A stretch of DNA of 64,000 bases from a virus. The DNA lies in IMG/VR virus record IMGVR_UViG_3300037993_001242, positions 124,001 through 188,000 of that record; one strand, written 5' to 3'. Positions within the stretch are counted from its first letter, which is position 1. The number at the start of each line of letters is the position of its first letter. The notes beneath the pieces are model-generated. The model had not been told where the DNA came from. It did no database searches and saw only the letters and a list, made by a program, of their open reading frames with translations. The position numbers were made by a program, and so were the translations under genes. This document shows positions 1-64,000 of this stretch, one piece after another.

Positions 1-1
1 C

Positions 2-124
2 GATCCCCAACGCTTCCCTCTTGAAAAATTTGGCGAAACCGAAAGACGATTTGGCGGCGGCGGGCTGGCCCTTTTGAAGGCGGCGGTCAAAGCCTATCGG
101 CAAAAAGCCGGTATACAGGGTTAA
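2..124 (+). CDS. C-terminal fragment of an unknown protein
   Basis: An open frame entering from the left edge runs 40 codons to TAA at 122-124. The visible part is basic and Gly-rich and ends in KAGIQG. Too little is visible to assign a function. It stops at an AT-rich hairpin, as a last gene of an operon would. Confidence 0.5.
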   Translation, partial: DPQRFPLEKFGETERRFGGGGLALLKAAVKAYRQKAGIQG

Positions 125-146
125 AATTTCGTAAATACGAAATTTT
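123..146 (+). terminator. AT-rich hairpin, probable terminator
   Basis: Perfect 10-bp inverted repeat AAAATTTCGT / ACGAAATTTT around the loop AAAT, starting inside the stop codon of the partial gene. The T-rich 3' arm gives it an intrinsic-terminator look on either strand. A TTGACG follows at 148-153 and may be part of a weak promoter for the next gene. Confidence 0.5.
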
Positions 147-182
147 ATTGACGTTTGGCCCGGAATTTAGTTCTCTGTGGGC

Positions 183-983
183 ATGAACGTAATCAACGTC
201 AATGACGTGGAACGTGAATTGCGCAAAATCGCGGCACATGCCATCTATCCACAGGCGCAGCAATGGGTGCTCTCCGTTGGCCGAAACCATATTCTTGGCA
301 AAATCGGCGAAAAAGACGCGGATATGAATTTCCGGGTTTACGATCCGGCCAAGATCAGACCTGATGTATACGGTGAACCACCACCCGTCGCCAAATTGCC
401 GGAGTGGGCCAAGGAAGCGATCAAACAAGGCGAGGAACTCCATTGGTTTGACCCGGTTCAAGTGCAGCGCCGACCTTTGTGGCAGGCCATCAACGTCATC
501 GTGACGTGGTTTAACATCTGGCCGCCCACCGACACCCGCTTGCGCCGCCTTGACCGTGTCAATTTCCACACGGCCTTGGCTGGAGCCGCCATGTGGTTTC
601 AGGATGTTCAGCAAAACATCTGGGAGTACGTCAAAGACAAGCCGCCGGTGATGAAAACCTACGAGCACGGCTTCTTTTGGGTGCGACTGGTGACTGCCCT
701 TCACTTCGAGCGCGAAGGACGCCTGATGAACCATTGCGTCGGCAACGGTTCCTATTACGAGCGCTGGCGCAACGCCAAGTCAGAGTACTACTCGCTGCGC
801 GACAAGCACAACAAACCCCATGCCACGGTCGAAGTCACGGTGGATATGCGCCGCCGGGGAGCCGTACTCCAGTGCAAAGGAAACAGCAATCACAAGCCCG
901 CACCAATTTACCAGCCGTACATCCGCCGGTTTTTCAACGACATGGGCTGGACGATCTCCGGTGATCAGCATAACATCGATTAA
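183..983 (+). CDS. PcfJ-like protein
   Basis: About 266 aa. The C-terminal half has the signature of the PcfJ-like family: a block reading HFEREGRLMNHCVG (about residues 178-191), then YYSLRD and HATVEV, then a final ...LQCKGNSNHKP... segment. The family occurs in phages and conjugative elements; its biochemical role is not established. A GTG at 177 is an alternative start; ATG at 183 is chosen because it is the stronger codon. Next gene follows after 5 bases. Confidence 0.7.
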   Translation: MNVINVNDVERELRKIAAHAIYPQAQQWVLSVGRNHILGKIGEKDADMNFRVYDPAKIRPDVYGEPPPVAKLPEWAKEAIKQGEELHWFDPVQVQRRPLWQAINVIVTWFNIWPPTDTRLRRLDRVNFHTALAGAAMWFQDVQQNIWEYVKDKPPVMKTYEHGFFWVRLVTALHFEREGRLMNHCVGNGSYYERWRNAKSEYYSLRDKHNKPHATVEVTVDMRRRGAVLQCKGNSNHKPAPIYQPYIRRFFNDMGWTISGDQHNID

Positions 984-988
984 AGCGT

Positions 989-1264
989 ATGCCCGACGCC
1001 GTCAAAGCGGCAGTCGTCTCCGCCGTCACTCAACACGCCATCGACCGCTACTTGGAGCGGACGGGTGGCAAGAAAGCACATCGGGCTACGAACACACTGT
1101 TCTGCCTTGCCGAATCAGCTATACCCATTGGCAACAACCGCTATTATGCGCGGGGCTGGATCGTGGTGCTCAAAGATGGTGTGGTCAAAACCGCCTACCG
1201 GCCAAAAACGCGTGAACAAATGGACGCCGTATACCGCGCCTGTTCAGCCAAAAAACCGACATGA
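989..1264 (+). CDS. Small phage protein, unknown function
   Basis: 91 aa, N-terminus AVVSAVTQHAIDRYLERTGG followed by an alternating, probably beta segment YYARGWIVVLKDGVVKTAYR. It overlaps the next gene by 4 bases (ATGA), so the two are probably translationally coupled. No family recognised. Confidence 0.7.
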   Translation: MPDAVKAAVVSAVTQHAIDRYLERTGGKKAHRATNTLFCLAESAIPIGNNRYYARGWIVVLKDGVVKTAYRPKTREQMDAVYRACSAKKPT

Positions 1265-1521
1265 AAGTACCGCCTTCAATTTGTCCCACCTGCCAATACC
1301 TCAACGACGCTGCCACGTATTTGCAGGATGAAACGGTTCAACCCAAACCCGATGATTTTTCCATCTGTCTTAATTGCGGCGAGATTTTGATCTTCAACGC
1401 TGACCTGACCACACGGAGCGTGACCTTGAATGACTTGGTCGATCTGCCACCGGAAATTCACGCTGAATTAACCCGGATGCAGCGGGCTGTCCGCCGACTG
1501 CCAGAACAACCACAAAAATAA
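1261..1521 (+). CDS. Small zinc-ribbon protein
   Basis: 86 aa. Two CxxC knuckles, CPTC near residue 8 and CLNC near residue 36, form a four-cysteine zinc ribbon; the C-terminal half is an acidic/basic helix (DLPPEIHAELTRMQRAVRR). Such small ribbons are common in phages as nucleic-acid or protein adaptors; the specific role is unknown. It ends just before a strong hairpin. Confidence 0.75.
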   Translation: MKVPPSICPTCQYLNDAATYLQDETVQPKPDDFSICLNCGEILIFNADLTTRSVTLNDLVDLPPEIHAELTRMQRAVRRLPEQPQK

Positions 1522-1522
1522 A

Positions 1523-1550
1523 ACTGGCCAGCGCACTCACGCTGGCCAGT
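1523..1550. terminator. Bidirectional hairpin terminator between convergent genes
   Basis: Perfect 11-bp stem ACTGGCCAGCG / CGCTGGCCAGT with a 6-base loop, between the + strand gene ending at 1521 and the - strand lipoprotein gene ending at 1578. There is no long T run, so the terminator role rests on stem strength and its convergent position. Confidence 0.7.
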
Positions 1551-1577
1551 TGACGACTGCCGAAGCAGACTGATTGA

Positions 1578-2111
1578 TTATTTGTTGTCCGAGCGTACTG
1601 CCGGACGTTTCAGCGTCGCCAAAGGCATTACCGGCGCATTGCCCGATTCACCCAGTTTGATCCCGGCCACAATCGCCCCCAAGTACGACTTGGCGGCGTA
1701 GCTGCCGTTCACAGCATCTTTGACATCGGATGCCCAGTAAATCTGATAAATGCTTTCGATGGTGGTCGTCAGGATGCCTGCGATTGGCGTCTGGAGCACG
1801 GCTACAGGCAGCTTTTGCAGCGCGGCTTCCAAGGCACCCGGCGAGTAGTCTGTCCCGCCCAGAACGTCGCCAATGGCAGCCGCCGCAAGATTGGCGTAAT
1901 TGGTGGTCTCCGCCGCATTTTGCGTCATGCCGTAAGCCACCCCTTCAGCCACCGCTGTTGACATGTAATTGGAAACCGTGTTGATGGTATTGGTGCTGGT
2001 GATCAAACTACCGCCACCGAGGATTGCACAACCCGGCGTTACCAACGCCGTGACCAGTAAGCCGCCGAGAAGCAGCGCGGCACCTGCTGTTTTGATGTAT
2101 ACGCTTTTCAT
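1578..2111 (-). CDS. Putative lipoprotein
   Basis: 177 aa. A lipoprotein signal is clear: MKS, a hydrophobic run to residue 24, then VTPGC with the acylated Cys at 28. The mature part is Ala/Thr-rich, helical (SNYMSTAVAEGVAYGMTQNAAE) and has no recognised domain. A phage lipoprotein could act in superinfection exclusion or lysis; that is inference. It is an isolated - strand gene among + strand genes, so it probably has its own promoter and may be expressed at a different time. Confidence 0.7.
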   Translation of the reverse strand: MKSVYIKTAGAALLLGGLLVTALVTPGCAILGGGSLITSTNTINTVSNYMSTAVAEGVAYGMTQNAAETTNYANLAAAAIGDVLGGTDYSPGALEAALQKLPVAVLQTPIAGILTTTIESIYQIYWASDVKDAVNGSYAAKSYLGAIVAGIKLGESGNAPVMPLATLKRPAVRSDNK

Positions 2112-2151
2112 ATTTTTGCTTGTTAACTACACGACAAAGAACGGATTAAAA

Positions 2152-2487
2152 ATGGGTTCTTTTTACGATATGAGCGCGAAAGTTATTCACGGCCAATACC
2201 ATCACGGTGCCAACCACCGTCACTGGCGATCATTTTTTCAGGAAACCACCGGCTACAAAGTGGGTTCACCTGCGGATACGCGGGCATTTGCACCGGAAGG
2301 CCCGACAATCGCCATCAATCCTGATATTGGGCCGGTTCCCGGCGAAATCGCGATTCCCACCGCAATTCGCGTTTATTTGGATGGGCCGACGCCATTCATT
2401 CGGACTTTCCGGCGCGGGCTAAATTGGCTCGACTGCAAAGTAACGCACATCCATGGCGTCATCTCCAGTTTCCTGCGCGGTCAGTAA
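2152..2487 (+). CDS. Hypothetical protein
   Basis: 111 aa from ATG 2152 (MGSFYDMSAKV). The upstream in-frame part lies opposite the lipoprotein signal and is probably not translated. His-rich N-terminal third (HGQYHHGANHRHW), Pro/Ile-rich middle. The 3' end overlaps a convergent - strand gene by 29 bases, which lowers confidence. Confidence 0.45.
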   Translation: MGSFYDMSAKVIHGQYHHGANHRHWRSFFQETTGYKVGSPADTRAFAPEGPTIAINPDIGPVPGEIAIPTAIRVYLDGPTPFIRTFRRGLNWLDCKVTHIHGVISSFLRGQ

Positions 2488-2704
2488 CCAAACGATCAAG
2501 ATACTCGATGATTTCATCGGGATTGCCGTCGGCGTTCAAGGCTTCCAACCATTGCTGGATGCGCAGGCGTACGTCACCCTTTTCTTTGACCTTGGCCCAG
2601 TTGTTCCTGAAATCGAAACGTCCGACTTCGTCCTCCATGAACTGACAGGCCAAGTCCTCGGTATCCACCGGGCTGCGCGTTCTACGTATAAGATCAGGCG
2701 TCAT
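2459..2704 (-). CDS. Hypothetical protein
   Basis: 81 aa from ATG 2704 (MTPDLIRRTRSPV). Highly charged and mostly helical, with no membrane segment. It is divergent from the gene at 2740 and converges on the one ending at 2487. Codon use favours this strand over the antisense frame. No family recognised. Confidence 0.55.
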   Translation of the reverse strand: MTPDLIRRTRSPVDTEDLACQFMEDEVGRFDFRNNWAKVKEKGDVRLRIQQWLEALNADGNPDEIIEYLDRLVTDRAGNWR

Positions 2705-2739
2705 CGCCTTTAAATACAACTTGTAGCTATTAGAGATAT

Positions 2740-3429
2740 ATGGCCGCAACACCTTGCAACGTACTGAACACGGTATCCCAGTTCCAACTGGACGCCATGA
2801 CGCAGTTGAACAAAAAGCTCATGAGCCTGCAAAATACGGCGCAGCTTTTGGAGCGCAACGGCGACAGCGCGGCATCCTTCGTAACTCAGCTTAACAATTC
2901 GACGGACAGCTTGACCCGGATCACGGATGTTGACAAAGACCTGTACGACAAGCTGGTTGCAGCCTGTCCTTTCCTGACCAATCCGATCACCGGGCCAAAG
3001 GGTACCAGCGCCAGTGCCGCTTCCAGCGTGGAATCATTGCAAGCCACGGTGATGAAATCATACGACAATCTGATCAATAAACTGCTCAATCATCCCTACA
3101 GCCGGATGCAAAAGCTTCAGGGTGAAATGGACAACATCATCAACCAGTTTGCCGCTAAAAATATACTGGCAACCAACTTCACCCGCTGTATGCAGCAGGC
3201 GTGCAGCACAATTCTTTTCAGTGACCTTGCGCCGGATAATCTCAAGCAACAAGCCCAGATGTACCAGCGTAATTTTACAAACGGGACAGCCAGAGTGTTG
3301 TCACAGGCACAACAGGATAAAGCGGACTTGGTCACGTCGTTAATCGGCCATATTCAAGGTCTTGGCTCAACGGCAGGTAAAACGTATGCCACCGCCAAAG
3401 CCGCATTAACGGCATCTCAAACCGTATGA
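2740..3429 (+). CDS. Helical protein, possible virion component
   Basis: 229 aa, Gln/Asn/Ala/Thr-rich, almost entirely predicted helix (QFQLDAMTQLNKKLMSLQNT, KLLNHPYSRMQKLQGEMDNI) with four scattered cysteines. No signal peptide. Composition and neighbourhood fit a structural or scaffold-like protein, but no homologue is recognised. It overlaps the next gene by 4 bases (ATGA). Confidence 0.65.
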   Translation: MAATPCNVLNTVSQFQLDAMTQLNKKLMSLQNTAQLLERNGDSAASFVTQLNNSTDSLTRITDVDKDLYDKLVAACPFLTNPITGPKGTSASAASSVESLQATVMKSYDNLINKLLNHPYSRMQKLQGEMDNIINQFAAKNILATNFTRCMQQACSTILFSDLAPDNLKQQAQMYQRNFTNGTARVLSQAQQDKADLVTSLIGHIQGLGSTAGKTYATAKAALTASQTV

Positions 3430-3866
3430 ACGCTGTCGCTCTAGTGACTAAACTGCTGGAAGACGATCCCGACGTGATTCGTCCAAAGGATTACCTGCGC
3501 CAACTTCCAGCGCGAAAACAGGAACGCTGGTGCTTTTCCTCTGCTGACCTACAGCAGCCTGAAAACTGCCACAGCTACGACGAACTCGTCGCCAACGTAA
3601 TAACTGGAGAAGGCGGAGCATCCCGTAGCGTGGAATTCGACAATGAAGAACAAACAGACGTTATTGTCTACAGGAATGGCATCGTCACAAATAAATTTGA
3701 TGATGGAACGATAGGCGTGCCGAAAGAAATTCAAAAACTAGCCGATGACGTTGAGGAGTTGGTAAATCCACGCGGTAATACCGATGAAACCGCTTTTTGC
3801 AACGTTTGGCGCAACGTGTGGACGGACGAAACCGGTGTCTTTCTTGGCTGGGCACCGGAAGAATAG
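3426..3866 (+). CDS. Tag-A protein (LLE-DPD N-terminus)
   Basis: 146 aa. Residues 1-22 carry the recurring N-terminal tag: MNAVALVTKLLEDDPDVIRP then KDYL. The [L]-[L]-E before the DPD is a candidate prohead-protease site (inference). The remainder is acidic with no recognised domain. It ends in TAG; a second in-frame TAG and then ATG 3879 put the next gene in the same frame. Confidence 0.7.
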   Translation: MNAVALVTKLLEDDPDVIRPKDYLRQLPARKQERWCFSSADLQQPENCHSYDELVANVITGEGGASRSVEFDNEEQTDVIVYRNGIVTNKFDDGTIGVPKEIQKLADDVEELVNPRGNTDETAFCNVWRNVWTDETGVFLGWAPEE

Positions 3867-3878
3867 GATAAATAGCTG

Positions 3879-4517
3879 ATGCAACACATTTTTGAATTAG
3901 CCAGAGGAGCCAGCGAAGAACAACTGGATCAAATTGAAGCGATCATCCGGGACTCCTTGGAACGCGCCACCAGCGCCGCCGATTTTGAACGACTGACCAA
4001 CCGACAGTTGGAACCTTTTAACGTGCGGTTCAGCAGTTCACATCCAACCTTGGCCAGCACTCGCGCACCGGCCATGTACGACGGCACAGCCGTAGTGCTT
4101 AACACGAATTTCATCTATCAACCGCAACTTGGTGCAGATTCTGTAGCGCGGGGGACTCGTATTATGATTTCCCACGAATTAGTTCATCATGCTCAACACC
4201 AAGCGGCTGAAAAAACTGGAGATGTTGGCAAACTGGCAGATCAAGGCGGCAGATTACAGACTACCACCGGACAAGTAAACTGGGAGCGCTATACCGAAGA
4301 CCCGCACGAAAACATGGCGTATGCCAGATCAGAGGTTGATGTGATGCGCGCCATGGGTTTTTCCCAAAAAGAAATTTTGCGGCGGTTACAGCAGGGAAAG
4401 CGTTCATCCGGCATGAACTACGCGCCTGCCGATAAAAAACGTTTCCTGAAAAATGCCTATCGCTTTGCCACTGAAAGTCGTGCCCAGCGAATCGTAACTA
4501 ATTTGTTGGAAAGTTAA
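3879..4517 (+). CDS. Predicted zinc metallopeptidase with C-terminal tag
   Basis: 212 aa. The motif ISHELVHHAQHQ (about residues 99-110) is a classic HExxH zinc site, and an acidic YTEDPHENMAYARSEV segment about 40 residues on could supply the third ligand, as in the gluzincin and SprT-like folds. No signal peptide, so it acts in the cytoplasm or virion. The chain ends RAQRIVTNLLES, which repeats the tag-A pattern at the C-terminus. It could be a maturation or host-directed protease. ATG at 3879 is preceded by AGGA. Confidence 0.65.
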   Translation: MQHIFELARGASEEQLDQIEAIIRDSLERATSAADFERLTNRQLEPFNVRFSSSHPTLASTRAPAMYDGTAVVLNTNFIYQPQLGADSVARGTRIMISHELVHHAQHQAAEKTGDVGKLADQGGRLQTTTGQVNWERYTEDPHENMAYARSEVDVMRAMGFSQKEILRRLQQGKRSSGMNYAPADKKRFLKNAYRFATESRAQRIVTNLLES

Positions 4518-4539
4518 ACAAGAATAAGTTCTCAATAGT

Positions 4540-4728
4540 ATGCAAAATCCAGCAAATCCAGCCGATGGGCAGAAGGTCATCATTCAAAATGGCCAACATG
4601 TAAGCGGCCCCCTGTCGGAACAGGAAGCTCAATTGGAAGCGGCCCGGCGCAACAAGCTGGCTGAATCCACCGGGCAACCTGTCCCGGAAAATAAGCGAGC
4701 GCAGGTCAAAACCATTTTAATGGGCTAA
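4540..4728 (+). CDS. Small hydrophilic protein
   Basis: 62 aa, rich in Gln, Ala and Pro (NPADGQKVIIQNGQHVSG), no membrane segment. It is separated by 7 bases from the next gene. Unknown function. Confidence 0.6.
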   Translation: MQNPANPADGQKVIIQNGQHVSGPLSEQEAQLEAARRNKLAESTGQPVPENKRAQVKTILMG

Positions 4729-4735
4729 TGCGCTA

Positions 4736-5449
4736 ATGCCAAAGAAACGCGAACCCGTCGCCGATCAGCCGGTCGAATTGAAGTTGGACATCCCAGAGCA
4801 GGAAACCAGAGTCCTGCCGCCGGAAACGTCCACCGAAGCTCAACCGCCGCCAGTGCATTTTAACCCGGTGCCCATGGAGCCGACCACGCCGGAAGCCGTG
4901 CTCAACAATCTCCTTGTGCGCGAACTGTGCGATCCCTCCGGCCCGACCGAACCCCTCAGCCCGACCATCGGCATCCTGAAAAAACTGACCGTGGGCTTGA
5001 CCAACGGCAGCGACATCTCGGCCATAAAAAACGACATCTTGCGCATTGTACAGCACCAACCGGAAAAGGCCGATGTGTTCAACGCGGTGATGAACCTGAT
5101 TGATCAGGAGCGGGTAGCCGATGCCGTCGAAATGCGCGCCGGAATCGAGAAACTGATCAAACGGGCTGTCCAGCGCGGAGATTTGAACACGGCCCAAGCC
5201 ATGGTGGTGTGGAAGATGACCGACAGCATCATTCAGGATGTCCGGCAAAAACAAACCGAAGACACCAAGGGTGTAGACACTGTTACCATCGTTGAAAAAG
5301 TTGATTACGCCCAACGAAAAATGGAGCGCAGCATCCAGCAAAAATGGGAAGGCACTTCACCACAGGGCCGCGAAGTCATCCGTAAAAAAATCTTCGAGCT
5401 TAAAAAGGAAATCCGCGCCGCCGCCACACCGCCCGCCATCCCGGTCTGA
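4736..5449 (+). CDS. Possible terminase small subunit or packaging accessory protein
   Basis: 237 aa. A Pro-rich acidic N-terminus (1-60) is followed by helical segments (VLNNLLVREL, IGILKKLTVGL) and a charged C-terminus (REVIRKKIFELKKEIRAAA). There is no recognisable HTH, but its place two genes before the terminase large subunit, and its size, fit a small terminase. This is a positional guess. Confidence 0.5.
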   Translation: MPKKREPVADQPVELKLDIPEQETRVLPPETSTEAQPPPVHFNPVPMEPTTPEAVLNNLLVRELCDPSGPTEPLSPTIGILKKLTVGLTNGSDISAIKNDILRIVQHQPEKADVFNAVMNLIDQERVADAVEMRAGIEKLIKRAVQRGDLNTAQAMVVWKMTDSIIQDVRQKQTEDTKGVDTVTIVEKVDYAQRKMERSIQQKWEGTSPQGREVIRKKIFELKKEIRAAATPPAIPV

Positions 5450-5468
5450 ATTTGTTCTTTGTAGGTAA

Positions 5469-5792
5469 ATGGGCAAACGCCAAAGAATTTGGGCACGTCG
5501 CGCCTATGACAACCTTATTCAACAATTAGGCGGCAAATGCGTTGAGTGCGGCACCACGGAAAAGCTCACCATCGACCATATCGACGGCTGTGAGTTCGAG
5601 CACACGGATATTGAGTGGTCTCACCGCATCAGCATTTACCGCCGGGAAGCCAAAGAAGGCAAACTCCAAGTTCTTTGCGAGACGCACAATTCTAAAAAGG
5701 GTGATCCACGGGATCGGCCTGACGATGACGGCCAATACGACCTTTTTACGCAGGTGGTCAAACCCAACGACCCCGAACATGAACCGTTTTAA
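5469..5792 (+). CDS. HNH endonuclease next to the terminase
   Basis: 107 aa. CVECG at 27-31 starts a zinc-finger HNH fold, LTIDHIDG (36-43) supplies the catalytic His, and LQVLCETHNSKK (77-88) closes the motif with its final Cys/His/Asn. Phage HNH proteins beside terminase genes assist DNA packaging and cutting in HK97-type systems; others are free-standing homing nucleases. The 1-base overlap (TAATG) with the next gene favours a housekeeping packaging role. Confidence 0.8.
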   Translation: MGKRQRIWARRAYDNLIQQLGGKCVECGTTEKLTIDHIDGCEFEHTDIEWSHRISIYRREAKEGKLQVLCETHNSKKGDPRDRPDDDGQYDLFTQVVKPNDPEHEPF

Positions 5793-6091
5793 TGCGTTCG
5801 AGACAACAGTACAGTGCCAGTCCCGCCACCGTGCGGGCGCTCGGTGTCTTGGAAAAACATCCGGGCATCAGCGCCACCACCTTTGCCGGGTTGGCGTGGC
5901 CGCATCTGCGCCCCGGCAGCGGAAAGATGAAACCGCCGTTGCTGGCCGCACAATATCTGCGGCGGCTCAAAAACATGGGTCTGGTGCGGATCAGATATTC
6001 CGCCAACCCGCTGAAATTCAAGGCCCAATGTCGTTACTTTTTGTCTGACGAAGGATGCGAAATTTGTGAGTACCACCACCGAACGGGTTGA
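5792..6091 (+). CDS. Winged-helix DNA-binding protein
   Basis: 99 aa. Residues 7-80 look like a MarR/PadR-type winged helix: ATVRALGVLEKHPGISATTF, a recognition-helix region ending LAAQYLRRLKNMGLVRIRYS, then a basic wing. It sits directly before and overlaps the terminase large subunit by 26 bases, so it may be the DNA-recognising small terminase or a regulator. Not identified to family. Confidence 0.6.
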   Translation: MRSRQQYSASPATVRALGVLEKHPGISATTFAGLAWPHLRPGSGKMKPPLLAAQYLRRLKNMGLVRIRYSANPLKFKAQCRYFLSDEGCEICEYHHRTG

Positions 6092-8171
6092 GGCCGCGAT
6101 AACGGACGTGCTGCACGGCGGGCGTGACCCGGCGTTAACCGAGATCGAACAGTCTCTTTACGAGGAACTGGCCGCACAGGTGCGCATGGGCAAGATTGAC
6201 GTGGACGGTGACCTCTGGCGGCTGGATTACATCAAGGAACCGCCGAGCGTCGAACAGTTCCTGCTGGACGATTATTATCTGGGGCGCACGTGGCGGCACA
6301 TCGAAGGTGAAAACGAAGGCATGTGGCCTGCGTGGCTGGAGATATTCAAACAGTACCTCGATTTCAATTCGCGCATCCACAACATGGTCATCACCGGCAG
6401 TTTGGGCATCGGCAAAACCTCGATGGCCGTCACGGCACTATTGTACCGCATCTGTATCGCCACTTACCTGAAAAATCCGGTGGGTTTCTTCGGCCTGTCC
6501 CGCAACTCCAACATCGTCTACAACGTCTTGTCCGTGACCAAGGAACAGGTTATGGAGACCGCCTTTGGTAACGCGCTGGCCTACATGGGTGACAGCCCGT
6601 ACTTCGTCGAGGTTTGCAAGTTCGACCCTGACATGAAGTATTCTGGCTATCGCGTGCCCATGCTTAACACCTTACCCGACGGGGCAGCTTCACGGATATG
6701 GCTCACTGCCGGTTCCAAGGGCCAACACGTGTTGGGCCGCAATTTGATCGGCGTGTGCTTGGACGAAGGCAACTTCCGGTTGGAAAAAGACCCTGATCTG
6801 GCCGCCTACGACCTGTACGATCAGGTGCGCACGCGCATCTCCAACCGGTTCCAGAAGATTGCATCCTACCTCCCGGCGTTGTCAGTCATTGCTTCGTCGG
6901 CAGCAGACGAATCCAGCTTTACGGAGAAAATCTGCACGGAGATCGAGCAGCACAACAAAGAGCGCGAGGCATCCAATGCCAAGATCGACAATCTTCAAGC
7001 CCGGATGCCACTGCAACAAATGGTGTTTCGGCACGCCGTATACAATATCAAACGGCACGCGCTGCCCGCCATCGGCCCGGATCATCACTGGTTCAAAGTT
7101 GCTTACGGCCTCAAAAACATGGAGCCATTCATCCTGACAGGCTGGTACACCGAGGATGGCGCGCCCATTGGGGAAGAACCGCACGAAGAATCTCCCAACG
7201 GCACCAAGACTGAACTGGTGCCCAAGCTGTACTACGACGAGTACCGGCGCAATTGCAAAGCGAAGTTACAGGACATTTCCGGGATCAGCGTCAGCGGCGC
7301 GCACCGTTTGTTCCCGTCGCTGGTGGACATCGAGGAATGCCTGACCGCATCCAAACAGGAAAAAGTTCCTGATCCGCTGCTGCCGGGCATCCAGCGCATC
7401 CCCATTTCCGCCGATGACGACAAAAACATCTGGGACTATCTCAACCACAAAGCATTCCTGACACGGGTCATGAGCCGCGTACAACCGCTGCGTCATCCTT
7501 ACCATCAGCGCTACGCGCATTTGGACTTGGCCACGCAGACCCAAGCAGGGCTGGCCATCTGTCATCTGGCAGGCGCACAACTGATTGAAGGACTGGTCAA
7601 GGACGGCGAACCCTTCGCCGAGTATCGGTTGGTCGTCGAGTACGATTTTATCCTGAGCATCATCGCCGGGCCGACCAAGCCCATCAATCTGGAAAAAATT
7701 CAGCGTTTCTTTTTCTGGCTCCGAGACATGTGCGGGTACCGGTTCGGCATGGTCACGGCGGACATGTACGAATCGGCCATGCCCCTGCAAATGCTCGATG
7801 GCCGTGGGTTTGAAACCGACCGCCTATCCATCGACAAAGACAAAAGCGTATACCATGCGTGGCGCGCCGGGTTTGAGGAACACCGCATCCGCTTGCACCG
7901 CAATGAAATAATGCTGCATGAAGCCGAGCAGTTGCTGGAGATGGACAAGAAGTACGACCATCCGCCGACGGGCAGCAAAGACATTACCGACGCCGCTGCC
8001 GGGGCGTTCTGGAACGCCATCAGCGCGGATGAAAAGATCACGATGATGAGTCATAATGTCCCATCCATTTATTCGGGCCAGACCATGGACGCCGAACAAA
8101 AACCGGGACTGCCGGTTGAAATTCCGCTGCCGCCCAAGGGCTACACACGCTCCAAGGTCTTTGACGTATGA
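6066..8171 (+). CDS. Terminase large subunit
   Basis: 701 aa. The ATPase has Walker A GSLGIGKT at 111-118 and a Walker B with catalytic acid, LIGVCLDEGN, at about 227-236. The C-terminal RNase H-like nuclease shows HLDLATQTQAG near residue 480 and a second acid in FGMVTADMYES. The enzyme packs DNA into proheads through the portal and cuts concatemers. The start is GTG at 6066, preceded by AAGGA, overlapping the wHTH gene; the end overlaps the next gene by 4 bases. Confidence 0.92.
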   Translation: MSTTTERVEAAITDVLHGGRDPALTEIEQSLYEELAAQVRMGKIDVDGDLWRLDYIKEPPSVEQFLLDDYYLGRTWRHIEGENEGMWPAWLEIFKQYLDFNSRIHNMVITGSLGIGKTSMAVTALLYRICIATYLKNPVGFFGLSRNSNIVYNVLSVTKEQVMETAFGNALAYMGDSPYFVEVCKFDPDMKYSGYRVPMLNTLPDGAASRIWLTAGSKGQHVLGRNLIGVCLDEGNFRLEKDPDLAAYDLYDQVRTRISNRFQKIASYLPALSVIASSAADESSFTEKICTEIEQHNKEREASNAKIDNLQARMPLQQMVFRHAVYNIKRHALPAIGPDHHWFKVAYGLKNMEPFILTGWYTEDGAPIGEEPHEESPNGTKTELVPKLYYDEYRRNCKAKLQDISGISVSGAHRLFPSLVDIEECLTASKQEKVPDPLLPGIQRIPISADDDKNIWDYLNHKAFLTRVMSRVQPLRHPYHQRYAHLDLATQTQAGLAICHLAGAQLIEGLVKDGEPFAEYRLVVEYDFILSIIAGPTKPINLEKIQRFFFWLRDMCGYRFGMVTADMYESAMPLQMLDGRGFETDRLSIDKDKSVYHAWRAGFEEHRIRLHRNEIMLHEAEQLLEMDKKYDHPPTGSKDITDAAAGAFWNAISADEKITMMSHNVPSIYSGQTMDAEQKPGLPVEIPLPPKGYTRSKVFDV

Positions 8172-8362
8172 CCCGGCATCTGGAACTCGCGCTGCGCCAC
8201 GCCTATCACGATCCCAACCCGCACGACGGGCCAAGAATACGGCGTTTAAAACAATTTGCCCGGCAAGTGCCCCTTGAAACCATCTGGCAAGAACTCGACG
8301 CATGGTGTAGCGCACAGGTGTCGGCAGCCGTTGACGACCTGCTCGAACGAGACCGTAGTTAA
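8168..8362 (+). CDS. Small protein downstream of terminase
   Basis: 64 aa, helical and charged, His-rich at the N-terminus (RHLELALRHAYHDPNPHDG). ATGA overlap with the terminase and 3 bases before the next gene make it part of the packaging/morphogenesis operon. Function unknown. Confidence 0.65.
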   Translation: MTRHLELALRHAYHDPNPHDGPRIRRLKQFARQVPLETIWQELDAWCSAQVSAAVDDLLERDRS

Positions 8363-8365
8363 AGC

Positions 8366-8686
8366 ATGGCTGGACAAAGAATTGAACTGCCGCCCTACTC
8401 GATGTTTGCAAAAACGCCTGTATACGACGTTGGCGGCACCATCGTTTTCGGCCTCATGGCCGACGTGATTGTCCCCGACTTGACGGACAATCTTTTCATC
8501 ATTCCGCTGGAAGGTGTCAATCGGCTGGACTTGATCTCCGATGAATTTTACGGAACCCCGGAACTGTGGTGGGTACTCGCCCGCGTAAACAACATCCAAG
8601 ACGCGCTGGTCGGCGTCCCGGTCGGAACCACGATCCGCATCCCCACCAAAGACCGACTGGCCAGCGCCGGAGTGCTGAACGTATGA
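8366..8686 (+). CDS. T4 gp53-like baseplate wedge / LysM-type tail protein
   Basis: 106 aa. The C-terminal half reads RLDLISDEFYGTPELWWVLA then NNIQDAL and GTTIRIP, the hallmark of the gp53/LysM-like baseplate family (a start-up sheet, 'YGxPxLWWVLA', final 'G(T/S)xLRIP'). In T4, gp53 joins neighbouring baseplate wedges. It overlaps the tagged gene downstream by 4 bases. This is the clearest tail gene in the window and indicates a contractile-type baseplate. Confidence 0.8.
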   Translation: MAGQRIELPPYSMFAKTPVYDVGGTIVFGLMADVIVPDLTDNLFIIPLEGVNRLDLISDEFYGTPELWWVLARVNNIQDALVGVPVGTTIRIPTKDRLASAGVLNV

Positions 8687-9120
8687 AAGCAACCCGCTTG
8701 GTAGCCGTACTGCTGGAAGACGACCCGGATGTGGTAGACCCTGTCCGCTACTTGAAGGATTTGACCGGGCCGGACAAACGGATACGCATCACGTTCAGCC
8801 GCACCACACCGGAATCCGCCGTCGAGGGTGACTTTTCCTCCAGCGGCTGGATCGACGAAGAAGGTGTCGAGATGACCCCTGACCTGTATGACGTTGAAGA
8901 TGGCATCACCGCCGTCGACAAGACGGTAAAATTTTTACGGGATGAAGGCGCGATCACCGCCTCTTCCAGCCATTTTTCACCGGGCGATTGGTTCTCAACA
9001 GATTGGCGCACGGTTGATTACCGCACCGGCGAGGATGAAGAACGAAGTTTTCATCTTGTTGGATTTACACCGGAAGAACAAATTGAAATACACGACCGCC
9101 TTTTTAAGAAAGGACAATAA
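8683..9120 (+). CDS. Tag-A protein within the tail operon
   Basis: 145 aa. N-terminus MKATRLVAVLLEDDPDVVDP then VRYL is tag A, almost identical to the protein at 3426. The rest is an acidic beta-rich domain ending in a Lys/Arg helix. Its place between the baseplate gene and virion genes (ATG overlap upstream, 2-base gap downstream) supports late, morphogenesis-time expression. Confidence 0.75.
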   Translation: MKATRLVAVLLEDDPDVVDPVRYLKDLTGPDKRIRITFSRTTPESAVEGDFSSSGWIDEEGVEMTPDLYDVEDGITAVDKTVKFLRDEGAITASSSHFSPGDWFSTDWRTVDYRTGEDEERSFHLVGFTPEEQIEIHDRLFKKGQ

Positions 9121-9122
9121 CT

Positions 9123-9611
9123 ATGGCTTATTTGACTGAAGCTCGACTCGACAGCGTGATGGATATTCCGCTGGCGCTGCCCTCCACCACCCTGCAACAG
9201 GGCGACTGGCTGGTGGTCGGGTCTATCCAGATACTGTCTCCCATGACCTTGACCTACAAGTTTGCCAATCTCGATCTGCTGGACAGCACAGTGGACACGA
9301 CGCAAATCCAAGCGGTCAACAAGATTTTCGGTAATCTGGGCCTCGTGTACCTGTCCTTGTGGCTCAATTATTCCTCCGGCAGTTCGCCGGGAGCGGCGGG
9401 GGCGCTGGACGTGCTCATTGCTTCATCGTTGGGTTCATTTCAGCGCAACGTGACCAACATCGTGACGTTGACCACGCCGGGCATTTATTCGTGGATCGTG
9501 GCCAACAACTGCCAGCCGTCTTCGGATGCGTCGTCCTTGATCAACTCGGCGCTTTCCATCGACTACACGGTCACTATCACCGGCCAAGTCCGACTGGATT
9601 TGGGATCATAA
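9123..9611 (+). CDS. Virion-type beta protein, paralogue of the next gene
   Basis: 162 aa. Starts MAYLTEARLDSVMDIPLALP and continues as alternating hydrophobic beta strands with Ser/Thr/Gly turns and no charge clusters. It shares the order [YV]-T-x-[AS]-R-L-[DA] then IPL/LPI and the 'VxTPGIYSWIVANN' / 'KSPGVYRILIANN' ending with the next protein. Probably a small tail or decoration subunit. Confidence 0.65.
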   Translation: MAYLTEARLDSVMDIPLALPSTTLQQGDWLVVGSIQILSPMTLTYKFANLDLLDSTVDTTQIQAVNKIFGNLGLVYLSLWLNYSSGSSPGAAGALDVLIASSLGSFQRNVTNIVTLTTPGIYSWIVANNCQPSSDASSLINSALSIDYTVTITGQVRLDLGS

Positions 9612-9615
9612 TTTT

Positions 9616-10035
9616 ATGACGGGCTACGTAACGCCATCACGACTTGCACGCACCATTGAACTGCCAATTTCAATGGCCCAGACCGAACTGCGCCGGGGCG
9701 AGGTCATCCAGATCGCCAAGGCAATGATCAACCAAGGCCAGACGCTGGAAATGCGGATGCTGACGTTGAACTTGGTCAGGGTGCTGACTTTCGGCCAGAT
9801 TCCAGTCTACCTTAACTCGGCATTCGGACTGTGCAGCGTTGGTCTGTACTTTGGCCCAATGATCTCCAGTCCACTGGCCTACGTCAAAATCACCACCAAC
9901 GGCACGGCCATGCTCAATCCTTACAAACGAAAAGTGATGAAGAGTCCCGGCGTTTACCGAATACTGATTGCCAACAACACCAGCAATCTTGACCTGTCGG
10001 TGTGCGCCACCGGTTCCATGAAGTTTTATCAATAA
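9616..10035 (+). CDS. Virion-type beta protein, paralogue of the previous gene
   Basis: 139 aa. Starts MTGYVTPSRLARTIELPISM and ends in a strand GVYRILIANNTSNLDLSV like its upstream neighbour, so the pair came from a gene duplication followed by strong divergence. No family name can be given. Four-base gap from the previous gene. Confidence 0.65.
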   Translation: MTGYVTPSRLARTIELPISMAQTELRRGEVIQIAKAMINQGQTLEMRMLTLNLVRVLTFGQIPVYLNSAFGLCSVGLYFGPMISSPLAYVKITTNGTAMLNPYKRKVMKSPGVYRILIANNTSNLDLSVCATGSMKFYQ

Positions 10036-10051
10036 AGTCCGATTTACAACC

Positions 10052-13000
10052 ATGAGTGGACAACTTGAAAGTACGCTGGTTTTGGCCATCCGGGACACGA
10101 TTCACTGGGAAAGCGCAGTGGACGCGCCTTCCCAAGGCACGCTGATCCCGCTTGACCCTGATCTGCCGTTTAATCCGCTGACTTACCAACAGCGCGACCG
10201 CGAACTGGCCGACCGGGACATTGTCGTCGGTGCGGCCATCGCCGACACGTCCATTCAGATTTCCAACGTCTACAATTATCCGGCGATCAAACCCCAACTG
10301 GAAGGCCCGGCGGTCAAAGACCTGCCTTTTGACGCCGACGAAATCAGTGATGCCGGTACCGCCAGCTTGGTGCGCCACGTGCAAAATTCCTCCATCCCGT
10401 GGGACGCCGCCCGCTACACGGACAGCGACCTGTACGGTCGCGATGCCTTGGTATACGAAATCTTGGCACGAGCCTGCCAGTCCGCTTTTATCAATCCGCC
10501 AATTTCTCGAATTGACTCCGCCGGAACCATCTTTCCCGACACGTCCGCGTGGTCGCTGGCTGAAAGTCAAGCCGTCAAAGCCGACATCAACCCGGCGCTG
10601 CCCCTCAACCGCGACCTGTTCAAGCTGCCCGACCAGAACCTTGCCGACCGGGACAATTTGCTGGCAACCTACGTAGCCAATCTGGCACAGGTGCTGAAAA
10701 ATCCCTTCGCCCACGCTTTGCGTATTTATGTCAAGGTCGACGGCCCAACTATCAGCTACCGCGAACCTGAAGTATACGTGCTGGCCAGTGACAACGGCGT
10801 GGATCGCGTCTGGCAAGCGGAACCCGCCCTGCCCAACCGAAACCGGCTCATTTACAGCATCGCCAACCGAACGCTCCAATGGATTCGGGAATCCGTCAAC
10901 TCCATCCATGTTCCGCAGATTTACGCGATGACGATCCCCGGCATCGATGCCGGACAACTACTCACCACCTTGCCTGAAATACCGGAAAAGAAGGACGCCC
11001 AGTTTTGGCGGCTCAAGGCCGGTCTGATTATTCCGGCGGGTGAACAGATCAACGACACATCTGCTTTCTTGAGATTCACCGCCACTGATTCCGCCAGCGG
11101 CGGCACCACACAGGCAGACTCGGCCAGCTTGACCGCGCCGGGCCAGTTGTCCCTCAGCATGGCCGGTGTGCTCCAGCCCGCCAATTACCGCGTCAGCGTC
11201 TTAACCGTGCCTTGTCCGACCGTTGAAATCGCAGGCGCTCAAAACATCACCAACACATCAGGTACCCTCGGCGGAGCGACGTTCGAGATCAACGTACCTT
11301 CCGGTTCAATCGCCAGCAAACAGTACCTTGTGGAAGACGGCGATGGCATCGTCTACAGCGGACAGACTTATGCGGCGGGAGATATTTTCTCCGGTGTTTC
11401 TGGCACTTCCACTTACACCCAAGCCGGATCATTGACCTCGTCCATCCGGCAGTACGCCATCAACTTTCAACTGGCTCTTACTCCCGGCCCTTGGAAAGCC
11501 ACCGTCGCCTACACCGACCTGTCCGGCTTTTCCACGGGCTTTGGCATCAAAGCCCAATACGCCGCCAACGGAGCCAACACGGTCAACGTTATTCAGGACA
11601 TCGTTCCCGAACCGTTCAGCGGCGTGCCGGGCACAGTTATCGAAACGGCTCCCGCAGGTTTTGATGTGGATAATACCGGCGCTTTCTCCTTCCCGGTATT
11701 CTGGACATACGGCACCGGCCAGTTGCACGTGCGCAGGATCATCTTTGAATCCGATACCACCACCGGCCATTACGAAGTTCAGGGCCAGTTCGGCAGCAAT
11801 GCCCTCTCCTACGTGGATGTAACCGGCACCGCCTTCCAGCCGGATGTCATGCGCTTTGAATTCAATTCCACCAACAGCATCAATTTGCTCACGTTCAACG
11901 CCAACTGGACTGCCGAAGCTCAGATGCCGATCAAGTTCAAACAAATTCAGATTCAGACCGTTGGCACCTATACCCCCACGCCGGTAGCTGACGAATTTTT
12001 TGGCTGGCGGCAGGAATGTGTCGACCGGGCCGAGCGGGTCATCCAGCAAGACTACGCGACGGCAGTGGCTGCTTTTGGCACCAACCTGCCGACCTTCCGC
12101 GATTCCGGTTCAAAGTGGAGTCCAGACGCCACCGAAAACTGGATGTCCTTCATTGAAACCACGCACCCCCGGCTCCGCGAAGTGCCAAACATTGACAACA
12201 CGCTGGGCATTGTTGACGGGCGGCAATACGAAGTCGTATCCGGGCCAGTTCTTTACGGAACAAACACTTACACAGTCGGCGAAACCTTTTTCGGCGACAC
12301 CAATATCGACACCGCCTATACCGGTGGCAACGTGAAACAGGTTGGTGCATTCGTCAAATCCCTGCCCGGACACATCGGCAAACACGCGCTGATTCCGTAT
12401 GGTCTCGCGTACAACGGCAACGGCACGGTTACCTCCTACTACGATACCGACAAATCCGTGCCGGTGGTTGTGTCCTGCATTCCTTGGATGATCGATCAAG
12501 GCATTTACGTGGCCCAATCGGAATTCTGGACACCCGACTACATCATTGAAGCGCAAAGCGCCGCCCAGTCTAAAAAGTTGATTGCTCAAGCTGAAGCAGC
12601 CGTCACTCCCAGCGGAACCACTCCGACGGGATACAACTGCCAAGGCAATCCTTCGGATATTCACGACTTGATCTGGACAGGCGGCCCCTATGCCGCCGGA
12701 GTAACCATTTCCGGCACGGGCACGACCGTAAACGGTATCGTCGCGAACACCACTGGCAACAAAACGCTGTTGGGCGACATCGTGACGACTGTCTGCAATC
12801 CGACCAATGCCGACGTAAGCATCCTGTTTACTTTCTCCGGCAGCATGACTTTCAGCGCGGGCGCTGATCACCAAAATATCGGCACAGTGTTCATTAGCGA
12901 CAACGGATTGGCCACCAGCCAAACCATCGCTTCTCAAGCCGCGTTTTCGACACTTCAAAACACCCCGGCATCATTGATCGCTCCGGCTTTGTCGTTGACA

Positions 13001-13084
13001 ACGTTTACCATCCGTTTCACGACGACCACCCACGGCCACCACAACACAGTCAACATCAACGGTGCCGTCACTCTGAGTATATGA
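10052..13084 (+). CDS. Large virion protein, probably tail or fibre
   Basis: 1010 aa, no signal peptide. Two N-terminal segments echo each other (ELADRD near residue 52 and NLADRDN near 200), followed from about 330 by a long beta-rich, Ser/Thr/Gly-rich region with Ig-like or jelly-roll periodicity (for example QLHVRRIIFESDTTTGHYEV). Size, composition and place after the baseplate gene suit a tail, baseplate-attached or fibre protein. No enzymatic motif found. Overlaps the next gene by 4 bases. Confidence 0.7.
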   Translation: MSGQLESTLVLAIRDTIHWESAVDAPSQGTLIPLDPDLPFNPLTYQQRDRELADRDIVVGAAIADTSIQISNVYNYPAIKPQLEGPAVKDLPFDADEISDAGTASLVRHVQNSSIPWDAARYTDSDLYGRDALVYEILARACQSAFINPPISRIDSAGTIFPDTSAWSLAESQAVKADINPALPLNRDLFKLPDQNLADRDNLLATYVANLAQVLKNPFAHALRIYVKVDGPTISYREPEVYVLASDNGVDRVWQAEPALPNRNRLIYSIANRTLQWIRESVNSIHVPQIYAMTIPGIDAGQLLTTLPEIPEKKDAQFWRLKAGLIIPAGEQINDTSAFLRFTATDSASGGTTQADSASLTAPGQLSLSMAGVLQPANYRVSVLTVPCPTVEIAGAQNITNTSGTLGGATFEINVPSGSIASKQYLVEDGDGIVYSGQTYAAGDIFSGVSGTSTYTQAGSLTSSIRQYAINFQLALTPGPWKATVAYTDLSGFSTGFGIKAQYAANGANTVNVIQDIVPEPFSGVPGTVIETAPAGFDVDNTGAFSFPVFWTYGTGQLHVRRIIFESDTTTGHYEVQGQFGSNALSYVDVTGTAFQPDVMRFEFNSTNSINLLTFNANWTAEAQMPIKFKQIQIQTVGTYTPTPVADEFFGWRQECVDRAERVIQQDYATAVAAFGTNLPTFRDSGSKWSPDATENWMSFIETTHPRLREVPNIDNTLGIVDGRQYEVVSGPVLYGTNTYTVGETFFGDTNIDTAYTGGNVKQVGAFVKSLPGHIGKHALIPYGLAYNGNGTVTSYYDTDKSVPVVVSCIPWMIDQGIYVAQSEFWTPDYIIEAQSAAQSKKLIAQAEAAVTPSGTTPTGYNCQGNPSDIHDLIWTGGPYAAGVTISGTGTTVNGIVANTTGNKTLLGDIVTTVCNPTNADVSILFTFSGSMTFSAGADHQNIGTVFISDNGLATSQTIASQAAFSTLQNTPASLIAPALSLTTFTIRFTTTTHGHHNTVNINGAVTLSI

Positions 13085-13362
13085 ATGGCATGAATGACGA
13101 ATTCAGTCTGCTGCCCAGCGATCTGGACATGGCGCGTCTGGCGGGAATACCAGTCGATGGCCGGGTGGAAGCTGAAAATCAGACGTGGGTCTGCCTTCGT
13201 TACCCGACCAAACCCGCCAAAGGCTGGCAGTGGTGCGAATACTCCTTGATCGTCAACTGTCCTAACGTGCCTGCCCACGGGGGCACGTATGAGTTTAAGT
13301 GCTTGAAGGGTGTTGTCGCCTATTTACAACAATTGGAAAACGTACGAAAGGCCAACCATTGA
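13081..13362 (+). CDS. Small hypothetical protein
   Basis: 93 aa (a second Met lies at residue 4). Trp-rich core (TWVCLRYPTKPAKGWQWCEY) with three cysteines and a C-terminal helix. ATGA overlap with the large virion gene and with the tagged gene downstream. Unknown function. Confidence 0.6.
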   Translation: MNGMNDEFSLLPSDLDMARLAGIPVDGRVEAENQTWVCLRYPTKPAKGWQWCEYSLIVNCPNVPAHGGTYEFKCLKGVVAYLQQLENVRKANH

Positions 13363-13733
13363 AAGCCGCACAAATCGTAAACCAACTGCTGGAAGTTGGC
13401 CCGGATGAAATCAATCCGAAACGGGAAATGCTGCGCGTTGATCCGGCGGCGGACATCAAGGAAATCGTTCACGCCCTGCAAAACGAAGGCATTCTTACGC
13501 TCGCGTACAAGAGGGCCGCCGACATCCTTAAACTTCACGTAAAACTGACCGAATGGACAACCGAAGAAAGGCTTGAAAACTGGCTACATGTGTTTTTAAC
13601 GGGACAACTGAATCTTCAAATTGACATCCACGGAATGACAACCAGAAATTTAGGCCCCGATTATAGTGGCACCGCGTATGAAGTCATGTTCCCGCTGAAA
13701 GGCCAACCCACGCCCTTTACAAAGTTGGTGTAG
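13359..13733 (+). CDS. Tag-A protein with TTG start
   Basis: 124 aa. The start is TTG 13359, overlapping the previous stop, because it places tag A at the extreme N-terminus exactly as in its relatives: MKAAQIVNQLLEVGPDEINP followed by KREML. The downstream domain is mixed alpha/beta and unrecognised. Ends in TAG. Confidence 0.7.
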   Translation: MKAAQIVNQLLEVGPDEINPKREMLRVDPAADIKEIVHALQNEGILTLAYKRAADILKLHVKLTEWTTEERLENWLHVFLTGQLNLQIDIHGMTTRNLGPDYSGTAYEVMFPLKGQPTPFTKLV

Positions 13734-13740
13734 TTAAAAC

Positions 13741-14853
13741 GTGATCGCTGAAACCATCGTCCGCGCTTTGCTGGAAGAAGTTGAAGACCAGCACCGCTTT
13801 GTGACCGTCGTCGTCCTGCGCAACCCGGACGACCCGGAAGTCCTGTTGGTGCAGCGCAAAAATCCGCCGGAAGCAGGCAAGTGGGGCGCGCCGGGCGGCC
13901 ATGCCAATGAAGGCGAAGCGCTTACGGACGCAGCCAAGCGCGAACTTAAAGAAGAAACGGGTATTGAGGCCGCCCAACTTCATTACTTTGACCGCGTATT
14001 CATCCCGGAACGGGATGCCTTCGACAACTTCTACTGGACGGTTGTAGACGATGACGCCAGTGCCCGCCGGGGTGACGATGCCAAACACGTCAAATGGACG
14101 AAAGTGGCCGAGATCGGCGAACTGGCTTTCAACTGCCACGTACAGATCAAGGACGCGGCTGACCGGGCGTTCGCCATCGGCAAAATTGCCGAATCAAAAG
14201 CCGAGGGCAAGTATGGACGCAACGGCCTGCTGATCGTTTTCGAGGGCATCGACGGCGCGGGCAAAACCACGCAGGTCAGGAAACTGACCGGCTGGCTCGC
14301 CGAACGCGGCTACAAGGTCAAGACCACCAAATGGAATTCATCGGAAATCCTCAACGGCGCGCTGTACAAAGCCAAAAAGCACAAGGAACTTTCGCCCATC
14401 CTGTTCAGCCTGCTCCACGCTGCCGACCTCACGTGGCGCTACGAGAACATCGTCCGGCCCGCCCTCGACAAAGGCAAAGTCGTAATCTGCGACCGCTACT
14501 ATTACACCAGTTACGTCCGTGACAGCCTGCGCGGCGTCAACGATGCGATCCTCGATTACATTTACGAGGACTGGCGCAAACCCGACGTGGTCTTTTACTG
14601 CAAGGTTCCCATTCGCACAGCGGTCGAGCGCTTGCTGCGCGAAAAAGGCGTGTATTACTACAGCGCCGGGCGGGACATCGGCTACAAAGGCAGCAAAGAG
14701 GAGTGTGCCATGCAATACGAGGAGGACATGGAAAAGGTGTACAAGCGCCTTTTTGCCAAAGAACCCAGTGTGTCTGAGATTAGTACCGAACGCCCGATCA
14801 GCGAAATAGCTGATGAAATCAAGGCTATTTTGAAGAAAAAGTTCGATGTTTAA
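13741..14853 (+). CDS. NUDIX hydrolase-thymidylate kinase fusion
   Basis: 370 aa, GTG start. Residues 18-150 are a NUDIX domain with box GGHANEGEALTDAAKREL plus KEETG (52-74). Residues 160-370 are a P-loop dNMP kinase: FEGIDGAGKTTQ (168-178), the DRYYYTS motif near 250 and a Tyr/Lys-rich lid. The kinase makes dTDP for DNA synthesis; the NUDIX part could remove damaged or unwanted nucleotides. The N-terminus MIAETIVRALLEE looks like a worn copy of tag A. The fusion puts pool sanitation and dTTP supply in one chain. Confidence 0.85.
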   Translation: MIAETIVRALLEEVEDQHRFVTVVVLRNPDDPEVLLVQRKNPPEAGKWGAPGGHANEGEALTDAAKRELKEETGIEAAQLHYFDRVFIPERDAFDNFYWTVVDDDASARRGDDAKHVKWTKVAEIGELAFNCHVQIKDAADRAFAIGKIAESKAEGKYGRNGLLIVFEGIDGAGKTTQVRKLTGWLAERGYKVKTTKWNSSEILNGALYKAKKHKELSPILFSLLHAADLTWRYENIVRPALDKGKVVICDRYYYTSYVRDSLRGVNDAILDYIYEDWRKPDVVFYCKVPIRTAVERLLREKGVYYYSAGRDIGYKGSKEECAMQYEEDMEKVYKRLFAKEPSVSEISTERPISEIADEIKAILKKKFDV

Positions 14854-14872
14854 CTTTGTTAAAATTAGTTGT

Positions 14873-14901
14873 TGACAACCTTCCTGACTTATGGTTTATT
14901 T
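14873..14901 (+). promoter_or_regulatory. Sigma70-type promoter before the Pth2/tRNA block
   Basis: TTGACA at 14873-14878, 17-bp spacer, then TTTATT at 14896-14901. Transcription would begin close to ATG 14909, a short reading frame in phase with the Pth2-like gene but closed by TAG at 14921. The block downstream holds Pth2 and the tRNA-like genes. Confidence 0.5.
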
Positions 14902-14959
14902 GGCGCACATGAAAGATACATAGGTTTCAAACGGTTCCTGTCTCCGGCTCTACGCGCTC

Positions 14960-15301
14960 GTGCGCACGGATGCAGGCATGTCTCCCGGCAAGACAGCTTC
15001 ACAGGCCGGTCACGCTTACCTCGGAGCGTTCATCGAGGCTTCCCGCAAAACTCCTGACGCCGTTGCTGTCTACAGCAGCGAGCATCCCACGCCCGGCACC
15101 AAGGTCTGTCTCAAAGGCAACCTGAACACCCTCCGGCGCGCTCAGGAAGAAGCCCAGAAGGCGGGTATTCCCCACTGCTTGATCATTGACTCAGGCTGCA
15201 AAAATTTCTTCAATGGTGAGCCGACCGTCACGGCGCTCGGATTTGGCCCGGCCACTGAAGAACAACTCACACCGTTTTTAAGGAGACTTCAAGTTTTATG
15301 A
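14960..15301 (+). CDS. Pth2-type peptidyl-tRNA hydrolase with an upstream in-frame TAG
   Basis: The body from GTG 14960 (113 codons) matches Pth2: RTDAGMSPGKTASQAGHAYLG, then HCLIIDSGCKN and GFGPATEEQLTPF, with the family's first helix and D/G-rich active-site loop. The family frees tRNA from dropped-off peptidyl-tRNA. Homology begins before the GTG: residues LYAL just upstream form the usual first strand. The only ATG giving them is 14909, separated by an in-frame TAG (14921-14923). Either GTG is used and the strand is lost, or the amber codon is read through. Confidence 0.7.
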   Translation: MRTDAGMSPGKTASQAGHAYLGAFIEASRKTPDAVAVYSSEHPTPGTKVCLKGNLNTLRRAQEEAQKAGIPHCLIIDSGCKNFFNGEPTVTALGFGPATEEQLTPFLRRLQVL

Positions 15302-15308
15302 ACAATTT

Positions 15309-15454
15309 GAGCAAGTGGCAGAATGGGACAATGCAGACCACGGAGAAAACTACGGCTAACAACCGAGACGGCGAAAGTATACGCGTGAAATCGCTGGAAC
15401 AACGTGAAATCCTAACCGTGCGACTTGGTGGTTCGACTCCACCCTTGCTCACCA
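15309..15454 (+). tRNA. tRNA-like gene 1, oversized (146 nt)
   Basis: Perfect 7-bp acceptor GAGCAAG / CTTGCTC plus ACCA; D arm GCA-loop with GGG-TGC in the Leu-tRNA arrangement (TGGCAGAATGGGACAATGCA); T arm GGTGG-TTCGACT-CCACC. A possible anticodon stem CACGG (15339-15343) / CCGTG (15416-15420) encloses 72 nt instead of 7. No anticodon can be assigned. Either the gene carries a small insertion or it is a tRNA-derived structured RNA. Confidence 0.5.
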
Positions 15455-15460
15455 ATTTAC

Positions 15461-15599
15461 GGGGTGCATTACACACAGAGGAAACTGGCCCTTGGGGTAA
15501 AAGCGCAGACCAGAGAGAACGTGTGGGAAGTAGCATTATGGCAATGCCGCAGTACGCAAGTGCTGTGCTAAGTGGGTTCGATCCCCACCCACCCCGCCA
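15461..15599 (+). tRNA. tRNA-like gene 2, oversized (139 nt)
   Basis: GGGGTG pairs with CACCCC in a 6-bp acceptor followed by GCCA; T arm GTGGG-TTCGATC-CCCAC is perfect. Just before it lie a D-arm-like hairpin (GCAT...ATGC with GG in the loop, about 15532-15546) and a CAGTAC-GCAA-GTGCTG hairpin where the anticodon arm should be. About 60 extra bases sit between the 5' acceptor strand and that core. Confidence 0.45.
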
Positions 15600-15606
15600 A
15601 TTTAAT

Positions 15607-15686
15607 GCGGAGGTAGCTCAGTTGGCAGAGCGCGTGGAGCCTTCACAGGTTTCACGAGGTCGGACGTTCGATCCGTTCCCTCCGCG
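15607..15686 (+). tRNA. tRNA-like gene 3 with extended anticodon arm
   Basis: Acceptor GCGGAGG / CCTCCGC, D arm GCTC...GAGC with GG, variable loop AGGTC and T arm GGACG-TTCGATC-CGTTC are all canonical. The anticodon arm is not: CGTGG...TCACG encloses 14 bases, and these pair further to give a 9-bp helix CGTGGAGCC / GGTTTCACG closed by TTCACA. CCA is not encoded (the gene ends G-ACA). Confidence 0.6.
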
Positions 15687-15699
15687 ACACTTACAAACA

Positions 15700-16191
15700 T
15701 CACAACAGTCCGAGACTTTTATTTGTGACAGCCATCTTACCAAATATGCGCACAGATTCCTCGTCAAAGACAGCCGCAGCTTCCTGCGGCGTTGCATGGT
15801 ATCCAAAATTTTTACGGCCATTGTTGATATAGATCACAGCGCGCCAAGGCCGTTTGCGATTTCCACGAGGATCAAGTTCAACACCTTTGAAGAAACTCTT
15901 ACTGCTGCGCACAACCAGACATTGTCGCCTACTCTTGAGATTGCAGCGCATGTGACTAAAACCAACGTTGTTGAGATCGAAAAACAGTTCGATGGCGTTT
16001 GGTTCGTGCAGCCACGGTTTAACATGATCAATCGTAAAATCATTCACGGAAGCAATCAATTTTCCACAGCGTATACATGTAGCCATACCGGCTTTTACTG
16101 CCAGCATATAAAGCAACATTTTCCGCAAACGATTACTGGCCGTACCAACTGACATGCCCAACTGCCTTGATTTTTCAGCATTTTTATCCAT
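15700..16191 (-). CDS. Homing endonuclease, HNH plus AP2 domain
   Basis: 163 aa. N-terminal HTH-like SRQLGMSVGTASNRLRKM; HNH core CIRCG, FTIDHVKPW, then DLNNVGFSHMRCN (residues about 41-82); C-terminal AP2-type DNA-binding segment PWRAVIYINNGRKNFGYHAT with PQEAAAVFDE. This layout is typical of free-standing phage homing endonucleases. It lies antisense just after the three tRNA-like genes, which may be its targets or past insertion sites. Confidence 0.85.
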   Translation of the reverse strand: MDKNAEKSRQLGMSVGTASNRLRKMLLYMLAVKAGMATCIRCGKLIASVNDFTIDHVKPWLHEPNAIELFFDLNNVGFSHMRCNLKSRRQCLVVRSSKSFFKGVELDPRGNRKRPWRAVIYINNGRKNFGYHATPQEAAAVFDEESVRIFGKMAVTNKSLGLL

Positions 16192-16196
16192 ATAAC
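16167..16196 (+). promoter_or_regulatory. Candidate promoter for the 16216 gene
   Basis: TTGATT (16167-16172), 18-bp spacer, TATAAC (16191-16196), 19 bases before ATG 16216. It overlaps the 5' end of the divergent homing endonuclease gene. Confidence 0.4.
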
Positions 16197-16215
16197 AAAG
16201 AACAAAACAAAACCT

Positions 16216-16536
16216 ATGAAATTCACATCCAAAGACGAATACTTACGCTGGCGTTCCGAGTGGAAAGCCAATTACCAAACCCTCAGCCAGCAAATCCGAG
16301 ACGTTAAATTCGCCCGGTGGTTCGAGGATTCACGGCGCGGCGGTGTCAAGATGAACGCGGCGCAGACCCAGCGCTACGAGGCCATCGCCAAAGCGCACAA
16401 GACCCAGTGGGGCTTCTTCCCCAACCATGCGCTCAAACAGCTTCGGGACAAGGCCACAGCCCTGCTCGCCGAGCGCGTTGCCTCGAAGATCGCGGCGCAA
16501 GAGTGCTATCAGGCTCGCCAACTGCACCCGGCCTGA
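16216..16536 (+). CDS. Hypothetical basic protein
   Basis: 106 aa, Arg/Lys/Trp-rich and helical (EYLRWRSEWKANYQTLSQQI), no membrane segment. It ends exactly where the convergent - strand gene ends. Unknown function; a nucleic-acid contact is possible from the charge only. Confidence 0.65.
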   Translation: MKFTSKDEYLRWRSEWKANYQTLSQQIRDVKFARWFEDSRRGGVKMNAAQTQRYEAIAKAHKTQWGFFPNHALKQLRDKATALLAERVASKIAAQECYQARQLHPA

Positions 16537-17790
16537 TCAGACGTGCAGAAACGTACGGCTGCCCGGCGGCTTGACCGCGTCATGGGCAGCCGTGTTGTAT
16601 TCAAGTGCGTGACGCGGTAACTCAAATTCAAATCCGCGATTCACCGCCGCTTGATTATCAAACGACAGTTGCACCCAAGTCACAGGGCCGTTGGGTTTTA
16701 GACCAAACTGATTAAGCGCCTTATTGACCTTGATTTTGGCTCCCCGTGCTGTGGCGTAAACATGGCCGTATACACGCCATTTATTTTCGTGGCGACAGAC
16801 GCCGATAGCGCGCAACCCAACACTGTCCATAGCCCACATGAGCTTGTCGACTCTGGCCTTGGTCTCGAATGTGGTTTTAATAAATTGACGCGGATCAACG
16901 GCGTCAGGGTCTAAAGTTTCAGTCACGCGTTTGTTTGTTTCCAGCCACAACGCCATGGCTACATCCATGGCTGTACTATATGTTTTACCTTTGAAAATTT
17001 TTGTTGGAACGCCCGTAGCGTCAATAACCCGCCATTTACCAGACTTGTTCAGACCTATTTTACCAAGGCCATTATTCCAGAGTGCATGTTCATCGGTTAA
17101 GACCGCGTACCAGTCAGCATATTTAGCAAACCTGAAATCTGGCGTTGTTAGGGTGTACGCCTTGGGATCAACGGCATCTGGATCAAGTGCCTCTTTGATG
17201 CTGAATTCAGCTATCAATTGATCAAGGCGCACTCCCAGCAATGCGCGCTCAACGTATTTGGAACTTGTAAGCTCCCATCTGCCATTCTCACTTGTGTACA
17301 CTTGCACAGTAAGTTCATCGAGCGGCTCCCCCGCACCGAAATGGCTGTGGTTGGGCCAGACAATCAACTGATAATTGCCTATGTTTTTAAAGTAGAAACC
17401 CGGAGAATCTTGTCTCGATGCTTCCAGCGCAAATCCGCGTTCACCCAGCGTCTTCAGCCAGTTAAAGGTGCTGCGCGCATAATGACGAGGATCAACATCG
17501 TCAGGATCAGCTTCACGCAGCGCCATCAGCTTGTGTATACGCTGGGCGGCTGCCTCAGCAAATTGAGCGTGCCGGACGCGAATGGTGGTGATGGCGTAGC
17601 CCTGCTTACGTGCCTCCTGCCGGGCCTGTATGGACGCCTTGCCCTTGTTTTCAGCGTGGCCCGTGGCCAGCGCGTGGGTTTCGTCGGGCAGCGGCAGCAG
17701 CGACCAATACCAGATGTGGCTCCCGTTTATTGGAGCGGGCCGGTATTCAAGGGCGGCATACCTGCGTTGAAACAAGGCGTTAGCGTTCAC
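16537..17790 (-). CDS. Multi-motif protein with three internal tag-A sites
   Basis: 417 aa, GTG start. Three copies of the motif lie inside the chain: LREADPDDVDPRHY (E at 93), IKEALDPDAVDPKAY (E at 200) and VTETLDPDAVDPRQF (E at 291). They cut the chain into segments of about 93, 107, 91 and 126 residues. Segments 2-4 begin alike (Y/F then T-T within six residues) and contain a GKWR/NKWR strand, so they may be one repeated domain. The leading Glu bond matches T4-type prohead-protease sites. Function otherwise unknown. Confidence 0.75.
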   Translation of the reverse strand: MNANALFQRRYAALEYRPAPINGSHIWYWSLLPLPDETHALATGHAENKGKASIQARQEARKQGYAITTIRVRHAQFAEAAAQRIHKLMALREADPDDVDPRHYARSTFNWLKTLGERGFALEASRQDSPGFYFKNIGNYQLIVWPNHSHFGAGEPLDELTVQVYTSENGRWELTSSKYVERALLGVRLDQLIAEFSIKEALDPDAVDPKAYTLTTPDFRFAKYADWYAVLTDEHALWNNGLGKIGLNKSGKWRVIDATGVPTKIFKGKTYSTAMDVAMALWLETNKRVTETLDPDAVDPRQFIKTTFETKARVDKLMWAMDSVGLRAIGVCRHENKWRVYGHVYATARGAKIKVNKALNQFGLKPNGPVTWVQLSFDNQAAVNRGFEFELPRHALEYNTAAHDAVKPPGSRTFLHV

Positions 17791-17804
17791 ACGCTAACTA
17801 CCGC

Positions 17805-18020
17805 CTACAATAAGGTGCCCGCTGATGGCAAAATACCATCAGCGGGCAGTGAAAACAGTCTCTCCAGCTTAATCGACGGACGGTAAGCAATCTTCCGTTT
17901 GTCCGCCATGAACCGCTTGATCTGGACGTGGACGTACTTCGCAAACCGAGCCGCCCAGTAGCGGATCGTTGCCTCGTACACGAACTCGGTTACGAAAATA
18001 CGTACAAACCAAACGAACAT
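17805..18020 (-). CDS. Small basic aromatic protein
   Basis: 71 aa. An amphipathic, aromatic N-terminus (MFVWFVRIFVTEFVYEATIRYW) could sit at the membrane surface, and a basic segment follows. The 3' end is inside a 13-bp hairpin. A near-consensus promoter stands 6 bases before the ATG, so the mRNA should start at or next to the start codon. This promoter is the best support that the gene is real. Confidence 0.6.
   Translation of the reverse strand: MFVWFVRIFVTEFVYEATIRYWAARFAKYVHVQIKRFMADKRKIAYRPSIKLERLFSLPADGILPSAGTLL
17816..17848 (-). terminator. Strong hairpin at the end of the 17805 gene
   Basis: 13-bp perfect stem TGCCCGCTGATGG / CCATCAGCGGGCA with a 7-base A-rich loop. It lies over the last codons of the 17805 gene and upstream of the 17790 gene. 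It may terminate or stabilise the upstream transcript; no T run follows directly. Confidence 0.55.
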
Positions 18021-18026
18021 GCCTAA

Positions 18027-18054
18027 ACTGTATACCGCGCTTTAAATTCGTCAA
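18027..18054 (-). promoter_or_regulatory. Conserved phage promoter, leaderless type
   Basis: On the - strand: TTAATTTTTATG, then TTGACG (18049-18054), 16 bp, TACAGT within GTATACAGT (18027-18032), then 6 bases to ATG 18020. It shares the AT-rich block ahead of -35 and the short distance to ATG with six or more promoters in this window. Confidence 0.7.
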
Positions 18055-18062
18055 CATAAAAA

Positions 18063-18278
18063 TTAAACGTCATTTTTCAGCCTGATGTGCTTAGTTTCGA
18101 TGTCGAGCACGAGCGCTTCGACACGTTGAGCCAATTGTTCGGGCGGGCATTTGAGTTTTTCGGCCAGATGTTGCACCAGCACACGGTTAGTGACCATGCG
18201 CTGGTATTGTTTCCTGAGCCTACGTTTCCACTTCAGCCGTCGTTTTCGGGTAGACCAGATTCTGAGGACAATTATCAT
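18063..18278 (-). CDS. Small basic protein
   Basis: 71 aa. The N-terminal 30 residues are extremely basic (RKRRLKWKRRLRKQYQR); the rest is a helix with KCPPEQLAQRVEALVLDI. It overlaps the TOPRIM gene by 4 bases, so they are probably co-translated. A nucleic-acid-binding partner of that protein is possible. Confidence 0.65.
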   Translation of the reverse strand: MIIVLRIWSTRKRRLKWKRRLRKQYQRMVTNRVLVQHLAEKLKCPPEQLAQRVEALVLDIETKHIRLKNDV

Positions 18279-19168
18279 TTCTTTTTCTGATTGTCCGCAC
18301 GCAAGGACGCAACCGCCGTCCGTAGGAGTTTCTTGTCCTCTTCCTCTTTGGCTTTAACATCGTCCATTTTGTCTTCGTCCAAAACGTGACTGAACGCCTC
18401 GCGGATCACCTGTCCAAGAACTTCCGGCGGCAAGGCGTCAACTTCCCACGACTCATTGCCGTGCCGACCAACGTACGCCAAAGCCCGGCTGTCGCTCATT
18501 TTGGCCGGGTTGGGCGGCGGGTTATACTCCTCGATCTGCTCCATCGTCAGGGCCAGCTTTTGCACCATCACTTCCGACCCAAACATGTGCAACCGCTCAC
18601 GGATGTCGCGCACCATATCCTCACCGGAGGGGTCGTGATCACCGAGGTAAAACAAAATGGAAGTCTGGCCGTTATTTTCGTGGCGGATCATTCGCTGCGC
18701 CGCCTCGTACAGGGCGCTCTGACTGGAATAGCCCTTGTTGACCATCATCGTGACGTGAAACTCGTTGGCAAGGGGCAGCAGCACGCCGGAAAGGGCATCC
18801 TTCTCGACCCAAAGCTCAACATAGTGCTGCTGGCCCGCCCACCGGGGCAGCCGAAATGAGTGGAAAGCGGCGTCCAGCAATTCATCCAAATCCTCGAATT
18901 CCGGCGGGGATTTGGGCACCCGGACGCGATCCTCAATAGCGTCCCAGTCAATCAGCCCGGCCAGCCGGGCGTCACTGATCAGCTTGCCGAGGTTTTTGTA
19001 GGACTTTTCCTCGTTGGTGATCAGGTTGGCGATGACATGCTGGTAATAAAGCTGGCGCAACGTCAGCTTGAGACCTTGGGCCTGATACCGGACAATAATT
19101 TCATTGGCGACGCGAACGCGTTCGCGTTTTTCGTCGCTCCAGCGGCTTTCTACGAATGCTTGTTTCAT
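18275..19168 (-). CDS. TOPRIM-domain protein, topoisomerase VI-A/Spo11-like
   Basis: 297 aa. N-terminal helices include TLRQLYYQHVIANLI, similar to the DNA-binding part of Spo11/TopoVI-A-like phage proteins. The TOPRIM acids are visible: E122 in LWVEKDAL and the DxD pair D177/D179 in YLGDHDPSGED. These residues bind Mg2+ and act in strand breakage or nucleotidyl transfer. No partner B subunit is seen nearby. The Lys-rich C-terminus ends DNQKKK. TATAGA lies 6 bases before the ATG. Confidence 0.75.
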   Translation of the reverse strand: MKQAFVESRWSDEKRERVRVANEIIVRYQAQGLKLTLRQLYYQHVIANLITNEEKSYKNLGKLISDARLAGLIDWDAIEDRVRVPKSPPEFEDLDELLDAAFHSFRLPRWAGQQHYVELWVEKDALSGVLLPLANEFHVTMMVNKGYSSQSALYEAAQRMIRHENNGQTSILFYLGDHDPSGEDMVRDIRERLHMFGSEVMVQKLALTMEQIEEYNPPPNPAKMSDSRALAYVGRHGNESWEVDALPPEVLGQVIREAFSHVLDEDKMDDVKAKEEEDKKLLRTAVASLRADNQKKK

Positions 19169-19215
19169 AATATCTCTATACCAATAATGGGGACAGCGTT
19201 AACCCCTAAAGGACA

Positions 19216-19584
19216 CTATTTTCTTCGCTTTTGAAGTTTACGAACGTGTTCAACCGGCGGGCGTTTGACCAGATAGCGCTTGTTGTGCGTTCGTGCTCCG
19301 CGTTCGCTGGTGTATAAATCCCAATAGGGGCGTAGCAGGTCTTGACCGCGCTTTAGTCCTTTTGGGACTCTGCCTATGATACATTTGGAAAAGCGCCAGC
19401 TTGAACGTCCAACGCAACCAACGCCCGGTTTATGGGTATCTTCCCTGCCGGTGTGCATTTTCATTGTTTGCCAGCGGACGAACTGAAATGAACCCACGTC
19501 AGCACCCGAAAACCGCATGTAAAGAGTTTGGCCCCGCTTGATGGGAGTTATCTTGATTTTATCAGACAATTTTTGCGCGTTCAT
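19216..19584 (-). CDS. Hypothetical basic protein, leaderless mRNA
   Basis: 122 aa, basic, with a clustered tail (RKLQKRRK) and a central GCVGRSSWRFSKCIIGRVPK segment. Its ATG sits 6 bases after a near-perfect -10, which supports the start and predicts a leaderless transcript. No family recognised. Ends in TAG. Confidence 0.7.
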   Translation of the reverse strand: MNAQKLSDKIKITPIKRGQTLYMRFSGADVGSFQFVRWQTMKMHTGREDTHKPGVGCVGRSSWRFSKCIIGRVPKGLKRGQDLLRPYWDLYTSERGARTHNKRYLVKRPPVEHVRKLQKRRK

Positions 19585-19590
19585 ACCAGT

Positions 19591-19619
19591 AATGTATACG
19601 GGTATGACAATAATGTCAA
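19591..19619 (-). promoter_or_regulatory. Conserved phage promoter, leaderless type
   Basis: - strand ATTAAATTTTTCTA then TTGACA (19614-19619), 17 bp, TACATT (19591-19596), 6 bases, ATG 19584. It is one of the two or three best matches to the family consensus. Confidence 0.85.
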
Positions 19620-19638
19620 TAGAAAAATTTAATCGCCT

Positions 19639-20568
19639 CTACTTGGGTTCATGTGGCTCGTTGCCACCCGCATGACCACAAACATCGCCCCCGGTATCAT
19701 CCACCAAAACGCCCTGTTCCTGCTTGACCCGCTTGTTGCAGTGAGCGCAACGGTGAGACCATGTTGCTCCGAATTTACCGCGCTCTATATCCTGCTGAGT
19801 CAATTCGACCCATATCTGCCTTAATTGATCCCAGTCCCCTTTTTCGGCAACCCCCGCGTAAATTAAAATGGCCTGATCCAGATCATAACCGGCCTTCGTC
19901 AACTCCGCTCGCGCCAGCGCTTCAGCATCTTCCTTGGAAACAGCTTGAACCGGATAGTCAAGCGCCGGTGGGCCATCTACTTCAATATCCCTACCCTCAA
20001 CGTCTTTGGCTCCCTCGAATGATACGATCCAGTAGTGACCGGGCAGCTTTTTAAGCATAACCCGTGGGTCAACTTCGTCGGGATCGATGGCTTCCCTGAC
20101 TCGTTGCACGCGATCCCGGTGGTCTGCCCATTCCTGTTTGGCGCGCTTTTTCTCCACGCCGGTCATGTCGAACGGACTGGTCACCATGCTCCAACGCCCG
20201 CAGGCGCATTTCCACCCATCCCACGATGATACCAATCGGCAGGGCTTGTGGCCGTGCTTGAGGCTGAAGCGCTTGAAGTTGATGTCATCAGGATCGAGCG
20301 CTTCGTTACGATATTTGGGCTTTGAAACGATCCCGTATTTTCGTTCCAGTTCTTCTCGTGGTGTATGGTATATTTCTTCCTCTTCCACTTGTTGGGGCCA
20401 ATCACTGAATGGACAGGTTAAATCAGCACAGTATCCTGATTGGTCAACGTCACTACCGCATTTTTTACAAAAACCCGGTATGTGAAGTACTTGCTGTTTG
20501 AAGTCAACGTCGTCAGGATCAGCTTCCAGCAGGCGGGAAACGATGAATTGTGCTCGCGGGGTGTTCAC
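19639..20568 (-). CDS. Multi-motif zinc-ribbon protein with three tag-A sites
   Basis: 309 aa, GTG start. Tag A at the N-terminus (QFIVSRLLEADPDDVDF, E15) recurs as RNEALDPDDINFKRF (E89) and VREAIDPDEVDPRV (E159). Each segment carries its own module: a CxxC...C zinc ribbon at 34-52, a CACGRW knuckle at 121-126, and a C-terminal domain with HRCAHCNKR. If the motifs are cut, four small proteins result. The role of the modules is unknown. Confidence 0.75.
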   Translation of the reverse strand: MNTPRAQFIVSRLLEADPDDVDFKQQVLHIPGFCKKCGSDVDQSGYCADLTCPFSDWPQQVEEEEIYHTPREELERKYGIVSKPKYRNEALDPDDINFKRFSLKHGHKPCRLVSSWDGWKCACGRWSMVTSPFDMTGVEKKRAKQEWADHRDRVQRVREAIDPDEVDPRVMLKKLPGHYWIVSFEGAKDVEGRDIEVDGPPALDYPVQAVSKEDAEALARAELTKAGYDLDQAILIYAGVAEKGDWDQLRQIWVELTQQDIERGKFGATWSHRCAHCNKRVKQEQGVLVDDTGGDVCGHAGGNEPHEPK

Positions 20569-20894
20569 GACTGCGATACCGCGCTCATGGCCGTCTGCTC
20601 CACGTAGCGCTGGGCATCGTCACGCGTGGCAAAGCCATCTTTTTGGGGAGCGCGCCGGGGCATGGCAAACCAAGGACTTTGCAGCGTCCGGGCCTTGGCC
20701 TCCGGCGTCATGGACGGCGGCAGGTTGGTTTCCATGTGCTTGCTGATCATGCCCAGCCACCGGCCATCCGACGAATGTACACCGTAAACTTCCGGCTGGT
20801 CTTCGACCGGTTGCAGCGTGCTGGATAGAGGAGCCGCACTCGTCGGTTCATCTTCCAGCAAAAAGGATACCATCTGGCGTGCTCTGGTGCTCAT
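20565..20894 (-). CDS. Tag-A-like small protein
   Basis: 109 aa from ATG 20894 (MSTRARQMVSFLLEDEP), chosen over the upstream Met because it lies 2 bases after the previous stop and puts the LLE tag at the N-terminus. The DPD part is degenerate (EDEPTSAAP). The rest includes a short strand pair (EVYGVHSSDGRWLGMI) and a helical end. Unknown function. Confidence 0.65.
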   Translation of the reverse strand: MSTRARQMVSFLLEDEPTSAAPLSSTLQPVEDQPEVYGVHSSDGRWLGMISKHMETNLPPSMTPEAKARTLQSPWFAMPRRAPQKDGFATRDDAQRYVEQTAMSAVSQS

Positions 20895-20896
20895 GT

Positions 20897-21235
20897 TCAG
20901 CCGCTTGTTTTGTCGTCTTTTTGAGGATGCCACTTAAAGCGAGTGGTCAAATCGTGCTTGAACGACGGCGTTTCCGCTTTAGGCGGTATTTTAATCTTAA
21001 TCGTCGGCCTGCTTGCTTTAGGTTCAGCCGAGATGGCTGAGGTTTGCTCGTCCGGCTCCACTGTTGGTACCTGCGCAGAATACGCCCGTTGACCCAAAAA
21101 GTCCTTGGCCGTGAATTTGAACTTTTTAAAACCGCTTTGCCGCCACGGATCACTTGCGCCACCAACAGGCACAGGTGTATTTCCAGCGTATTCCAGCAGC
21201 TTGTCTACGACTTCGGCAGCAGTTAGTTTGACCAT
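20897..21235 (-). CDS. Tag-A-like small protein, Lys-rich
   Basis: 112 aa from ATG 21235 (MVKLTAAEVVDKLLEYAG), preceded by AAGG; a Met 9 codons upstream is possible. The LLE tag is present without the DPD. The body is disordered and Pro/Lys-rich (RPTIKIKIPPKAE). Function unknown. Confidence 0.6.
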   Translation of the reverse strand: MVKLTAAEVVDKLLEYAGNTPVPVGGASDPWRQSGFKKFKFTAKDFLGQRAYSAQVPTVEPDEQTSAISAEPKASRPTIKIKIPPKAETPSFKHDLTTRFKWHPQKDDKTSG

Positions 21236-21251
21236 TGCCTTAACTACGACA

Positions 21252-21977
21252 TCATCTTCCACGATACCTCACCGAACCTTGGCGCACCAACGGACGACCC
21301 ATCCGATAACGCGTCAATCTTGATTTTGGCATCCGTACGATTGCCGGTGAATCTGGCTCCTTATTGATGGTGGCAAACGCCCGTTCAACCCGGCTGGCAT
21401 TCAAGCTTACAGGTAGTAGTGGTCTCGAAAACGCCCTTTCTATCCAAGCATCCATAAAAACATAAAGCTCCTTAATATCTTCAAACGAATGCGTGTGCAG
21501 AACACGAATGATGCCAATCATCTCCGTTTCAAATTCTTCCAGATCAGAGTGCTCATGTATCGAATAATGCCGGGTAAATTCACCGTCTGGCGTCACCACC
21601 AACACATGCTTGATCCCGCGCCGCCCCGACACGCGCCGAAACCATCCAAAAGCAAACCAAGTCGTCAACGTGTTGTCCAAAACGTGACCATCCGCGCCAC
21701 AATTCACAAATATCCGGCAAAAACTTGCTGGACGCTTTGACCGTTCGTGTTTGTAGCCTCTGGCCAGTGGAACATCTCGAACGTATGCCTTGAGATGATT
21801 GCTGCTCGCCGATTTATTAAGATTAAACTCCAAGCGCTTCAACCGCTCGGTTACGTTCAGATGATCCCATACGTAGAAATCGAGGGCGTCCGGGTCAAAC
21901 TTCTGGTGCTGGTGTTGAAGGGGCTTTTTCACTGGGTTCTTCTTTGTACCGCGTGAACGGTTTGATGGGTTTGTCAA
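21252..21977 (-). CDS. Hypothetical protein with FDPDALDF motif
   Basis: 241 aa. Residues 27-34 (FDPDALDF) resemble the tag-A core but lack the preceding Glu. The middle is a mixed alpha/beta domain (HVLVVTPDGEFTRHYSIHEH). The first 83 bases overlap the upstream gene, so a start nearer the motif (a GTG about 15 codons in) is plausible. Unknown family. Confidence 0.65.
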   Translation of the reverse strand: MTNPSNRSRGTKKNPVKKPLQHQHQKFDPDALDFYVWDHLNVTERLKRLEFNLNKSASSNHLKAYVRDVPLARGYKHERSKRPASFCRIFVNCGADGHVLDNTLTTWFAFGWFRRVSGRRGIKHVLVVTPDGEFTRHYSIHEHSDLEEFETEMIGIIRVLHTHSFEDIKELYVFMDAWIERAFSRPLLPVSLNASRVERAFATINKEPDSPAIVRMPKSRLTRYRMGRPLVRQGSVRYRGR

Positions 21978-22419
21978 ACCAGACCACGCTGTCGTCGTTC
22001 ATTTCCGCACCGACATAATCGGTCGGCAATATGGCCATTTGGCCTTCACTCGGTTTCCTGTACGCCGACCGCAAACCATAACCTTTAGCCGCTAAAGCGG
22101 CTTTTCCTTTGGCATACGGGCCGGTACCGGAATAATGAAGCTGCTCACCGGTGATAAATCGCTTCACATCTTTACGCTTTTTGCCGTACCGCGCAAGTTC
22201 GCGCTCAAGTTCTACCACACAACGAAGTTCGTCCCACGTAGCATCGGCTTTCCGACGCAGGGTCTTCAACTGGAGAAATTTGGCATGAATCGAATCCCAG
22301 TGTTTAAAAAGTTCAGAGTGTTCGCCGGTCGGCTCGTCGGCTCCCTGCGGCGGAGGCGGCACCGGCTGGTCAAGATCAGTTTCAGTCAAAACATCCACTA
22401 TGTTTTTCGCTTTGCTCAT
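21895..22419 (-). CDS. Hypothetical protein with tag-A-like N-terminus
   Basis: 174 aa. N-terminus MSKAKNIVDVLTETDLDQP has the hydrophobic spacing of tag A with T-E-T in place of L-L-E. It is followed by a charged coiled-coil-like stretch (HAKFLQLKTLRRKADATW) and a Gly/Tyr-rich region. Unknown function. ATGA overlap with the upstream gene. Confidence 0.65.
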   Translation of the reverse strand: MSKAKNIVDVLTETDLDQPVPPPPQGADEPTGEHSELFKHWDSIHAKFLQLKTLRRKADATWDELRCVVELERELARYGKKRKDVKRFITGEQLHYSGTGPYAKGKAALAAKGYGLRSAYRKPSEGQMAILPTDYVGAEMNDDSVVWFDKPIKPFTRYKEEPSEKAPSTPAPEV

Positions 22420-22682
22420 AGTCTAATTACTTCGCCACACCGGACACAAACATCGCAGACATACTGCTTTTCCGTCACGTCATTGCCGTTTCTTAACATT
22501 CGTTCAAACGTATCCAACGCTTCCATCTCCTCGCCTATCGGAGCCGCATCTATAAGGCGCTCCAAATCCTCAGCCGTCGACGGCGGATGATGAACATGAG
22601 AATCCACGCTGGCCGTGTTGTAGCGCGGCTTAAACTTATGGCCGAAAATCAGCCCAAACAGTCCTCGACAGCGCTTATTCAT
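22416..22682 (-). CDS. Small Cys-containing protein
   Basis: 88 aa. The C-terminal CDVCVRCG holds a compact cysteine cluster, and a short hydrophobic GLFGLIFG lies near the N-terminus. No recognised family. It overlaps the 22675 gene by 8 bases. Confidence 0.6.
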   Translation of the reverse strand: MNKRCRGLFGLIFGHKFKPRYNTASVDSHVHHPPSTAEDLERLIDAAPIGEEMEALDTFERMLRNGNDVTEKQYVCDVCVRCGEVIRL

Positions 22683-23751
22683 TATTCAATCCAACCAAAG
22701 TATGATCGAGCCAAATCCGTTTATGGGTCTTCCAAAATCCCTGTTTGGCCGCTTCATCAGCGTTGGCCCAGTCTATGTAGCCATCCGCCGTGCGTGGCAG
22801 CAGGGCCACCGGCACCAATTCGCTCTTTTTGCCGATCACTTGATACGTCCAGTGAGCGGCCCGGCGATGAAGCGCCGGACTGGCATGGGTTCCGGTGCCG
22901 TCGCTCTGGCGCACCATGCGGTAATTGGCTCCGATAATGATGGGTGCCCAAATTGCCGGGCGTTCCACGCCTCGTTTCACTTTGGCTGGACGATCCACTT
23001 TTTCCTTGCCAACCAGACCATCACGCCAGTTGAGTACGCACAGAAGTTTGAGCATCAACAATGACACTTTATCGGTGGCTTCCTTGTTCTTGGCCACCAC
23101 GTTTGCCGGGGCACCTGTCCAGTCGGTATAGTCAAAATCCTTCGTGATAGCGTCAGCCAAGGTCTCGTTCCAGTAACTGGACACGTAATTTTCCATACGG
23201 CCATTTTTCCACGCATACCACATCCATGACACCTTGTCCTGTGTCGCCTCGATCTCCGGCGCGCCGGGAAAGTACTTGCAGGTCATCGGCTTTTTCCATT
23301 GCTGACACGCGTATACATAGCAGGTATCGATACCCAGATAATCGTGCATGAATTTCGCTGGAAATCCAAAAACCAAGCCCGGCATGGGCCACTTCAGTTC
23401 CTCGATCCGCAGGTCTTTGGGCAGTTCCGTCGCCGCCACCGCCCGGATGAACTCGTCGGCCACGTAGTAAACCGGCACATCTTGGTTGATGACCTCGTAA
23501 CAAATCGCCTGCGCTGTAATCCGTTGGGGTATCACCGGTCTGCCGGAAGCGATGTCCTCTGCATTCTCACCGACCATCACATGCAGCCCGACGGCAACTT
23601 CCTTGCTGCTGTGATACGTGCCGGGAGCCTGTCGTTTTTTCGGCTCGTAGATGGACAACATCAAAAGCGGAATGTCGGCGTGCATATCCTGCATCACCGC
23701 GCTCAAGGTGGGCCAGCGCTGCATCATCTTAGCTTCGGCAGGATCAATCAT
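22675..23751 (-). CDS. Phage protein with AcrVA2-like features (tentative)
   Basis: 358 aa. The C-terminal region SPALHRRAAHWTYQV ... FWKTHKRIWLDHTLVG has the 'RxHxRRxHW ... RxxWxxxxxV' shape that I associate with AcrVA2-family anti-CRISPR proteins, and the middle ELKWPMPGLVFGFP segment resembles that family's LxLPxWxVYV strand. The match is by eye and weak. AcrVA2 proteins lower Cas12a production; whether this one does so is untested. Overlaps by 8 bases with both neighbours. Confidence 0.45.
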   Translation of the reverse strand: MIDPAEAKMMQRWPTLSAVMQDMHADIPLLMLSIYEPKKRQAPGTYHSSKEVAVGLHVMVGENAEDIASGRPVIPQRITAQAICYEVINQDVPVYYVADEFIRAVAATELPKDLRIEELKWPMPGLVFGFPAKFMHDYLGIDTCYVYACQQWKKPMTCKYFPGAPEIEATQDKVSWMWYAWKNGRMENYVSSYWNETLADAITKDFDYTDWTGAPANVVAKNKEATDKVSLLMLKLLCVLNWRDGLVGKEKVDRPAKVKRGVERPAIWAPIIIGANYRMVRQSDGTGTHASPALHRRAAHWTYQVIGKKSELVPVALLPRTADGYIDWANADEAAKQGFWKTHKRIWLDHTLVGLNNE

Positions 23752-23983
23752 GGCATTCTGCCTTTTTAAGGAACCACCAAACCGCCGCTGCCAGCAGGAG
23801 ATAGGCGAGTGCCAGAATCAGAAATTCCGTGTCCAGCCGGTCAATGCGGTGTTGTAGTTCGGCAATCTGGCCGCTGGCGTACGACGCGTTGGCTCTGGCC
23901 ATTTCAAGGGTTTGGTGCATCATCTGCGCGGTAGGATCGTTGGTACCGTGAGGCAGAGCAATAACTGCAAACAAAGTTTTCAT
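23744..23983 (-). CDS. Small membrane protein
   Basis: 79 aa. A weakly hydrophobic N-terminus is followed by a helical stretch with heptad character (AELQHRIDRLDTEF) and a single C-terminal transmembrane segment (LILALAYLLLAAAVWWFL), ending KKAECHD. The topology suggests a tail-anchored protein. A holin or spanin-like role is possible but unsupported. ATGA overlap upstream. Confidence 0.65.
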   Translation of the reverse strand: MKTLFAVIALPHGTNDPTAQMMHQTLEMARANASYASGQIAELQHRIDRLDTEFLILALAYLLLAAAVWWFLKKAECHD

Positions 23984-25089
23984 AATTTGGTTTCGATATA
24001 AGGTTCAGGGAACGGTCGAGCCACAAATTTAAGTGACTCGAAATAGCGATAGTCGTCGGCTCCCGCAATGAAACCGTGGCCTTTCAAATTCAATACAAAT
24101 CGGGTGACATTTTCCGGGCCGTGACCATCCCAAATCTTTTCCGCGATGTCGCCCGCTTCCTGATACGCACCACAGGGCCAGAGGGTGTCAATAAAATCGG
24201 CTCCAGCCACGTAAACGTGGCCATGAATCAGGTATTTGATGCGTGGATAAGTCGCGAACAAATGCGCCTGTATCGGAGTATCTACGGAAGGTTTATGTTC
24301 ACCAAAATACTTGTAGACAGTTTTTGGCCCCGACCCCGGAGTCAAGATCACCGGCACAAATCCATCCGCACCAATGGATGCTTTGTCGATGTTGCGCCGT
24401 GAAATAAAAGCAATGTCGCCATCCCGAAAGGCGGGAAAACCGTGACTACACCGAAAGGCAGCATTCCCGACGAAACGCTCAACGATCTTGGGCACTGGCA
24501 ACAGCCCACTGAATTGCTGCGCTGCCGTGCGGATGTAATCAAAAAATCCGGTTTCTTCCGGCACTGGCGGTACGGCACCTTCAATCCGCTCGGTGCCAAT
24601 GCGCAGGACGGTCGCTAAAAACTTCAGACGATTGCCAATGGCACGGCCCATGTCCGTAAAATCCATGGACTCGTAAAACAAATTGCCCAACGGATCATAT
24701 AAGCGGGCGCGATAACGGCTATCCTGCTTGGTGAATACAACGACCAGATTGGACTTCAGGTGAAGCGCGTGCTGGATGATTTGCGCCAGATCATAATTCT
24801 TTTCGACCACGCGCTTGGAAGTCACCAACAGGCAGGTTTTGTTCTGGGCCTTGATCTCGCGCACCGTGGTTTTGGGCGCGTCGTTGGGCACGTTGGCAAT
24901 CCAGATCACCGCAATACCGAGTGTACGCGCTGCCGCACTGGCCTCTTGCAATTTCTCCAGTCCGCCGCCATTGATAAAGATACCCTCTGCACCGAGAACG
25001 TCGGCCACGCCGCGATGCAGCGCTGCCGCAAGACTGGAAGGTCTGCCGCCAGCATTGTCAAAATTGCCACCTACAAAAACGTATCTCAT
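23980..25089 (-). CDS. Fusion: nucleotide-binding-like domain plus class II aldolase domain
   Basis: 369 aa. Residues 1-170 look Rossmann/flavoprotein-like (MRYVFVGGNFDNAGGRPSSL and a central IAVIWIANVPNDAP), resembling phosphopantothenoylcysteine-type or NAD-sugar proteins. Residues 190-340 are class II aldolase/adducin-like, with DTPIQAHLFATYPRIKYLIH then GHV giving the His-x-His metal site. Such domains cleave phosphosugars or condense small aldehydes. The pair may serve sugar or cofactor chemistry in the infected cell; the substrate is unknown. Confidence 0.7.
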   Translation of the reverse strand: MRYVFVGGNFDNAGGRPSSLAAALHRGVADVLGAEGIFINGGGLEKLQEASAAARTLGIAVIWIANVPNDAPKTTVREIKAQNKTCLLVTSKRVVEKNYDLAQIIQHALHLKSNLVVVFTKQDSRYRARLYDPLGNLFYESMDFTDMGRAIGNRLKFLATVLRIGTERIEGAVPPVPEETGFFDYIRTAAQQFSGLLPVPKIVERFVGNAAFRCSHGFPAFRDGDIAFISRRNIDKASIGADGFVPVILTPGSGPKTVYKYFGEHKPSVDTPIQAHLFATYPRIKYLIHGHVYVAGADFIDTLWPCGAYQEAGDIAEKIWDGHGPENVTRFVLNLKGHGFIAGADDYRYFESLKFVARPFPEPYIETKL

Positions 25090-25099
25090 GGTTCATTGC

Positions 25100-25127
25100 T
25101 GGCCTGCCAACAGAGGTTGGCAGGCCA
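25100..25127 (-). terminator. Strong intergenic hairpin
   Basis: 12-bp perfect stem TGGCCTGCCAAC / GTTGGCAGGCCA with a 4-base loop, in the 52-base gap between the 25142 and 25089 genes. No T run follows; it may attenuate or protect the transcript. Confidence 0.6.
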
Positions 25128-25141
25128 ATTCAACGCGTTGA

Positions 25142-25507
25142 TTATTGCTGCCGGTTTTTGCGCGCACGCACGGCAAGACTGGCCTTTTGCGCCCGCAACA
25201 GTACGGCATACGGAACGTGCTCGCAACCAATGTACACGTCGCCCAATTTGCCATCATAGTCACCACCGTCATTGTCGACGGAAAAGTTGACCGTATGGCC
25301 GCCGGTGACTGATCTAATGGTCTTGGGCGGCTTGGGCTGGTCGTGCATGTACCGGGCGTGTTCCACAATGCGATCCAGTTCTGCCGCTGTCACCTGCTTC
25401 TTGCCTGCTTCCTCGCCGCCTTGATAGTCACAGATGGCTCCGGTGGCGTCCACACAGAGGGCCAAGTCACTTGGTAACGCTATGGTTGGTAGTTTGGTGT
25501 CTTTCAT
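25142..25507 (-). CDS. Hypothetical phage protein
   Basis: 121 aa. N-terminal LPSDLALCVDATGAICDYQGG, middle helix with TAAELDRIVEHARYMHD, end basic (ALLRAQKASLAVRARKNRQQ). No catalytic motif seen. ATGA overlap with the upstream gene. Confidence 0.65.
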   Translation of the reverse strand: MKDTKLPTIALPSDLALCVDATGAICDYQGGEEAGKKQVTAAELDRIVEHARYMHDQPKPPKTIRSVTGGHTVNFSVDNDGGDYDGKLGDVYIGCEHVPYAVLLRAQKASLAVRARKNRQQ

Positions 25508-26091
25508 AGTTTTGTCTGATGTTTTGTTTTACTGTTTGTTTTGATATTCCCGCCACGTGGCCGGAAAGCGCCGTAAATTTTCTTGGGAGGCTCGGCAAAG
25601 TAGCGCAGCAGCGCCGGGCAGAACCAACCTTCCATTTTGAGTTGCTCGCAAAAGTACCAGTCGCCGGTGCCGCTTTCGTCCCCGCGCAACCACGTTAATT
25701 CGATGATCGTCCCCGGAAATGGCCGGTCGGAAAACATGCAGATGAATCCGTTTTCCGCATCAGGAATCTTGGAGGTTATCGTGTCGAGGATGGTGTCCAC
25801 CCCGGACACGAAAGCCTCCTTGTTCAATCCCGTGGCGGGGTCGTCAAAAACCCACAGTCCGTTCCACTTGTAGGGCATGATGACGCGGATTTCGTTGCGC
25901 GGTGAAACAAGGGCGCGGCAATCGCCCAAAGTCAATTCGACGCTGCTTAGTCCGTGCTGGGCATACGCGATCAGCGTATCGTCAGGATGCCGCTGATTGA
26001 AGCAGGGCGACCCTTCGTACAGGTCGTGGATGCGCACGATCTCCGCAATTTTTTGAAACGCCGAGGCAAACGTTGAGGGGGTATCGTTCAT
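25504..26091 (-). CDS. DUF6717-like phage protein
   Basis: 195 aa from ATG 26091 (MNDTPSTFASAFQKI); the longer frame overlaps the upstream gene throughout and is rejected. The segment IMPYKWNGLWVFDDPATGLN, then FVSGVD, CMFSDRPFPG and EGWFCPALLRYF is a pattern I recognise from a family of uncharacterised proteins called DUF6717, found in plasmids and phages. No biochemical role is known. Confidence 0.65.
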   Translation of the reverse strand: MNDTPSTFASAFQKIAEIVRIHDLYEGSPCFNQRHPDDTLIAYAQHGLSSVELTLGDCRALVSPRNEIRVIMPYKWNGLWVFDDPATGLNKEAFVSGVDTILDTITSKIPDAENGFICMFSDRPFPGTIIELTWLRGDESGTGDWYFCEQLKMEGWFCPALLRYFAEPPKKIYGAFRPRGGNIKTNSKTKHQTKL

Positions 26092-26092
26092 A

Positions 26093-26431
26093 TCAGTTGC
26101 GGCTGGCCGTGGCTTTGCGATAAACCCAAACGGCCATGTCTTTGGGCATGACGACGACCGTGACTTCGGCGGGATGATTGAGCACAAAGACGCCAGAATG
26201 GTCGATCCCCTCTGATGTGTTGGCTTGAACGACCATGGCGCTGAACTCCGTGGATTTGCCCTCCAAGCCGCGAGAACCTTTGGGGGTGGATTTATCCGTC
26301 CAGACAATTTCACCGGTGTCAACTGCCTCGGTGAATCGGTGCAAGTACTTTACCGCGCTGGCAATCACGCCAACACCGTTGACGGCGGCAACCGCAGCAT
26401 CTCTTAACGCTTTATCGAAATTATCGTCCAT
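26093..26431 (-). CDS. Hypothetical protein, near-leaderless
   Basis: 112 aa from ATG 26431 (MDDNFDKALRDAAV). The promoter -10 ends 9 bases upstream, fixing this start over the Met at 26461, which would lie inside the promoter. Alpha N-terminus and beta C-terminus (VTVVVMPKDMAVWVYR). Unknown. Confidence 0.65.
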   Translation of the reverse strand: MDDNFDKALRDAAVAAVNGVGVIASAVKYLHRFTEAVDTGEIVWTDKSTPKGSRGLEGKSTEFSAMVVQANTSEGIDHSGVFVLNHPAEVTVVVMPKDMAVWVYRKATASRN

Positions 26432-26440
26432 GCTCAAAGC

Positions 26441-26469
26441 ACCGTATACAATAACCGGCACTCTGTCAA
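26441..26469 (-). promoter_or_regulatory. Conserved phage promoter
   Basis: - strand TTAAATTTTAGTG, TTGACA (26464-26469), 17 bp, TACGGT (26441-26446), 9 bases to ATG 26431. Same layout as the other promoters of the family. Confidence 0.8.
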
Positions 26470-26482
26470 CACTAAAATTTAA

Positions 26483-26767
26483 CTAAAAAAGGCGCGATTC
26501 AACCAGCGGTTCAAGCTCGGCGGCGTAAAAATATAGATTGTCTCCGGGTTCAAATCCGTCGACGTGTATCCAAACCGAATCTGGATCGTCGGTTGTTGTA
26601 ACCACAGTTGCTTTTTCGCGAGGCCAGCCGCGCTTGTTGAGCATTACCCGTTCTCCCTTCAAAAATCTCTGCCGCTGCTGCGGACGCGCCATACGCACAT
26701 AATGCTTCGGATCAACTTCGTCCGGGTCGGTTTCCAGCAACCTGTTTACAAGATCGTGCGTGTTCAT
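26483..26767 (-). CDS. Tag-A protein
   Basis: 94 aa. N-terminus MNTHDLVNRLLETDPDEVDP then KHYVRM is a textbook tag A. The rest is a small beta-barrel-like, SH3/KOW-type segment (GERVMLNKRGWPREKATVVT, DSVWIHVDGFEPG) that could bind nucleic acid or protein. ATGA overlap with the next tagged gene upstream. Confidence 0.75.
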   Translation of the reverse strand: MNTHDLVNRLLETDPDEVDPKHYVRMARPQQRQRFLKGERVMLNKRGWPREKATVVTTTDDPDSVWIHVDGFEPGDNLYFYAAELEPLVESRLF

Positions 26768-27087
26768 ACATTTTTAGGCCCGATGTATTGAATACTGATG
26801 ACGTAAGACACGTCATCCTTGGGCACCAAATCCGGTCGATTGAGCGCGTCAATGGCATTGAAAAACTGTTCCACCCAAATCGTTTCATCGATTTCATCGT
26901 CAGGTTCAGTCCCAGCGGGCGGCGCAAGCGGCACGATCACAACCGCAGTATATCCTTCTTCCGGCGTGGGCAAGTCAACGGTGACGTGGTACTCGTACAG
27001 CAGGTTGATGTGCTGCAAATAGTCCTTCGGACGAAGTTCGTCCGGGCCAACTTCCAGCAACCGGTTTACAATGTTGTGCGCATTCAT
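26764..27087 (-). CDS. Tag-A protein
   Basis: 107 aa. N-terminus MNAHNIVNRLLEVGPDELRP then KDYL; closely related tag to the 26483 protein, but the downstream domain is different (acidic alpha/beta, IWVEQFFNAIDALNRPD). This shows the tag moves between unrelated bodies. ATGA overlap with both neighbours. Confidence 0.75.
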   Translation of the reverse strand: MNAHNIVNRLLEVGPDELRPKDYLQHINLLYEYHVTVDLPTPEEGYTAVVIVPLAPPAGTEPDDEIDETIWVEQFFNAIDALNRPDLVPKDDVSYVISIQYIGPKNV

Positions 27088-28535
27088 CCGTGTCGTCTAA
27101 TCCAACTAAGTATCAACTTTTTGGCTTCGAGTTCCGAAAGATCAAATTTTTGAGTTCCTTTGATGTTGTCTTCGCCCTCACGCCAATCCGCCACAGACAC
27201 TGTCCACAGACCGTCCTCCTGCTTTCTTGCCGTGTAAACAAAATCAGTAGTGTTACGTTCAAAAGTAGGATAACTTACGGTTTGCCCCTGTATCACCGGC
27301 AATTCTGGATCAGCCACAAATTCCTTGTCCTCGCGTCCTTCAAAACCGTGCGCTCTAAGCCACGATTCAAAAGACTGCGGCAACTGCCGGAAAAGTTCTT
27401 TGGCTGGAGGCGGCTGATCCGGGTCAATCGACTCCACAACTTCTGGGATGTGCCGCCATTCCAATTTAGCCCTGCAACGGCCACACTCCTGCAAATCGAG
27501 ATCATCTTCGTCGCCGGGCTTGATGCCGTTGAATCCAGCCTCCAGATACGAAAAATCATCCATCAACAACCCCCGGAAATGGCAGATCGGGCATTCCACC
27601 AGTGGATTGCCAGTGTCTTCTGGATTGGCAATCACAATCAGTCGACCCTGAATCTTCAAATCACGCGGGGTCATCCCTTTGGTGTAATCTTTGGGCTTTA
27701 TCTCGTCAGGATCGAGCGCTTCATTGACCGTCAATCCGAGCTTGTGGGCTAAATCAGGGCGCGCTCGTCGTATCCAAAGCGCCAGTGCTTTCTGGAAAAC
27801 AGTCATCGAAGCCGATGTCCCCCAACGATCAATATATTCCGCAATGTACCCCGTGCCTTCCATGGTTCTCAACGACTGAACATCTTCTGGATTTTCCGAA
27901 CCAAAGTTGATTAGCGCGAGTTCATCCGAATCGTTTCGTCGTCTGCAATTGCTGTATACGTTCTCAATAAATTTATCAGACTTGGTAGCAAAGTATGGCG
28001 CAGCATCCGTTGTCACAGGTGGCACTCCCTCTGGCGCGTCCTCTTCATCCACCCAGATTTCCACCATGAATCGCTCTGGAATTTTTCGGAGAAATTCTTT
28101 GGGTTTAATTTCATCAGGATCGAACGCTTCGTCCATGCCGGGTGGCTCAAGATGGATGTCGTCCGCGTCTCCATGCTCCGGCGGCGAATACTCGTTATCA
28201 ACTGCTTGGGCAAAAACTTCAACAGGCTGTCCCGCCTCTTGTTCCATTTCGTCCTGCGGCTTCCAGCCTACACCGATCCAATGAACACTGGAATACGCGT
28301 ATAATTTTGCCTGCCAGACGTAAATCCACAGCAAAGTCTTTCCTTCAGTGAAACGCGCCAATTTTTCGTATTGAGCTTCGTTGGGTTTCGACATCTGCAC
28401 AAAGCGCCAACCCAATTTTTCCAGTGCGCCCCGAATCTCCAACAGCAATCCCTTTGGCACATCAGACAGGTACTGACGTGGATTAACATCATCCACGGCA
28501 TCAAGCAAAGCTGAAACTAGGCAGCGCGGCGTCAC
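27084..28535 (-). CDS. Large multi-motif protein with four tag-A-type sites
   Basis: 483 aa, GTG start. N-terminal tag CLVSALLDAVDDVNPRQYL, then MDEAFDPDEIKPKEFLRKIP (E136), VNEALDPDEIKPKDY (E272) and VVESIDPDQPPPAKELF (E368). Segments are about 120-136, 96 and 115 residues. Segment 3 holds a zinc ribbon (CPICHFRG ... CGRCRAKL); segments 1 and 4 end with ordinary alpha/beta domains. After several motifs comes a similar [LF]-R-[KQ]-[IL]-P-[EQ] helix. Function of the modules unknown. Confidence 0.75.
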   Translation of the reverse strand: MTPRCLVSALLDAVDDVNPRQYLSDVPKGLLLEIRGALEKLGWRFVQMSKPNEAQYEKLARFTEGKTLLWIYVWQAKLYAYSSVHWIGVGWKPQDEMEQEAGQPVEVFAQAVDNEYSPPEHGDADDIHLEPPGMDEAFDPDEIKPKEFLRKIPERFMVEIWVDEEDAPEGVPPVTTDAAPYFATKSDKFIENVYSNCRRRNDSDELALINFGSENPEDVQSLRTMEGTGYIAEYIDRWGTSASMTVFQKALALWIRRARPDLAHKLGLTVNEALDPDEIKPKDYTKGMTPRDLKIQGRLIVIANPEDTGNPLVECPICHFRGLLMDDFSYLEAGFNGIKPGDEDDLDLQECGRCRAKLEWRHIPEVVESIDPDQPPPAKELFRQLPQSFESWLRAHGFEGREDKEFVADPELPVIQGQTVSYPTFERNTTDFVYTARKQEDGLWTVSVADWREGEDNIKGTQKFDLSELEAKKLILSWIRRHG

Positions 28536-28538
28536 GCT

Positions 28539-28784
28539 CTAACTATCGGCAACGGTGGCCACTAGCCGGTTGATTTCTTCGTCGTAAGTGGTCAGCGCTT
28601 TATAGAGGTCTTCCAGCAGAGCGTAAGGCTTTCCGTTGAACCACCAGTAACCGCCTTTGGCTTCAAATTCCATGTCGCGGTACGTGGCCGGATAGTTTTG
28701 CATGGGCTGACAGCACATCATGACATCGCTGCACCAGCGCTTGAAAACAGCATCGTCGAATTTCCATTTCACTACTGTCCACAT
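28539..28784 (-). CDS. Small aromatic protein
   Basis: 81 aa from ATG 28784 (MWTVVKWKFDDAV), overlapping the NADAR stop codon. Trp/Tyr-rich with YALLEDLYKALTTYDEEINR at the C-terminus. Unknown. Coupled to the NADAR gene. Confidence 0.6.
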   Translation of the reverse strand: MWTVVKWKFDDAVFKRWCSDVMMCCQPMQNYPATYRDMEFEAKGGYWWFNGKPYALLEDLYKALTTYDEEINRLVATVADS

Positions 28785-29257
28785 CACTTCAAACGGTCGG
28801 GCAGAGCCTCCTCGTACTGTGGATTGCCCTCGATGACGCGGTACATCTGCCGCACGACCATCAAAAGCTGGCCCAGCTTGTTTAGACCTTTGCCGTCGCA
28901 TACACCCCAGAACGTGTCACCCCACGTATTGCCCTCGATCAATTCCTCGTTGCCTGTGGCTAACAGCTTGGCCCGCAGATCGGCATCAAAGAATTTCTGC
29001 GTCAACAGGTCGGCCATAACCTCCAGCCTGACCTTGTTCCAATGGGGATTAAAATCTTCTCTGGGAATGATTTTGCCCAGCTTTTTAGCGATGCCCGGCG
29101 AAGACGCCAACAGGATTTTCTCACGCCACTGCCGCTTCTCGGTTTTAGCCGCCTGAAACGCATGTTCAACACTAGGGTACAAAATGCCATCCAGATAAAC
29201 GGATGCCGCGTAAAAATTAGACAAAAACCGGTAATCACCTTTGAACTCGCTGATCAT
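28784..29257 (-). CDS. NADAR family protein (YbiA-like)
   Basis: 157 aa, full family length. Key features: ISEFKGDYRFLSNFYAA at the start, PSVEHAFQAAKT (the substrate-pocket Glu/His segment), then NTWGDTFWGVCDGKGLNKLG and the LM helix. Family members hydrolyse N-glycosidic bonds of ADP-ribose-like adducts, and some remove ADP-ribose from DNA guanines, countering DarT-type toxins. In a phage this suggests anti-defence or NAD metabolism (inference). Its promoter gives a leaderless transcript. Confidence 0.88.
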   Translation of the reverse strand: MISEFKGDYRFLSNFYAASVYLDGILYPSVEHAFQAAKTEKRQWREKILLASSPGIAKKLGKIIPREDFNPHWNKVRLEVMADLLTQKFFDADLRAKLLATGNEELIEGNTWGDTFWGVCDGKGLNKLGQLLMVVRQMYRVIEGNPQYEEALPDRLK

Positions 29258-29263
29258 GCGCCT

Positions 29264-29291
29264 AATGTATACGGTGACGACCCGATGTCAA
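29264..29291 (-). promoter_or_regulatory. Conserved phage promoter for the NADAR gene
   Basis: - strand TTGACA (29286-29291), 16 bp, TACATT (29264-29269), 6 bases to ATG 29257. It stands between the lipoprotein stop (29296) and the NADAR start. Confidence 0.8.
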
Positions 29292-29295
29292 ATGT

Positions 29296-30030
29296 TCAAC
29301 GCATCTGACGCGGCGGAACAAGACGATTCAAGTTTCGCACTCGGAAAGATGCCATTGGACTGGACTTTTGCGGCGTGATTTTTAAACTTATTTTAACCGG
29401 CGCTGTCGCGCAAAAGAAAACCGCCAATGGCTCATAAATCAAAAGCGGCATTCCTGATACTTCAGGGGAAAGTAAACTTTCAAGGCCGTCGGTTGAATAC
29501 GCCGTAGCCGCATAGTAGCACTGTGCCGGAGACAAACCTGAAACAATAACACCCATGTTTGTTTCTAAGATTCCGTTGTTAGTCCAGAAATCCGATTGAG
29601 GAACATTTACATGGTTTGTATACACTCCACTGACCGGGCCATAGTAAAGGTTGTAGCCTGCCACAGCCGGATTGGTGGCTATGTCCCATTCAAGCCCCTG
29701 CACCCACTTTGGCTTGTTGGTAAAAACGTTTAGCGTACTGGCTGGCACAATTATACTGGCATATCCAGTGGCAATTAAAGTCCAGTTGGTGCGCGGTGTT
29801 AACAAATTGGAGGTAGCATAAAGCGTAAAATTAGTTGGCGGAACAACCGACACAACTACTCCGGTAGACGCCAATGACGGGCCGACCGGCACCGCCAAAC
29901 TCGCTAAAATGGCACTGACGCTTTTATTACCACCCGCTGGCAAGGGCAACGGCGGGCCGGTCGGTATCTGCCGTATAGCACACGACACGAGCAGCAGAGC
30001 CGCTAAAAATATGGTCAAATACGTTTTCAA
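29296..30030 (-). CDS. Lipoprotein with Fn3-like domain
   Basis: 244 aa from TTG 30030 (preceded by GGCGGCAGG), which gives an ideal lipoprotein signal: MKTYLTIFLAALLLVSC, Cys 17. A Pro/Ser-rich linker leads to strands and an Fn3-like fold (AGYNLYYGPVSGVYTNHVNV ... CYYAATAYSTDGLESLLS). The style, including repeated TNW and TNxxP phrases, resembles Verrucomicrobia-group proteins. It could be displayed on the host outer membrane during infection. Longer upstream frames overlap the ATPase gene and are rejected. Confidence 0.65.
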   Translation of the reverse strand: MKTYLTIFLAALLLVSCAIRQIPTGPPLPLPAGGNKSVSAILASLAVPVGPSLASTGVVVSVVPPTNFTLYATSNLLTPRTNWTLIATGYASIIVPASTLNVFTNKPKWVQGLEWDIATNPAVAGYNLYYGPVSGVYTNHVNVPQSDFWTNNGILETNMGVIVSGLSPAQCYYAATAYSTDGLESLLSPEVSGMPLLIYEPLAVFFCATAPVKISLKITPQKSSPMASFRVRNLNRLVPPRQMR

Positions 30031-30040
30031 ACCTGCCGCC

Positions 30041-31411
30041 TTAAATAGCCGCCTTGTCACTCCAGTAGCGCGCCAGTGCAACTCGCGCACAGCGCTCCTG
30101 AAACTGCGCTCCAGTTTCGCCCCCTCCCTGCGACACTGCAATCTCAATCTCGGCTGGATAATCCCGCAGTACGCGCTTGGCCACACCCCGGCGGCAGTGT
30201 TCGTCCAGCGGGCCAAATTCCAAAATCCGGTCAATCCGGCCCGGTCGGGTGGTCATTTGACCGGTACCTGCAATTCCGAGCGCTTCGTCAATGGCGTTGA
30301 CGTGGTTGGTGGTCACCACGAGAAAGATGCCATCCACCGAATCAATGCCACCGATGGTGTTCAACAAACAATCAAAGGTCAGACCGCCGCCGTCTTCGCT
30401 GAGTTTGTTGGTGCGCTTGTCAAACGTAGCGTCGATGTCCTCGATCAAAGCAATGCACGGCACACTGGTCAGTATCTGCCGCCACGAGTTCACAAATTCG
30501 CGATTAGACATGCTGGTCAAATCGAAAATACAAACCGGCAAATCTTCAGTCTGCGCCACGGCGCGCACCAACGAGGTTTTGCCCGTGCCCGGCCTCCCGT
30601 GAAGCAGCCAGCCGCGCCGCCACGGGATTTGGCGTTCCTTGTACCATTTTTCGCTCACCTTCCAGCGGTGGGCTTCCTCCACCAGTTCCAGCACTTCCGC
30701 CGGGTAGCACAGCACATCAAAAGGCGAAACAACTTCCATGATTTCAACGCCGATCTCGTCCCGTTTCCAGCGCAGCAGGCGCACCGATTCATTCATCCGC
30801 CGGTCATTGATGCCTTTGGAACTGCACCCGGCAGCCGTGGGCATGGCAGGTTCGTCCTTGTTGCCGTAACCCCGGCGTCCACCTGACCCAAAAACCCGGT
30901 CGATGTAAAAACGCCGTTTGCTGCCGTATCCGTTGGCGTCGTTTTTATTATACCGATCCAGCGCCTCCAAAATCAGCTTATCCGGGTCAAAGGTACCCCG
31001 GATGAAGCGGATCGTGGCTTTGAAATTTTTGCTTTCGGTTTTTGGCACGCCCCCTTCCCAGCCGCCGTCGGTCTGTGCTCCAAAGCCACAAAGGATTGGC
31101 CGCCAGCCCGACCAAAATAAAATGGCGTCCTTGCCCAGCATTTCGTAGGCAATACCAATAGTGCGCGCCACCGGGCGCACAAACAGATTGTCCCCGGCAT
31201 AGTCTCGCGGCCCGATGGGAGTCCGTCGCATCGTCGCCCAACAATAACCCGCTACCGCATCCAGCACCGGAGAGCCGTCAATGCGTACCGTGACAATAAA
31301 CAGGCTGATCAAACGGGTGCCCACGCCGCGAATCCAGCCCCACGCCAAAGCCAGAATGCTGGCCAGCGTCAGGCCGCCGAAAATTGAGGTAGTGACAGGA
31401 TTAAGCGCCAT
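30041..31411 (-). CDS. BCS1-like membrane-anchored AAA+ ATPase
   Basis: 456 aa. An N-terminal hydrophobic segment (residues 9-27) is followed by a BCS1-type middle region and one AAA module: Walker A GRPGTGKT (272-279), Walker B CIALIEDIDATFD (319-331), sensor/Arg-finger TTRPGRIDRILEF near 387-399. Mitochondrial BCS1 translocates a folded protein across a membrane; bacterial and phage relatives occur near defence or host-takeover genes. The substrate here is unknown. Downstream is the lipoprotein gene 10 bases away. Confidence 0.85.
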   Translation of the reverse strand: MALNPVTTSIFGGLTLASILALAWGWIRGVGTRLISLFIVTVRIDGSPVLDAVAGYCWATMRRTPIGPRDYAGDNLFVRPVARTIGIAYEMLGKDAILFWSGWRPILCGFGAQTDGGWEGGVPKTESKNFKATIRFIRGTFDPDKLILEALDRYNKNDANGYGSKRRFYIDRVFGSGGRRGYGNKDEPAMPTAAGCSSKGINDRRMNESVRLLRWKRDEIGVEIMEVVSPFDVLCYPAEVLELVEEAHRWKVSEKWYKERQIPWRRGWLLHGRPGTGKTSLVRAVAQTEDLPVCIFDLTSMSNREFVNSWRQILTSVPCIALIEDIDATFDKRTNKLSEDGGGLTFDCLLNTIGGIDSVDGIFLVVTTNHVNAIDEALGIAGTGQMTTRPGRIDRILEFGPLDEHCRRGVAKRVLRDYPAEIEIAVSQGGGETGAQFQERCARVALARYWSDKAAI

Positions 31412-31432
31412 GTCGGGTAAGAACCCGAAAAA

Positions 31433-31678
31433 TCAGCGCACGGAATTGATCGGTGGAAATGGTTCGTCACACTGGCCGCACCAATGCCAGACAACGAGCA
31501 CTTCCTTGGCGTCATCGTCGAATCGCCTGCCGCCCCACAACTCGAAAATCGTCCATTTGGCGATATTATTGCACAGGTTGCACTTGCCCATGCCGTTGAT
31601 GGGCCGGATGGCCACGGGCCGTCCGTTGAATTCGTACAAGCTCAGAGTGTCCAGTTTCAATGAATCTGCATCACTCAT
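31433..31678 (-). CDS. Small zinc-ribbon protein
   Basis: 81 aa. CNLCNN and CGQC bracket a Trp/Phe-rich beta core (KWTIFELWGGRRFDDDAKEV), a zinc-ribbon arrangement. Unknown partner. Co-directional with the BCS1-like gene. Confidence 0.65.
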   Translation of the reverse strand: MSDADSLKLDTLSLYEFNGRPVAIRPINGMGKCNLCNNIAKWTIFELWGGRRFDDDAKEVLVVWHWCGQCDEPFPPINSVR

Positions 31679-31688
31679 AGGATTACCT

Positions 31689-32078
31689 TTAACTACTGGC
31701 CGCCGGTAGCCCTAAATCGCAGGTGGTGGCAATCAAGGCCAGTTTAGCCAGTTGTTTTTGCACGGCTTCGGCCTCCCGAACCCATTGCGCGTGCATCTTT
31801 TCAGCTTCCGCATAGGTGGAGCACCTGTGTTGTTTCCCATCCAGCCAGCCGCCGAAAATCATAGTCTCGAACAAAATTGGCGGATCACCCGGACTGAAAT
31901 GGTTGTGGTCAATGGAGAGAAAAACGGTTGAAACTGTCATGTCCCCGACCTGCGTCACTTCGATCAAAGGATCGTCGTGGGGATGATTTATACGGTGAGC
32001 CATCCACGCTTCCAGCGTGTTAAAGGCAACAACTTTTTTGCCTACGAGGACGTAGTGCTTGAGTCCGACTGTAGGCAT
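31689..32078 (-). CDS. Conserved small phage protein
   Basis: 129 aa from ATG 32078 (MPTVGLKHYVLVGKKVVAF). The central VSTVFLSIDHNHFSPGDPPI then LFETMIFGG is a pattern I have seen in uncharacterised proteins of many phages; those usually also have the trailing helix of Glu/Ala with a W (here EAEKMHAQWVREAEAV). Function unknown. It overlaps the upstream gene by 37 bases. Confidence 0.65.
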   Translation of the reverse strand: MPTVGLKHYVLVGKKVVAFNTLEAWMAHRINHPHDDPLIEVTQVGDMTVSTVFLSIDHNHFSPGDPPILFETMIFGGWLDGKQHRCSTYAEAEKMHAQWVREAEAVQKQLAKLALIATTCDLGLPAASS

Positions 32079-32488
32079 TCCTTTTTGGCCTCCTCTTTGG
32101 TCAGGTGCTTGGCGTGCATCCAAGGTGGAGGGGTTTCAGTTATCTTGCGGGCAAACTCGTCACCGTCCCCGTGAATTGGAAAGAAGTCACCAATCTCGTG
32201 CGCCACCACGCCGATGGTCTTGATGTAGTTGTGCATGTCCTGCTCAATTTGAGCCTCGGTCTTGTTGGTGGCGGTGGCGCTATACCAGCTTTTTTCGTCG
32301 TCGCTGTCCCAGATGCGGTCATCCTTTTTATGCCGAAACCGAAAAACAATTTTCCATGTGGTCGGCTCCGTCATTTTGCGGGACACGCACAACATGAAGT
32401 CACCGCCGTTGCCAAACCGGCTGAAATGCTTGGGAAGCTCAAAAAACCACATGCCAATGTAGTAGTTTTCAGGATTGATCTCGATCAT
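32042..32488 (-). CDS. Hypothetical protein
   Basis: 148 aa, aromatic and charged (NPENYYIGMWFFELPKHFSR; KIVFRFRHKKDDRIWDSDDE), no membrane segment. The -10 of its promoter lies 8 bases before the ATG. Unknown. Confidence 0.65.
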   Translation of the reverse strand: MIEINPENYYIGMWFFELPKHFSRFGNGGDFMLCVSRKMTEPTTWKIVFRFRHKKDDRIWDSDDEKSWYSATATNKTEAQIEQDMHNYIKTIGVVAHEIGDFFPIHGDGDEFARKITETPPPWMHAKHLTKEEAKKECLQSDSSTTSS

Positions 32489-32496
32489 GCGACACC

Positions 32497-32525
32497 TGTA
32501 TACACGTTAAGCAAACCGTCATCAA
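32497..32525 (-). promoter_or_regulatory. Conserved phage promoter, weaker -35
   Basis: - strand CTAAATTTTC, TTGATG (32520-32525), 17 bp, TATACA (32497-32502), 8 bases to ATG 32488. Confidence 0.65.
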
Positions 32526-32542
32526 GAAAATTTAGCGCCATC

Positions 32543-33058
32543 TTAAAAGTATTTCAGGGCCAGAAAATTGCACAGCAAATGCAGGCTGTTGTCTGCGATA
32601 ATGGTCAACCAGACGGTGATAAACAGCGGACGGGGTGCATGGGTCTTTTTGGCCGCCATGTACGCCTGAAGCAAATCCATCTTTTCGTCGAATTCCTTGG
32701 GCGGGACAACCACGTTTCCTGACTGGCTCAACGCCGTGGTAAAGTTGACGGTAAATTCGTCCTCCGTGCGCTCATCAAAATAACCCGTGCGCGAGCAGAG
32801 CTTCCACGCTGGGAAACCATGGCCATCAATATGATTCTTCAACCAGATGACGTATCGAACCAAACCAAACCGGTCGATGATGAAATGCGTCCCGGCGATG
32901 ATCGCCAGCGCCTTCCACGAATGCGTCAGGAGCAGGAAGGGCAACGCGTACAAGCAGACATGGACGAGGCAAGGCCATGACCGCTTCGACTTGTTCAAGG
33001 CCATCCAATCCGATTGCAGGAAAAAATCGCCAAATAAATGACACAAAAGTTGATTCAT
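32543..33058 (-). CDS. DUF3307-type membrane protein
   Basis: 171 aa. It starts MNQLLCHLFGDFFLQSDWMA then LNK, the recognised opening of DUF3307 proteins, followed by hydrophobic segments (LVHVCLYALPFLLLTHSW, ALAIIAGTHFIIDRFG) and a C-terminal membrane helix. The family is phage/prophage- and plasmid-associated; function unknown. Confidence 0.75.
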   Translation of the reverse strand: MNQLLCHLFGDFFLQSDWMALNKSKRSWPCLVHVCLYALPFLLLTHSWKALAIIAGTHFIIDRFGLVRYVIWLKNHIDGHGFPAWKLCSRTGYFDERTEDEFTVNFTTALSQSGNVVVPPKEFDEKMDLLQAYMAAKKTHAPRPLFITVWLTIIADNSLHLLCNFLALKYF

Positions 33059-33078
33059 ATTTAAGCCTTTCTCTTGGT

Positions 33079-33381
33079 TTAGCTACCATCGTTGGTGCCT
33101 TCGATCTGCCGGATGGCTTCGACCGCCGACATGTGCGGTTTCACTTCGTCTTTGAGCACAACGTGGTCTTCCCAAAACATCTTCTTGCGAAACCGCGTTG
33201 TCCTGAATTGCTCGGACAAAATCGTCAACGCGGCTTTGGCCATCCATTCCTCGGTATACACCAGTGGCCCTTCGTCGTTGCCCATCCAGCACTTGTCCCG
33301 CGTGTCCCATATCCCGTATTTGGCCAGTTGTGCATGGGTCGCCGCTTTAAATTCCTGACGTGATCCTTCTTCAGGCAGCAT
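33079..33381 (-). CDS. Tag-B protein (PEEGS N-terminus)
   Basis: 100 aa. N-terminus MLPEEGSRQEFKAATHAQLA is tag B; the rest is a small helical domain with WMAKAALTILSEQF. Tag-B proteins otherwise share nothing obvious, so the first 20 residues look like a movable signal. Unknown function. Confidence 0.7.
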   Translation of the reverse strand: MLPEEGSRQEFKAATHAQLAKYGIWDTRDKCWMGNDEGPLVYTEEWMAKAALTILSEQFRTTRFRKKMFWEDHVVLKDEVKPHMSAVEAIRQIEGTNDGS

Positions 33382-33384
33382 AGC

Positions 33385-33618
33385 TCAGTGACGACTATAA
33401 AAGAATGGATCGTATTTTTCCAGATCAACTCCGCACAATACCGCCCATTCCTTGACGTGGGGCATCCAGTCGAGATCGTACGTTGATCCCGCCGGGTCGT
33501 AATCAACGCAGGTTTCCTTCACGTGCGACCGGTTGAACATGGCCTCTGCCAGCGCTTTACGCAGCAGTTGAACCTCGTTGACCAGCAACACAGCATCTTC
33601 TGGGGTAACTTCAGTCAT
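33385..33618 (-). CDS. Small hypothetical protein
   Basis: 77 aa from ATG 33618 (MTEVTPEDAVLLVNEVQLLR), starting over the previous gene's stop. A helical N-terminus is followed by an acidic tail with HVKEWAVLCGVDLEKYDPFF. Unknown. Confidence 0.6.
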   Translation of the reverse strand: MTEVTPEDAVLLVNEVQLLRKALAEAMFNRSHVKETCVDYDPAGSTYDLDWMPHVKEWAVLCGVDLEKYDPFFYSRH

Positions 33619-34127
33619 CGGCTCCTCCAAAACAGCAAACGCCGCCATCTGCTTTCCTGTTTCACACCCAAAAAGCGCTCAACCGCAGGCATGGGATTCA
33701 CCCACTTTTTCCGCTCAATTGGAATCAGAGGGCACTCTGTTTTGTTCAGGTGTCCGTGTTCATAGCCCCAAGCAAGCCACGCATCATCGGCGTCAGCGAC
33801 GGTATACTTTGCAAAGCCACCTTCGACCTCCGGCTTATAGGGCGATTCCTTGACGATGTCCATTAACAGCAGCATGACGGCCATGCTGGAGTAGCAGTGA
33901 TTTACCCGCTTGTTGTACATCCATTGAAAAATACCCGGCAGGGCCATCCGACCGTACTGCATGATCTCCGCATACGTCGTGGAACAATGGCGCATGTGCC
34001 CGGCCAATGAACAAAAGCCGGTGCTTTCCTCGTGCTGGCGCACCAAATCCATGATGTAGTTTTTATCTACATCCTGCGCCAAAACTGCCCGTTTAAAATT
34101 GCGGGCTGTGCCTTCTTCGGGAATCAT
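33615..34127 (-). CDS. Tag-B protein
   Basis: 170 aa. N-terminus MIPEEGTARNFKRAVLAQDV is tag B. The body contains Cys/His-rich segments (CSLAGHMRHCSTTYAE) and a Met-rich helix (SSMAVMLLLMDIVKE), ending in a basic tail (RWRRLLFWRSR). Function unknown. Overlaps both neighbours by 4 bases. Confidence 0.7.
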   Translation of the reverse strand: MIPEEGTARNFKRAVLAQDVDKNYIMDLVRQHEESTGFCSLAGHMRHCSTTYAEIMQYGRMALPGIFQWMYNKRVNHCYSSMAVMLLLMDIVKESPYKPEVEGGFAKYTVADADDAWLAWGYEHGHLNKTECPLIPIERKKWVNPMPAVERFLGVKQESRWRRLLFWRSR

Positions 34128-34738
34128 TTTGCTGGTATCAGTTGGTCTCGGAGCACGGTATAGGAAGCAAAGAATATCCGTCGAGCCGAAAACTCAGGGG
34201 TGGCCTTGGGAATGGCTTCATCGATCAGCCGTTCAACGTTTTCCACGCCAACCCGGACAATACAGTTGGCAATTTTGGTGTCCACCAGTGGACGATTGAT
34301 CTTGGCCGCCAGCACTTTGGCCTTTTCCATCCACGGCTCGCGCTGCTCCTTGGTGATGGACGGCAGATGCGCGGGCGGTGGTGTAGGCGGAGGCACGCCT
34401 GCGGCGGCTCTTCTGTCCAACCGGAGTGCCTTGGCTTTTAAGTGCTTGCTGTAATTTGCCGCATGTTGCAGCAAAACTTTTTTGACTTCCGCGTCCATGT
34501 CGAAACGAAAATCCGAAACGTCAATGGGCTGGATGTTTGAAATTACGCCCGCTGTTTGAAACGCTTCGACGACTTTCATCGTCTCGAAAAAGGTACAGCC
34601 AACCTCAGTCGCGATTGTTTTAAGGCTGGCAATCTGATTCTGGCGCGATTTTACCGTCACCAACCGCAGAAAAATACGCTGTTCGACCGGGAGGGCCGCC
34701 AACTTCGTACCGGGTTTAATTTTGAATGGAACCGCCAT
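34124..34738 (-). CDS. Possible winged-helix regulator
   Basis: 204 aa. Residues 28-75 read as a winged helix (VKSRQNQIASLKTIATEVGC then TFFETMKVVEAFQTAGVISN). A Pro/Ala-rich linker follows, then a helical C-terminal domain. DNA binding is plausible; the target is unknown. Confidence 0.6.
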   Translation of the reverse strand: MAVPFKIKPGTKLAALPVEQRIFLRLVTVKSRQNQIASLKTIATEVGCTFFETMKVVEAFQTAGVISNIQPIDVSDFRFDMDAEVKKVLLQHAANYSKHLKAKALRLDRRAAAGVPPPTPPPAHLPSITKEQREPWMEKAKVLAAKINRPLVDTKIANCIVRVGVENVERLIDEAIPKATPEFSARRIFFASYTVLRDQLIPAK

Positions 34739-34761
34739 AGCTACTTCTTTTTATAGAGTCT

Positions 34762-35151
34762 TCATTTACCTTCAAGAACGGGGCCGGGCCGCCAGTTCGG
34801 GTTCAATGCTTGGCGTACACCCGGCAACGGGGTTCGGTGCGTTTTACCACCTGATCTATACCAGTGGCAGCTACCTTCAACCGGCTGGACGATGGTTTCT
34901 GCTTCAACAATGCGGTCGCAGTAAAACCAGCCCTTCGTGTCCGCCAAAGCCGCCTGACCGTAATGCGCGCCTCGATAGCGCTGGCCATGGTTACGGCACG
35001 TGGTACACATCTCAAACGTCCCCGGAACCGCATAGAGCGCCAGCACGGCCCGTTTAAGCTCGTGCTTCGATCCTTCCTCCGGCAACATTACCGCAGGAGC
35101 AATGCCAAGCCTGCCAAGGGCATCGATGACTTTGTGGAGCAGCGTCGTCAA
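34762..35151 (-). CDS. Tag-B protein with N-terminal extension
   Basis: 129 aa, TTG start overlapping the upstream stop and preceded by AGGAAAC. Tag B (PEEGSKHELKRAVLALYA) begins at residue 24 after a helical extension (LLHKVIDALGRLGIA). A CTTCRNHG knuckle and Trp/Tyr-rich strands follow. Unknown function. It shows that tag B need not be exactly N-terminal. Confidence 0.65.
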   Translation of the reverse strand: MTTLLHKVIDALGRLGIAPAVMLPEEGSKHELKRAVLALYAVPGTFEMCTTCRNHGQRYRGAHYGQAALADTKGWFYCDRIVEAETIVQPVEGSCHWYRSGGKTHRTPLPGVRQALNPNWRPGPVLEGK

Positions 35152-35261
35152 TTGTTTCCTGACGGACTGTATACAAAGTCACCGTCAGGATTCAACTCAT
35201 ATCTGTGGCCAGCCATGAAAACAATCACAGTGTTGCCCGCCAACGTCTGGTGCTTGTCCAT
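35148..35261 (-). CDS. Very small protein (37 aa)
   Basis: 37 aa, MDKHQTLAGNTVIVFMAGHR then YELNPDGDFVYSPSGNN, overlapping the TTG start of the next gene by 4 bases. A beta-hairpin-like peptide of unknown function. Not annotated by size-limited callers, but its coupling to the neighbours supports it. Confidence 0.55.
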   Translation of the reverse strand: MDKHQTLAGNTVIVFMAGHRYELNPDGDFVYSPSGNN

Positions 35262-35280
35262 TGGGCCGCGCCGGTGATCT

Positions 35281-35475
35281 TCACGGGACGTGCTGTTGTG
35301 TCCACTCCAGCCATTGGCCCAGCCAGCACTTATGCTCCTTTTTACCGGTGTCGAGCAAATACCAGATGTAGTTTTTGTCCCGACGAATCACCTTGCGCGA
35401 CCGCCCGTTAAAGGCGGTGAGGGTATCACCGGGCTGCGGATCAATTTTAGGATCGTGTTCGATTGCAGTTGTCAT
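35281..35475 (-). CDS. Small hypothetical protein
   Basis: 64 aa from ATG 35475 (MTTAIEHDPKIDPQPGDT), 4-base overlap with the upstream stop. The body is a small KOW/SH3-like sheet (LTAFNGRSRKVIRRDKNYIW). Unknown. Confidence 0.6.
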   Translation of the reverse strand: MTTAIEHDPKIDPQPGDTLTAFNGRSRKVIRRDKNYIWYLLDTGKKEHKCWLGQWLEWTQQHVP

Positions 35476-35756
35476 TCGTAAAGCTGGGATAGCGCTTCCT
35501 TCCATGCAGCAGCAAATTTTTCTATAAAAGTATCTCTTTCCTCGACAGTGTGAAAGGTATGGGTGCTTTTTTCCGCATCTCGATAACGAATATAAACACC
35601 AAATGTATTGATACCGGTAGTACCGTGCGCGCACACGCTGACGACGCTTTCAGCATTGTAATACCCGGCACCAAACTTAAAAATCGGCGGGCGAACAGCC
35701 AGCTTGATCAACCGCTGTTTGGCTTCAGTCGGCGTTAGATCGTCAGGGTCAAGCAT
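35472..35756 (-). CDS. Small protein starting with LDPDD
   Basis: 94 aa. N-terminus MLDPDDLTPTEAKQRLIKLA begins where a cleaved tag-A protein would begin. The body is beta then helix (SVVSVCAHGTTGINTFGVYI, TFIEKFAAAWKEALSQLYE). Unknown. Confidence 0.65.
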   Translation of the reverse strand: MLDPDDLTPTEAKQRLIKLAVRPPIFKFGAGYYNAESVVSVCAHGTTGINTFGVYIRYRDAEKSTHTFHTVEERDTFIEKFAAAWKEALSQLYE

Positions 35757-35765
35757 GGTTGTATA

Positions 35766-36149
35766 CTACTCGGTTTTAACCGGAAATGGAAGCGGATAAT
35801 CAACATTCAAAGGTTTGCCTCCAGCCAGCACCCGTCGGTAATCAATTTCAAACGCGTTGATGTTGAGCAGGGCTTTGGCCATCCGCTGCTCAAAGGATTC
35901 CGGCGGAGCTTCCTTGGCGTTTTTGTTGATCTTCGGGCACCAGCGGTCAACGACCGTATCCAGCGTCTTGCGCAATTCGTCCAGCGATGAAGTTCCCGAT
36001 GATTTCATTTTCAGTGTGGGGCCGTGTGGACTTTCCGGCGTTGCGCCGCAATTGGCGCACTTGGGCATCGTTGAAGTGGTTTCGGATGTAATTTCTTCCG
36101 GCACCTGAACAGGGCCGCCGCAAATCGAGCAAGTTCCAATAGTTTTCAT
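35766..36149 (-). CDS. Zinc-ribbon protein
   Basis: 127 aa. CSICGGPV (residues 7-14) and CANCGATP (about 31-38) form a four-Cys ribbon; then an acidic helix with DELRKTLDTVVDRWC. Small ribbons like this are common in large phages; the role is unknown. Confidence 0.7.
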   Translation of the reverse strand: MKTIGTCSICGGPVQVPEEITSETTSTMPKCANCGATPESPHGPTLKMKSSGTSSLDELRKTLDTVVDRWCPKINKNAKEAPPESFEQRMAKALLNINAFEIDYRRVLAGGKPLNVDYPLPFPVKTE

Positions 36150-36156
36150 CATGCCG

Positions 36157-36480
36157 TTAAGAACAGTGTTTCAGAACACCTTCCACGGTAATACTCCAAA
36201 TTTTAACGCCGTTTAACTCGGTTGTATACGCGTTAGATACTGCCCGATAAAGTTCTCGCTTGCTGTCGAAATCAGAAGAAATGAAGCGTACCTCGAAAAT
36301 ATCGCCGCACTCAAGCTGCCGCATACGCACACGCTTTCCGTTTCGGTAAATATGTTTGAGTTCTATTCCGTTTTCCTCGTCTGGAAATTCTGGTTGCCGT
36401 TCAATTAAAGCTGGCCCCATGACGACAAGTGCGGCAATTGCGCTCATTGTCTGTTTTATAAAACTACGTCGAGTTTTCAT
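36157..36480 (-). CDS. Tat-signal exported protein
   Basis: 107 aa. N-terminus MKTRRSFIKQTMSAIAALVV matches the twin-arginine pattern (S/T)RRxFxK followed by a moderately hydrophobic stretch. The mature part is a compact beta domain (IELKHIYRNGKRVRMRQLEC). A phage protein sent to the periplasm in folded form is unusual. Its function is unknown. Confidence 0.65.
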   Translation of the reverse strand: MKTRRSFIKQTMSAIAALVVMGPALIERQPEFPDEENGIELKHIYRNGKRVRMRQLECGDIFEVRFISSDFDSKRELYRAVSNAYTTELNGVKIWSITVEGVLKHCS

Positions 36481-36484
36481 GCTT

Positions 36485-36616
36485 TTACTTCATTAAATAC
36501 TTGTATACCAAGAGTATAAATCCACATAAAAGTCCGATCCAAGTACAAACCACAAAAACATCACCCCAGTTTCCCTTAGTTCTGCCCCTATCTTCATCTA
36601 TAATTTTTATGCTCAT
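36485..36616 (-). CDS. Small single-span membrane protein (43 aa)
   Basis: 43 aa, MSIKIIDEDRGRTKGNWGDV then a membrane helix (FVVCTWIGLLCGFILLVY) and KYLMK. It ends 4 bases before the Tat-signal gene. Possibly lysis- or exclusion-related; not provable. Confidence 0.6.
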   Translation of the reverse strand: MSIKIIDEDRGRTKGNWGDVFVVCTWIGLLCGFILLVYKYLMK

Positions 36617-36625
36617 CTAAACGGA

Positions 36626-36931
36626 TTACTTTTTGTATACAGTAAATCCAAGCATTTTACCCGGCGCTTCCGGCGTTTCATCCTCAACCACAATGGCCAC
36701 CCGCTGTCCGGTCAACGGCTCCAAAACACCATTTAAAAGGCCCAGCGTGCTGGCGCTATAGCTGTCCACTGCCTCACCCAAACCCGGATAGGCCCGGACT
36801 TGTACGGTGGGGTGTTCAGCCAACTGATGATTGCAGTCAACGCGGTGCCGGATCAGATTTTCCACAGCTACCCGATCACGCCTGAAAGCGTCGTTCAGCG
36901 CGTCCACTGCCGCCTGTATATCGTGTTTCAT
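36626..36931 (-). CDS. Hypothetical protein
   Basis: 101 aa from ATG 36931 (MKHDIQAAVDALNDAFRRDR), overlapping the upstream gene by 4 bases. Helical N-terminus and beta C-terminus (GQRVAIVVEDETPEAPGKML). Unknown. Confidence 0.65.
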   Translation of the reverse strand: MKHDIQAAVDALNDAFRRDRVAVENLIRHRVDCNHQLAEHPTVQVRAYPGLGEAVDSYSASTLGLLNGVLEPLTGQRVAIVVEDETPEAPGKMLGFTVYKK

Positions 36932-37710
36932 AACGTTCCAGTGTCCAAATGCCACGCGATCATAAAAGTGACGAACTTTTTCGGCCCATAACCTACCGGA
37001 CGTGGATCGACAATTCGACCAACGAGAATCGGATCAGGATGTCGCTGCCGGTCGGCGGGAAGCATCCCCAGTTCGTCGAACACCTTCAACTGCATTGCGT
37101 GGGTGGTCGCTTCCATGATGTGGAGCTTGGCCATGTTCGCCGGAAATTCCAGTTCGTCCCATTTGTCAACCCAGTAGTTGCGCACGGTGCGTCCGTGCTG
37201 ATCTTTGAATTGCTCGCTCTGACGCAACGTAGGAACTGGGTTTTTGTAGTCACCTTCGCCCACAGGAAGCGCACGGGCATCCTGACTCAAATTGGGCACA
37301 TAGCTTTCCGTGCGGATGATCCGGGCAGGCTTCTTGCGATCAGTGCGGATGGCAAATAATGTCACCGGAAAATTGGGAACGATGTAGTACCCGGCTTCCA
37401 ACGCCGTCAGCATCTTCTTGTAATACTCGACCCGCTTGGCGGCCAGTTCCCAGTGCCGCTTGAGCACGCCGGACTTCCATTTGTGCGCAATTGCGTGCTT
37501 GTATGCGCCTTCCAGTTCATCACGCTCGGTACAGATCACGGCCAGCTTGCGCTTGCACCATTCAATCAAGGTCGTCTGGCATTGAAGCATTTCCACCGGC
37601 GTCTGCGCCGACAAGTCAACTTCGGCCTTGGCATCTACAACCGTCGTGGTGTTGACCGCAGCCGGAACAAGTGCTTGAGTCGATTCAGCAGGATTTGTTT
37701 CTGTGCTCAT
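36928..37710 (-). CDS. Hypothetical protein with coiled-coil region
   Basis: 260 aa. N-terminal Ala/Thr-rich 1-35, then a charged helical region (TTLIEWCKRKLAVICTERDE, KRHWELAAKRVEYYKKMLTA), then a Pro-rich middle and a C-terminal beta part. No recognised domain. ATGA overlap with both neighbours. Confidence 0.65.
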   Translation of the reverse strand: MSTETNPAESTQALVPAAVNTTTVVDAKAEVDLSAQTPVEMLQCQTTLIEWCKRKLAVICTERDELEGAYKHAIAHKWKSGVLKRHWELAAKRVEYYKKMLTALEAGYYIVPNFPVTLFAIRTDRKKPARIIRTESYVPNLSQDARALPVGEGDYKNPVPTLRQSEQFKDQHGRTVRNYWVDKWDELEFPANMAKLHIMEATTHAMQLKVFDELGMLPADRQRHPDPILVGRIVDPRPVGYGPKKFVTFMIAWHLDTGTL

Positions 37711-37922
37711 GTGGGATTAGAACCGTATTCCGCGCCGTGATGGCACAGGCAATCCGACGAGCGGCAAACGCCCTCATGATCGACGTAGGTCGGCCCGCAC
37801 CCTTCGCACAGCACTTCCATGAATTTTTCCTTGGCCGTGTCCTCCGGCGTGCTCAGGCCCTTCAAATCGCCAAAGTCCTCGCCAAGTTTCTCAATACTGC
37901 ATTGCCTGCAAAAATCAGCCAT
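37707..37922 (-). CDS. Small Cys-rich zinc protein
   Basis: 71 aa. Cysteines in FCRQC, CEGCG and a terminal SSDCLCHHG suggest a zinc-binding fold. Opens this - strand block; a promoter (37937-37966) stands 14 bases upstream. Confidence 0.65.
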   Translation of the reverse strand: MADFCRQCSIEKLGEDFGDLKGLSTPEDTAKEKFMEVLCEGCGPTYVDHEGVCRSSDCLCHHGAEYGSNPT

Positions 37923-37936
37923 ATTGGTTTATGTGT

Positions 37937-37966
37937 TGTATACAGCCAAAAAACCTCTGGCTGCAA
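37937..37966 (-). promoter_or_regulatory. Candidate promoter for the 37922 block
   Basis: - strand TTGCAG (37961-37966), 18 bp, TATACA (37937-37942), 14 bases before ATG 37922. A short inverted repeat CAGCCA / TGGCTG overlaps it (37943-37963). Confidence 0.5.
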
Positions 37967-38097
37967 GATTTAAGTTAAAATAATTTTCTCACTCTTTTTC
38001 GTGGCCAAACACAGCATCGAAATCACAGCCTTCACAAATCGTGATCCCGTTAGTTGATCCCAACCGCAAAGCCCGCGTCCTCCTGTAATTAGTTTAG

Positions 38098-38325
38098 ATG
38101 AGCACCGTTGCATCGAGCACAGCAAAAATGCCCGTAACATACGTGCCGACTCCCGGTAGCGCCGCAGCCGCCGCAGGAGGCGGAAACGCACCCGTTATTT
38201 ACACGGCTGACCCAAATGTTGAAGATTTGAAACCTGCCGATGTCAATTCGCCGTCAACAGCCTATTCGGCTGACGGTACTGGTGCTTTTTTTGGTTGGTC
38301 TGTTAAATATCAAAAATGGGTATGA
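38098..38325 (+). CDS. Small Ala/Gly/Pro-rich protein, fibre-associated
   Basis: 75 aa. Residues 8-30 (AKMPVTYVPTPGSAAAAAGG) are a low-complexity segment whose PVTYVPTP core recurs in the proteins at 40027 and 41411. C-terminus AFFGWSVKYQKWV is aromatic. It opens the + strand island. Possibly a trimerisation or assembly peptide for fibre proteins (inference). Confidence 0.65.
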   Translation: MSTVASSTAKMPVTYVPTPGSAAAAAGGGNAPVIYTADPNVEDLKPADVNSPSTAYSADGTGAFFGWSVKYQKWV

Positions 38326-40022
38326 AAAATTGCGTTATAATTCTAACTCTGTTTGCGGCTACGATTCTGTTTGCTGCTAGTCCTTCTGTGCAGCAACTGA
38401 CTACGCCTCCCGGAATTGATGGGTTAATAGCCACCGTGTCTGGAATTGAGACTGTCACAAACGCCAATCCTGTTTTTTACGTGTGTCCATGGACTAATCT
38501 TACTGATAAGGTTACAAATTCAACTTTATGGTATGGGCCATGGCGTGGCAGCAACTATGTCCAACTGGCGGTGAACGCATTGCGATATTACCAGCAGACT
38601 AATCGATTTCAGGTGGGCGGTGGACGCATTGAGGTTTTGGGAATCAACTACTCCCCAGACCCGATCATATTTACCAACACCGGGGCCGGAATTGAGTCGT
38701 TTGAACTATATGCGCCATCTTTCACTTATGGTGCCTTGGTCTGTCTGACCAACCCCTGCATTCAGATGATTAGTTCGGGTGATTCTTTTTACAGCCAGAA
38801 CTTGACCATCCGAAACTTGATAATTTCGAGCCTTCAAAACCAGACCAACTTCCTGATTTTCATGGACGGCGGAGACAGGTTCCAATTTGAAGACGATTGG
38901 TTTGGTTATTGGGGGTTTATGACCAACAATCAAGTCAACGGGACTGTGATTGGCTTAGTCACCCCCACAACTGGAGAAGCGGTAGATAAAGCCAATCTTG
39001 TGATTCATATAACGGAATCAGCCGACAAAAGCATTTTCTCCCGCAATCACATGCTTGGGCTTGCAGCCGTCGAGTTTGATATAGACCATCTCGACTGTGA
39101 ATATAATCAGGCTTCGTTTTGTGGAAATAATCTTGGCGGAAACGGCTATACCACCGTGTCAACCGACTGGGATTCAACGTCTCTTTACTCCATTGGCGCG
39201 GTTTTCATTGTGACTCCCAATGCTAACCAAGGTTACTATAATTTCAGGGGCAATTTTTTCTACAGATGCTTGGCTGGATACTATTCGCCGGGAGGCAGTC
39301 TCAGTCACTTTATTTCGTATGATGACGAGTTTGAGTCCACCGGATTTGAATGTTTGCTTGGTTCGGCAGGTCAATTTTACCTCGTAAACCCCCAAATACA
39401 TCAAGCCTTTCCAGACACGGCTATCGCTGGAACAATTTCCGGCCCTCCGTACACGGTCTCAGCCCCGTTCACCGCTTCGTATGTTGATCTGACTCAATCG
39501 CCGATAGTTTGGTCAGTTGGCAGTTCATTCCCACTGATTAGTGTGGTTGGCACCGACTCCGCTGCCTTTTTCCAAGGTGATGGGTCGATGGTGACTAACA
39601 TTCCAGCGACCAGCGTTACTGGCCAATATCCTCCAATTAATGCTCCAACTAACGTAGCTGGAACCAATTTCAATAATACTATAGTGGCTACCAATTTTAT
39701 TGGCAATGGTAAGGGGTTGACAAATTTGACCGGTCTTTTATTTACCAACAGTCCAGCATCATTTTTAAAATCGGGAGGCCCTGTAACAGTTAATGCTGCC
39801 GGTTTCTTATCTGTTTCCGTTCTTGTAACCAACACTCAAATAACTTGGCTAACCAACACCGTTAGCCATGTATGCCTTCAATTGCAAAACCCTACAGGGA
39901 CTTCCCAGACTGTAGACAAAGCTGCGATATTCTGCAACTCAAATGACACCGTGATCGTAACCAACATGTCTGGCAGTGGTGGTACTACCATTGTGGGATG
40001 CTGGTACCAAGTGTTGCATTAA
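38322..40022 (+). CDS. Exported beta-helix-like fibre protein
   Basis: 566 aa from ATG 38322 (MKNCVIILTLFAATILFAAS), a clear Sec signal peptide overlapping the previous gene by ATGA. The body is an Asn/Thr-rich parallel beta-helix-like fold, including FQFEDDWFGYWGF and SRNHMLGLAAVEFDIDHLDC. Near the end come repeats of the type GDGSMVTNIPATSVTGQ and GNGKGLTNLTG, seen in phage fibres and in Verrucomicrobia-group proteins. Likely a carbohydrate-recognising surface or fibre protein. The signal peptide is unusual for a virion component. Confidence 0.7.
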   Translation: MKNCVIILTLFAATILFAASPSVQQLTTPPGIDGLIATVSGIETVTNANPVFYVCPWTNLTDKVTNSTLWYGPWRGSNYVQLAVNALRYYQQTNRFQVGGGRIEVLGINYSPDPIIFTNTGAGIESFELYAPSFTYGALVCLTNPCIQMISSGDSFYSQNLTIRNLIISSLQNQTNFLIFMDGGDRFQFEDDWFGYWGFMTNNQVNGTVIGLVTPTTGEAVDKANLVIHITESADKSIFSRNHMLGLAAVEFDIDHLDCEYNQASFCGNNLGGNGYTTVSTDWDSTSLYSIGAVFIVTPNANQGYYNFRGNFFYRCLAGYYSPGGSLSHFISYDDEFESTGFECLLGSAGQFYLVNPQIHQAFPDTAIAGTISGPPYTVSAPFTASYVDLTQSPIVWSVGSSFPLISVVGTDSAAFFQGDGSMVTNIPATSVTGQYPPINAPTNVAGTNFNNTIVATNFIGNGKGLTNLTGLLFTNSPASFLKSGGPVTVNAAGFLSVSVLVTNTQITWLTNTVSHVCLQLQNPTGTSQTVDKAAIFCNSNDTVIVTNMSGSGGTTIVGCWYQVLH

Positions 40023-40026
40023 GACC

Positions 40027-41331
40027 ATGACCACACCGACAAGTTTAGAAACCGGAATGGATGTAACGCTCGTACTGGATGATCTGTCTGGTATTGCGCC
40101 GACAGCGTTCGTCACGTCGAGTAGTGTCGGCGTACCTGTAACGTATGTTCCGACAGAACCAGCGTCCTCTGTAAGCAGTACTTTCTTTGCTTTCCACATG
40201 GCTTACGGTGGAGCGGCCATTTTTAATAAAAACACCAGTACTTGGACGACATATCCGGCGACTGTGGATGACGATGGTAGCTGCATTTATAACGGAACCA
40301 GATACGGCGCTCCGACTGCCGGTTCCAGAGGAGCGGTGCTGAATCAGGCAGTTGATGCTTTTAATTTGCTTCCGAACGCCGATCTCTGGATCAGTCCCGG
40401 CACCTTCGATACCGGCGGCGCGCTGTGGGCCAATCCCAGAAACATCTATCTGGATTTAAGCAATGGCTCGACATCCTTGTCGGGAAACGCAGGAACCTCC
40501 AGCAATTCCGTTTACGGGGCTGGCAGCAACAGCACGCAGTTACTCTTTACTTGCGACGGTTCCACTTGGGGCACTTTTGCCGTGATTCGTTTGGGAGCAA
40601 ACGGCTCGGTCATCGCCGGTTTGAAAATAACCGGCTACTATGACCGGCCCGATCAGTTCATTGAGGGACGGGAATTTCAATTGGGGGACACTGGCAGCGC
40701 CAACATGTTTTTGTACGATCTCTATCTTGATCCCGTCCCATGGATGCTGCCAGACACAACTGTCCTGAAAGATGGATACCAGACGGGTGCCGTAGTCTGG
40801 ACGCACGCGGGTCTAAGCGATCACCCTATCTATACCATTGAATCGGGCCACGGCACGGTGGGAGCCTTGAGTGGGAACATAGTGAATTGTACTCTTTACG
40901 GAAACTATGGAATTTTAGTGTTGGACGGCGGTTGCCCCCTTGGCCAAAGTGTAAATGTTTACAATTCGAGCCTGAATTTCAGGCATACCAGCATTGCGGG
41001 CGGTGGTGGGGCAATAACCGCCAACTACTTGGTTGGTGGTCTGCCCGGAAGGGTCAATTTCTACAACTGCATCATTGACGGCGGTGCGGTGGCCTTGATC
41101 GCGGTTGACAATCAAAGTCCTTGCACTACAAGTCTCTATAACGGGACTACGATTCAAAACATGGCAGCAGGAGCGACTGCTTCGATCACCAATGCTTCGG
41201 GCACGCTCAATGTAGCGCCCTCCGTCGTTTATCCCAATTCCAGCGGGGTGTTGACTCCCGTGGCGGATGTGGTTCCGACCGTCCCAAGTTTGCCGGTGCT
41301 CTCTTATCCCACACCCGTTTTTACTACATGA
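40027..41331 (+). CDS. Beta-helix fibre-type protein
   Basis: 434 aa from ATG 40027. N-terminus carries VPVTYVPTEPAS, a shared tag in this island, then AYGGAAIFNKNTSTWTTYPA. The central region reads as parallel beta-helix repeats of 20-25 residues (YLDLSNGSTSLSG, NIVNCTLYGNYGI, VNFYNCIIDGG). Ser/Thr/Asn ladders suit a pectate-lyase-like or tail-spike fold. No catalytic residues can be assigned. No signal peptide. Confidence 0.7.
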   Translation: MTTPTSLETGMDVTLVLDDLSGIAPTAFVTSSSVGVPVTYVPTEPASSVSSTFFAFHMAYGGAAIFNKNTSTWTTYPATVDDDGSCIYNGTRYGAPTAGSRGAVLNQAVDAFNLLPNADLWISPGTFDTGGALWANPRNIYLDLSNGSTSLSGNAGTSSNSVYGAGSNSTQLLFTCDGSTWGTFAVIRLGANGSVIAGLKITGYYDRPDQFIEGREFQLGDTGSANMFLYDLYLDPVPWMLPDTTVLKDGYQTGAVVWTHAGLSDHPIYTIESGHGTVGALSGNIVNCTLYGNYGILVLDGGCPLGQSVNVYNSSLNFRHTSIAGGGGAITANYLVGGLPGRVNFYNCIIDGGAVALIAVDNQSPCTTSLYNGTTIQNMAAGATASITNASGTLNVAPSVVYPNSSGVLTPVADVVPTVPSLPVLSYPTPVFTT

Positions 41332-41414
41332 TTTATGAACAGGCCGGAGCGGCTGCAACTGTATACGCTGCAAACACGCATCCGGTACCTGTAATTACAT
41401 GTAAAGCAGCATGA
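41328..41414 (+). CDS. Micro-protein of 28 aa
   Basis: 28 aa, MIYEQAGAAATVYAANTHPV then PVITCKAA, joined to both neighbours by ATGA overlaps. The PVPVIT segment resembles the PVT(Y/L)VP core of the island. It could be a translated linker only; moderate confidence from the coupling on both sides. Confidence 0.4.
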   Translation: MIYEQAGAAATVYAANTHPVPVITCKAA

Positions 41415-41614
41415 GCACACCAACAACAAAAACAGCCGGTATGCCGGTGACTTTGGTACCCAATCCCGGTTCAGCCGACGACGCCAGCAGCGGAGCCGAT
41501 ACCCACATCAACTATGCGGGGCCACCAACGGAAAATCCACCGGTAACGCTGGCATACATCGTCGTAGACACAAATGGCCAACAATGGCAGTACTACCAAG
41601 GAGGCTGGAACTGA
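41411..41614 (+). CDS. Small fibre-associated protein, paralogue of 38098
   Basis: 67 aa. Residues 8-30 (KTAGMPVTLVPNPGSADDAS) parallel the 38098 protein, and the C-terminus WQYYQGGWN is again aromatic. It precedes the GH27-bearing protein just as 38098 precedes the first fibre protein, suggesting one small partner per fibre. Confidence 0.65.
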   Translation: MSTPTTKTAGMPVTLVPNPGSADDASSGADTHINYAGPPTENPPVTLAYIVVDTNGQQWQYYQGGWN

Positions 41615-41618
41615 TTTT

Positions 41619-43619
41619 ATGCGAAAAACTATCTTGTTGATTTTAGTATTAACGTTTGTAAACGTGGTTTTTGCAAACATTTATACAGGCACTCTAAATG
41701 GAAACGTAAATGGGCCTTCCAGCTATGCAACAAATGCCGGTGTAGCAAATACTGTTTCTAGTACAAACTTCAACGACCAGTTGGCCCGAAGCAATACCAA
41801 CGCTCCCAATCTTTCAGTTGGCTACTCCACCACGGCGACGAATGCGTGGGTGTTAAAAGGCGGGGGATATGTTGACACTAACCCGGCAGTTTATGGCAGT
41901 AGCGGAAAAAAGATTTACTTCAATTCTTATCCAAATTATCCCGGCTTCGATGCTCAGGCAAACATTTTCAACATTTATGGTGACACAACCGGGATTCAAT
42001 TTTTGGGCTATGACGGAAGTATCCAAGGTAATTTCAAGGGCGACAATTTTAAAATAAAATCCGGCGGGAATATCCCAATCGTTGTGGATAACCACCTTGA
42101 TATGCGCCAGATGGAACCTGTGCCGATATTGCTTTACTCGGATTGGTTTGAAGTTGAAACCAACCATACCGAATCATGGACAACCAACAAAATATATTGG
42201 ATGTACACCAACGGTCTTTATGCGGCTGGTTACAATTACTTTGAGATTGATGATGGTTGGATGGCAACGGCCAGAATTGGTGGCCATCTTGTGCCCGACC
42301 CGGCTAAGTTCCCGCATGGCATAACCAACATCACCGCCTTTGCCCACTCTCTTGGTATAAAGGTCATCATCTATGATGTTGGAGGATTGACCACTTGCGC
42401 GGGTTTTCCCGGCTCGACAGCAAACTATGTGCAGCAGGATGTAGTTGATTTCATGCTCTGGGGGTTAGATGGAATTTTTGTGGATGGTTGTGTCGGCAGG
42501 CCGGAAGTATCGGGTAGTATGTTTTCGACCGCCATCCTCAATGCTGGCAATCAGGTTGGCCAATACGGGCTTGGAATTACTTTATCAAACAATCCTTCCA
42601 TGCTGTTAATGGGGTCAGTAAATTACGTTGGTTATGGCACAAGCACTCTGGTCAAAGATGCGAGAAGCCAATCATTGAATTTCAATTCGTCGGTTCTTGG
42701 GGTGCCGTTTTTCGGTGACCAATATACTGTGGAAGCGGTTGCTACCAGCGGAAAAGTTCTTCTCGAAGATACATCTGAACGAGACATCGGGAATTATTTT
42801 TCTCTGCATGATTGCATTGGAGCCGTTCCCTGCGGAATAAGTCAGTTGGTTATGACTACGAATGCCCAGCAAGCATTTGTGACTATGAGCGCAATGATGC
42901 CGGGCGATGTCTGGTTGACAGGAGTTACCAATCCCATCAACCTTTTCCCGTTCACAAACTTGGAAGTGAATGCAGCGATTAAAAATCCTTTGTGTTCGCC
43001 GGGAACGCTGATTTCGTCAAACACGCAAGCGATGGTGTTTACCCGCGCCCTTGGTTCTTATCCGGCTACAAATGTTCCGCCAACTATAGGAACGAGCAAT
43101 CTGGTTGCCTTCTTCAACTTCAGCAATGTCGCTCAGAATGTCGCGGTAACGTTGCCATCCGGCAACTATTACAACGTTCGCGATCTGTGGTTCCAGACGA
43201 ACTTCGTTGGCCCTGCGACCGGCACATTTTCCTTTTTGGTTCCATCTAACAATGCAAGCCTGTTTTTGCTTCAACAGGTGCCGAACACGCTCGTTGGCGG
43301 AATTCTTCTTTCCAATGACTTTGCGAATGGGGCATCCATTTATTTGCCCGGCGGCACAAACTCAGGATCACAAGCAATAAGGGTCGGAGGGTTTTTGGGG
43401 GCCTCTACAACGCCCGGAATTACATCTGACAACACGACCCTGATTCTGGTTGGAGGGGGTTTCGCCGGGACTCAATTTCAAAACAAAGCGCGCAACCTGA
43501 TTACGGGACAAATTTACGACAATGGAACTTTTCAAATTGTCGGCCCTCTGATTGTCGGGGTGCAGGTGGTATATCCTCACTTAACCAACCATGTTTATAC
43601 TTGGACTGATGCCCCATGA
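41619..43619 (+). CDS. Exported GH27-type alpha-galactosidase-like protein
   Basis: 666 aa from ATG 41619; signal peptide MRKTILLILVLTFVNVVFA. Residues 170-300 match a GH27 barrel: YFEIDDGW (207-214), LVPDPAKFPHG (224-234), TTCAGFPGSTANY (258-270) and WGLDGIFVDGC (281-291), where D289 corresponds to the nucleophile of the family's (K/F)xDxC motif. The first 160 residues look like a fibre attachment region. GH27 enzymes remove terminal alpha-galactose or GalNAc, so it may trim or recognise cell-surface glycans. The acid/base Asp cannot be fixed by eye. Confidence 0.8.
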   Translation: MRKTILLILVLTFVNVVFANIYTGTLNGNVNGPSSYATNAGVANTVSSTNFNDQLARSNTNAPNLSVGYSTTATNAWVLKGGGYVDTNPAVYGSSGKKIYFNSYPNYPGFDAQANIFNIYGDTTGIQFLGYDGSIQGNFKGDNFKIKSGGNIPIVVDNHLDMRQMEPVPILLYSDWFEVETNHTESWTTNKIYWMYTNGLYAAGYNYFEIDDGWMATARIGGHLVPDPAKFPHGITNITAFAHSLGIKVIIYDVGGLTTCAGFPGSTANYVQQDVVDFMLWGLDGIFVDGCVGRPEVSGSMFSTAILNAGNQVGQYGLGITLSNNPSMLLMGSVNYVGYGTSTLVKDARSQSLNFNSSVLGVPFFGDQYTVEAVATSGKVLLEDTSERDIGNYFSLHDCIGAVPCGISQLVMTTNAQQAFVTMSAMMPGDVWLTGVTNPINLFPFTNLEVNAAIKNPLCSPGTLISSNTQAMVFTRALGSYPATNVPPTIGTSNLVAFFNFSNVAQNVAVTLPSGNYYNVRDLWFQTNFVGPATGTFSFLVPSNNASLFLLQQVPNTLVGGILLSNDFANGASIYLPGGTNSGSQAIRVGGFLGASTTPGITSDNTTLILVGGGFAGTQFQNKARNLITGQIYDNGTFQIVGPLIVGVQVVYPHLTNHVYTWTDAP

Positions 43620-43637
43620 CAACACGCGCAAAATCTT

Positions 43638-43793
43638 ATGAAAAATAACGCTATATTTGGATATGTGGGAGTTTTATTTTTTCTGATTGCTTCTATTTTA
43701 CTTGGATCAGCGGACTGGAAAATAGCGGCTGGATTAAGTGCCTTGGGAATATCAGTAATTTGTTTCTGGCGATGTATTCGTAAAAATTCATGA
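43638..43793 (+). CDS. Small membrane protein, two spans
   Basis: 51 aa: MKNNA, one hydrophobic segment (IFGYVGVLFFLIASILLG), a short loop, a second (IAAGLSALGISVICFW) and a basic end (RCIRKNS). Size and topology suit a class II holin or antiholin. A 20-codon frame (MTTPNENLCRWLS...) begins over its stop at 43790 and may be a tiny coupled gene. Confidence 0.55.
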   Translation: MKNNAIFGYVGVLFFLIASILLGSADWKIAAGLSALGISVICFWRCIRKNS

Positions 43794-43864
43794 CCACCCC
43801 AAATGAAAATCTTTGCCGCTGGCTCTCTTGTGTGTCTTTGTGCGCGGGTTGAATCACAATCCGG

Positions 43865-44446
43865 TTAAGTCCAGTCCCAGCCACACAGAGGACAGATTTC
43901 CAAAAAAGTGTATACCGTCTCCGTAAAGAAAGCTCCTTCTTCCTGCGACCGCCGTCCATAACTGATCTGCTTGCAGCACGGACACTGACGCGTCTCCACA
44001 CGGCGCTTGTTCCGCCGGAGGACTCGCCAGTCGGTGATTAAGTTGCACGATCTGCGCCGTATCATATTGGCCATCCGCTGCTCGACGCTGTCCATAATCC
44101 ACCAAGCACCAGCTTCTTTGGCTCGGTCATAGTACGTCCGAAATTCTTCAAAAATAACGGCCCGTCTGTTTTCACCGTGGCGGTGAGAGACCAGCAACAG
44201 CCACACGCAGCCAAATTGAACAATACTGACTGGAAGACGCATCCACGTCGTCCATGTGCTGACACCATAGACAAAATCAACGAGCATCAGGAGAAGTTGA
44301 TCCGCACCCATGCTCCCGTTGAGCATGACGCCCCACTTGACGATTGGGTTGTCCAGCCAGTGCAATTCGCGATAACGTGGTATCGGCGGCAATGCGTGCA
44401 GCAGCGCGTGCTTAAAATCGCTGGCGCTTCCTTCTTCCGGGATCAT
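43865..44446 (-). CDS. Tag-B membrane-associated protein
   Basis: 193 aa. N-terminus MIPEEGSASDFKHALLHALP is tag B. Residues about 42-90 contain a hydrophobic region (GADQLLLMLVDFVYGV, VSIVQFGCVWLLLVSH). A C-terminal zinc ribbon pairs CPCCKQISYG with CPLCGWDW. A tagged, membrane-anchored zinc protein; function unknown. ATGA overlap with the 44443 gene. Confidence 0.7.
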   Translation of the reverse strand: MIPEEGSASDFKHALLHALPPIPRYRELHWLDNPIVKWGVMLNGSMGADQLLLMLVDFVYGVSTWTTWMRLPVSIVQFGCVWLLLVSHRHGENRRAVIFEEFRTYYDRAKEAGAWWIMDSVEQRMANMIRRRSCNLITDWRVLRRNKRRVETRQCPCCKQISYGRRSQEEGAFFTETVYTFLEICPLCGWDWT

Positions 44447-44661
44447 GGCTTGATGAAAGAACCGGTAGCCTGCTCGTCCCAGCCCATGTCCTCGTCGATC
44501 TCCGCGCCATTCTTGCGGCTAAACTCCCACGGGCCGCAATAAATGCGGTCTTTGGTGACGCCGGTCACTTTCAACGTCATAACAGCACCGCCAACGCCGC
44601 CGATTAATCGTTCGACGCTGTCACCGACCTGAACTTTATCCAGTTTATTTTCAGCACTCAT
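44443..44661 (-). CDS. Small hypothetical protein
   Basis: 72 aa. A small beta barrel (VQVGDSVERLIGGVGGAVMT, LKVTGVTKDRIYCGPWEFSR) with an acidic end, of a type common in phages. Unknown function. Divergent from the release-factor gene; the 37-base gap must hold both start regions. Confidence 0.65.
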   Translation of the reverse strand: MSAENKLDKVQVGDSVERLIGGVGGAVMTLKVTGVTKDRIYCGPWEFSRKNGAEIDEDMGWDEQATGSFIKP

Positions 44662-44698
44662 TTTGTTTACATCCTTAATTTGTGTGGTAATTTACGGC

Positions 44699-45352
44699 AT
44701 GAACCTCGTCATTGAAATTCGGGCCGCCGAAGGCGGTGATGATGCCAAACAATTGGTCGTCGAGCAATCCAAGCTGTACTCTCGCCTCTGTTCCAAAGCC
44801 GGTCTCTGACTGGAAGCGGTCGAAATCCGTCCCGGCTTCGCCGCACTGCGCGTCACCGGCGCTACTGCCCAACAAGTCTTCCAAAACGAATCCGGCGGCC
44901 ACCGCTGGATGCGAGATCGCACCGGCAAAGTCCACACCAGCACCGTCACCGTGGCTGTCTTGGAAGAACCGACCTCCGGCCAACTTACGCTCAACATGGC
45001 CGACGTAGACATCACCGCCTGCCGGGGTTCCGGTGCGGGCGGCCAGCATCGCAACAAAGTCAGCAGCGCCATCCAGATCAGGCACCGACCCACCGGCTTG
45101 TACGTCCGCTGCGAGACCGAGCGGTCGCAGCACCAAAACCGGGAAATTGCGCTGGCCGTCCTGCGCGCCCGGCTGTGGGAGGCCCGCCAGCACGAAACCG
45201 TCCAGCAGGCCAATGGCATCCGCCGCGACCAAATCGGCAGCGGAATGCGCGGCGACAAACGCCGGACGGTAGCGTTGCATCGGGGTGAAGCGGTGGATCA
45301 TATCACAGGAAAGCGCTGGCGCATTGTGGATTATCTCAAAGGCAACTGGTAA
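44699..45352 (+). CDS. Class-I release-factor-like protein with in-frame TGA
   Basis: 218 codons in one frame from ATG 44699 to TAA 45350. Codon 37 is TGA (44807-44809) and the homology continues on both sides in the same frame. The protein has ESGGHRW, then a shortened RDRTGKVHTS where bacterial RF1/RF2 carry the stop-reading PxT/SPF loop, and CRGSGAGGQHRNKVSSA with the catalytic GGQ, then ERSQHQN. It hydrolyses peptidyl-tRNA at the ribosome, perhaps as a rescue factor without stop-codon specificity. Readthrough, a nonsense mutation, or autoregulation are the choices. Confidence 0.8.
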
Positions 45353-45356
45353 AAAG

Positions 45357-45617
45357 CTACGGCGTTACACGGGGCAAAGTCTCGATAAAAGCCTGCACCT
45401 TGGCAATCAACTCGCCCATCGTCCGCGCCTCGATTTTGTGTTCACCGGTGGTGTTACCATTTTTAAATGTCACGTTGGCATAAATCACTGGCGGATGATC
45501 GGGCCACCCCTCGATCCTGTACCATCGCAGCATAACACCCGTAATATGCGCCGATGCAAACGGGTCTTGAAGCAAAGACAGCGCGTCTTGATGGATGGCT
45601 CCGCCCAGCAAATTCAT
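45357..45617 (-). CDS. Hypothetical protein
   Basis: 86 aa from ATG 45617 (MNLLGGAIHQDALSLL); a Met 12 codons upstream would overlap the HNH gene. Beta-rich middle (VMLRWYRIEGWPDHPPVIYA) and a helical end (AKVQAFIETLPRVTP). TATTTG with a distant TTGCGA upstream may be a promoter. Unknown. Confidence 0.55.
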   Translation of the reverse strand: MNLLGGAIHQDALSLLQDPFASAHITGVMLRWYRIEGWPDHPPVIYANVTFKNGNTTGEHKIEARTMGELIAKVQAFIETLPRVTP

Positions 45618-45634
45618 GTGTATACAAATAGCGG

Positions 45635-46009
45635 TTACGATTGAGGATCGCAATTCATATTTTTATACACTGGGGCCGTATTCCGGTTCCGCTGGCGTAT
45701 CCTGCCGCATTCTGACCGCCGCCGGAGTTCCTCAATGCCAACCTGTTTTTCCGTGACAATGTTGTAGGCGTGGTTGCAAGCATGATGTGAAAGCACCACC
45801 CGTCTCTCCCCGCTGTGCCTGCCGCGCTCCGGGGAATAACGGGAATCAAGATGCTCAAAGGTGGCCAGATCGGACGGCTGCGGCTGGTGCCGGACGTGCC
45901 CCTGCATCAACCGCATGGGCTTGTGGCACCAGTAACAAAGCCCCTTTTGCAGGTTAAAAAGTCTTACCCGCTTTTCCCACTTACGCTGTGACTCAGAGAA
46001 TTCGGACAT
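45635..46009 (-). CDS. HNH endonuclease-like protein
   Basis: 124 aa from ATG 46009. CYWCHKPM (first zinc knuckle), ATFEHLDSRYSPERG (His-containing strand), then VVLSHHACNHAYN with the final Cys-Asn-His. The layout fits the zinc-bearing HNH class. It may be a homing nuclease or a packaging nicking enzyme; the neighbourhood does not decide. Overlaps 45993 by 17 bases. Confidence 0.75.
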   Translation of the reverse strand: MSEFSESQRKWEKRVRLFNLQKGLCYWCHKPMRLMQGHVRHQPQPSDLATFEHLDSRYSPERGRHSGERRVVLSHHACNHAYNIVTEKQVGIEELRRRSECGRIRQRNRNTAPVYKNMNCDPQS

Positions 46010-46832
46010 TCGACCACCATTTCTCGTCAGCTTCGTTACGGGTCGCTTGGGCAATGGCAACCTTTCGCTGACGGACTTTGACTTTTTGCTGCTGTCCCAT
46101 ATCCCGCCACTGGAACCACTTCCCGTCCAGACAAAAGAACTCGGTCTCCTTGACTTCGTTCATGACGGCGTTTTTATCCAATGATTTAGTTTTGCTTTCC
46201 ATAAATTTTACAAGGTTTTGCCATGACTCGGTTTTTTCGATGATGGCGCGGGCGCACTCTGAAGCGGCGTCAAAACCGGACTCTACGTAGCACAGGCCGA
46301 TTTCAACTTCTGCCGCCGATCCCCGGCGCGTATCACCGTGCCCCAGATTCTTGTTGCGGATCAATTGGCCCGAAAAATCAAAATACAGCCGCTGATCCGT
46401 GCTGCACAGTTCATGCACCATCACCCGCCCGGTCAGCGCCACCAGTGCATCACCAAAATGTTCCAACTGCCGGTTCGTGTATTTCTTGTTTCCGACAATG
46501 ACCGCCGGGGATTGTATCAAAATACGGGGCGAAGGGGCGGCTCGTGGCACTTGAATCACTGGCGGCGAAGGCTGAATCACGTCAGCTACCGGTATTGGCT
46601 TATCACCGTCCAAGGCATCGGCGGCGCTCGGCTCGTGGATGTCTTGAAAAAGACGCTTCCAATCCGTGATGGGCGTGCCGTCCAGTGTATTGACCGTGTA
46701 GCGGCCTGTCGCAATCAACCGGCGCACAAATTCCTTGCTGGCCTTGCCTTTAAAGGGGATGGGACGCCTTTCGTATTCAGGCACCACCGGCGGGCTGGGA
46801 GGTTGAGTGGAGCTATCGGCGTCGGCGCTCAT
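45993..46832 (-). CDS. Hypothetical protein with Pro-rich linker
   Basis: 279 aa. The disordered N-terminus (STQPPSPPVVP, QPSPPVIQVPRAAPS) joins two modules, a FKGKASKEFVRRLIATGRYT segment and a C-terminal alpha/beta part with GNKKYTNRQLEHFGDALVAL. No recognised family. Overlaps the wHTH gene by 20 bases. Confidence 0.6.
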   Translation of the reverse strand: MSADADSSTQPPSPPVVPEYERRPIPFKGKASKEFVRRLIATGRYTVNTLDGTPITDWKRLFQDIHEPSAADALDGDKPIPVADVIQPSPPVIQVPRAAPSPRILIQSPAVIVGNKKYTNRQLEHFGDALVALTGRVMVHELCSTDQRLYFDFSGQLIRNKNLGHGDTRRGSAAEVEIGLCYVESGFDAASECARAIIEKTESWQNLVKFMESKTKSLDKNAVMNEVKETEFFCLDGKWFQWRDMGQQQKVKVRQRKVAIAQATRNEADEKWWSNVRIL

Positions 46833-47319
46833 GCTTGGGGGCTAAAAGTGATTGACCGTCGATGGATTGCATTTTATGCGCCTTGAACAGCGTAATGAGG
46901 CTGTCCATGCCTTCCGGCTTGACGGCACCATACTCGGCCATGGCACGGCCAATAGTCACCAGCCTTTCGATTTTCCGGTAGAGCACCGCTGTTTCCGCCT
47001 GCAAGTACAGATTGCACTCTGCCCGGCTGATGGGCAGCCGGTAACCACCGCCGCTGCCAACGCTCACAATCACTGGAATGTGATGCTTGGTGCGCAGCGA
47101 TCCCACGATGTCGTCCAGTGAGGAACTTATCGGGCAAGCTGCCGCATAGAGTTCGCTGGTCTTGACCTGACGAGCGTCATTGAGGGCCTTCACCAGCACA
47201 CCAACAATTGCCTGCTCGTCCTTCGTCATTTGGCCCCACTGGGCCTTTACCTGCTCGTCTATCTGTTTTACGAAAACATCATCTACCTGAATATCAACAC
47301 GTAAGACTCGTTGTGGCAT
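46813..47319 (-). CDS. Winged-helix regulator, probably autoregulated
   Basis: 168 aa. Residues about 30-85 carry a winged helix: TKDEQAIVGVLVKALNDARQ, then SSLDDIVGSLRTKHHI and a wing GSGGGYRLP. The promoter just upstream (TTGACA-17-TAAACT) is overlapped by a 23-bp palindrome, the usual layout for a self-regulating repressor. C-terminal helices likely dimerise. Function inferred. Confidence 0.7.
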   Translation of the reverse strand: MPQRVLRVDIQVDDVFVKQIDEQVKAQWGQMTKDEQAIVGVLVKALNDARQVKTSELYAAACPISSSLDDIVGSLRTKHHIPVIVSVGSGGGYRLPISRAECNLYLQAETAVLYRKIERLVTIGRAMAEYGAVKPEGMDSLITLFKAHKMQSIDGQSLLAPKHERRRR

Positions 47320-47323
47320 ATTT

Positions 47324-47346
47324 AATTGGTAATTAGTTTACCAATT
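47324..47346 (-). promoter_or_regulatory. Operator-like palindrome over the regulator's promoter
   Basis: AATTGGTAA (47324-47332) and its exact inverse TTACCAATT (47338-47346), spacer TTAGT. It covers the -10 (TAAACT, read on the - strand at 47335-47340), so a bound repressor would block RNA polymerase. Confidence 0.65.
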
Positions 47347-47363
47347 GATTCACACCCTGTCAA
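47335..47363 (-). promoter_or_regulatory. Sigma70 promoter of the wHTH gene
   Basis: - strand TTGACA (47358-47363), 17 bp, TAAACT (47335-47340); the ATG is 15 bases further on, so this is not a leaderless promoter. Preceded by a terminator hairpin. Confidence 0.75.
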
Positions 47364-47369
47364 ACAAAA

Positions 47370-47401
47370 CAGCGCGGCTGGGAATCAAACCAGCCGCGCT
47401 G
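47370..47401 (-). terminator. Terminator of the 47434 operon
   Basis: 12-bp stem CAGCGCGGCTGG / CCAGCCGCGCTG with an 8-base loop, followed in the - strand direction by TTTTGTTT. Upstream genes end here and the regulator's own promoter begins directly after. Confidence 0.8.
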
Positions 47402-47433
47402 CAACCCTAACCCAAACGTTTGCCTCTTTGTAA

Positions 47434-47724
47434 CTACCCACCAAAAGCTTCGACACTGCTGAGTACCGCCGTGTTCAACACCACGTATTCCTGTGTGTCC
47501 CAGTCCCATGCCTCGAAAACCAGCACGTCGGCGTCCCCGATGGCGCGTTCGCGATCAATGACGGCGGGACTGGGACTGCCGGGGAGTTTTTTGACACGAG
47601 CCGTGTCCAGCAACTCGGCCTTGATCATTGGCCGGTCACCAACACGGATGTAATGGGCATACTCCGGGTCAGGCGTCCAGAAGCCATCAGGCGTTTCAGC
47701 GCGGCCTGTCCGGTACAAAGTCAT
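47434..47724 (-). CDS. Small hypothetical protein
   Basis: 96 aa, Asp/Glu-rich and beta-type (MTLYRTGRAETPDGFWTPDP, PEYAHYIRVGDRPMIKAELL, ADVLVFEAWDWDTQEYVVLN). ORF begins where the previous paralogue gene ends. Unknown function; last gene before the terminator. Confidence 0.65.
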   Translation of the reverse strand: MTLYRTGRAETPDGFWTPDPEYAHYIRVGDRPMIKAELLDTARVKKLPGSPSPAVIDRERAIGDADVLVFEAWDWDTQEYVVLNTAVLSSVEAFGG

Positions 47725-48197
47725 TAAACTGGCGGTGGTTCCGTTGGCAGAGGTTCAGCCGGTGGTGCTTCGACTGGCGGTTCCGGCACAGCAGGTTCGG
47801 CTGCCGCAGTCTCTGCGGGGGCACCGGCAGGTGGTGCGGGAGGAGCACCAAATTTGGCCCGAAGTTCTTCGTCCGTCATCAGTACATCCCGAAAGCGCTT
47901 TTCCGGCCCTCGCAACCAACGAGCTTCGGCTTCCTCGCGGGAGACCGGCGGATACGTCTGCTGCGTAACCGGACTCGTAAATCCGTTCACGCGCTCGTCG
48001 ACGAAACGTTTCTTGACCTGATCCAGCACACGCTGCATCCACGGCTCCCAGTTGCCCTCTGACGCGGCTTCTGGAGCCACAGGCTCGGCAGCAGGCGGAG
48101 CGGAGGCTGTGGGCACGGCGGGCGTCGCCGGGGCGGGTTCTTCAGGCGGAGGTTCTTGGTCTTCCCTGACCTGACGGATCGTGTCTTTGGCGTTCAT
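47724..48197 (-). CDS. WEPWM-family paralogue 1, Pro-rich
   Basis: 157 aa. Starts MNAKDTIRQVREDQEPPPEE, a short helix ending V-R-E like tag A, then a Pro/Ala linker, then the family core NWEPWMQRVLDQVKKRFVDE with ERVNGFTSP and YPPVSREEAEARW, and another Pro/Ala tail. First of four tandem relatives joined by ATGA overlaps. Unknown function. Confidence 0.7.
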   Translation of the reverse strand: MNAKDTIRQVREDQEPPPEEPAPATPAVPTASAPPAAEPVAPEAASEGNWEPWMQRVLDQVKKRFVDERVNGFTSPVTQQTYPPVSREEAEARWLRGPEKRFRDVLMTDEELRAKFGAPPAPPAGAPAETAAAEPAVPEPPVEAPPAEPLPTEPPPV

Positions 48198-48529
48198 ATT
48201 GCGCTTGATTGTGTAGGTAGCTGTTTACGCCGCCAACCTCCAAGTTGGCGGTTGATCTTAGGATCATACGTTTTCAAAACTTCTCGAAAGTGAGGTTCAG
48301 CCGCAAGCCATCTTTGCTCAGCTTGTTCTCGTGAGACAGGAGGATAAGATGCGCCACCGCTTGGATGGGTAAAACCTGCAACACGTTCCTTAATAAACCT
48401 GTCTTTCATCGCGCCCATAACCCGCTCCATTACCACCGGATCAGGTTCCCACAAGTCGGGATTGTCGAAATCAGGATCACTGAAAACGTCATGCTCCCGC
48501 AAACGCTGAATCGTCTGTTTTGCGTTCAT
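48194..48529 (-). CDS. WEPWM-family paralogue 2
   Basis: 111 aa. Starts MNAKQTIQRLREHDVFSDPD (helix ending L-R-E, then FDNPD), followed by the core LWEPDPVVMERVMGAMKDRF then ERVAGFTHP and YPPVSREQAEQRW. Basic tail. The DPD after L-R-E makes the likeness to tag A strongest in this copy. Confidence 0.7.
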   Translation of the reverse strand: MNAKQTIQRLREHDVFSDPDFDNPDLWEPDPVVMERVMGAMKDRFIKERVAGFTHPSGGASYPPVSREQAEQRWLAAEPHFREVLKTYDPKINRQLGGWRRKQLPTQSSAI

Positions 48530-48846
48530 GTAAATTTATGCGGCTTCAATGGTGAAGAACCGGGACGGCTTAAACGTTCAGCGTGCTGTTCCCGTATCTT
48601 TGGATCAGTCTGTATACGCTTTTTCATACTGTTGACCTGAACCTGCCACGCCTCGATGGCCGCTTCCGTACCCATGGGTGGATGCACCTGACCGGCTTTG
48701 TCCGTCCAGCCATAGGCCCGCTCTTCAATAAAGCGGCTGCGGATGTTGTTGAAGAGCCGCTGCATCCAAGGTTCCCATGGCGCAGACGGCAACCCGGCGC
48801 GTGACTCCTTCACGCGTCGAATGGCCTGTTTTGCACTGATGCTCAT
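48526..48846 (-). CDS. WEPWM-family paralogue 3
   Basis: 106 aa. Starts MSISAKQAIRRVKESRAGLP (V-K-E ending), core PWEPWMQRLFNNIRSRFIEE then ERAYGWTDK and PPMGTEAAIEAW. Helical acidic-basic tail. ATGA overlap with both neighbours. Confidence 0.7.
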   Translation of the reverse strand: MSISAKQAIRRVKESRAGLPSAPWEPWMQRLFNNIRSRFIEERAYGWTDKAGQVHPPMGTEAAIEAWQVQVNSMKKRIQTDPKIREQHAERLSRPGSSPLKPHKFT

Positions 48847-49088
48847 TCAAATACCTGCGGATACCAGCGCTTCAACAACTCCATGATGGCTGGGCTGTTT
48901 CTTGCGTCTTCAATTTCCCGGCGCACTGTCGGTTCGACTTCAGTCCACCGGCGCTGGGCGTCAATCATAGCTACAGGTGGCGGCGCTCCCGTTTTGGCGG
49001 GCTGAGTCATATTGGTCGTGTATACGTGCTTGAGAAGATCAAGCAACTTGTCCATCCATGGCTCCCATTTGGTCGTGCTCTCGTTCAT
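48843..49088 (-). CDS. WEPWM-family paralogue 4, no helix tag
   Basis: 81 aa. The shortest copy: MNESTTKWEPWMDKLLDLLK, then PPPVAMIDAQRRW and a helical end. It lacks the N-terminal [LV]-x-E helix, so core and tag are separable. Overlaps its neighbours by 4 bases. Confidence 0.7.
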   Translation of the reverse strand: MNESTTKWEPWMDKLLDLLKHVYTTNMTQPAKTGAPPPVAMIDAQRRWTEVEPTVRREIEDARNSPAIMELLKRWYPQVFE

Positions 49089-49369
49089 ATAAACATGACT
49101 TTACGCGTCTCCGACAGGTCGTGCCAAGGCTCGTCCGTCCGGCGGATCAAACCTTCCTCGGCGTGTTGCAGCCATGCTTCCATATAATACGACGTTGATG
49201 TATACAGATCAAGGGTGATAATGTGAACCCAGTAGCCAGAGACGGCCAAAACCGCCATTGGATCACGATGATTGGGAATTACGTAGGAATAACCCTCCAC
49301 CGGCAGCCCCGCCGCCGCCCGCAGCAGACACGCTTTGAAATCGTAGCGCGTGCCACTTTCGGGGATCAT
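49085..49369 (-). CDS. Tag-B protein
   Basis: 94 aa from ATG 49369 (MIPESGTRYDFKACLLRAAA), chosen because it makes tag B N-terminal; the longer frame is antisense to a structured RNA-like region. A hydrophobic beta body follows (SYVIPNHRDPMAVLAVSGYW). Unknown. Confidence 0.65.
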   Translation of the reverse strand: MIPESGTRYDFKACLLRAAAGLPVEGYSYVIPNHRDPMAVLAVSGYWVHIITLDLYTSTSYYMEAWLQHAEEGLIRRTDEPWHDLSETRKVMFI

Positions 49370-49377
49370 AAAGAGCA

Positions 49378-49450
49378 GCGGAGTGCCCAGCAGTTCGGCC
49401 CGGCAAGGGTTGGGGAAGTACGGGCCGCCTTGGAAAACCGGGCACTCCGC
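49378..49450 (-). other. Intergenic two-stem structured element
   Basis: Outer stem GCGGAGTGCCC (49378-49388) / GGGCACTCCGC (49440-49450), 11 bp and perfect; inside it a second CGGCCCG / CGGGCCG stem. It lies in the 88-base gap between the 49458 and 49369 genes. It could be an attenuator, RNA regulator or transcript end. No T run follows. Confidence 0.5.
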
Positions 49451-49457
49451 CGTGTTT

Positions 49458-49844
49458 TTAGTCCTCCGCCGATAGCGCATCAAGCTTGGCTGATTTCACG
49501 TAACTGGAATTGGATACTGCCCACTTGTAGCTCCAATCCCAAATGTCCTGCACAAAGTTGGAGAATTCAGCCGCCGTGATGATGATAGTGTCGTCCACGC
49601 TCATTTCCAGCATCTGAATCGCCCGGTCATACTGGGCCGTGTAATCCTGTGGTTGCACCAGCCGTGTAATTCTGGCCAACACAAACGGCTTACCGTTGCG
49701 CGCTGCCTTCAATTGGGCATCCAGTTCCTTGATGGCCACTTCCCGGTACTTCTCCTGTGCCTTCAAGAAAATGGCCCGGTGTTCGGCGCGATTTCTGCAC
49801 AGAATTTCCAGCAGTTCGTCTTTTTTAACTTTGACTTGGTTCAT
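49458..49844 (-). CDS. Helical charged protein
   Basis: 128 aa. N-terminal coiled-coil-like region (KKDELLEILCRNRAEHRAIF, LKAQEKYREVAIKELDAQLK), then a mixed part with DDTIIITAAEFSNFVQDIWD. Two bases from the AAA+ gene, so it may be its partner. Unknown. Confidence 0.65.
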   Translation of the reverse strand: MNQVKVKKDELLEILCRNRAEHRAIFLKAQEKYREVAIKELDAQLKAARNGKPFVLARITRLVQPQDYTAQYDRAIQMLEMSVDDTIIITAAEFSNFVQDIWDWSYKWAVSNSSYVKSAKLDALSAED

Positions 49845-49846
49845 GT

Positions 49847-51583
49847 TTACTCTCCGTTTCCATTTTGGCTGGCGCGTCCGTCGATAGCGCCAGTGGTTTG
49901 GTATTGGTGAACCCGTTGTACCGCCTCGCCCAGAAGCTGCTCAGACGTGGGCTTATGTTCGCTCTCGACCATCTCAATGTGTTTCTTGAGCGCTTTGGCC
50001 GCCAGCACCAGATCGTTGGCCGTGACCTTGCCCATGATTTCAGTGCCTTCGCGATGAATCGCAAAGCGCTTGGCTTTCTGCACCGCCTCGGCAATGAACG
50101 AGGGCACAAACCCGGCCAGTTCTTTGCCCGCCTCAGTCAGGTCGATGTCCTTGACCAGCAGCGAATGGCCGTCATCGTTCCGGGCAAACATCTGCACAAA
50201 CCGAACCGAGGTTTTGCCATCCGGCGCATCCAAACTGATGACCGTGTCGATGCGCCCGGCGCGTAGAAAAGCCGGTTCGATGTCTTCGGGCTTGTTGGTC
50301 GTCAGGATAGTGATGATCGGCTTGTCCTTGGTGTCCACGCCGTCGATGGTGTTCAGGATTTCGTTGATGTCACCGTCGCGGTCGCCGCTCATGACCTGAT
50401 CGATGTCCTCGGCGAACACCACCGCCGGTGCGTACAGTTGCGCCAAGACCAGCGCATCAGCAAGCTGCTCGGCATTCTTGAGGTAAATAAACGTCCAACC
50501 ATTGCGGACGCATTTGGAGGCCAGCACGCGAGCCGCCAACGTCTTGCCGGTGCCGTACGGCCCCATCAACAGGCAGCCGTGCTTGAGTGGGATGTTGTTG
50601 CGCAAGCACGCCTCGGTTTTCTCGATCAAGGTGAAAACGTTGGCCCGCAGTTCAAAGTCCGTCACGTCGTTCAAGATCAGCATATTTTCATCCACGTTCT
50701 TCACGTCGATGAAATTGGGCGCGTCGTTAATGGGATTAAAGCGCCGGTCTTCGTCGATGAACGACAGGTCAATGGTGATCGCCTGCCCTTTGTAAATGCT
50801 CTGCTCCTTGAGCCGCTGGCGCGCCAATGCGATGATACGCTTGACCTCTGGCTCAAACTTGCGCTTGATCTCGCCACGCAGTACCAAGGCGGCATCCTTG
50901 GCCAGTTCAGTATCGAAGAAGCCACCTTCCCACTTCGGGATGGCGATCCGGCCCAGCGGAGCCGTCTCGAAACCGCCGTTGGCCAGCGGCACCTGAACCA
51001 TCATTGGTGGCTCTTTTTCGCCGAAAAAGCCGGGCGTGTCTTCCAAGCTGGCAAAGCCGTATACTTCCTTGAGCGCCCGCATCACCGCCACGATGCCATC
51101 CAGCGGATAGCAAGCAATTTTGTCGAAGATGGCGACTTTCTTTTCCTCGGCCTCTTCCTGCCGCTTGAGCCAAATATGCGCTTCGGGGTAGGACATTCCT
51201 TCGGGAATGATGATCTGGGTGCCTTCGCGGAGAATGCGCACTTCCTTGAAGGTCGTACCGTCGTTGGCTTCGTCATCCGCTGATTTACGGAAGGGTGTTG
51301 GTGTAAGGGTTGAAGGTTGTACGTCGGCCATGTTCATAGATTTTTTGGTGTAGTTGCCGGGTGGCATAGATTTGTCTGGTGCTTTCAGTTGTTTGGTTTC
51401 AGTGGGTTTAGGTTCTTCAAGGAGTTCGATGTCCATGGGCCGTATCCCTGCGGCCATACCCAAGCGAAGATGGAGCCTTTCAGCCAGTATGTGCATCACT
51501 TGGCTGAATGCCTCCATTTCTTCGATGGGAACCTGCGTGGAAAACGTTTGGCCCGAAGGCAACTGAACAAATACTTGTGGCAT
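49847..51583 (-). CDS. Soluble AAA+ ATPase (Vps4/FtsH-like core)
   Basis: 578 aa. A long N-terminal region (residues 1-310, MPQVFVQLPSGQTFSTQVPI... disordered to 110) leads to one AAA module: Walker A GPYGTGKT (341-348), Walker B AVVFAEDIDQV (387-397), sensor TILTTNKPEDIEPAFLRAGR with Arg fingers near 441-444. A membrane anchor is not seen. The core resembles classical meiotic/Vps4-like unfoldases and is distinct from the BCS1-like protein. The substrate is unknown. Confidence 0.85.
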   Translation of the reverse strand: MPQVFVQLPSGQTFSTQVPIEEMEAFSQVMHILAERLHLRLGMAAGIRPMDIELLEEPKPTETKQLKAPDKSMPPGNYTKKSMNMADVQPSTLTPTPFRKSADDEANDGTTFKEVRILREGTQIIIPEGMSYPEAHIWLKRQEEAEEKKVAIFDKIACYPLDGIVAVMRALKEVYGFASLEDTPGFFGEKEPPMMVQVPLANGGFETAPLGRIAIPKWEGGFFDTELAKDAALVLRGEIKRKFEPEVKRIIALARQRLKEQSIYKGQAITIDLSFIDEDRRFNPINDAPNFIDVKNVDENMLILNDVTDFELRANVFTLIEKTEACLRNNIPLKHGCLLMGPYGTGKTLAARVLASKCVRNGWTFIYLKNAEQLADALVLAQLYAPAVVFAEDIDQVMSGDRDGDINEILNTIDGVDTKDKPIITILTTNKPEDIEPAFLRAGRIDTVISLDAPDGKTSVRFVQMFARNDDGHSLLVKDIDLTEAGKELAGFVPSFIAEAVQKAKRFAIHREGTEIMGKVTANDLVLAAKALKKHIEMVESEHKPTSEQLLGEAVQRVHQYQTTGAIDGRASQNGNGE

Positions 51584-51618
51584 TTTTGGTTTTGCCGCCG
51601 GAGGCAGCGTCAGCAGGT

Positions 51619-52077
51619 TTATGGCTGATGATACCGCGTGGACACATCGCGTGAAGGTGGAACCGCGCCGGGGCCGCCGGGGGACTCTTCCTTGGTGCTG
51701 CTCTTGACGCCCAGTCGCTGCTCGTCAAAATGCAGTTCCAACGGCGCAGCCGTCTTCGGATTGCGCTCTTTTTTGGACGTGACGCCGATGCGCACACAGC
51801 CGTTGTGGAATTCGGTATGCACGGTGGCGATGCCCTTGAAGCCAGTGACCGTGTCCTTAACTTCGGTGCCCAGCACGGCGGGCACCGGACGCGGATTTTT
51901 GGCAAGGTCTTTGTCGAGGCGGCTTTCCTCGATCCACTCCTCATGGATGGCCCCTTCCTTGAGTTTGGCGCTGGTGACGCAGATGTGCGCGCAGCCGTGC
52001 AAAAATGTGCTGATGGCGGTAGCAATGCCTTCAAAGCCAGTGACACTGTCTTTAACTTTTTGATTGAGTGTGATCAT
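51619..52077 (-). CDS. Protein with two internal KDxVTGFxGIAT repeats
   Basis: 152 aa. Two copies of one domain: KVKDSVTGFEGIATAISTFL then HGCAHICVTS (residues 6-39), and EVKDTVTGFKGIATVHTEFH then NGCVRIGVTS (about 71-104). Each looks like a small beta barrel with a His/Asn-Gly-Cys turn. The single-repeat form occurs in other phages; function unknown. The C-terminal 35 residues are disordered. Confidence 0.75.
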   Translation of the reverse strand: MITLNQKVKDSVTGFEGIATAISTFLHGCAHICVTSAKLKEGAIHEEWIEESRLDKDLAKNPRPVPAVLGTEVKDTVTGFKGIATVHTEFHNGCVRIGVTSKKERNPKTAAPLELHFDEQRLGVKSSTKEESPGGPGAVPPSRDVSTRYHQP

Positions 52078-52129
52078 CTGATAATTTTGGTTGATGTTGA
52101 TTTATTTTGTCCGTGAACTTCGGGAGGAC

Positions 52130-52157
52130 TGTATACAACTGCTGCGCGGTTTGGCAA
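52130..52157 (-). promoter_or_regulatory. Candidate promoter of the 51619 block
   Basis: - strand TTGCCA (52152-52157), 16 bp, TATACA (52130-52135), about 40 bases before ATG 52077. It directly follows the terminator hairpin of the M50 protease gene. Confidence 0.55.
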
Positions 52158-52193
52158 GCACTAAAAATCTTTTATTGACGAAATTTTTAGTGC
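52158..52193 (-). terminator. Terminator after the M50 protease gene
   Basis: 11-bp stem GCACTAAAAAT / ATTTTTAGTGC around a 14-base loop, overlapping the last codons of the protease gene (which ends at 52187). Confidence 0.6.
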
Positions 52194-53143
52194 GGCTTGA
52201 GCAAACGATATTGACCGCACATCAACACAACCTGAATGGCCAGCAGTGCCAGCCAGACGACGAACCACAGGCACCGATCTTTGGTCGGCAATTCGGGCCG
52301 CTCGTCTTGGTCTGGTTCCTCAACCGTACTACCCTCCCGCCGCCGAATCCGCCGGTGGAACCACTCGCCCAGCCAATAAAGGGCCGCGATGAACGCGCCG
52401 AAAGAGCAATCGACCATGTTCGCCCAGAAATGATGACCAACATTAAGGCAGGTTAAAAGCAGCATGACCCAGAAAATAGAGTATACCGCCACCGCCTTAC
52501 GCCTGTGTGTCCAGCGGTCAATGTCCATGACCACGAGTATCCACAAAATCAACATGCCGGGTTCACCCACCATGGCGGTAAACACCAGCAGCAAACCATA
52601 ACCAAGGTAGCGTAGCCGGTAGTCCGTGGCCTGCGTGATCCGCCCGCCGTCAAAGGGCGAGATCGGGATCATGTTGAAGAGGTTGATGGCGACACCGATC
52701 AACGACGCGGACAACCAGAAACGCTGGCCGTTGAACAAGTAGGGCAGTGCAAAAACCATGGCTGCAATCGTACCCAGCAACGGCCCGCCCAGACCCACGT
52801 AGGCTTCGTCGTGCCGGTTGTTCAAACGCGGGCCGAAGATTACTGCCCCCAGAAACGGAATGAAGATCGGCAGCCGCAGGCCGAAGCCTTTTTGTTTGAG
52901 TGCCAGCACATGGCCCGTTTCATGCAGGAAGATCAACAGCAACAGGGCTACAGCCATCGCCAGACCCAAGGCAAACGATTCGCAAACGCTGAACAGCACC
53001 ATGCTGATCATGGAGATGAAAACCTTCAGCAGCTTGAACGACTTGAGCAGCTTGGCGGATTTGGCCAACATGCCCACCATGATCTTGGCGTGCTGACCGA
53101 AAAAACTTCTTCGAGGATGTGGTTCCGCGTTACCAGAGGTCAT
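52187..53143 (-). CDS. M50 site-2-protease-like membrane metallopeptidase
   Basis: 318 aa, several membrane spans. Zinc site FLHETGHVLALKQ (HExxH at 74-78) lies in a hydrophobic segment, and a later NMIPISPFDGGR (157-168) supplies the third-ligand Asp, as in S2P/RseP-type proteases. These enzymes cut transmembrane proteins inside the bilayer to release signals or regulators. A phage copy is rare and could act on a host anti-sigma factor or phage membrane protein (inference). C-terminal span plus an Arg/Glu-rich tail. Confidence 0.82.
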   Translation of the reverse strand: MTSGNAEPHPRRSFFGQHAKIMVGMLAKSAKLLKSFKLLKVFISMISMVLFSVCESFALGLAMAVALLLLIFLHETGHVLALKQKGFGLRLPIFIPFLGAVIFGPRLNNRHDEAYVGLGGPLLGTIAAMVFALPYLFNGQRFWLSASLIGVAINLFNMIPISPFDGGRITQATDYRLRYLGYGLLLVFTAMVGEPGMLILWILVVMDIDRWTHRRKAVAVYSIFWVMLLLTCLNVGHHFWANMVDCSFGAFIAALYWLGEWFHRRIRRREGSTVEEPDQDERPELPTKDRCLWFVVWLALLAIQVVLMCGQYRLLKPH

Positions 53144-53331
53144 GCAGGCTTATAATTGTACTGCCGGAAGTTATCGTACATCTCCGCCCGGCCTTTCGTA
53201 TCCCGGTTGTCCATCTTCAAAGCAAGTTCATTGAGGGCAGCATCCCAACCGGGGCGTTCCAGTGACAGTTTCGCCAGCGCCAGCAATATCATCTGGCGGT
53301 CTCCTTCTTCGATTTCAAGATGGTGAGTCAT
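53140..53331 (-). CDS. Small helical protein
   Basis: 63 aa from ATG 53331 (MTHHLEIEEGDRQMILLALA), overlapping its neighbours by 4 bases; the longer frame is antisense-like. A helix with ERPGWDAALNELALK and an aromatic end. Unknown. Confidence 0.6.
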   Translation of the reverse strand: MTHHLEIEEGDRQMILLALAKLSLERPGWDAALNELALKMDNRDTKGRAEMYDNFRQYNYKPA

Positions 53332-53639
53332 TTCCACCACGTTACAATTACGCCGCCGGTGACGTATTCCCCGGCAGCTTTCATACTCGTGCGGCTCTCG
53401 CCTATCGTGAAGCGGACGTACCATTCGCAGGGCTTGTCGACTTCAGTCTGAAATTTAATGTCGTATACACCGTTCCAGTGATTGGTGCGCCCAAGCTCTT
53501 TCAGCGCCTCCTCGACCGTCCGGCCTATCGCATAGATGATCAACTGAAAGGTGCGCCGAAAATCATCGGGCTTCCTCGGCTGAAACTTTTTGCCGAAGTA
53601 CATATCGTAAATCTGATCTTTTACACTGGTTTTTCGCAT
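53328..53639 (-). CDS. Hypothetical protein
   Basis: 103 aa. Basic N-terminus (VKDQIYDMYFGKKFQPRKPD) and beta C-terminus (EWYVRFTIGESRTSMKAAGE, YVTGGVIVTWWK). Overlaps the upstream gene by 19 bases. Unknown. Confidence 0.6.
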   Translation of the reverse strand: MRKTSVKDQIYDMYFGKKFQPRKPDDFRRTFQLIIYAIGRTVEEALKELGRTNHWNGVYDIKFQTEVDKPCEWYVRFTIGESRTSMKAAGEYVTGGVIVTWWK

Positions 53640-53953
53640 ACGGCCTTCTCCGCTGCCTTCAGTTTGTCGACCAACTTAAACATTTTGACCGTATCCGCCG
53701 ATGACAACATGCGCATTGAAAAAAAGATCGGCATCCCGTTGATCGACCTTGGCCCCGCCTTCTCCAGATACTCGTAAATCAATCCGGGCGAATCGGCTTT
53801 GAGTTTCTTGAATGCTTTTTCATCCATCAGGTTCAAAATCATGAACACCATCGGCAGATCATCCGGTCGGGCAACGTGCCGGTCACAAAAAATCATTCCG
53901 TGGTGAAAATCCACGGCAAGTTGTTTAATTTCTGCGTCGGTCAAATTTTTCAT
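53621..53953 (-). CDS. Hypothetical helical protein
   Basis: 110 aa, Lys/Asp/Leu-rich helices (EIKQLAVDFHHGMIFCDRHV, ADTVKMFKLVDKLKAAEKAV). ATGA overlap with the upstream gene. Unknown. Confidence 0.6.
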   Translation of the reverse strand: MKNLTDAEIKQLAVDFHHGMIFCDRHVARPDDLPMVFMILNLMDEKAFKKLKADSPGLIYEYLEKAGPRSINGMPIFFSMRMLSSADTVKMFKLVDKLKAAEKAVCEKPV

Positions 53954-54147
53954 TTTCTTATTCTTGGTTTTTCCTCAGCCACCGCCCTGATCTCGACCAT
54001 GATGGCCAGCCCGATGGCATCGGTGCCAGTCGGATCGGCCTGTATGGCGGCGCGCATCTCCGGCTCACATTCGCCCAGCATCTCGTACCACAATCGTTGC
54101 CGTCGTTCAGCTTCATCTTTGGTCAGTTTAGGCAGAAACGATTTCAC
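53950..54147 (-). CDS. Small hypothetical protein
   Basis: 65 aa from GTG 54147 (VKSFLPKLTKDEAERRQRLW), chosen because the longer frame overlaps the upstream gene throughout. Charged helices with a short GLAIMVEIRAVAEEKP end. Unknown. Confidence 0.6.
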   Translation of the reverse strand: MKSFLPKLTKDEAERRQRLWYEMLGECEPEMRAAIQADPTGTDAIGLAIMVEIRAVAEEKPRIRK

Positions 54148-54295
54148 GCTTGGCCTCTTTGCGTTGGAGCTTGTGCGTTTTACGCTTCCAGCGCCGCCGG
54201 GCGATCCGTCTGGCTTGGTCGCCGTTGTTCCATACATCGTGAGGCGACATGAATCGGCCCCGCAGTCTGGACTCTTTTTTCGATTGTGGTTTCAT
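54128..54295 (-). CDS. Very basic small protein
   Basis: 55 aa from ATG 54295 (MKPQSKKESRLRGRFMSPHD). The C-terminal half (ARRIARRRWKRKTHKLQRKE) is almost all basic and should bind nucleic acid. Overlaps the next gene by 20 bases. Unknown role. Confidence 0.6.
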   Translation of the reverse strand: MKPQSKKESRLRGRFMSPHDVWNNGDQARRIARRRWKRKTHKLQRKEAKREIVSA

Positions 54296-54303
54296 AACAA
54301 AAT

Positions 54304-54377
54304 GCCCGCCTCGCCCCCAATCCCGGAGGGCCACACGAAGAGCGATCAACCCAGAAAGCATCTCCGCTGAGGCGGGC
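54304..54377 (-). repeat. Long-range inverted repeat in an intergenic gap
   Basis: 9-bp GCCCGCCTC (54304-54312) and GAGGCGGGC (54369-54377) enclose about 56 bases between the 54381 and 54295 genes. It could form a large-loop RNA hairpin, maybe with CCCGGAGGG inside. A weak regulatory candidate only. Confidence 0.3.
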
Positions 54378-54380
54378 GAA

Positions 54381-54494
54381 TTACGGATGAATTCGTCCGA
54401 ACAGCCAGCAGACCGCCCATATCAAGCCAAGAACCAAAATCGCCTTGAAAAACTGCCGGTCAAGGTTGTACAGGCGCAAAGCTAATTTTTTCAT
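54381..54494 (-). CDS. Small membrane protein (37 aa)
   Basis: 37 aa, MKKLALRLYNLDRQFFKAIL then VLGLIWAVCWLFGRIHP: a basic N-terminus and one membrane helix. A family-type promoter lies 11 bases before its ATG, so transcription is directed to it. May act at the membrane (lysis, exclusion). Too short for most gene callers. Confidence 0.65.
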   Translation of the reverse strand: MKKLALRLYNLDRQFFKAILVLGLIWAVCWLFGRIHP

Positions 54495-54505
54495 ACCGGT
54501 TCAGC

Positions 54506-54534
54506 AACGTATACAACTAGCAGGAAATTGTCAA
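54506..54534 (-). promoter_or_regulatory. Conserved phage promoter for the 54494 gene
   Basis: - strand ATTAAATTTAACTG, TTGACA (54529-54534), 17 bp, TACGTT (54506-54511), 11 bases to ATG 54494. Confidence 0.8.
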
Positions 54535-54543
54535 CAGTTAAAT

Positions 54544-54747
54544 TTAATGCTTATCCTTTTCTTTCCTGTAGGCGAGGGCCATGGATAGCGCCAACACCGC
54601 CGATGCAGCCGCCAGCGCCAGCCAGTACGCCAGATCGGGTGGCAAACCGTGGCGATGCCGCGCAACAAGGATAAGCAAAGCCCGCAGATCGCAGTACAGG
54701 GCAAAACAACCGATCACAAAAGCTGCCCAGCGGATAAACTGCAACAT
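54544..54747 (-). CDS. Two-span membrane protein
   Basis: 67 aa from ATG 54747 (MLQFIRWAAFVIGCFALYCD). Two membrane segments (FIRWAAFVIGCFALY and YWLALAAASAVLALSMALAY) with an Arg/His linker and a charged tail (RKEKDKH). Holin-like by size; unproven. A TTG two codons upstream overlaps the previous stop. Confidence 0.6.
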   Translation of the reverse strand: MLQFIRWAAFVIGCFALYCDLRALLILVARHRHGLPPDLAYWLALAAASAVLALSMALAYRKEKDKH

Positions 54748-54749
54748 AA

Positions 54750-54989
54750 TCAATGCTTCATCTCCTCCAAGATGGGCGCGATCTCCACGACATTGGTGGC
54801 CAGTTTGACGTGGCGCAGGGTCGCATTCATGCCGTCAGCAAAACCTTCCTGATACTTCTGGATGTCGTGCATTTGAAGTTCCAGTTTATGCCGGGCATTG
54901 ACTTTTTCTTGAGTACGCGCCGTCATGATGATAAGCACCAGAATAGCTGCATACGCGATAACGAGTGTCAGCATTAGTATTTTTCTCAT
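54750..54989 (-). CDS. Small N-anchored protein
   Basis: 79 aa. MRKILMLTLVIAYAAILVLI is an uncleaved anchor or signal; the rest is a charged helix (KYQEGFADGMNATLRHVKLA). This shape, with the preceding two-span protein, is like a holin/spanin-type pair. No lipobox. Overlaps the next gene by 4 bases if TTG is used there. Confidence 0.6.
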   Translation of the reverse strand: MRKILMLTLVIAYAAILVLIIMTARTQEKVNARHKLELQMHDIQKYQEGFADGMNATLRHVKLATNVVEIAPILEEMKH

Positions 54990-55001
54990 AATTTATCTGG
55001 G

Positions 55002-55331
55002 TTAACCTGCTTTGGCTTTAACGCGCTCCTGTTCGATGTCGAATTCCATTACTTTCCGGTCATGGACGCTGGCCTTGACCTGATCTTCTGGCCCCCACCA
55101 ACACTCACAACCCCAAACGACCTTGCCGCTGTCCAGCAGAATTTTGGGATTGGTGTGGCCCATTGCGGCCAGCGACAAACCAAACATGGTAATTTCCGGG
55201 GGCGGAACTTCTTCGCCCATGTACTGACCATAGCCGAAGATACGAACTTCGTCCTTGTCAGCGGACATAATGGCTCCCACCCGGTCACCGATCTGGTAGC
55301 CCCTTTTTACTTTGGGTTTTTCGTCTGGCAT
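55002..55331 (-). CDS. Conserved phage protein
   Basis: 109 aa from ATG 55331 (MPDEKPKVKRGYQIGDRVGA). The order GDRVGAIMSA ... RIFGYGQYMGEE ... NPKILLDSGKVVWGCECWWG is one I recognise from unnamed proteins in many large phages. The Cys-x-Cys-Trp-Trp-Gly loop could bind metal or nucleotide. The longer frame upstream overlaps the 55307 gene. Unknown function. Confidence 0.7.
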   Translation of the reverse strand: MPDEKPKVKRGYQIGDRVGAIMSADKDEVRIFGYGQYMGEEVPPPEITMFGLSLAAMGHTNPKILLDSGKVVWGCECWWGPEDQVKASVHDRKVMEFDIEQERVKAKAG

Positions 55332-55747
55332 ATCAATTCCTCTGGTTCGTTGTATCGCGGGCAATAATCGGAGGCCACGGCCACGGTCAGGGGGTCGCGA
55401 CACCATGAAAAAAAGGGCGCAATGGCGCTCTGGCACCAGCCCGCCGCCTCGGTGCCCTGTTCATCCCCAAATTCACGCAGCGCCAGTTCAATTGCGCCGA
55501 GCAGCCGGTACTTGAAATCAGGCAAAGCGATCACCCGGCGCACGGCTTCCAAGTCCTGCCCGGCATACTCGTGTTTTATCGTGCGTCGCACTTCCCCGGT
55601 AAGACTTTCCTCCAAGACCGGCAGGTCAGCGAGTTGAAAAACGCGACCCCAAAAGTCCGTGCCCCATGAATTTACATTGAAGGTCTCGACATTGACGAAC
55701 GTCGGTTTGCCGTTGTGCATTCTGACTGGGCGGTAATCACGGCTCAT
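55307..55747 (-). CDS. Hypothetical protein
   Basis: 146 aa. Mixed alpha/beta, Trp and Cys content (VETFNVNSWGTDFWGRVFQL, GTEAAGWCQSAIAPFFSWCR). Overlaps both neighbours slightly. No recognised motif. Confidence 0.65.
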   Translation of the reverse strand: MSRDYRPVRMHNGKPTFVNVETFNVNSWGTDFWGRVFQLADLPVLEESLTGEVRRTIKHEYAGQDLEAVRRVIALPDFKYRLLGAIELALREFGDEQGTEAAGWCQSAIAPFFSWCRDPLTVAVASDYCPRYNEPEELICQTKNPK

Positions 55748-55748
55748 G

Positions 55749-55976
55749 CTAATGAACTGTCATCAGGTCAAGCTCGGACAGATGCCAAAGTTCGGTGCCC
55801 ACGCATTCACAGCCCTGCGGCTGATTATAGCGGTCGTAACCGAAAAACAATCCCACTGTGCCGTCACCCGTATCCACCGCGCTGACCATGGCATCACGGC
55901 CAGCGCGCCACCAATCCGGGTGATCGGCACGCACACGCACGAAATTACCGCTTTCTAATTGGATTTGAGTGCTCAT
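55749..55976 (-). CDS. Small hypothetical protein
   Basis: 75 aa. A compact beta unit with VRVRADHPDWWRAGRDAMVS and VGLFFGYDRYNQPQGCE. Unknown function. ATGA overlap with the upstream gene. Confidence 0.65.
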   Translation of the reverse strand: MSTQIQLESGNFVRVRADHPDWWRAGRDAMVSAVDTGDGTVGLFFGYDRYNQPQGCECVGTELWHLSELDLMTVH

Positions 55977-56203
55977 GGTTCGTCCGGCAGTACGTCGCCT
56001 TTGTTGTATTTGCCCGCCGGGACGATCATCACGTCGTAACGGTCATTGACCTTTTCCTGCCCGGTTTGCAGCCGAAGTTCGGCGGTGTTACGGCCTGAGC
56101 CGTAACCGGGCCAACGCTTCATGTCCTTGCCAATCACGGCATCAACCTTGCGGGTGGCCTTCTCGAAAATGACCACGTCGGCACGTTCCTCTGATTTTTT
56201 CAT
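55973..56203 (-). CDS. Small charged protein
   Basis: 76 aa from ATG 56203 (MKKSEERADVVIFEKATRKV). Alpha/beta, acidic and basic patches, end YNKGDVLPDEP. Unknown. A TTG three codons upstream is a weaker alternative. Confidence 0.6.
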   Translation of the reverse strand: MKKSEERADVVIFEKATRKVDAVIGKDMKRWPGYGSGRNTAELRLQTGQEKVNDRYDVMIVPAGKYNKGDVLPDEP

Positions 56204-56204
56204 A

Positions 56205-56543
56205 TCAAGCAAGTTTCCGCTCTGAAATTAAAAACGGACTTCGATCCAACAGCAAATAGCCCAAGATGCGCGCCAAGACCCGAAACGACTCGGTTTCGGA
56301 TTCAACAATGAAACAACTGCCGAAAAGAATAACCCGCTCGCGTTTTATTCTTATGTGAGCGGTCTTGTGCGCTTTTAAAAGCCTGTTTCTTTCAACCGGA
56401 GCTTCCCGCCCGCCGTATTCTTCCAAGGCGGCGGCTTCCTGCATTTCCTTGCGCAACGCCTCCGCGTCGCCGGAATTGATCTGCCCAGCCTGCTCGGCAG
56501 CAACCGTTCCGTTCGCTAAGACTTCAAAAATTGGATCAGGCAT
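56205..56543 (-). CDS. Hypothetical protein, leaderless
   Basis: 112 aa. N-terminal MPDPIFEVLANGTVAAEQAG, a helical middle (GDAEALRKEMQEAAALEEYG) and a C-terminal half with VILFGSCFIVESETESFRVL. A conserved promoter ends 6 bases before the ATG, predicting a leaderless transcript. Unknown. Confidence 0.7.
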   Translation of the reverse strand: MPDPIFEVLANGTVAAEQAGQINSGDAEALRKEMQEAAALEEYGGREAPVERNRLLKAHKTAHIRIKRERVILFGSCFIVESETESFRVLARILGYLLLDRSPFLISERKLA

Positions 56544-56549
56544 ACGTGC

Positions 56550-56578
56550 AATGTATACGCGTAGGCTATGCGTGTCAA
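56550..56578 (-). promoter_or_regulatory. Conserved phage promoter, leaderless type
   Basis: - strand GCATTAAACTTTCCTA, TTGACA (56573-56578), 17 bp, TACATT (56550-56555), 6 bases to ATG 56543. Confidence 0.85.
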
Positions 56579-56587
56579 TAGGAAAGT

Positions 56588-56818
56588 TTAATGCACCGGG
56601 CCGTTGGTGAAGCCGACCGCCTCGCCATCCACGGTCACGATGTGCGTATCCCAGCCGATGCGGTCATCGTACATGTATTTTTCGACCTTCACCTGCTTGG
56701 GTTTGACCTTGAGCAGCGATGCCAACGCCGCGAGACTGGCATCCACTTCAATGACCGTTTCCATGGCTTCGGCCAGCGTACCTCGATGCTCCCGGAATTT
56801 GATCTTGGCTGCGCTCAT
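56588..56818 (-). CDS. Small conserved phage protein
   Basis: 76 aa. Helix (RGTLAEAMETVIEVDASLAA) followed by strands (VEKYMYDDRIGWDTHIVTVD, GEAVGFTNGPVH). The Trp-Asp-Thr-His / GEAVGFTNG strand pair is common in phage hypotheticals. Unknown function. Confidence 0.65.
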   Translation of the reverse strand: MSAAKIKFREHRGTLAEAMETVIEVDASLAALASLLKVKPKQVKVEKYMYDDRIGWDTHIVTVDGEAVGFTNGPVH

Positions 56819-57210
56819 ATCAGTTTGATGTGCTCTTCTTCGACCACGTCTACATACACGGGCTTGTTGGCCGCATCCCGCAAATGCGTCTTAACAAACG
56901 TCCCCTGCCTAACTATAAACGGCACCAACTTCGTACCGCCGTCAAAGTTCCAAACAGCGTACAAGAACAGCGGCAGTTCCCGGATGCTGTTGATCATCAA
57001 CTCCACGTTATTGGCCACGACCGCCTTCCAATCGGACAACACGGGCACACCCTTTTGTTTTTCGGTTTCCCCGACCGTGCGAATGTGGGGAATGACAACA
57101 CGCTTGTAACCCCGGAGCCGCAGGTCGTGCTCGGCCAGCCACGTGCAAAGCGGCTCGTCGTAGACGAGCTTACCATAGCCAACGTATTCGTCATCGGTAA
57201 ATTCTTTCAT
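56815..57210 (-). CDS. Hypothetical protein
   Basis: 131 aa from ATG 57210 (MKEFTDDEYVGYGKLVYDEP), overlapping the upstream stop. Beta-rich middle (LRLRGYKRVVIPHIRTVGET), C-terminal acidic end (VYVDVVEEEHIKLI). Unknown. Confidence 0.65.
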   Translation of the reverse strand: MKEFTDDEYVGYGKLVYDEPLCTWLAEHDLRLRGYKRVVIPHIRTVGETEKQKGVPVLSDWKAVVANNVELMINSIRELPLFLYAVWNFDGGTKLVPFIVRQGTFVKTHLRDAANKPVYVDVVEEEHIKLI

Positions 57211-57319
57211 TGGCGTAGGGAAGACCCAGTTTGGCAGCAATACGGCGCACCTGCTCCACGGTTTTGCCGCGTTTGATCTGGCGATAACCTTTATTGTTGT
57301 GATGCTTGCGCGTTTTCAC
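57191..57319 (-). CDS. Very small basic protein (42 aa)
   Basis: 42 aa from GTG 57319: VKTRKHHNNKGYRQIKRGKT, then VEQVRRIAAKLGLPYANERI and YR. A short basic HTH-like peptide; similar tiny proteins appear in other phages. It overlaps its neighbours by 4-20 bases. Probably nucleic-acid binding. Confidence 0.6.
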   Translation of the reverse strand: MKTRKHHNNKGYRQIKRGKTVEQVRRIAAKLGLPYANERIYR

Positions 57320-57552
57320 AGTTTGGTAGGTTGCAGGCCATCCACCCAGCTATGCGCTTTGGCTACAGCCCGTTCACGCGATTCCGTCGAATCCACCTTA
57401 TACCGAAAATGATGGTGCAACAAGTACCCACCGGTCGAGAGTGGGTCACGCACCTGAATGGTGCTGGTGCTGTTTTTACCCCGGCCCGCTTTGCCGCCGC
57501 TTTTACTGGCGTCAGCAATGACGTAACCTTTGTACTGAATGAAAAACTTCAT
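57316..57552 (-). CDS. Small protein, paralogue of the next upstream gene
   Basis: 78 aa. YKGYVIADASKSGGKAGRGK then NSTSTIQVRDP and HHHFRYKVDS. It shares Y(K/R)GYxIAxAxKxGGKAG(R)xKN and STIQVR with the 57549 protein. Unknown function. Confidence 0.65.
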   Translation of the reverse strand: MKFFIQYKGYVIADASKSGGKAGRGKNSTSTIQVRDPLSTGGYLLHHHFRYKVDSTESRERAVAKAHSWVDGLQPTKL

Positions 57553-57821
57553 GCTGGTTGAAAGAACGAATCAATCCGCTGCCGGGCTTTTTCCACAGCC
57601 ACGATCTGCTCGTCCCGCGAACCGACCGTATATCGGAACTGGCCTTTGACCAGATAGCCTTTGACCAGCGGATAACGCACCTGAATGGTGCTGGTGTGAT
57701 TCTTGTTGCGCCCAGCCTTGCCACCACGCTTATTGGCCTCGGCGATGGTGTAACCCCGGTAATTCTCCCGGCCTGTCCAGACGGGCTTGCGCAAATGAAG
57801 ATCATGTTCGGTCTGGCTCAT
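57549..57821 (-). CDS. Small protein, paralogue of 57316
   Basis: 90 aa. YRGYTIAEANKRGGKAGRNK then NHTSTIQVRYP and a FRYTVGSRDE strand. A duplicate of its neighbour with an N-terminal extension (MSQTEHDLHLRKPVWTG). Unknown function. Confidence 0.65.
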   Translation of the reverse strand: MSQTEHDLHLRKPVWTGRENYRGYTIAEANKRGGKAGRNKNHTSTIQVRYPLVKGYLVKGQFRYTVGSRDEQIVAVEKARQRIDSFFQPA

Positions 57822-58483
57822 GACAGCTTGGCCAGTTCGGCGTTGAGGCGCTCGATGATTTTAAGCCGCTCCTCGTTTTCGTCCTCGCGATAGCAGTCCA
57901 CGGTGTTGGTCTTGCGCCGATACTTGCCGCCGAAGCCGAGATGGCCTTGGAAGCGGTACTCGTCGGTCGGATCATTGGTGTGATGCAATAAAAAGTCCGT
58001 CCGCATGGACTCTGGCGCGCCGCCAATGGAGACGAGCAGATCAAAGACCTTGTTGAACTTGTCCATCGGCACGAGCGCATCCGGCGCGATCTTAATCGAG
58101 AAGTACGGCATCCCGCCGGGCATGGCCTTCCACATTTCGCGGGGCATCAACATCGAAGCCTGCCCGGTGGCAATGCCCAGCACCAGCAGTTGTTCAACGA
58201 CCAGCAGTTGTTCAACGTTGCGGTGTTCACCCCACTGCCGCCCGTCCTTGGTCATGCAGGCATTCAGGAAGCTCCAGCCGCCGCCTTTATCGGTGCGGAA
58301 TCCCTCTGGCAAACTGCTGAGCAGTTCCGCAATCTCCTGCTTGTGGCCCGCCAATCGCCCGCGATGAAAACCGAAATTGTGCAGGATGCCATTAACGATC
58401 ACCGGATCAGCCGTATCCTCGCCCTCGGCGAACAGGCAGTCCATGAAGATGGCATCGACATTTTCCGCTGTTAATTCTTTCAT
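57818..58483 (-). CDS. Hypothetical protein with a duplicated segment
   Basis: 221 aa from ATG 58483 (MKELTAENVDAIFMDCLFAE), fixed by a promoter 10 bases upstream. Mixed alpha/beta. Residues coded by 58182-58217 are a tandem copy (EQLLV twice, from an exact 18-bp repeat), a recent in-frame duplication. Unknown function. Confidence 0.7.
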   Translation of the reverse strand: MKELTAENVDAIFMDCLFAEGEDTADPVIVNGILHNFGFHRGRLAGHKQEIAELLSSLPEGFRTDKGGGWSFLNACMTKDGRQWGEHRNVEQLLVVEQLLVLGIATGQASMLMPREMWKAMPGGMPYFSIKIAPDALVPMDKFNKVFDLLVSIGGAPESMRTDFLLHHTNDPTDEYRFQGHLGFGGKYRRKTNTVDCYREDENEERLKIIERLNAELAKLS

Positions 58484-58493
58484 AATTTTCTTT

Positions 58494-58522
58494 TGTATAC
58501 GCTGTCGCGCCCGATATTTCAA
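58494..58522 (-). promoter_or_regulatory. Candidate promoter of the 58483 gene
   Basis: - strand TTGAAA (58517-58522), 17 bp, TATACA (58494-58499), 10 bases before ATG 58483. The -35 is weaker than in the other family members. Confidence 0.6.
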
Positions 58523-58534
58523 CCGGTAATTTGC

Positions 58535-59137
58535 TCAATAAAAGGCCCGGAATGAAGAACGGGCATTGGCACGCATCTGCGGGCGCGACCAAGATTCCAT
58601 CCAGACGCTGGGATTGTTGCGGTTTTTGTACTTGGCAAAACGGCGGCCCAGTTGGGCCATAAGCTTCAGGTTGTCCTCGGAAATTTCCGACCAGATGTCG
58701 AAGTAAATCACGTCGTACTTCATACCTTCCGGCGGCATCCACGTCGTGATGTCACCCTGAACGATCTTGATCTTTGGGTGCTTGTAGTGCTTGGCCACCA
58801 GATCAATCACGTCTTGGTTGATCTCCACGACCGTAATCGACTGGATTCGATCCATGTTGTCCTTCAACCCGTCCAAAACCATGCCCAAGCCCAGCCCGGC
58901 CAGCAGGACGTGGCCGTGCGCCCGATACAGGAACTCGGAATTCGTCCGGCGCTCCATTTGGGTATCGGACATCACGACCGTCCCATTGATGCGCAGGCGA
59001 GCGTAGGTGCCCTCGTAGGCCGGACTGCCATGGATCATTGACATCAGCGCGTCCAGCTTGGTCACGGTGATGCGGTCAATTTCAACATTGCCCTTTTTGA
59101 CGGGCCGAAACCGTTTGGCTAATTTGCTCAGGCTCAT
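58535..59137 (-). CDS. SAM-dependent methyltransferase / spermidine-synthase-like protein
   Basis: 200 aa. The Rossmann core is clear: HVLLAGLGLGMVLDGL (motif I, about 75-90), ITVVEINQDVIDLV (motif II acid), KIVQGDI, then YDVIYFDIWSE. Fold and length match small class-I methyltransferases and spermine/spermidine-synthase-like proteins. DNA, RNA or small-molecule substrates all remain possible. ATGA overlap with the upstream gene. Confidence 0.75.
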   Translation of the reverse strand: MSLSKLAKRFRPVKKGNVEIDRITVTKLDALMSMIHGSPAYEGTYARLRINGTVVMSDTQMERRTNSEFLYRAHGHVLLAGLGLGMVLDGLKDNMDRIQSITVVEINQDVIDLVAKHYKHPKIKIVQGDITTWMPPEGMKYDVIYFDIWSEISEDNLKLMAQLGRRFAKYKNRNNPSVWMESWSRPQMRANARSSFRAFY

Positions 59138-59517
59138 CGCATGTTCTCCTTGGTGACCAATTGAATTGTGCCGATACCACGGGGCATGAGCGCCACCGTG
59201 GAATGCCCGATGGTGCGATCTATGGCAGAATACTGAAGCTCAATGCCGTACAGCCGCTGCCCATCGCGCTCCGGGGCCAAAAAGATTTCCAGATGCACGC
59301 CCGCGTGTTCGATGGTCAAATGGTTGGTGGGCGACTGAATGAACCGCTTGACGCGGGGCGTCGAATACCACGCATCGACATAAAACGGCGACGGCGTCTG
59401 TTCGTCGGCCATCCGCGCAAGAGTGGCGTTCGCCGCATCCAATTCACGGCTGAGGTCTTTGATGTGCTCCTGTGCCCACTTGGGCAGCTTGGCGATCTGT
59501 TCGGGTGTTGGTTTCAT
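59134..59517 (-). CDS. Hypothetical phage protein
   Basis: 127 aa. A helical N-terminus (LPKWAQEHIKDLSRELDAAN) and beta domain (HLTIEHAGVHLEIFLAPERD, GQRLYGIELQYSAIDR). The PKWAQEHIKxLxRE opening recurs in phage proteins of unknown role. Confidence 0.65.
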   Translation of the reverse strand: MKPTPEQIAKLPKWAQEHIKDLSRELDAANATLARMADEQTPSPFYVDAWYSTPRVKRFIQSPTNHLTIEHAGVHLEIFLAPERDGQRLYGIELQYSAIDRTIGHSTVALMPRGIGTIQLVTKENMR

Positions 59518-59544
59518 GTTGTTTGATCTGGTTTATTTTGCGCT

Positions 59545-60090
59545 TTAGGCGGCGACCATTCTCCGGTGCAATGCGAAGAACGCTTTGATTTTGAGCCGGT
59601 ATTCTTCCACCGTCTGGCTGTTGGCCAGAAAAGCGAAAGCCGGGCAGAGACCGTTCCGTTCGTACATCGCGGCCCCAAGCAATTCAGCATGGAGTGGAGT
59701 ACGCCACGTTTGCGGGGATGCCTCCCTGCCCGGCAGAAGATTGTATTTGGCGGCCAGATGGGCGTCCTGCGGCTTGAGCCACACGTTGAGCGTAGCGCCC
59801 CGGCCCTGCTGCTTGTATTCATCAACAGCGACCCGCAGCACTTCCTCGGCGGTGCCCCGCGCATGAACGACGCGCTCGCCCCAGTGATGCTCACAGATAT
59901 AATAGCGGCGGTAATTGTTCCAGCCCATGATGATCGCATGGCCGTTGTAGTTGGCATCGGCAGCCGCGATTGCACAACCAACACTGCCTTGACCGGCAGC
60001 ATGACGGTTGATGGCGTCGATGACGCTGTAGGGTTTCTGCGGCAGGTGAAATTCCTGCATCTGGGTATTGGGTATCGGGGTTGTGTTCAT
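59545..60090 (-). CDS. Hypothetical protein
   Basis: 181 aa. Compact alpha/beta with Trp/Tyr-rich strands (HAIIMGWNNYRRYYICEHHW) and a helical end. ATGA overlap with the upstream gene. Unknown. Confidence 0.65.
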   Translation of the reverse strand: MNTTPIPNTQMQEFHLPQKPYSVIDAINRHAAGQGSVGCAIAAADANYNGHAIIMGWNNYRRYYICEHHWGERVVHARGTAEEVLRVAVDEYKQQGRGATLNVWLKPQDAHLAAKYNLLPGREASPQTWRTPLHAELLGAAMYERNGLCPAFAFLANSQTVEEYRLKIKAFFALHRRMVAA

Positions 60091-60410
60091 GCGTTCCCTT
60101 TCTTCTTGCGTTTACCGGATTGAGCGGCTTCCAGCCGCGTCAAAATTTTGAGAGCATCGTGAACCAGTTGGCCGCCTGTTCTGGGTTCTCCGATCATTAA
60201 ATCGCGTGCCCATTTTACCGTTGGTTCATCCCAATACTTGCCTTCGGTGGCTCCCATTAAAACCAGATAAGCCACGGCGCGTTTGAGCACATCGTTGCTG
60301 CCGCGCAACGCGGCATGTTCGGCCCTGATCTTGGCCAAACCAGCAGTGGAAATGTGATTGCCGAATTCATCGATGAATCGGCCCAGCGGTGTTGATTTGG
60401 TGCTGCTCAT
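60087..60410 (-). CDS. Hypothetical protein
   Basis: 107 aa, helical with basic tail (ARDLMIGEPRTGGQLVHDAL, AQSGKRKKKGNA). Unknown. ATGA overlap with both neighbours. Confidence 0.65.
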   Translation of the reverse strand: MSSTKSTPLGRFIDEFGNHISTAGLAKIRAEHAALRGSNDVLKRAVAYLVLMGATEGKYWDEPTVKWARDLMIGEPRTGGQLVHDALKILTRLEAAQSGKRKKKGNA

Positions 60411-60634
60411 GGTAGTTGATAATTGGCGGGGTCGTACACGGCAGCCAGCACATTGCGGACAACCACGCGGCCCCTGCCGGGATGATTGTGGGAACCTTTG
60501 CCGACGTGATAGCGGGTGGGAATGCGCCGGGTTATTTCACCTTGAGCCGTGCGGCCAATAATGTGCTTGGGATATTTGGCCTTGAGGCCAGCAATCAAAC
60601 GCTGCCTGCATTCTTCTAACGTTTTGGCATCCAT
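60407..60634 (-). CDS. Small basic protein, leaderless
   Basis: 75 aa from ATG 60634 (MDAKTLEECRQRLIAGLKAK). The conserved promoter's -10 ends 7 bases upstream; the longer ORF starts inside the promoter and is rejected. His/Lys/Arg-rich middle (RYHVGKGSHNHPGRGRVVVR) suggests nucleic-acid contact. Confidence 0.7.
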   Translation of the reverse strand: MDAKTLEECRQRLIAGLKAKYPKHIIGRTAQGEITRRIPTRYHVGKGSHNHPGRGRVVVRNVLAAVYDPANYQLP

Positions 60635-60641
60635 ATACACC

Positions 60642-60670
60642 AATGTAGACGATGCCACGAAATCTGTCAA
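60642..60670 (-). promoter_or_regulatory. Conserved phage promoter, leaderless type
   Basis: - strand ATTAAATTCTTCTA, TTGACA (60665-60670), 17 bp, TACATT (60642-60647), 7 bases to ATG 60634. Here the -10 is not part of GTATAC, which shows TACATT is the conserved element. Confidence 0.85.
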
Positions 60671-60697
60671 TAGAAGAATTTAATGCGTAAAACCAGC

Positions 60698-60955
60698 CTA
60701 ATATAGCCGTCTGGTCTGGTGGCCACCAATACCGCTGAATACAATATCTCTGGCCCATCGCTGAAACTGAGGATTGCTGCTGTTGATACACTGGTTGCAG
60801 ACGACATCGGCAGTGTTCCCATTTTTACTGTGCGCTCTGGCTTCCAGATGAGTCAGCGGCTCAAAGCAGATGGCGCAATGCCACGCACCCAATGCTCGAT
60901 GCACGGAGCGTTTGAAATCATTCCGGCTCCCCTCTTCTATGAACTGCTGGAACAT
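60698..60955 (-). CDS. Tag-B protein with zinc knuckle
   Basis: 85 aa. N-terminus MFQQFIEEGSRNDFKRSVHR is tag B in its I-E-E-G form. CAICFEPL and CNQCINS form a four-cysteine site. Unknown. Divergent from the 60968 gene. Confidence 0.65.
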   Translation of the reverse strand: MFQQFIEEGSRNDFKRSVHRALGAWHCAICFEPLTHLEARAHSKNGNTADVVCNQCINSSNPQFQRWARDIVFSGIGGHQTRRLY

Positions 60956-60967
60956 CGTATTTAGTGT

Positions 60968-61186
60968 ATGCCATCACAGATGAACGATTCAAACTGGTGC
61001 GGCCCCAATGCCGCTGGTATGGGCGGTACGCCCCGCACTGGCTCAGCCGACGACGGCTATGGGATGCACGGCCAAGTCTTCACCGGCGTCGCCACGCTGG
61101 GCCGAGTGTACAGCATTACCGGCCCCTATGTTGCCGGTGCCCAAGCCGCCAATACCGTGGACAGTTCCGGCACTCGCGTTTACTGA
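60968..61186 (+). CDS. Small Gly/Ala-rich + strand protein
   Basis: 72 aa (a second Met lies at residue 5). Gly/Ala/Ser/Asp-rich (GPNAAGMGGTPRTGSADDGY), no charge clusters, in a style like the 38098 and 41411 proteins. It exactly fills the gap between divergent - strand genes, overlapping the 61180 gene by 7 bases. Likely real; perhaps a fibre- or head-associated peptide. Confidence 0.5.
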   Translation: MPSQMNDSNWCGPNAAGMGGTPRTGSADDGYGMHGQVFTGVATLGRVYSITGPYVAGAQAANTVDSSGTRVY

Positions 61187-61542
61187 GTTGGGTGCGGTGG
61201 TTCGTGCCTGCTTTGGTGGGCAATTTCAAACTGCTGGCCCAACGCTCTCAACACCCGTGTCATGGCATCCAGCGCCTGCGCCATCACGTCACCGAATCCC
61301 GCGAGCATTCCCACGGTCTCGGTTACACATTTGACATGCGCTTCCTTCGACGGGAAGTGTTCCCGCTTGGCCTTGATGTGCAGTTGATCCCCCTCGATCT
61401 TGGCGCAACTCCACGAGGTCGAAAACTCGTAAAGATATTCAGTGTGGGTCTGGGAAGCCAGCAGGACGACCCCGGCGATGTCGTGCTTGGCGAGCACAAC
61501 TTTGACTTCCTCCATCGCGGTTTTAAGTTTTGGATCAGGCAT
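61180..61542 (-). CDS. Hypothetical protein
   Basis: 120 aa. Alpha/beta with VVLAKHDIAGVVLLASQTHT and IEGDQLHIKAKREHFPSKEA; His-rich tail. The core is like uncharacterised phage proteins. Unknown function. Confidence 0.65.
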   Translation of the reverse strand: MPDPKLKTAMEEVKVVLAKHDIAGVVLLASQTHTEYLYEFSTSWSCAKIEGDQLHIKAKREHFPSKEAHVKCVTETVGMLAGFGDVMAQALDAMTRVLRALGQQFEIAHQSRHEPPHPTQ

Positions 61543-61544
61543 AA

Positions 61545-61898
61545 TTAACCTCCTTTTGCTGCAACTCTACGTTTAAGTTCTGCTGAAAGTTCTTGGATCA
61601 AAAAATCTTTGTTCAGGGACTTACCCGCCCGTTTTCGTTCGGCTGAAAAATCTTCTGCGAATTCGCGAAGACTGACCAAGTCTTCGTGCGCCAGATTGTA
61701 TTTGCGGCGATACTTGTCGTGAACGATGTAGGCGGCTTTCCATTCCATGCTGCGAACCTGAGCTTGAAAATACACACCAAAATCTAACTTAGTGAGTATG
61801 TGAACCAAACGAACACCTTTGCTTGGAATTTGCTTCCCGTCCACGGTGATGAACTCTTCAACATCGATGAATTTAAAAGCATCAGGATCAAGCGCCAT
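61545..61898 (-). CDS. Protein beginning with ALDPDA
   Basis: 117 aa from ATG 61898 (MALDPDAFKFIDVEEFITVD). The start shows the post-cleavage end of tag A directly after Met, as in 35472. Basic helical body (AEDFSAERKRAGKSLNKDFL). The longer ORF start lies inside the neighbouring gene. Confidence 0.65.
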   Translation of the reverse strand: MALDPDAFKFIDVEEFITVDGKQIPSKGVRLVHILTKLDFGVYFQAQVRSMEWKAAYIVHDKYRRKYNLAHEDLVSLREFAEDFSAERKRAGKSLNKDFLIQELSAELKRRVAAKGG

Positions 61899-62142
61899 GT
61901 TTAAGTTTTGTAGCCATGGCCACAAATTGTCTACGATTTATTTCTTTGGCCCCGTACTTGACCGCCAGCGCCCGCTTCGCTTTGCAAATGTCATAGTGCG
62001 GATACCGCCGGTGCTGAAACCAACGGCGCGACACGCCAATCCGGTCAGCCATCATGTGTAGCGCTTCCTCAGTATCGGCCAGCAGGTGGCACATGATCAT
62101 CCGTCCATAGGGCCACACCGCCGCGTCCACGTAGACAGCCAT
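61888..62142 (-). CDS. DUF4031-family protein
   Basis: 84 aa from ATG 62142 (MAVYVDAAVWPYGRMI)... the family signature is MAVYVDxxxxPxGRMxMCHLLADT-Lx-MADRIG, then RYPHYDICKAKRALAV. This family is widespread in phages; function unknown. Overlaps the 61545 gene by 11 bases. Confidence 0.85.
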   Translation of the reverse strand: MAVYVDAAVWPYGRMIMCHLLADTEEALHMMADRIGVSRRWFQHRRYPHYDICKAKRALAVKYGAKEINRRQFVAMATKLKHGA

Positions 62143-62149
62143 ACTGGAT

Positions 62150-62365
62150 TTAATCAGGGTTATTTTTGTCAATGTCAGCCTCGATCCACAGCCATGCAGC
62201 ACCGATCAGCATGGCGATTGAACCCGTAACGCACGTCATTATCTTCCAGTCCTTGAAGAACATGACAACGATAAACGCCGCAAACCCAAGGCAAGCGGCA
62301 ACCAGCAGGCCGATGCCGACCCACTGGTAGATTTTAAGTATTTGTCGAGCAGTGGAGCTTTTCAT
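62150..62365 (-). CDS. Two-span membrane protein
   Basis: 71 aa. Two hydrophobic segments (WVGIGLLVAACLGFAAFIVV and MTCVTGSIAMLIGAAWLWI) with a Lys turn between and an acidic end (EADIDKNNPD). Holin-like topology; unproven. Confidence 0.6.
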   Translation of the reverse strand: MKSSTARQILKIYQWVGIGLLVAACLGFAAFIVVMFFKDWKIMTCVTGSIAMLIGAAWLWIEADIDKNNPD

Positions 62366-62369
62366 AGTA

Positions 62370-62507
62370 TCACCGGCGTCTACGTTTTATTCTTTTGGCC
62401 CGATTCTTCCGGTACTTCGGGATGTATGCAAGAACACAACGCTTGAAATCCTGTCGCGTTCCTTCCTCGACAAGCGCCAGTACGGGCAGACGCGCCAGTT
62501 TACCCAT
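62370..62507 (-). CDS. Tag-B mini-protein (45 aa)
   Basis: 45 aa: MGKLARLPVLALVEEGTRQD then FKRCVLAYIPKYRKNRAKRI and KRRRR. Tag B with a purely basic tail and nothing else, so tag plus basic tail may be the whole functional unit. Overlaps the 62500 gene by 8 bases. Too short for size-limited ORF callers. Confidence 0.65.
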   Translation of the reverse strand: MGKLARLPVLALVEEGTRQDFKRCVLAYIPKYRKNRAKRIKRRRR

Positions 62508-62718
62508 TTTTCTTCGGCTGTGGTTTCTTGGTCGGCGTCTCATTCGTCAAGTCGTACACCATGAAGTCGTCCGCCTGAATATCCTTGAGCAACGCCACCA
62601 GCGACAGGCGCATTGACCGCTTGTTCATGCGTGGCGTACTAAATGCCAACGTGCGCCGCCCGCGCCGGAAACGCCAGCGAAAATCGCAGCCTTGTTTAAA
62701 TAATTCAAGACGCAGCAT
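62500..62718 (-). CDS. Small basic protein
   Basis: 72 aa. MLRLELFKQGCDFRWRFRRG, then TPRMNKRSMRLSLVALLKDI and an acidic/Lys end (NETPTKKPQPKKNG). Unknown. Overlaps its neighbours. Confidence 0.6.
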   Translation of the reverse strand: MLRLELFKQGCDFRWRFRRGRRTLAFSTPRMNKRSMRLSLVALLKDIQADDFMVYDLTNETPTKKPQPKKNG

Positions 62719-62902
62719 GTTTCAAATACTCCTCCATGGACATTGTCCGCTCACATACTTTGCACTCCACCGTGTCGATGGTCTTGCGGCTCCATTCGCA
62801 GGTATGGGGCGCGTCCATGTTCTCTACTTGCGTGGAACCACAGTGCTCGCACGGCTTGGTGCCCGTGCGCTGCATACACCAGATACATTTAAGCCGGGGC
62901 AT
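62705..62902 (-). CDS. Small double zinc-ribbon protein
   Basis: 65 aa with three knuckles: CIWCMQR, CEHCGST and CKVCERT. A minimal rubredoxin-like/zinc-ribbon pair. It overlaps both neighbours by 14 bases. Unknown partner. Confidence 0.7.
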   Translation of the reverse strand: MPRLKCIWCMQRTGTKPCEHCGSTQVENMDAPHTCEWSRKTIDTVECKVCERTMSMEEYLKHAAS

Positions 62903-63227
62903 CGGTGGTATGGGTTTGATGTTTAAGCGCCAGAAACGCCTCGTTCTGTTCGTCGATCCGCTCGAACTCCAGCACCATGAACGCGGCGGCGCGCAGCACG
63001 TGCTTCTGGGCGTCGAACCGCTCCGGGTGCCAGTATTGCTTCGGCCACGGCCAACCGGCGTGGCAAAAGCCTTCTGGCAGCGGGCCGAACCGCTGAATTA
63101 CGACGGCGCAATCCAGATGGGTCTTGGCGGCGCGAATGTACTCGTTGTGGTTCCGTTGCAACTGGTCGATGCCGGTCGCCCGAAGTCCGTCGGCTTCCGC
63201 TTGGATTATGTCTGTGGTTAGGGTCAT
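62889..63227 (-). CDS. Conserved phage protein
   Basis: 112 aa. The order HLDCAVVIQRFGPLPEGFCH ... WPWPKQYWHPERFDAQKHVL ... ALxVLEFERIDExN matches a family seen in many phages, without known function. A strong SD AAAGGAA stands before ATG 63227. Confidence 0.7.
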   Translation of the reverse strand: MTLTTDIIQAEADGLRATGIDQLQRNHNEYIRAAKTHLDCAVVIQRFGPLPEGFCHAGWPWPKQYWHPERFDAQKHVLRAAAFMVLEFERIDEQNEAFLALKHQTHTTDAPA

Positions 63228-63289
63228 GTTTTTCCTTTCTTAAATCGATGGTCAGGGACATACGTATCCTCGTGATCTTTAGTTCGACA

Positions 63290-63706
63290 TCAATTAAACC
63301 CTTCGATGAATTTACGCATTTCCATCGGGGTGCTGTTGAGACCTCCCAGCAACAGGATCGTGCCGAGTTCCAACGCGGGGTGATTTTCGGTTGCAGGGTC
63401 TTTTCGCATGTCGCTGACCATGCTTGCCCAAGCTTGGCTCGTCTCTCCCATGTCACAGTATTCGAGAGCGCGTTTCTTACACCACACCAAATGTTGTGCG
63501 CGTGTTGATGTCGAGCCAACCGGTGCATGGATTATCTTTTTGGCCGTGGACAACTCGTTATACCGGGTCATAAGCTCGTCGTACAGCGGCACCAGCGAGG
63601 GGTCGTCAGTGGATTGCAGGCCGCGCAGCGCATCGCCCAAGGATGCGAGATCATCGCGATTGCAGGCCAGCGCCCGGTCTCGGCGTATACGGTCATGTTC
63701 CGTCAT
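63290..63706 (-). CDS. Hypothetical protein
   Basis: 138 aa. Helical and charged (RRDRALACNRDDLASLGDAL) with a hydrophobic end (ALELGTILLLGGLNSTPMEM). Unknown. Overlaps the upstream gene by 14 bases. Confidence 0.6.
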   Translation of the reverse strand: MTEHDRIRRDRALACNRDDLASLGDALRGLQSTDDPSLVPLYDELMTRYNELSTAKKIIHAPVGSTSTRAQHLVWCKKRALEYCDMGETSQAWASMVSDMRKDPATENHPALELGTILLLGGLNSTPMEMRKFIEGFN

Positions 63707-63998
63707 GCTTGTCCTCCTCTTTCTTCATTTCCGGTTTAGTCGCCAGCCAGCGCACGATCTGTTCACATGCGGATTCGAGCGTGGTGTACCGGCAGCGATC
63801 CAGAAAGTCCTCGTTCCGGCTGCTGGGCATTGGCTCGTACTCCCAACCGCCTTCCTTGTTGAGCACCGAACCGGCGCACACCACGGCCCACCGGCGCACA
63901 CTGTCCTCCGTCGAGCGCTCCTCGATGGTCACCCGGTCATAACCGACCTCGCTCAACATCGGAATGCGGTAAGCTTTGGGTATCAACTGCTCCGTCAA
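63693..63998 (-). CDS. Hypothetical protein, start uncertain
   Basis: 101 aa from TTG 63998 at the very edge; the true start may lie outside the window. Mixed alpha/beta with CAGSVLNKEGGWEYEPMPSS. Unknown. Confidence 0.55.
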   Translation of the reverse strand: MTEQLIPKAYRIPMLSEVGYDRVTIEERSTEDSVRRWAVVCAGSVLNKEGGWEYEPMPSSRNEDFLDRCRYTTLESACEQIVRWLATKPEMKKEEDKHDGT

Positions 63999-64000
63999 TT

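What the first reader, a model, noticed from the sequence alone, without database searches (positions are those of the whole stretch)
16537..28535. Recurring N-terminal tag ending in LxE before a DPD motif (tag A)
Seen directly: unrelated proteins start with M-x(2-6)-hydrophobic-V-x-x-L-L-E and then x-D-P-D-x(2)-x-P-[KR]-x-[YF] (3426, 8683, 13359, 19639, 26483, 26764, 27084; degenerate in 13741, 20565, 20897, 21895). The bodies behind the tag share nothing obvious. Known: T4 prohead protease gp21 cuts after [LI]-x-E, and T4 internal proteins carry a ~10-residue N-terminal capsid-targeting sequence ending that way. Inference: tag A packages proteins into the head and is removed there, giving a cargo set injected with the DNA.
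Basis: partly seen in the sequence, partly recalled or inferred. Interest (0 to 1): 0.9.

Follow-up and report, generated by a model that had tools for sequence, protein, structure and literature searches.

The report
Phage head-cargo tags and cargo polyproteins
This uncultivated phage and its relatives attach a short removable 'load me into the virus head' peptide to dozens of unrelated proteins, at the front, the back or inside longer chained proteins, and encode the kind of head protease that would cut it off; if right, these phages carry a large cargo of proteins into the bacterium with their DNA.

Summary
In this 199-kb genome 27 genes carry an 11-residue amphipathic motif, [KN]-A-x-x-[IL]-V-x-x-L-L-E, mostly at the N-terminus (22 at >=12 bits; 0.06 expected). 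The genome encodes a T4 gp21-type prohead protease, fused to a scaffold-like region, and a T4-superfamily capsid protein with a conserved L/M-x-E in its N-terminal region. The tag recurs clearly in 7 of 10 other contigs of this lineage (sparse in three), and at neither terminus in two other phages with that protease family. It also occurs at extreme C-termini, where its final Glu is often lost and an E|S/T site appears on the cargo side, and inside proteins. The DPD part is a separate leader (xDPDxVxPKxYLxxLP) that follows many tags and repeats between units of long proteins (three in the window; up to 1,367 aa in a relative). One unit exists as a tagged gene, a polyprotein segment and a naked protein. 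Best explanation: T4-like capsid-targeting sequences cut by the prohead protease, including cargo polyproteins. There are no virion data, so packaging, cleavage and injection are inferred. New variant of a known kind.

The parts
3429..3461 (+). N-terminal tag NAVALVTKLLE of gene 3426-3866, followed by leader DDPDVIRPKDYLRQLP
4479..4511 (+). C-terminal tag RAQRIVTNLLE of gene 3879-4517 (ends ...ATE|SRAQRIVTNLLES*); the body holds an HExxH metallopeptidase-like motif read by eye
8686..8718 (+). N-terminal tag KATRLVAVLLE of gene 8683-9120; its body is a polyprotein unit in relative G002 and a naked protein in L197
13362..13394 (+). N-terminal tag KAAQIVNQLLE of gene 13359-13733, leader VGPDEINPK
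13744..13776 (+). N-terminal tag IAETIVRALLE on a NUDIX + thymidylate kinase protein (13741-14853), no DPD leader
16537..17790 (-). Putative cargo polyprotein (417 aa) with three internal E|xDPD junctions
17455..17517 (-). Junction LRE|ADPDDVDPRHYARS
17131..17196 (-). Junction IKE|ALDPDAVDPKAY
16858..16923 (-). Junction VTE|TLDPDAVDPRQF
20524..20556 (-). N-terminal tag RAQFIVSRLLE of gene 19639-20568 (polyprotein-like, 309 aa), leader ADPDDVDFK
20242..20307 (-). Junction NE|ALDPDDINFKRF
20032..20097 (-). Junction VRE|AIDPDEVDPRVMLKKLP
20853..20885 (-). Degenerate N-terminal tag RARQMVSFLLE of gene 20565-20933 (start codon uncertain)
   Evidence: coordinates counted by hand
21191..21223 (-). 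N-terminal tag TAAEVVDKLLE of gene 20897-21262; homolog G002 g38449 keeps the tag
22381..22413 (-). N-terminal tag KAKNIVDVLTE of gene 21895-22419; homolog G002 g86492 keeps the tag
26732..26764 (-). N-terminal tag NTHDLVNRLLE of gene 26483-26767, leader TDPDEVDPKHYV
27052..27084 (-). N-terminal tag NAHNIVNRLLE of gene 26764-27087, leader VGPDELRPKDYL
27084..28535 (-). Putative cargo polyprotein (483 aa from the GTG start) with a degenerate N-terminal tag and internal junctions
28500..28532 (-). Degenerate N-terminal tag TPRCLVSALLD, then leader VDDVNPRQYLSDVP
   Evidence: coordinates counted by hand
28068..28133 (-). Junction MDE|AFDPDEIKPKEFLRKIP
27660..27725 (-). Junction VNE|ALDPDEIKPKDY

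Best explanation
Tag A is a lineage-specific capsid-targeting sequence. Its amphipathic helix binds the prohead core (probably the scaffold-like part of the protease-scaffold fusion), so the attached protein is enclosed when the shell forms. The gp21-type protease then cuts after the Glu (L-L-E|x at N-termini; E|S/T before the tag at C-termini; both sides of some internal tags) and frees the cargo. The DPD leader (xDPDxVxPKxYLxxLP) is a conserved post-cleavage linker that also joins cargo units into polyproteins, which the same protease would cut at [LIVM]-x-E|x(x)DPD. The cargo then leaves the head with the DNA at infection. Shown here by sequence: the tags, their positions, the matching protease, the conserved candidate capsid site, the modularity and the junctions. 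Inferred: binding, packaging, cleavage, injection.
For: Protease of family S77 in the same genome, matching the solved prohead protease 5jbl_A, with His84 and Ser148 invariant in 11 relatives. Major capsid protein of phrog_138 with conserved GRLDE|V / GQMSE|S about 84 residues from the start; T4 gp23 loses 65 residues and gp21 cuts after L/I-x-E (PMC9026906). N-terminal tags far above shuffles. Strong hydrophobic moment, 0.51 against 0.30 in shuffles. Tags clear in 7 of 10 other contigs of the lineage and at neither terminus in two other S77 phages. The helix-to-Glu register varies while a hydrophobic-x-E ending is kept (LLE, LLNE, LLGE, MLSE). C-terminal tags: E[ST] just upstream in 9 of 15 against 2.9% background (p=6e-11), and the tag's own final Glu kept in only 7 of 15 against 64 of 68 at N-termini (p=6e-5). 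Modularity: the same domain as tagged gene, as polyprotein unit starting at E|SADPD, and as naked protein; HAD enzyme tagged here, untagged in two relatives. Junction profile: 41 hits at >=6 bits against 0.67 in shuffles, partly circular since the profile was built from 25 of them. Tagged PDZ proteins in four phages and a 2H-phosphoesterase-like cargo.
Against: No virion, cleavage or injection data for any member of the lineage. At C-terminal sites the P3 residue is not always hydrophobic. Three contigs (G011, G014, G015) have few tags at the threshold used. Cargo bodies do not turn over faster than other genes (12/29 against 74/250 with a homolog in G002, p=0.21), so the arms-race pattern described for T4 internal proteins was not found. 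The role of the DPD leader is unknown. Gene starts come from my own simple caller.
Confidence: 0.83

Rival explanations
1. The tag is a docking helix for the prohead core or another assembly intermediate but is not cleaved; tagged proteins are assembly factors rather than injected cargo.
For: The conserved feature is an amphipathic helix, which alone could be a docking peptide. In T4, Asp at the last CTS position still allows targeting without processing (PMC9026906), and some tags here end in Asp.
Against: The Glu is kept after N-terminal tags (64/68) and often moves to the cargo side for C-terminal tags (9/15 with E[ST]), as expected if the bond between cargo and tag is cut.
Confidence: 0.08
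2. The tag sends proteins elsewhere in the cell (membrane, replication compartment) or acts as a degron or oligomerisation helix.
For: A short amphipathic helix could serve any of these. Bodies include nucleotide-metabolism enzymes that would also act in the cell.
Against: The L-x-E ending matches the known specificity of the co-encoded protease's family. N-terminal, internal and C-terminal use with a relocated Glu is not expected for these signals.
Confidence: 0.05
3. The genes are paralogs of one fast-evolving domain family in which only the N-terminus has stayed recognisable.
For: Two body pairs are similar (3426 with g54524; 3426 with g61119).
Against: Bodies include NUDIX-thymidylate kinase, HAD, PDZ, 2H-phosphoesterase, methyltransferase-like and ParE-like domains. 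An alignment of 91 tagged proteins has 4% mean column identity, with little but the tag in the consensus. The tag also sits at C-termini.
Confidence: 0.03
4. Chance resemblance or a recent DNA-level duplication of gene starts.
For: Tags are short.
Against: 22 against 0.06 expected, recurrence in divergent phages, different codons for the same residues.
Confidence: 0.01

Closest known systems
T4 internal proteins (IPI, IPII, IPIII, Alt) with the capsid targeting sequence removed by gp21
   Same: Short N-terminal peptide ending hydrophobic-x-E; diverse bodies sharing only that peptide; S77 prohead protease and T4-superfamily capsid protein in the genome (PMC3012670; PMC9026906). C-terminal processing is known for T4 Alt and expected for gp21.
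   Different: Different peptide sequence; 27 tagged genes in this genome against four T4 internal proteins listed in the review; the same tag at C-termini and inside proteins; a second conserved leader; polyproteins.
Phage P1 DarB/DarA capsid targeting
   Same: The N-terminal 30 residues of DarB carry a foreign reporter into the head (PMC9024508).
   Different: P1 Dar proteins share no recognisable consensus at their N-termini (same paper); here the consensus is strong.
phiKZ/SPN3US head ejection proteins cut by a gp21-like protease
   Same: Cut after Glu, with Ser preferred at P1' in SPN3US; a packaged ejected protein mass; [quoted passage not shown]
   Different: There P3 is Ala and propeptides are mostly long; 14 sites in nine proteins, no shared short tag and no cargo polyproteins in the passages read.
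Polyvalent proteins (Iyer et al. 2017)
   Same: Many unrelated domains in one polypeptide, thought to be injected and sometimes proteolysed (PMC5512222).
   Different: Those are proposed to be cut by a built-in metallopeptidase; here a repeated linker matches the head protease. The window polyproteins 16537 and 27084 have no Pfam domain.

Membership tests
T4-type capsid targeting sequence / internal head proteins | Genome encodes a gp21-type (S77) prohead protease | tested here: met
T4-type capsid targeting sequence / internal head proteins | Short terminal peptide ending in [LI]-x-E | tested here: met
   LLE, LLNE, LLGE, MLSE endings across relatives; 64/68 N-terminal tags end in Glu
T4-type capsid targeting sequence / internal head proteins | Peptide shared by otherwise unrelated proteins | tested here: met
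T4-type capsid targeting sequence / internal head proteins | Targeting peptide at the N-terminus | tested here: met
   68 N-terminal tags at >=13 bits in 11 genomes or contigs, but also 15 C-terminal and 25 internal matches, some of the latter chance
T4-type capsid targeting sequence / internal head proteins | Peptide alone carries a foreign protein into the head | not testable with these tools
   needs an infectious system
T4-type capsid targeting sequence / internal head proteins | Peptide removed in the virion | not testable with these tools
   needs virion mass spectrometry
Peptidase S77 prohead protease | Family profile and catalytic His and Ser | tested here: met
   Pfam E=1e-17; His84 and Ser148 invariant in 11 sequences
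Polyvalent proteins | Two or more domains of the described polyvalent set in one polypeptide | tested here: inconclusive
   no Pfam domain in the 16537 and 27084 proteins; the published domain set itself was not scanned
Polyvalent proteins | Injected with the DNA | not testable with these tools
   needs an experiment

The most novel reading that the evidence does not exclude
These phages make cargo polyproteins, chains of many unrelated small proteins joined by a repeated cleavage linker, which are loaded into the prohead and cut into separate injected proteins by the head maturation protease; the loading signal works from either end or from the middle of the chain.
Probability: 0.6. Interest if true: 0.85.

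Novelty: new variant of a known kind. Interest (0 to 1): 0.74.

Why it matters
The tag turns hypothetical proteins into a testable list of proteins carried in the head, 27 genes in this genome plus polyprotein units, in a phage lineage with no cultured close relative found here (best capsid match in the annotated phage collection 30%). Injected proteins act before any phage gene is expressed, so the list is a natural place to look for counter-defence; one tagged protein in a relative matches 2H phosphoesterases, with a weak match to Acb1. A signal that works at either end and inside chains would widen the known rules for loading proteins into phage heads.

Tried and rejected
A degenerate DNA pattern for LLE-DPDE in viral contigs found only one near-identical contig. 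tblastn of a tag-plus-leader consensus in annotated phages found nothing credible. Chance and recent DNA duplication rejected. Cargo turnover as support: not found. A T4-type late promoter TATAAATA upstream of tagged genes: absent; the enriched upstream motif is an early-type TTGAC...GTATACA box, found before only 1 of 31 tagged or core genes, not significant. No relatives of the 16537 polyprotein in viral contigs. Rfam: nothing in the window. Structure prediction not run: too few homologs of the cargo, and the protease was settled by sequence.
Full report
1. Context. The window is G000:124001-188000 of a 199,098-base virus record. The record is incomplete: a 108-kb contig matches its first 91 kb at 99.996% and continues about 17 kb past its start. 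The tagged genes of the finding are real ORFs with the stated N-termini.

2. Strength of the motif. A position matrix made from N-terminal tags of G000 and of one relative, G002 (capsid protein 91% identical), finds 22 N-terminal tags in G000 at >=12 bits against 0.06 in shuffled N-termini, and 16 against 0.08 in G002. These two counts are partly circular. Independent support comes from G003, G006, G009, G010, G012 and G016 (3, 3, 6, 11, 3 and 3 N-terminal tags at >=13 bits) and from C-terminal copies (8 at >=12 bits in four genomes, about 0.13 expected). G011, G014 and G015 have at most one N-terminal tag each at that threshold. Two other phage contigs with an S77 protease but of another lineage (G007, G008) have none at N- or C-termini. 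The copies use different codons.

3. Anatomy. The core is [KN]-A-x-x-[IL]-V-x-x-L-L-E with an amphipathic helical pattern. The ending shifts register between phages (LLE, LLNE, LLGE, MLSE) but keeps a hydrophobic residue at P3 and Glu at P1. That is the T4 gp21 rule L/I-x-E (PMC9026906). In T4 the N-terminal part of the capsid targeting sequence (residues 4 and 7) directs targeting and residues 8 and 10 direct processing; the tag here could divide in the same way.

4. Protease and capsid. The S77 protease gene (571 aa; G000:25726-27441, minus strand) has a long C-terminal region that looks like a scaffold. It matches the solved prohead protease 5jbl, and His84 and Ser148 are invariant. It lies next to the capsid protein gene, whose N-terminal region holds a conserved L/M-x-E (GRLDE|V, GQMSE|S) at about residue 84. 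The protease itself starts M-RQYLVE|G and ends with a conserved ESxxMxRRLS, which resembles a degenerate C-terminal tag; this last reading is by eye.

5. C-terminal and internal tags. Examples are ATE|SRAQRIVTNLLES* (window 4479-4511) and VE|SAERIVNRLLEA* in G016. Among 15 C-terminal tags, 9 have E[ST] just before the tag (background 2.9%, p=6e-11), and only 7 keep Glu at the tag's end, against 64 of 68 N-terminal ones (p=6e-5). This is what a cut between cargo and tag requires. Some internal tags are flanked on both sides (KE|SAEQIVDRLLE|Y in gene G000:58636). Of 25 internal matches some will be chance.

6. The DPD leader and polyproteins. The leader follows 15 of 68 N-terminal tags in four phages by a strict pattern (background 0.6%, p=1e-19; the pattern was drawn up after seeing the sequences). 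A profile of E|xDPD junctions, built from 25 of the instances, gives 41 hits at >=6 bits against 0.67 in shuffles, including repeated internal copies. The window has three such proteins (16537-17790, 19639-20568, 27084-28535). G002 has proteins of 1,367, 986, 965 and 657 aa with several junctions each; only some of these reach the profile threshold, the others I read by eye. I did not see a clear N-terminal tag on the 1,367-aa protein with the start my caller chose.

7. Modularity. The body of gene 8683-9120 (tag + leader + domain) is 48% identical to the last part of G002 g47323, where the similarity starts at the junction FIGE|SADPDDP. It also exists without tag or leader as MSRRITITF... in another virus contig without a detected S77 protease. 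A HAD phosphatase-like enzyme carries the tag in G000 but not in G002 or G003. The metallopeptidase-like body of gene 3879 carries a C-terminal tag here, while its G002 homolog lies in a protein with an N-terminal tag.

8. Cargo. Recognisable bodies are NUDIX + thymidylate kinase, HAD, PDZ (four phages), 2H phosphoesterase with a weak Acb1 match, FkbM-type methyltransferase and ParE-like domains. Most have no known domain.

9. Reading. The evidence fits a T4-type capsid-targeting system with a lineage-specific signal, extended to C-terminal and internal use and to polyproteins. What it works like (a removable head-loading signal) is well supported. Membership in the T4 CTS class is met on every feature that sequence can test; packaging and cleavage are untested. 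T-even internal proteins are described as a highly diverse set of defence proteins sharing only the CTS (PMC3012670); whether the cargo here does the same is open.

10. Limits. The literature searched is open-access only.

Noticed in passing
G000 157-159 kb, 167.8 kb and 192.5-198.4 kb (window 33-45 kb and beyond its right end): A second recurrent N-terminal motif, M-[IVL]-[PIE]-E-x-G-[ST]-x-x-E-F-K-[RH]-x-V-L, on a cluster of small minus-strand genes, several with CxxC pairs. It lacks the LLE ending.
   Followed up: no
upstream of window genes 19216-19584, 26093-26431, 28784-29257 and genome-wide: TTGAC-N17/18-[CT]GTATACA boxes about 16-19 bases before start codons, likely early promoters with very short leaders; also in G002.
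   Followed up: partly
G000:25726-27441 (outside the window): Prohead protease fused to a long scaffold-like C-terminal region; its conserved end ESxxMxRRLS resembles a degenerate C-terminal tag.
   Followed up: partly
G001:97429-97845 and G003:154071-154508: Small proteins resembling a piece of the major capsid protein; the G003 one matches capsid residues 313-400, the G001 one (VTWDATP...HKFTILDA) starts with a DPD-type leader (by eye).
   Followed up: no
window 13741-14853: NUDIX hydrolase fused to thymidylate kinase behind a tag.
   Followed up: partly
G002:194163-195473: Tagged protein with a 2'-5' RNA ligase/2H phosphoesterase domain (E=5e-12; Acb1 E=0.008) and a HExxH-like half homologous to window gene 3879; a candidate injected counter-defence protein.
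   Followed up: partly
window 15606-15688: A single tRNA-Val (CAC) gene.
   Followed up: no
L197: An unrelated virus contig in which a similar DNA stretch seems to recur between small genes, seen as a repeated (N)TRLxxxNTT reading in one frame.
   Followed up: no
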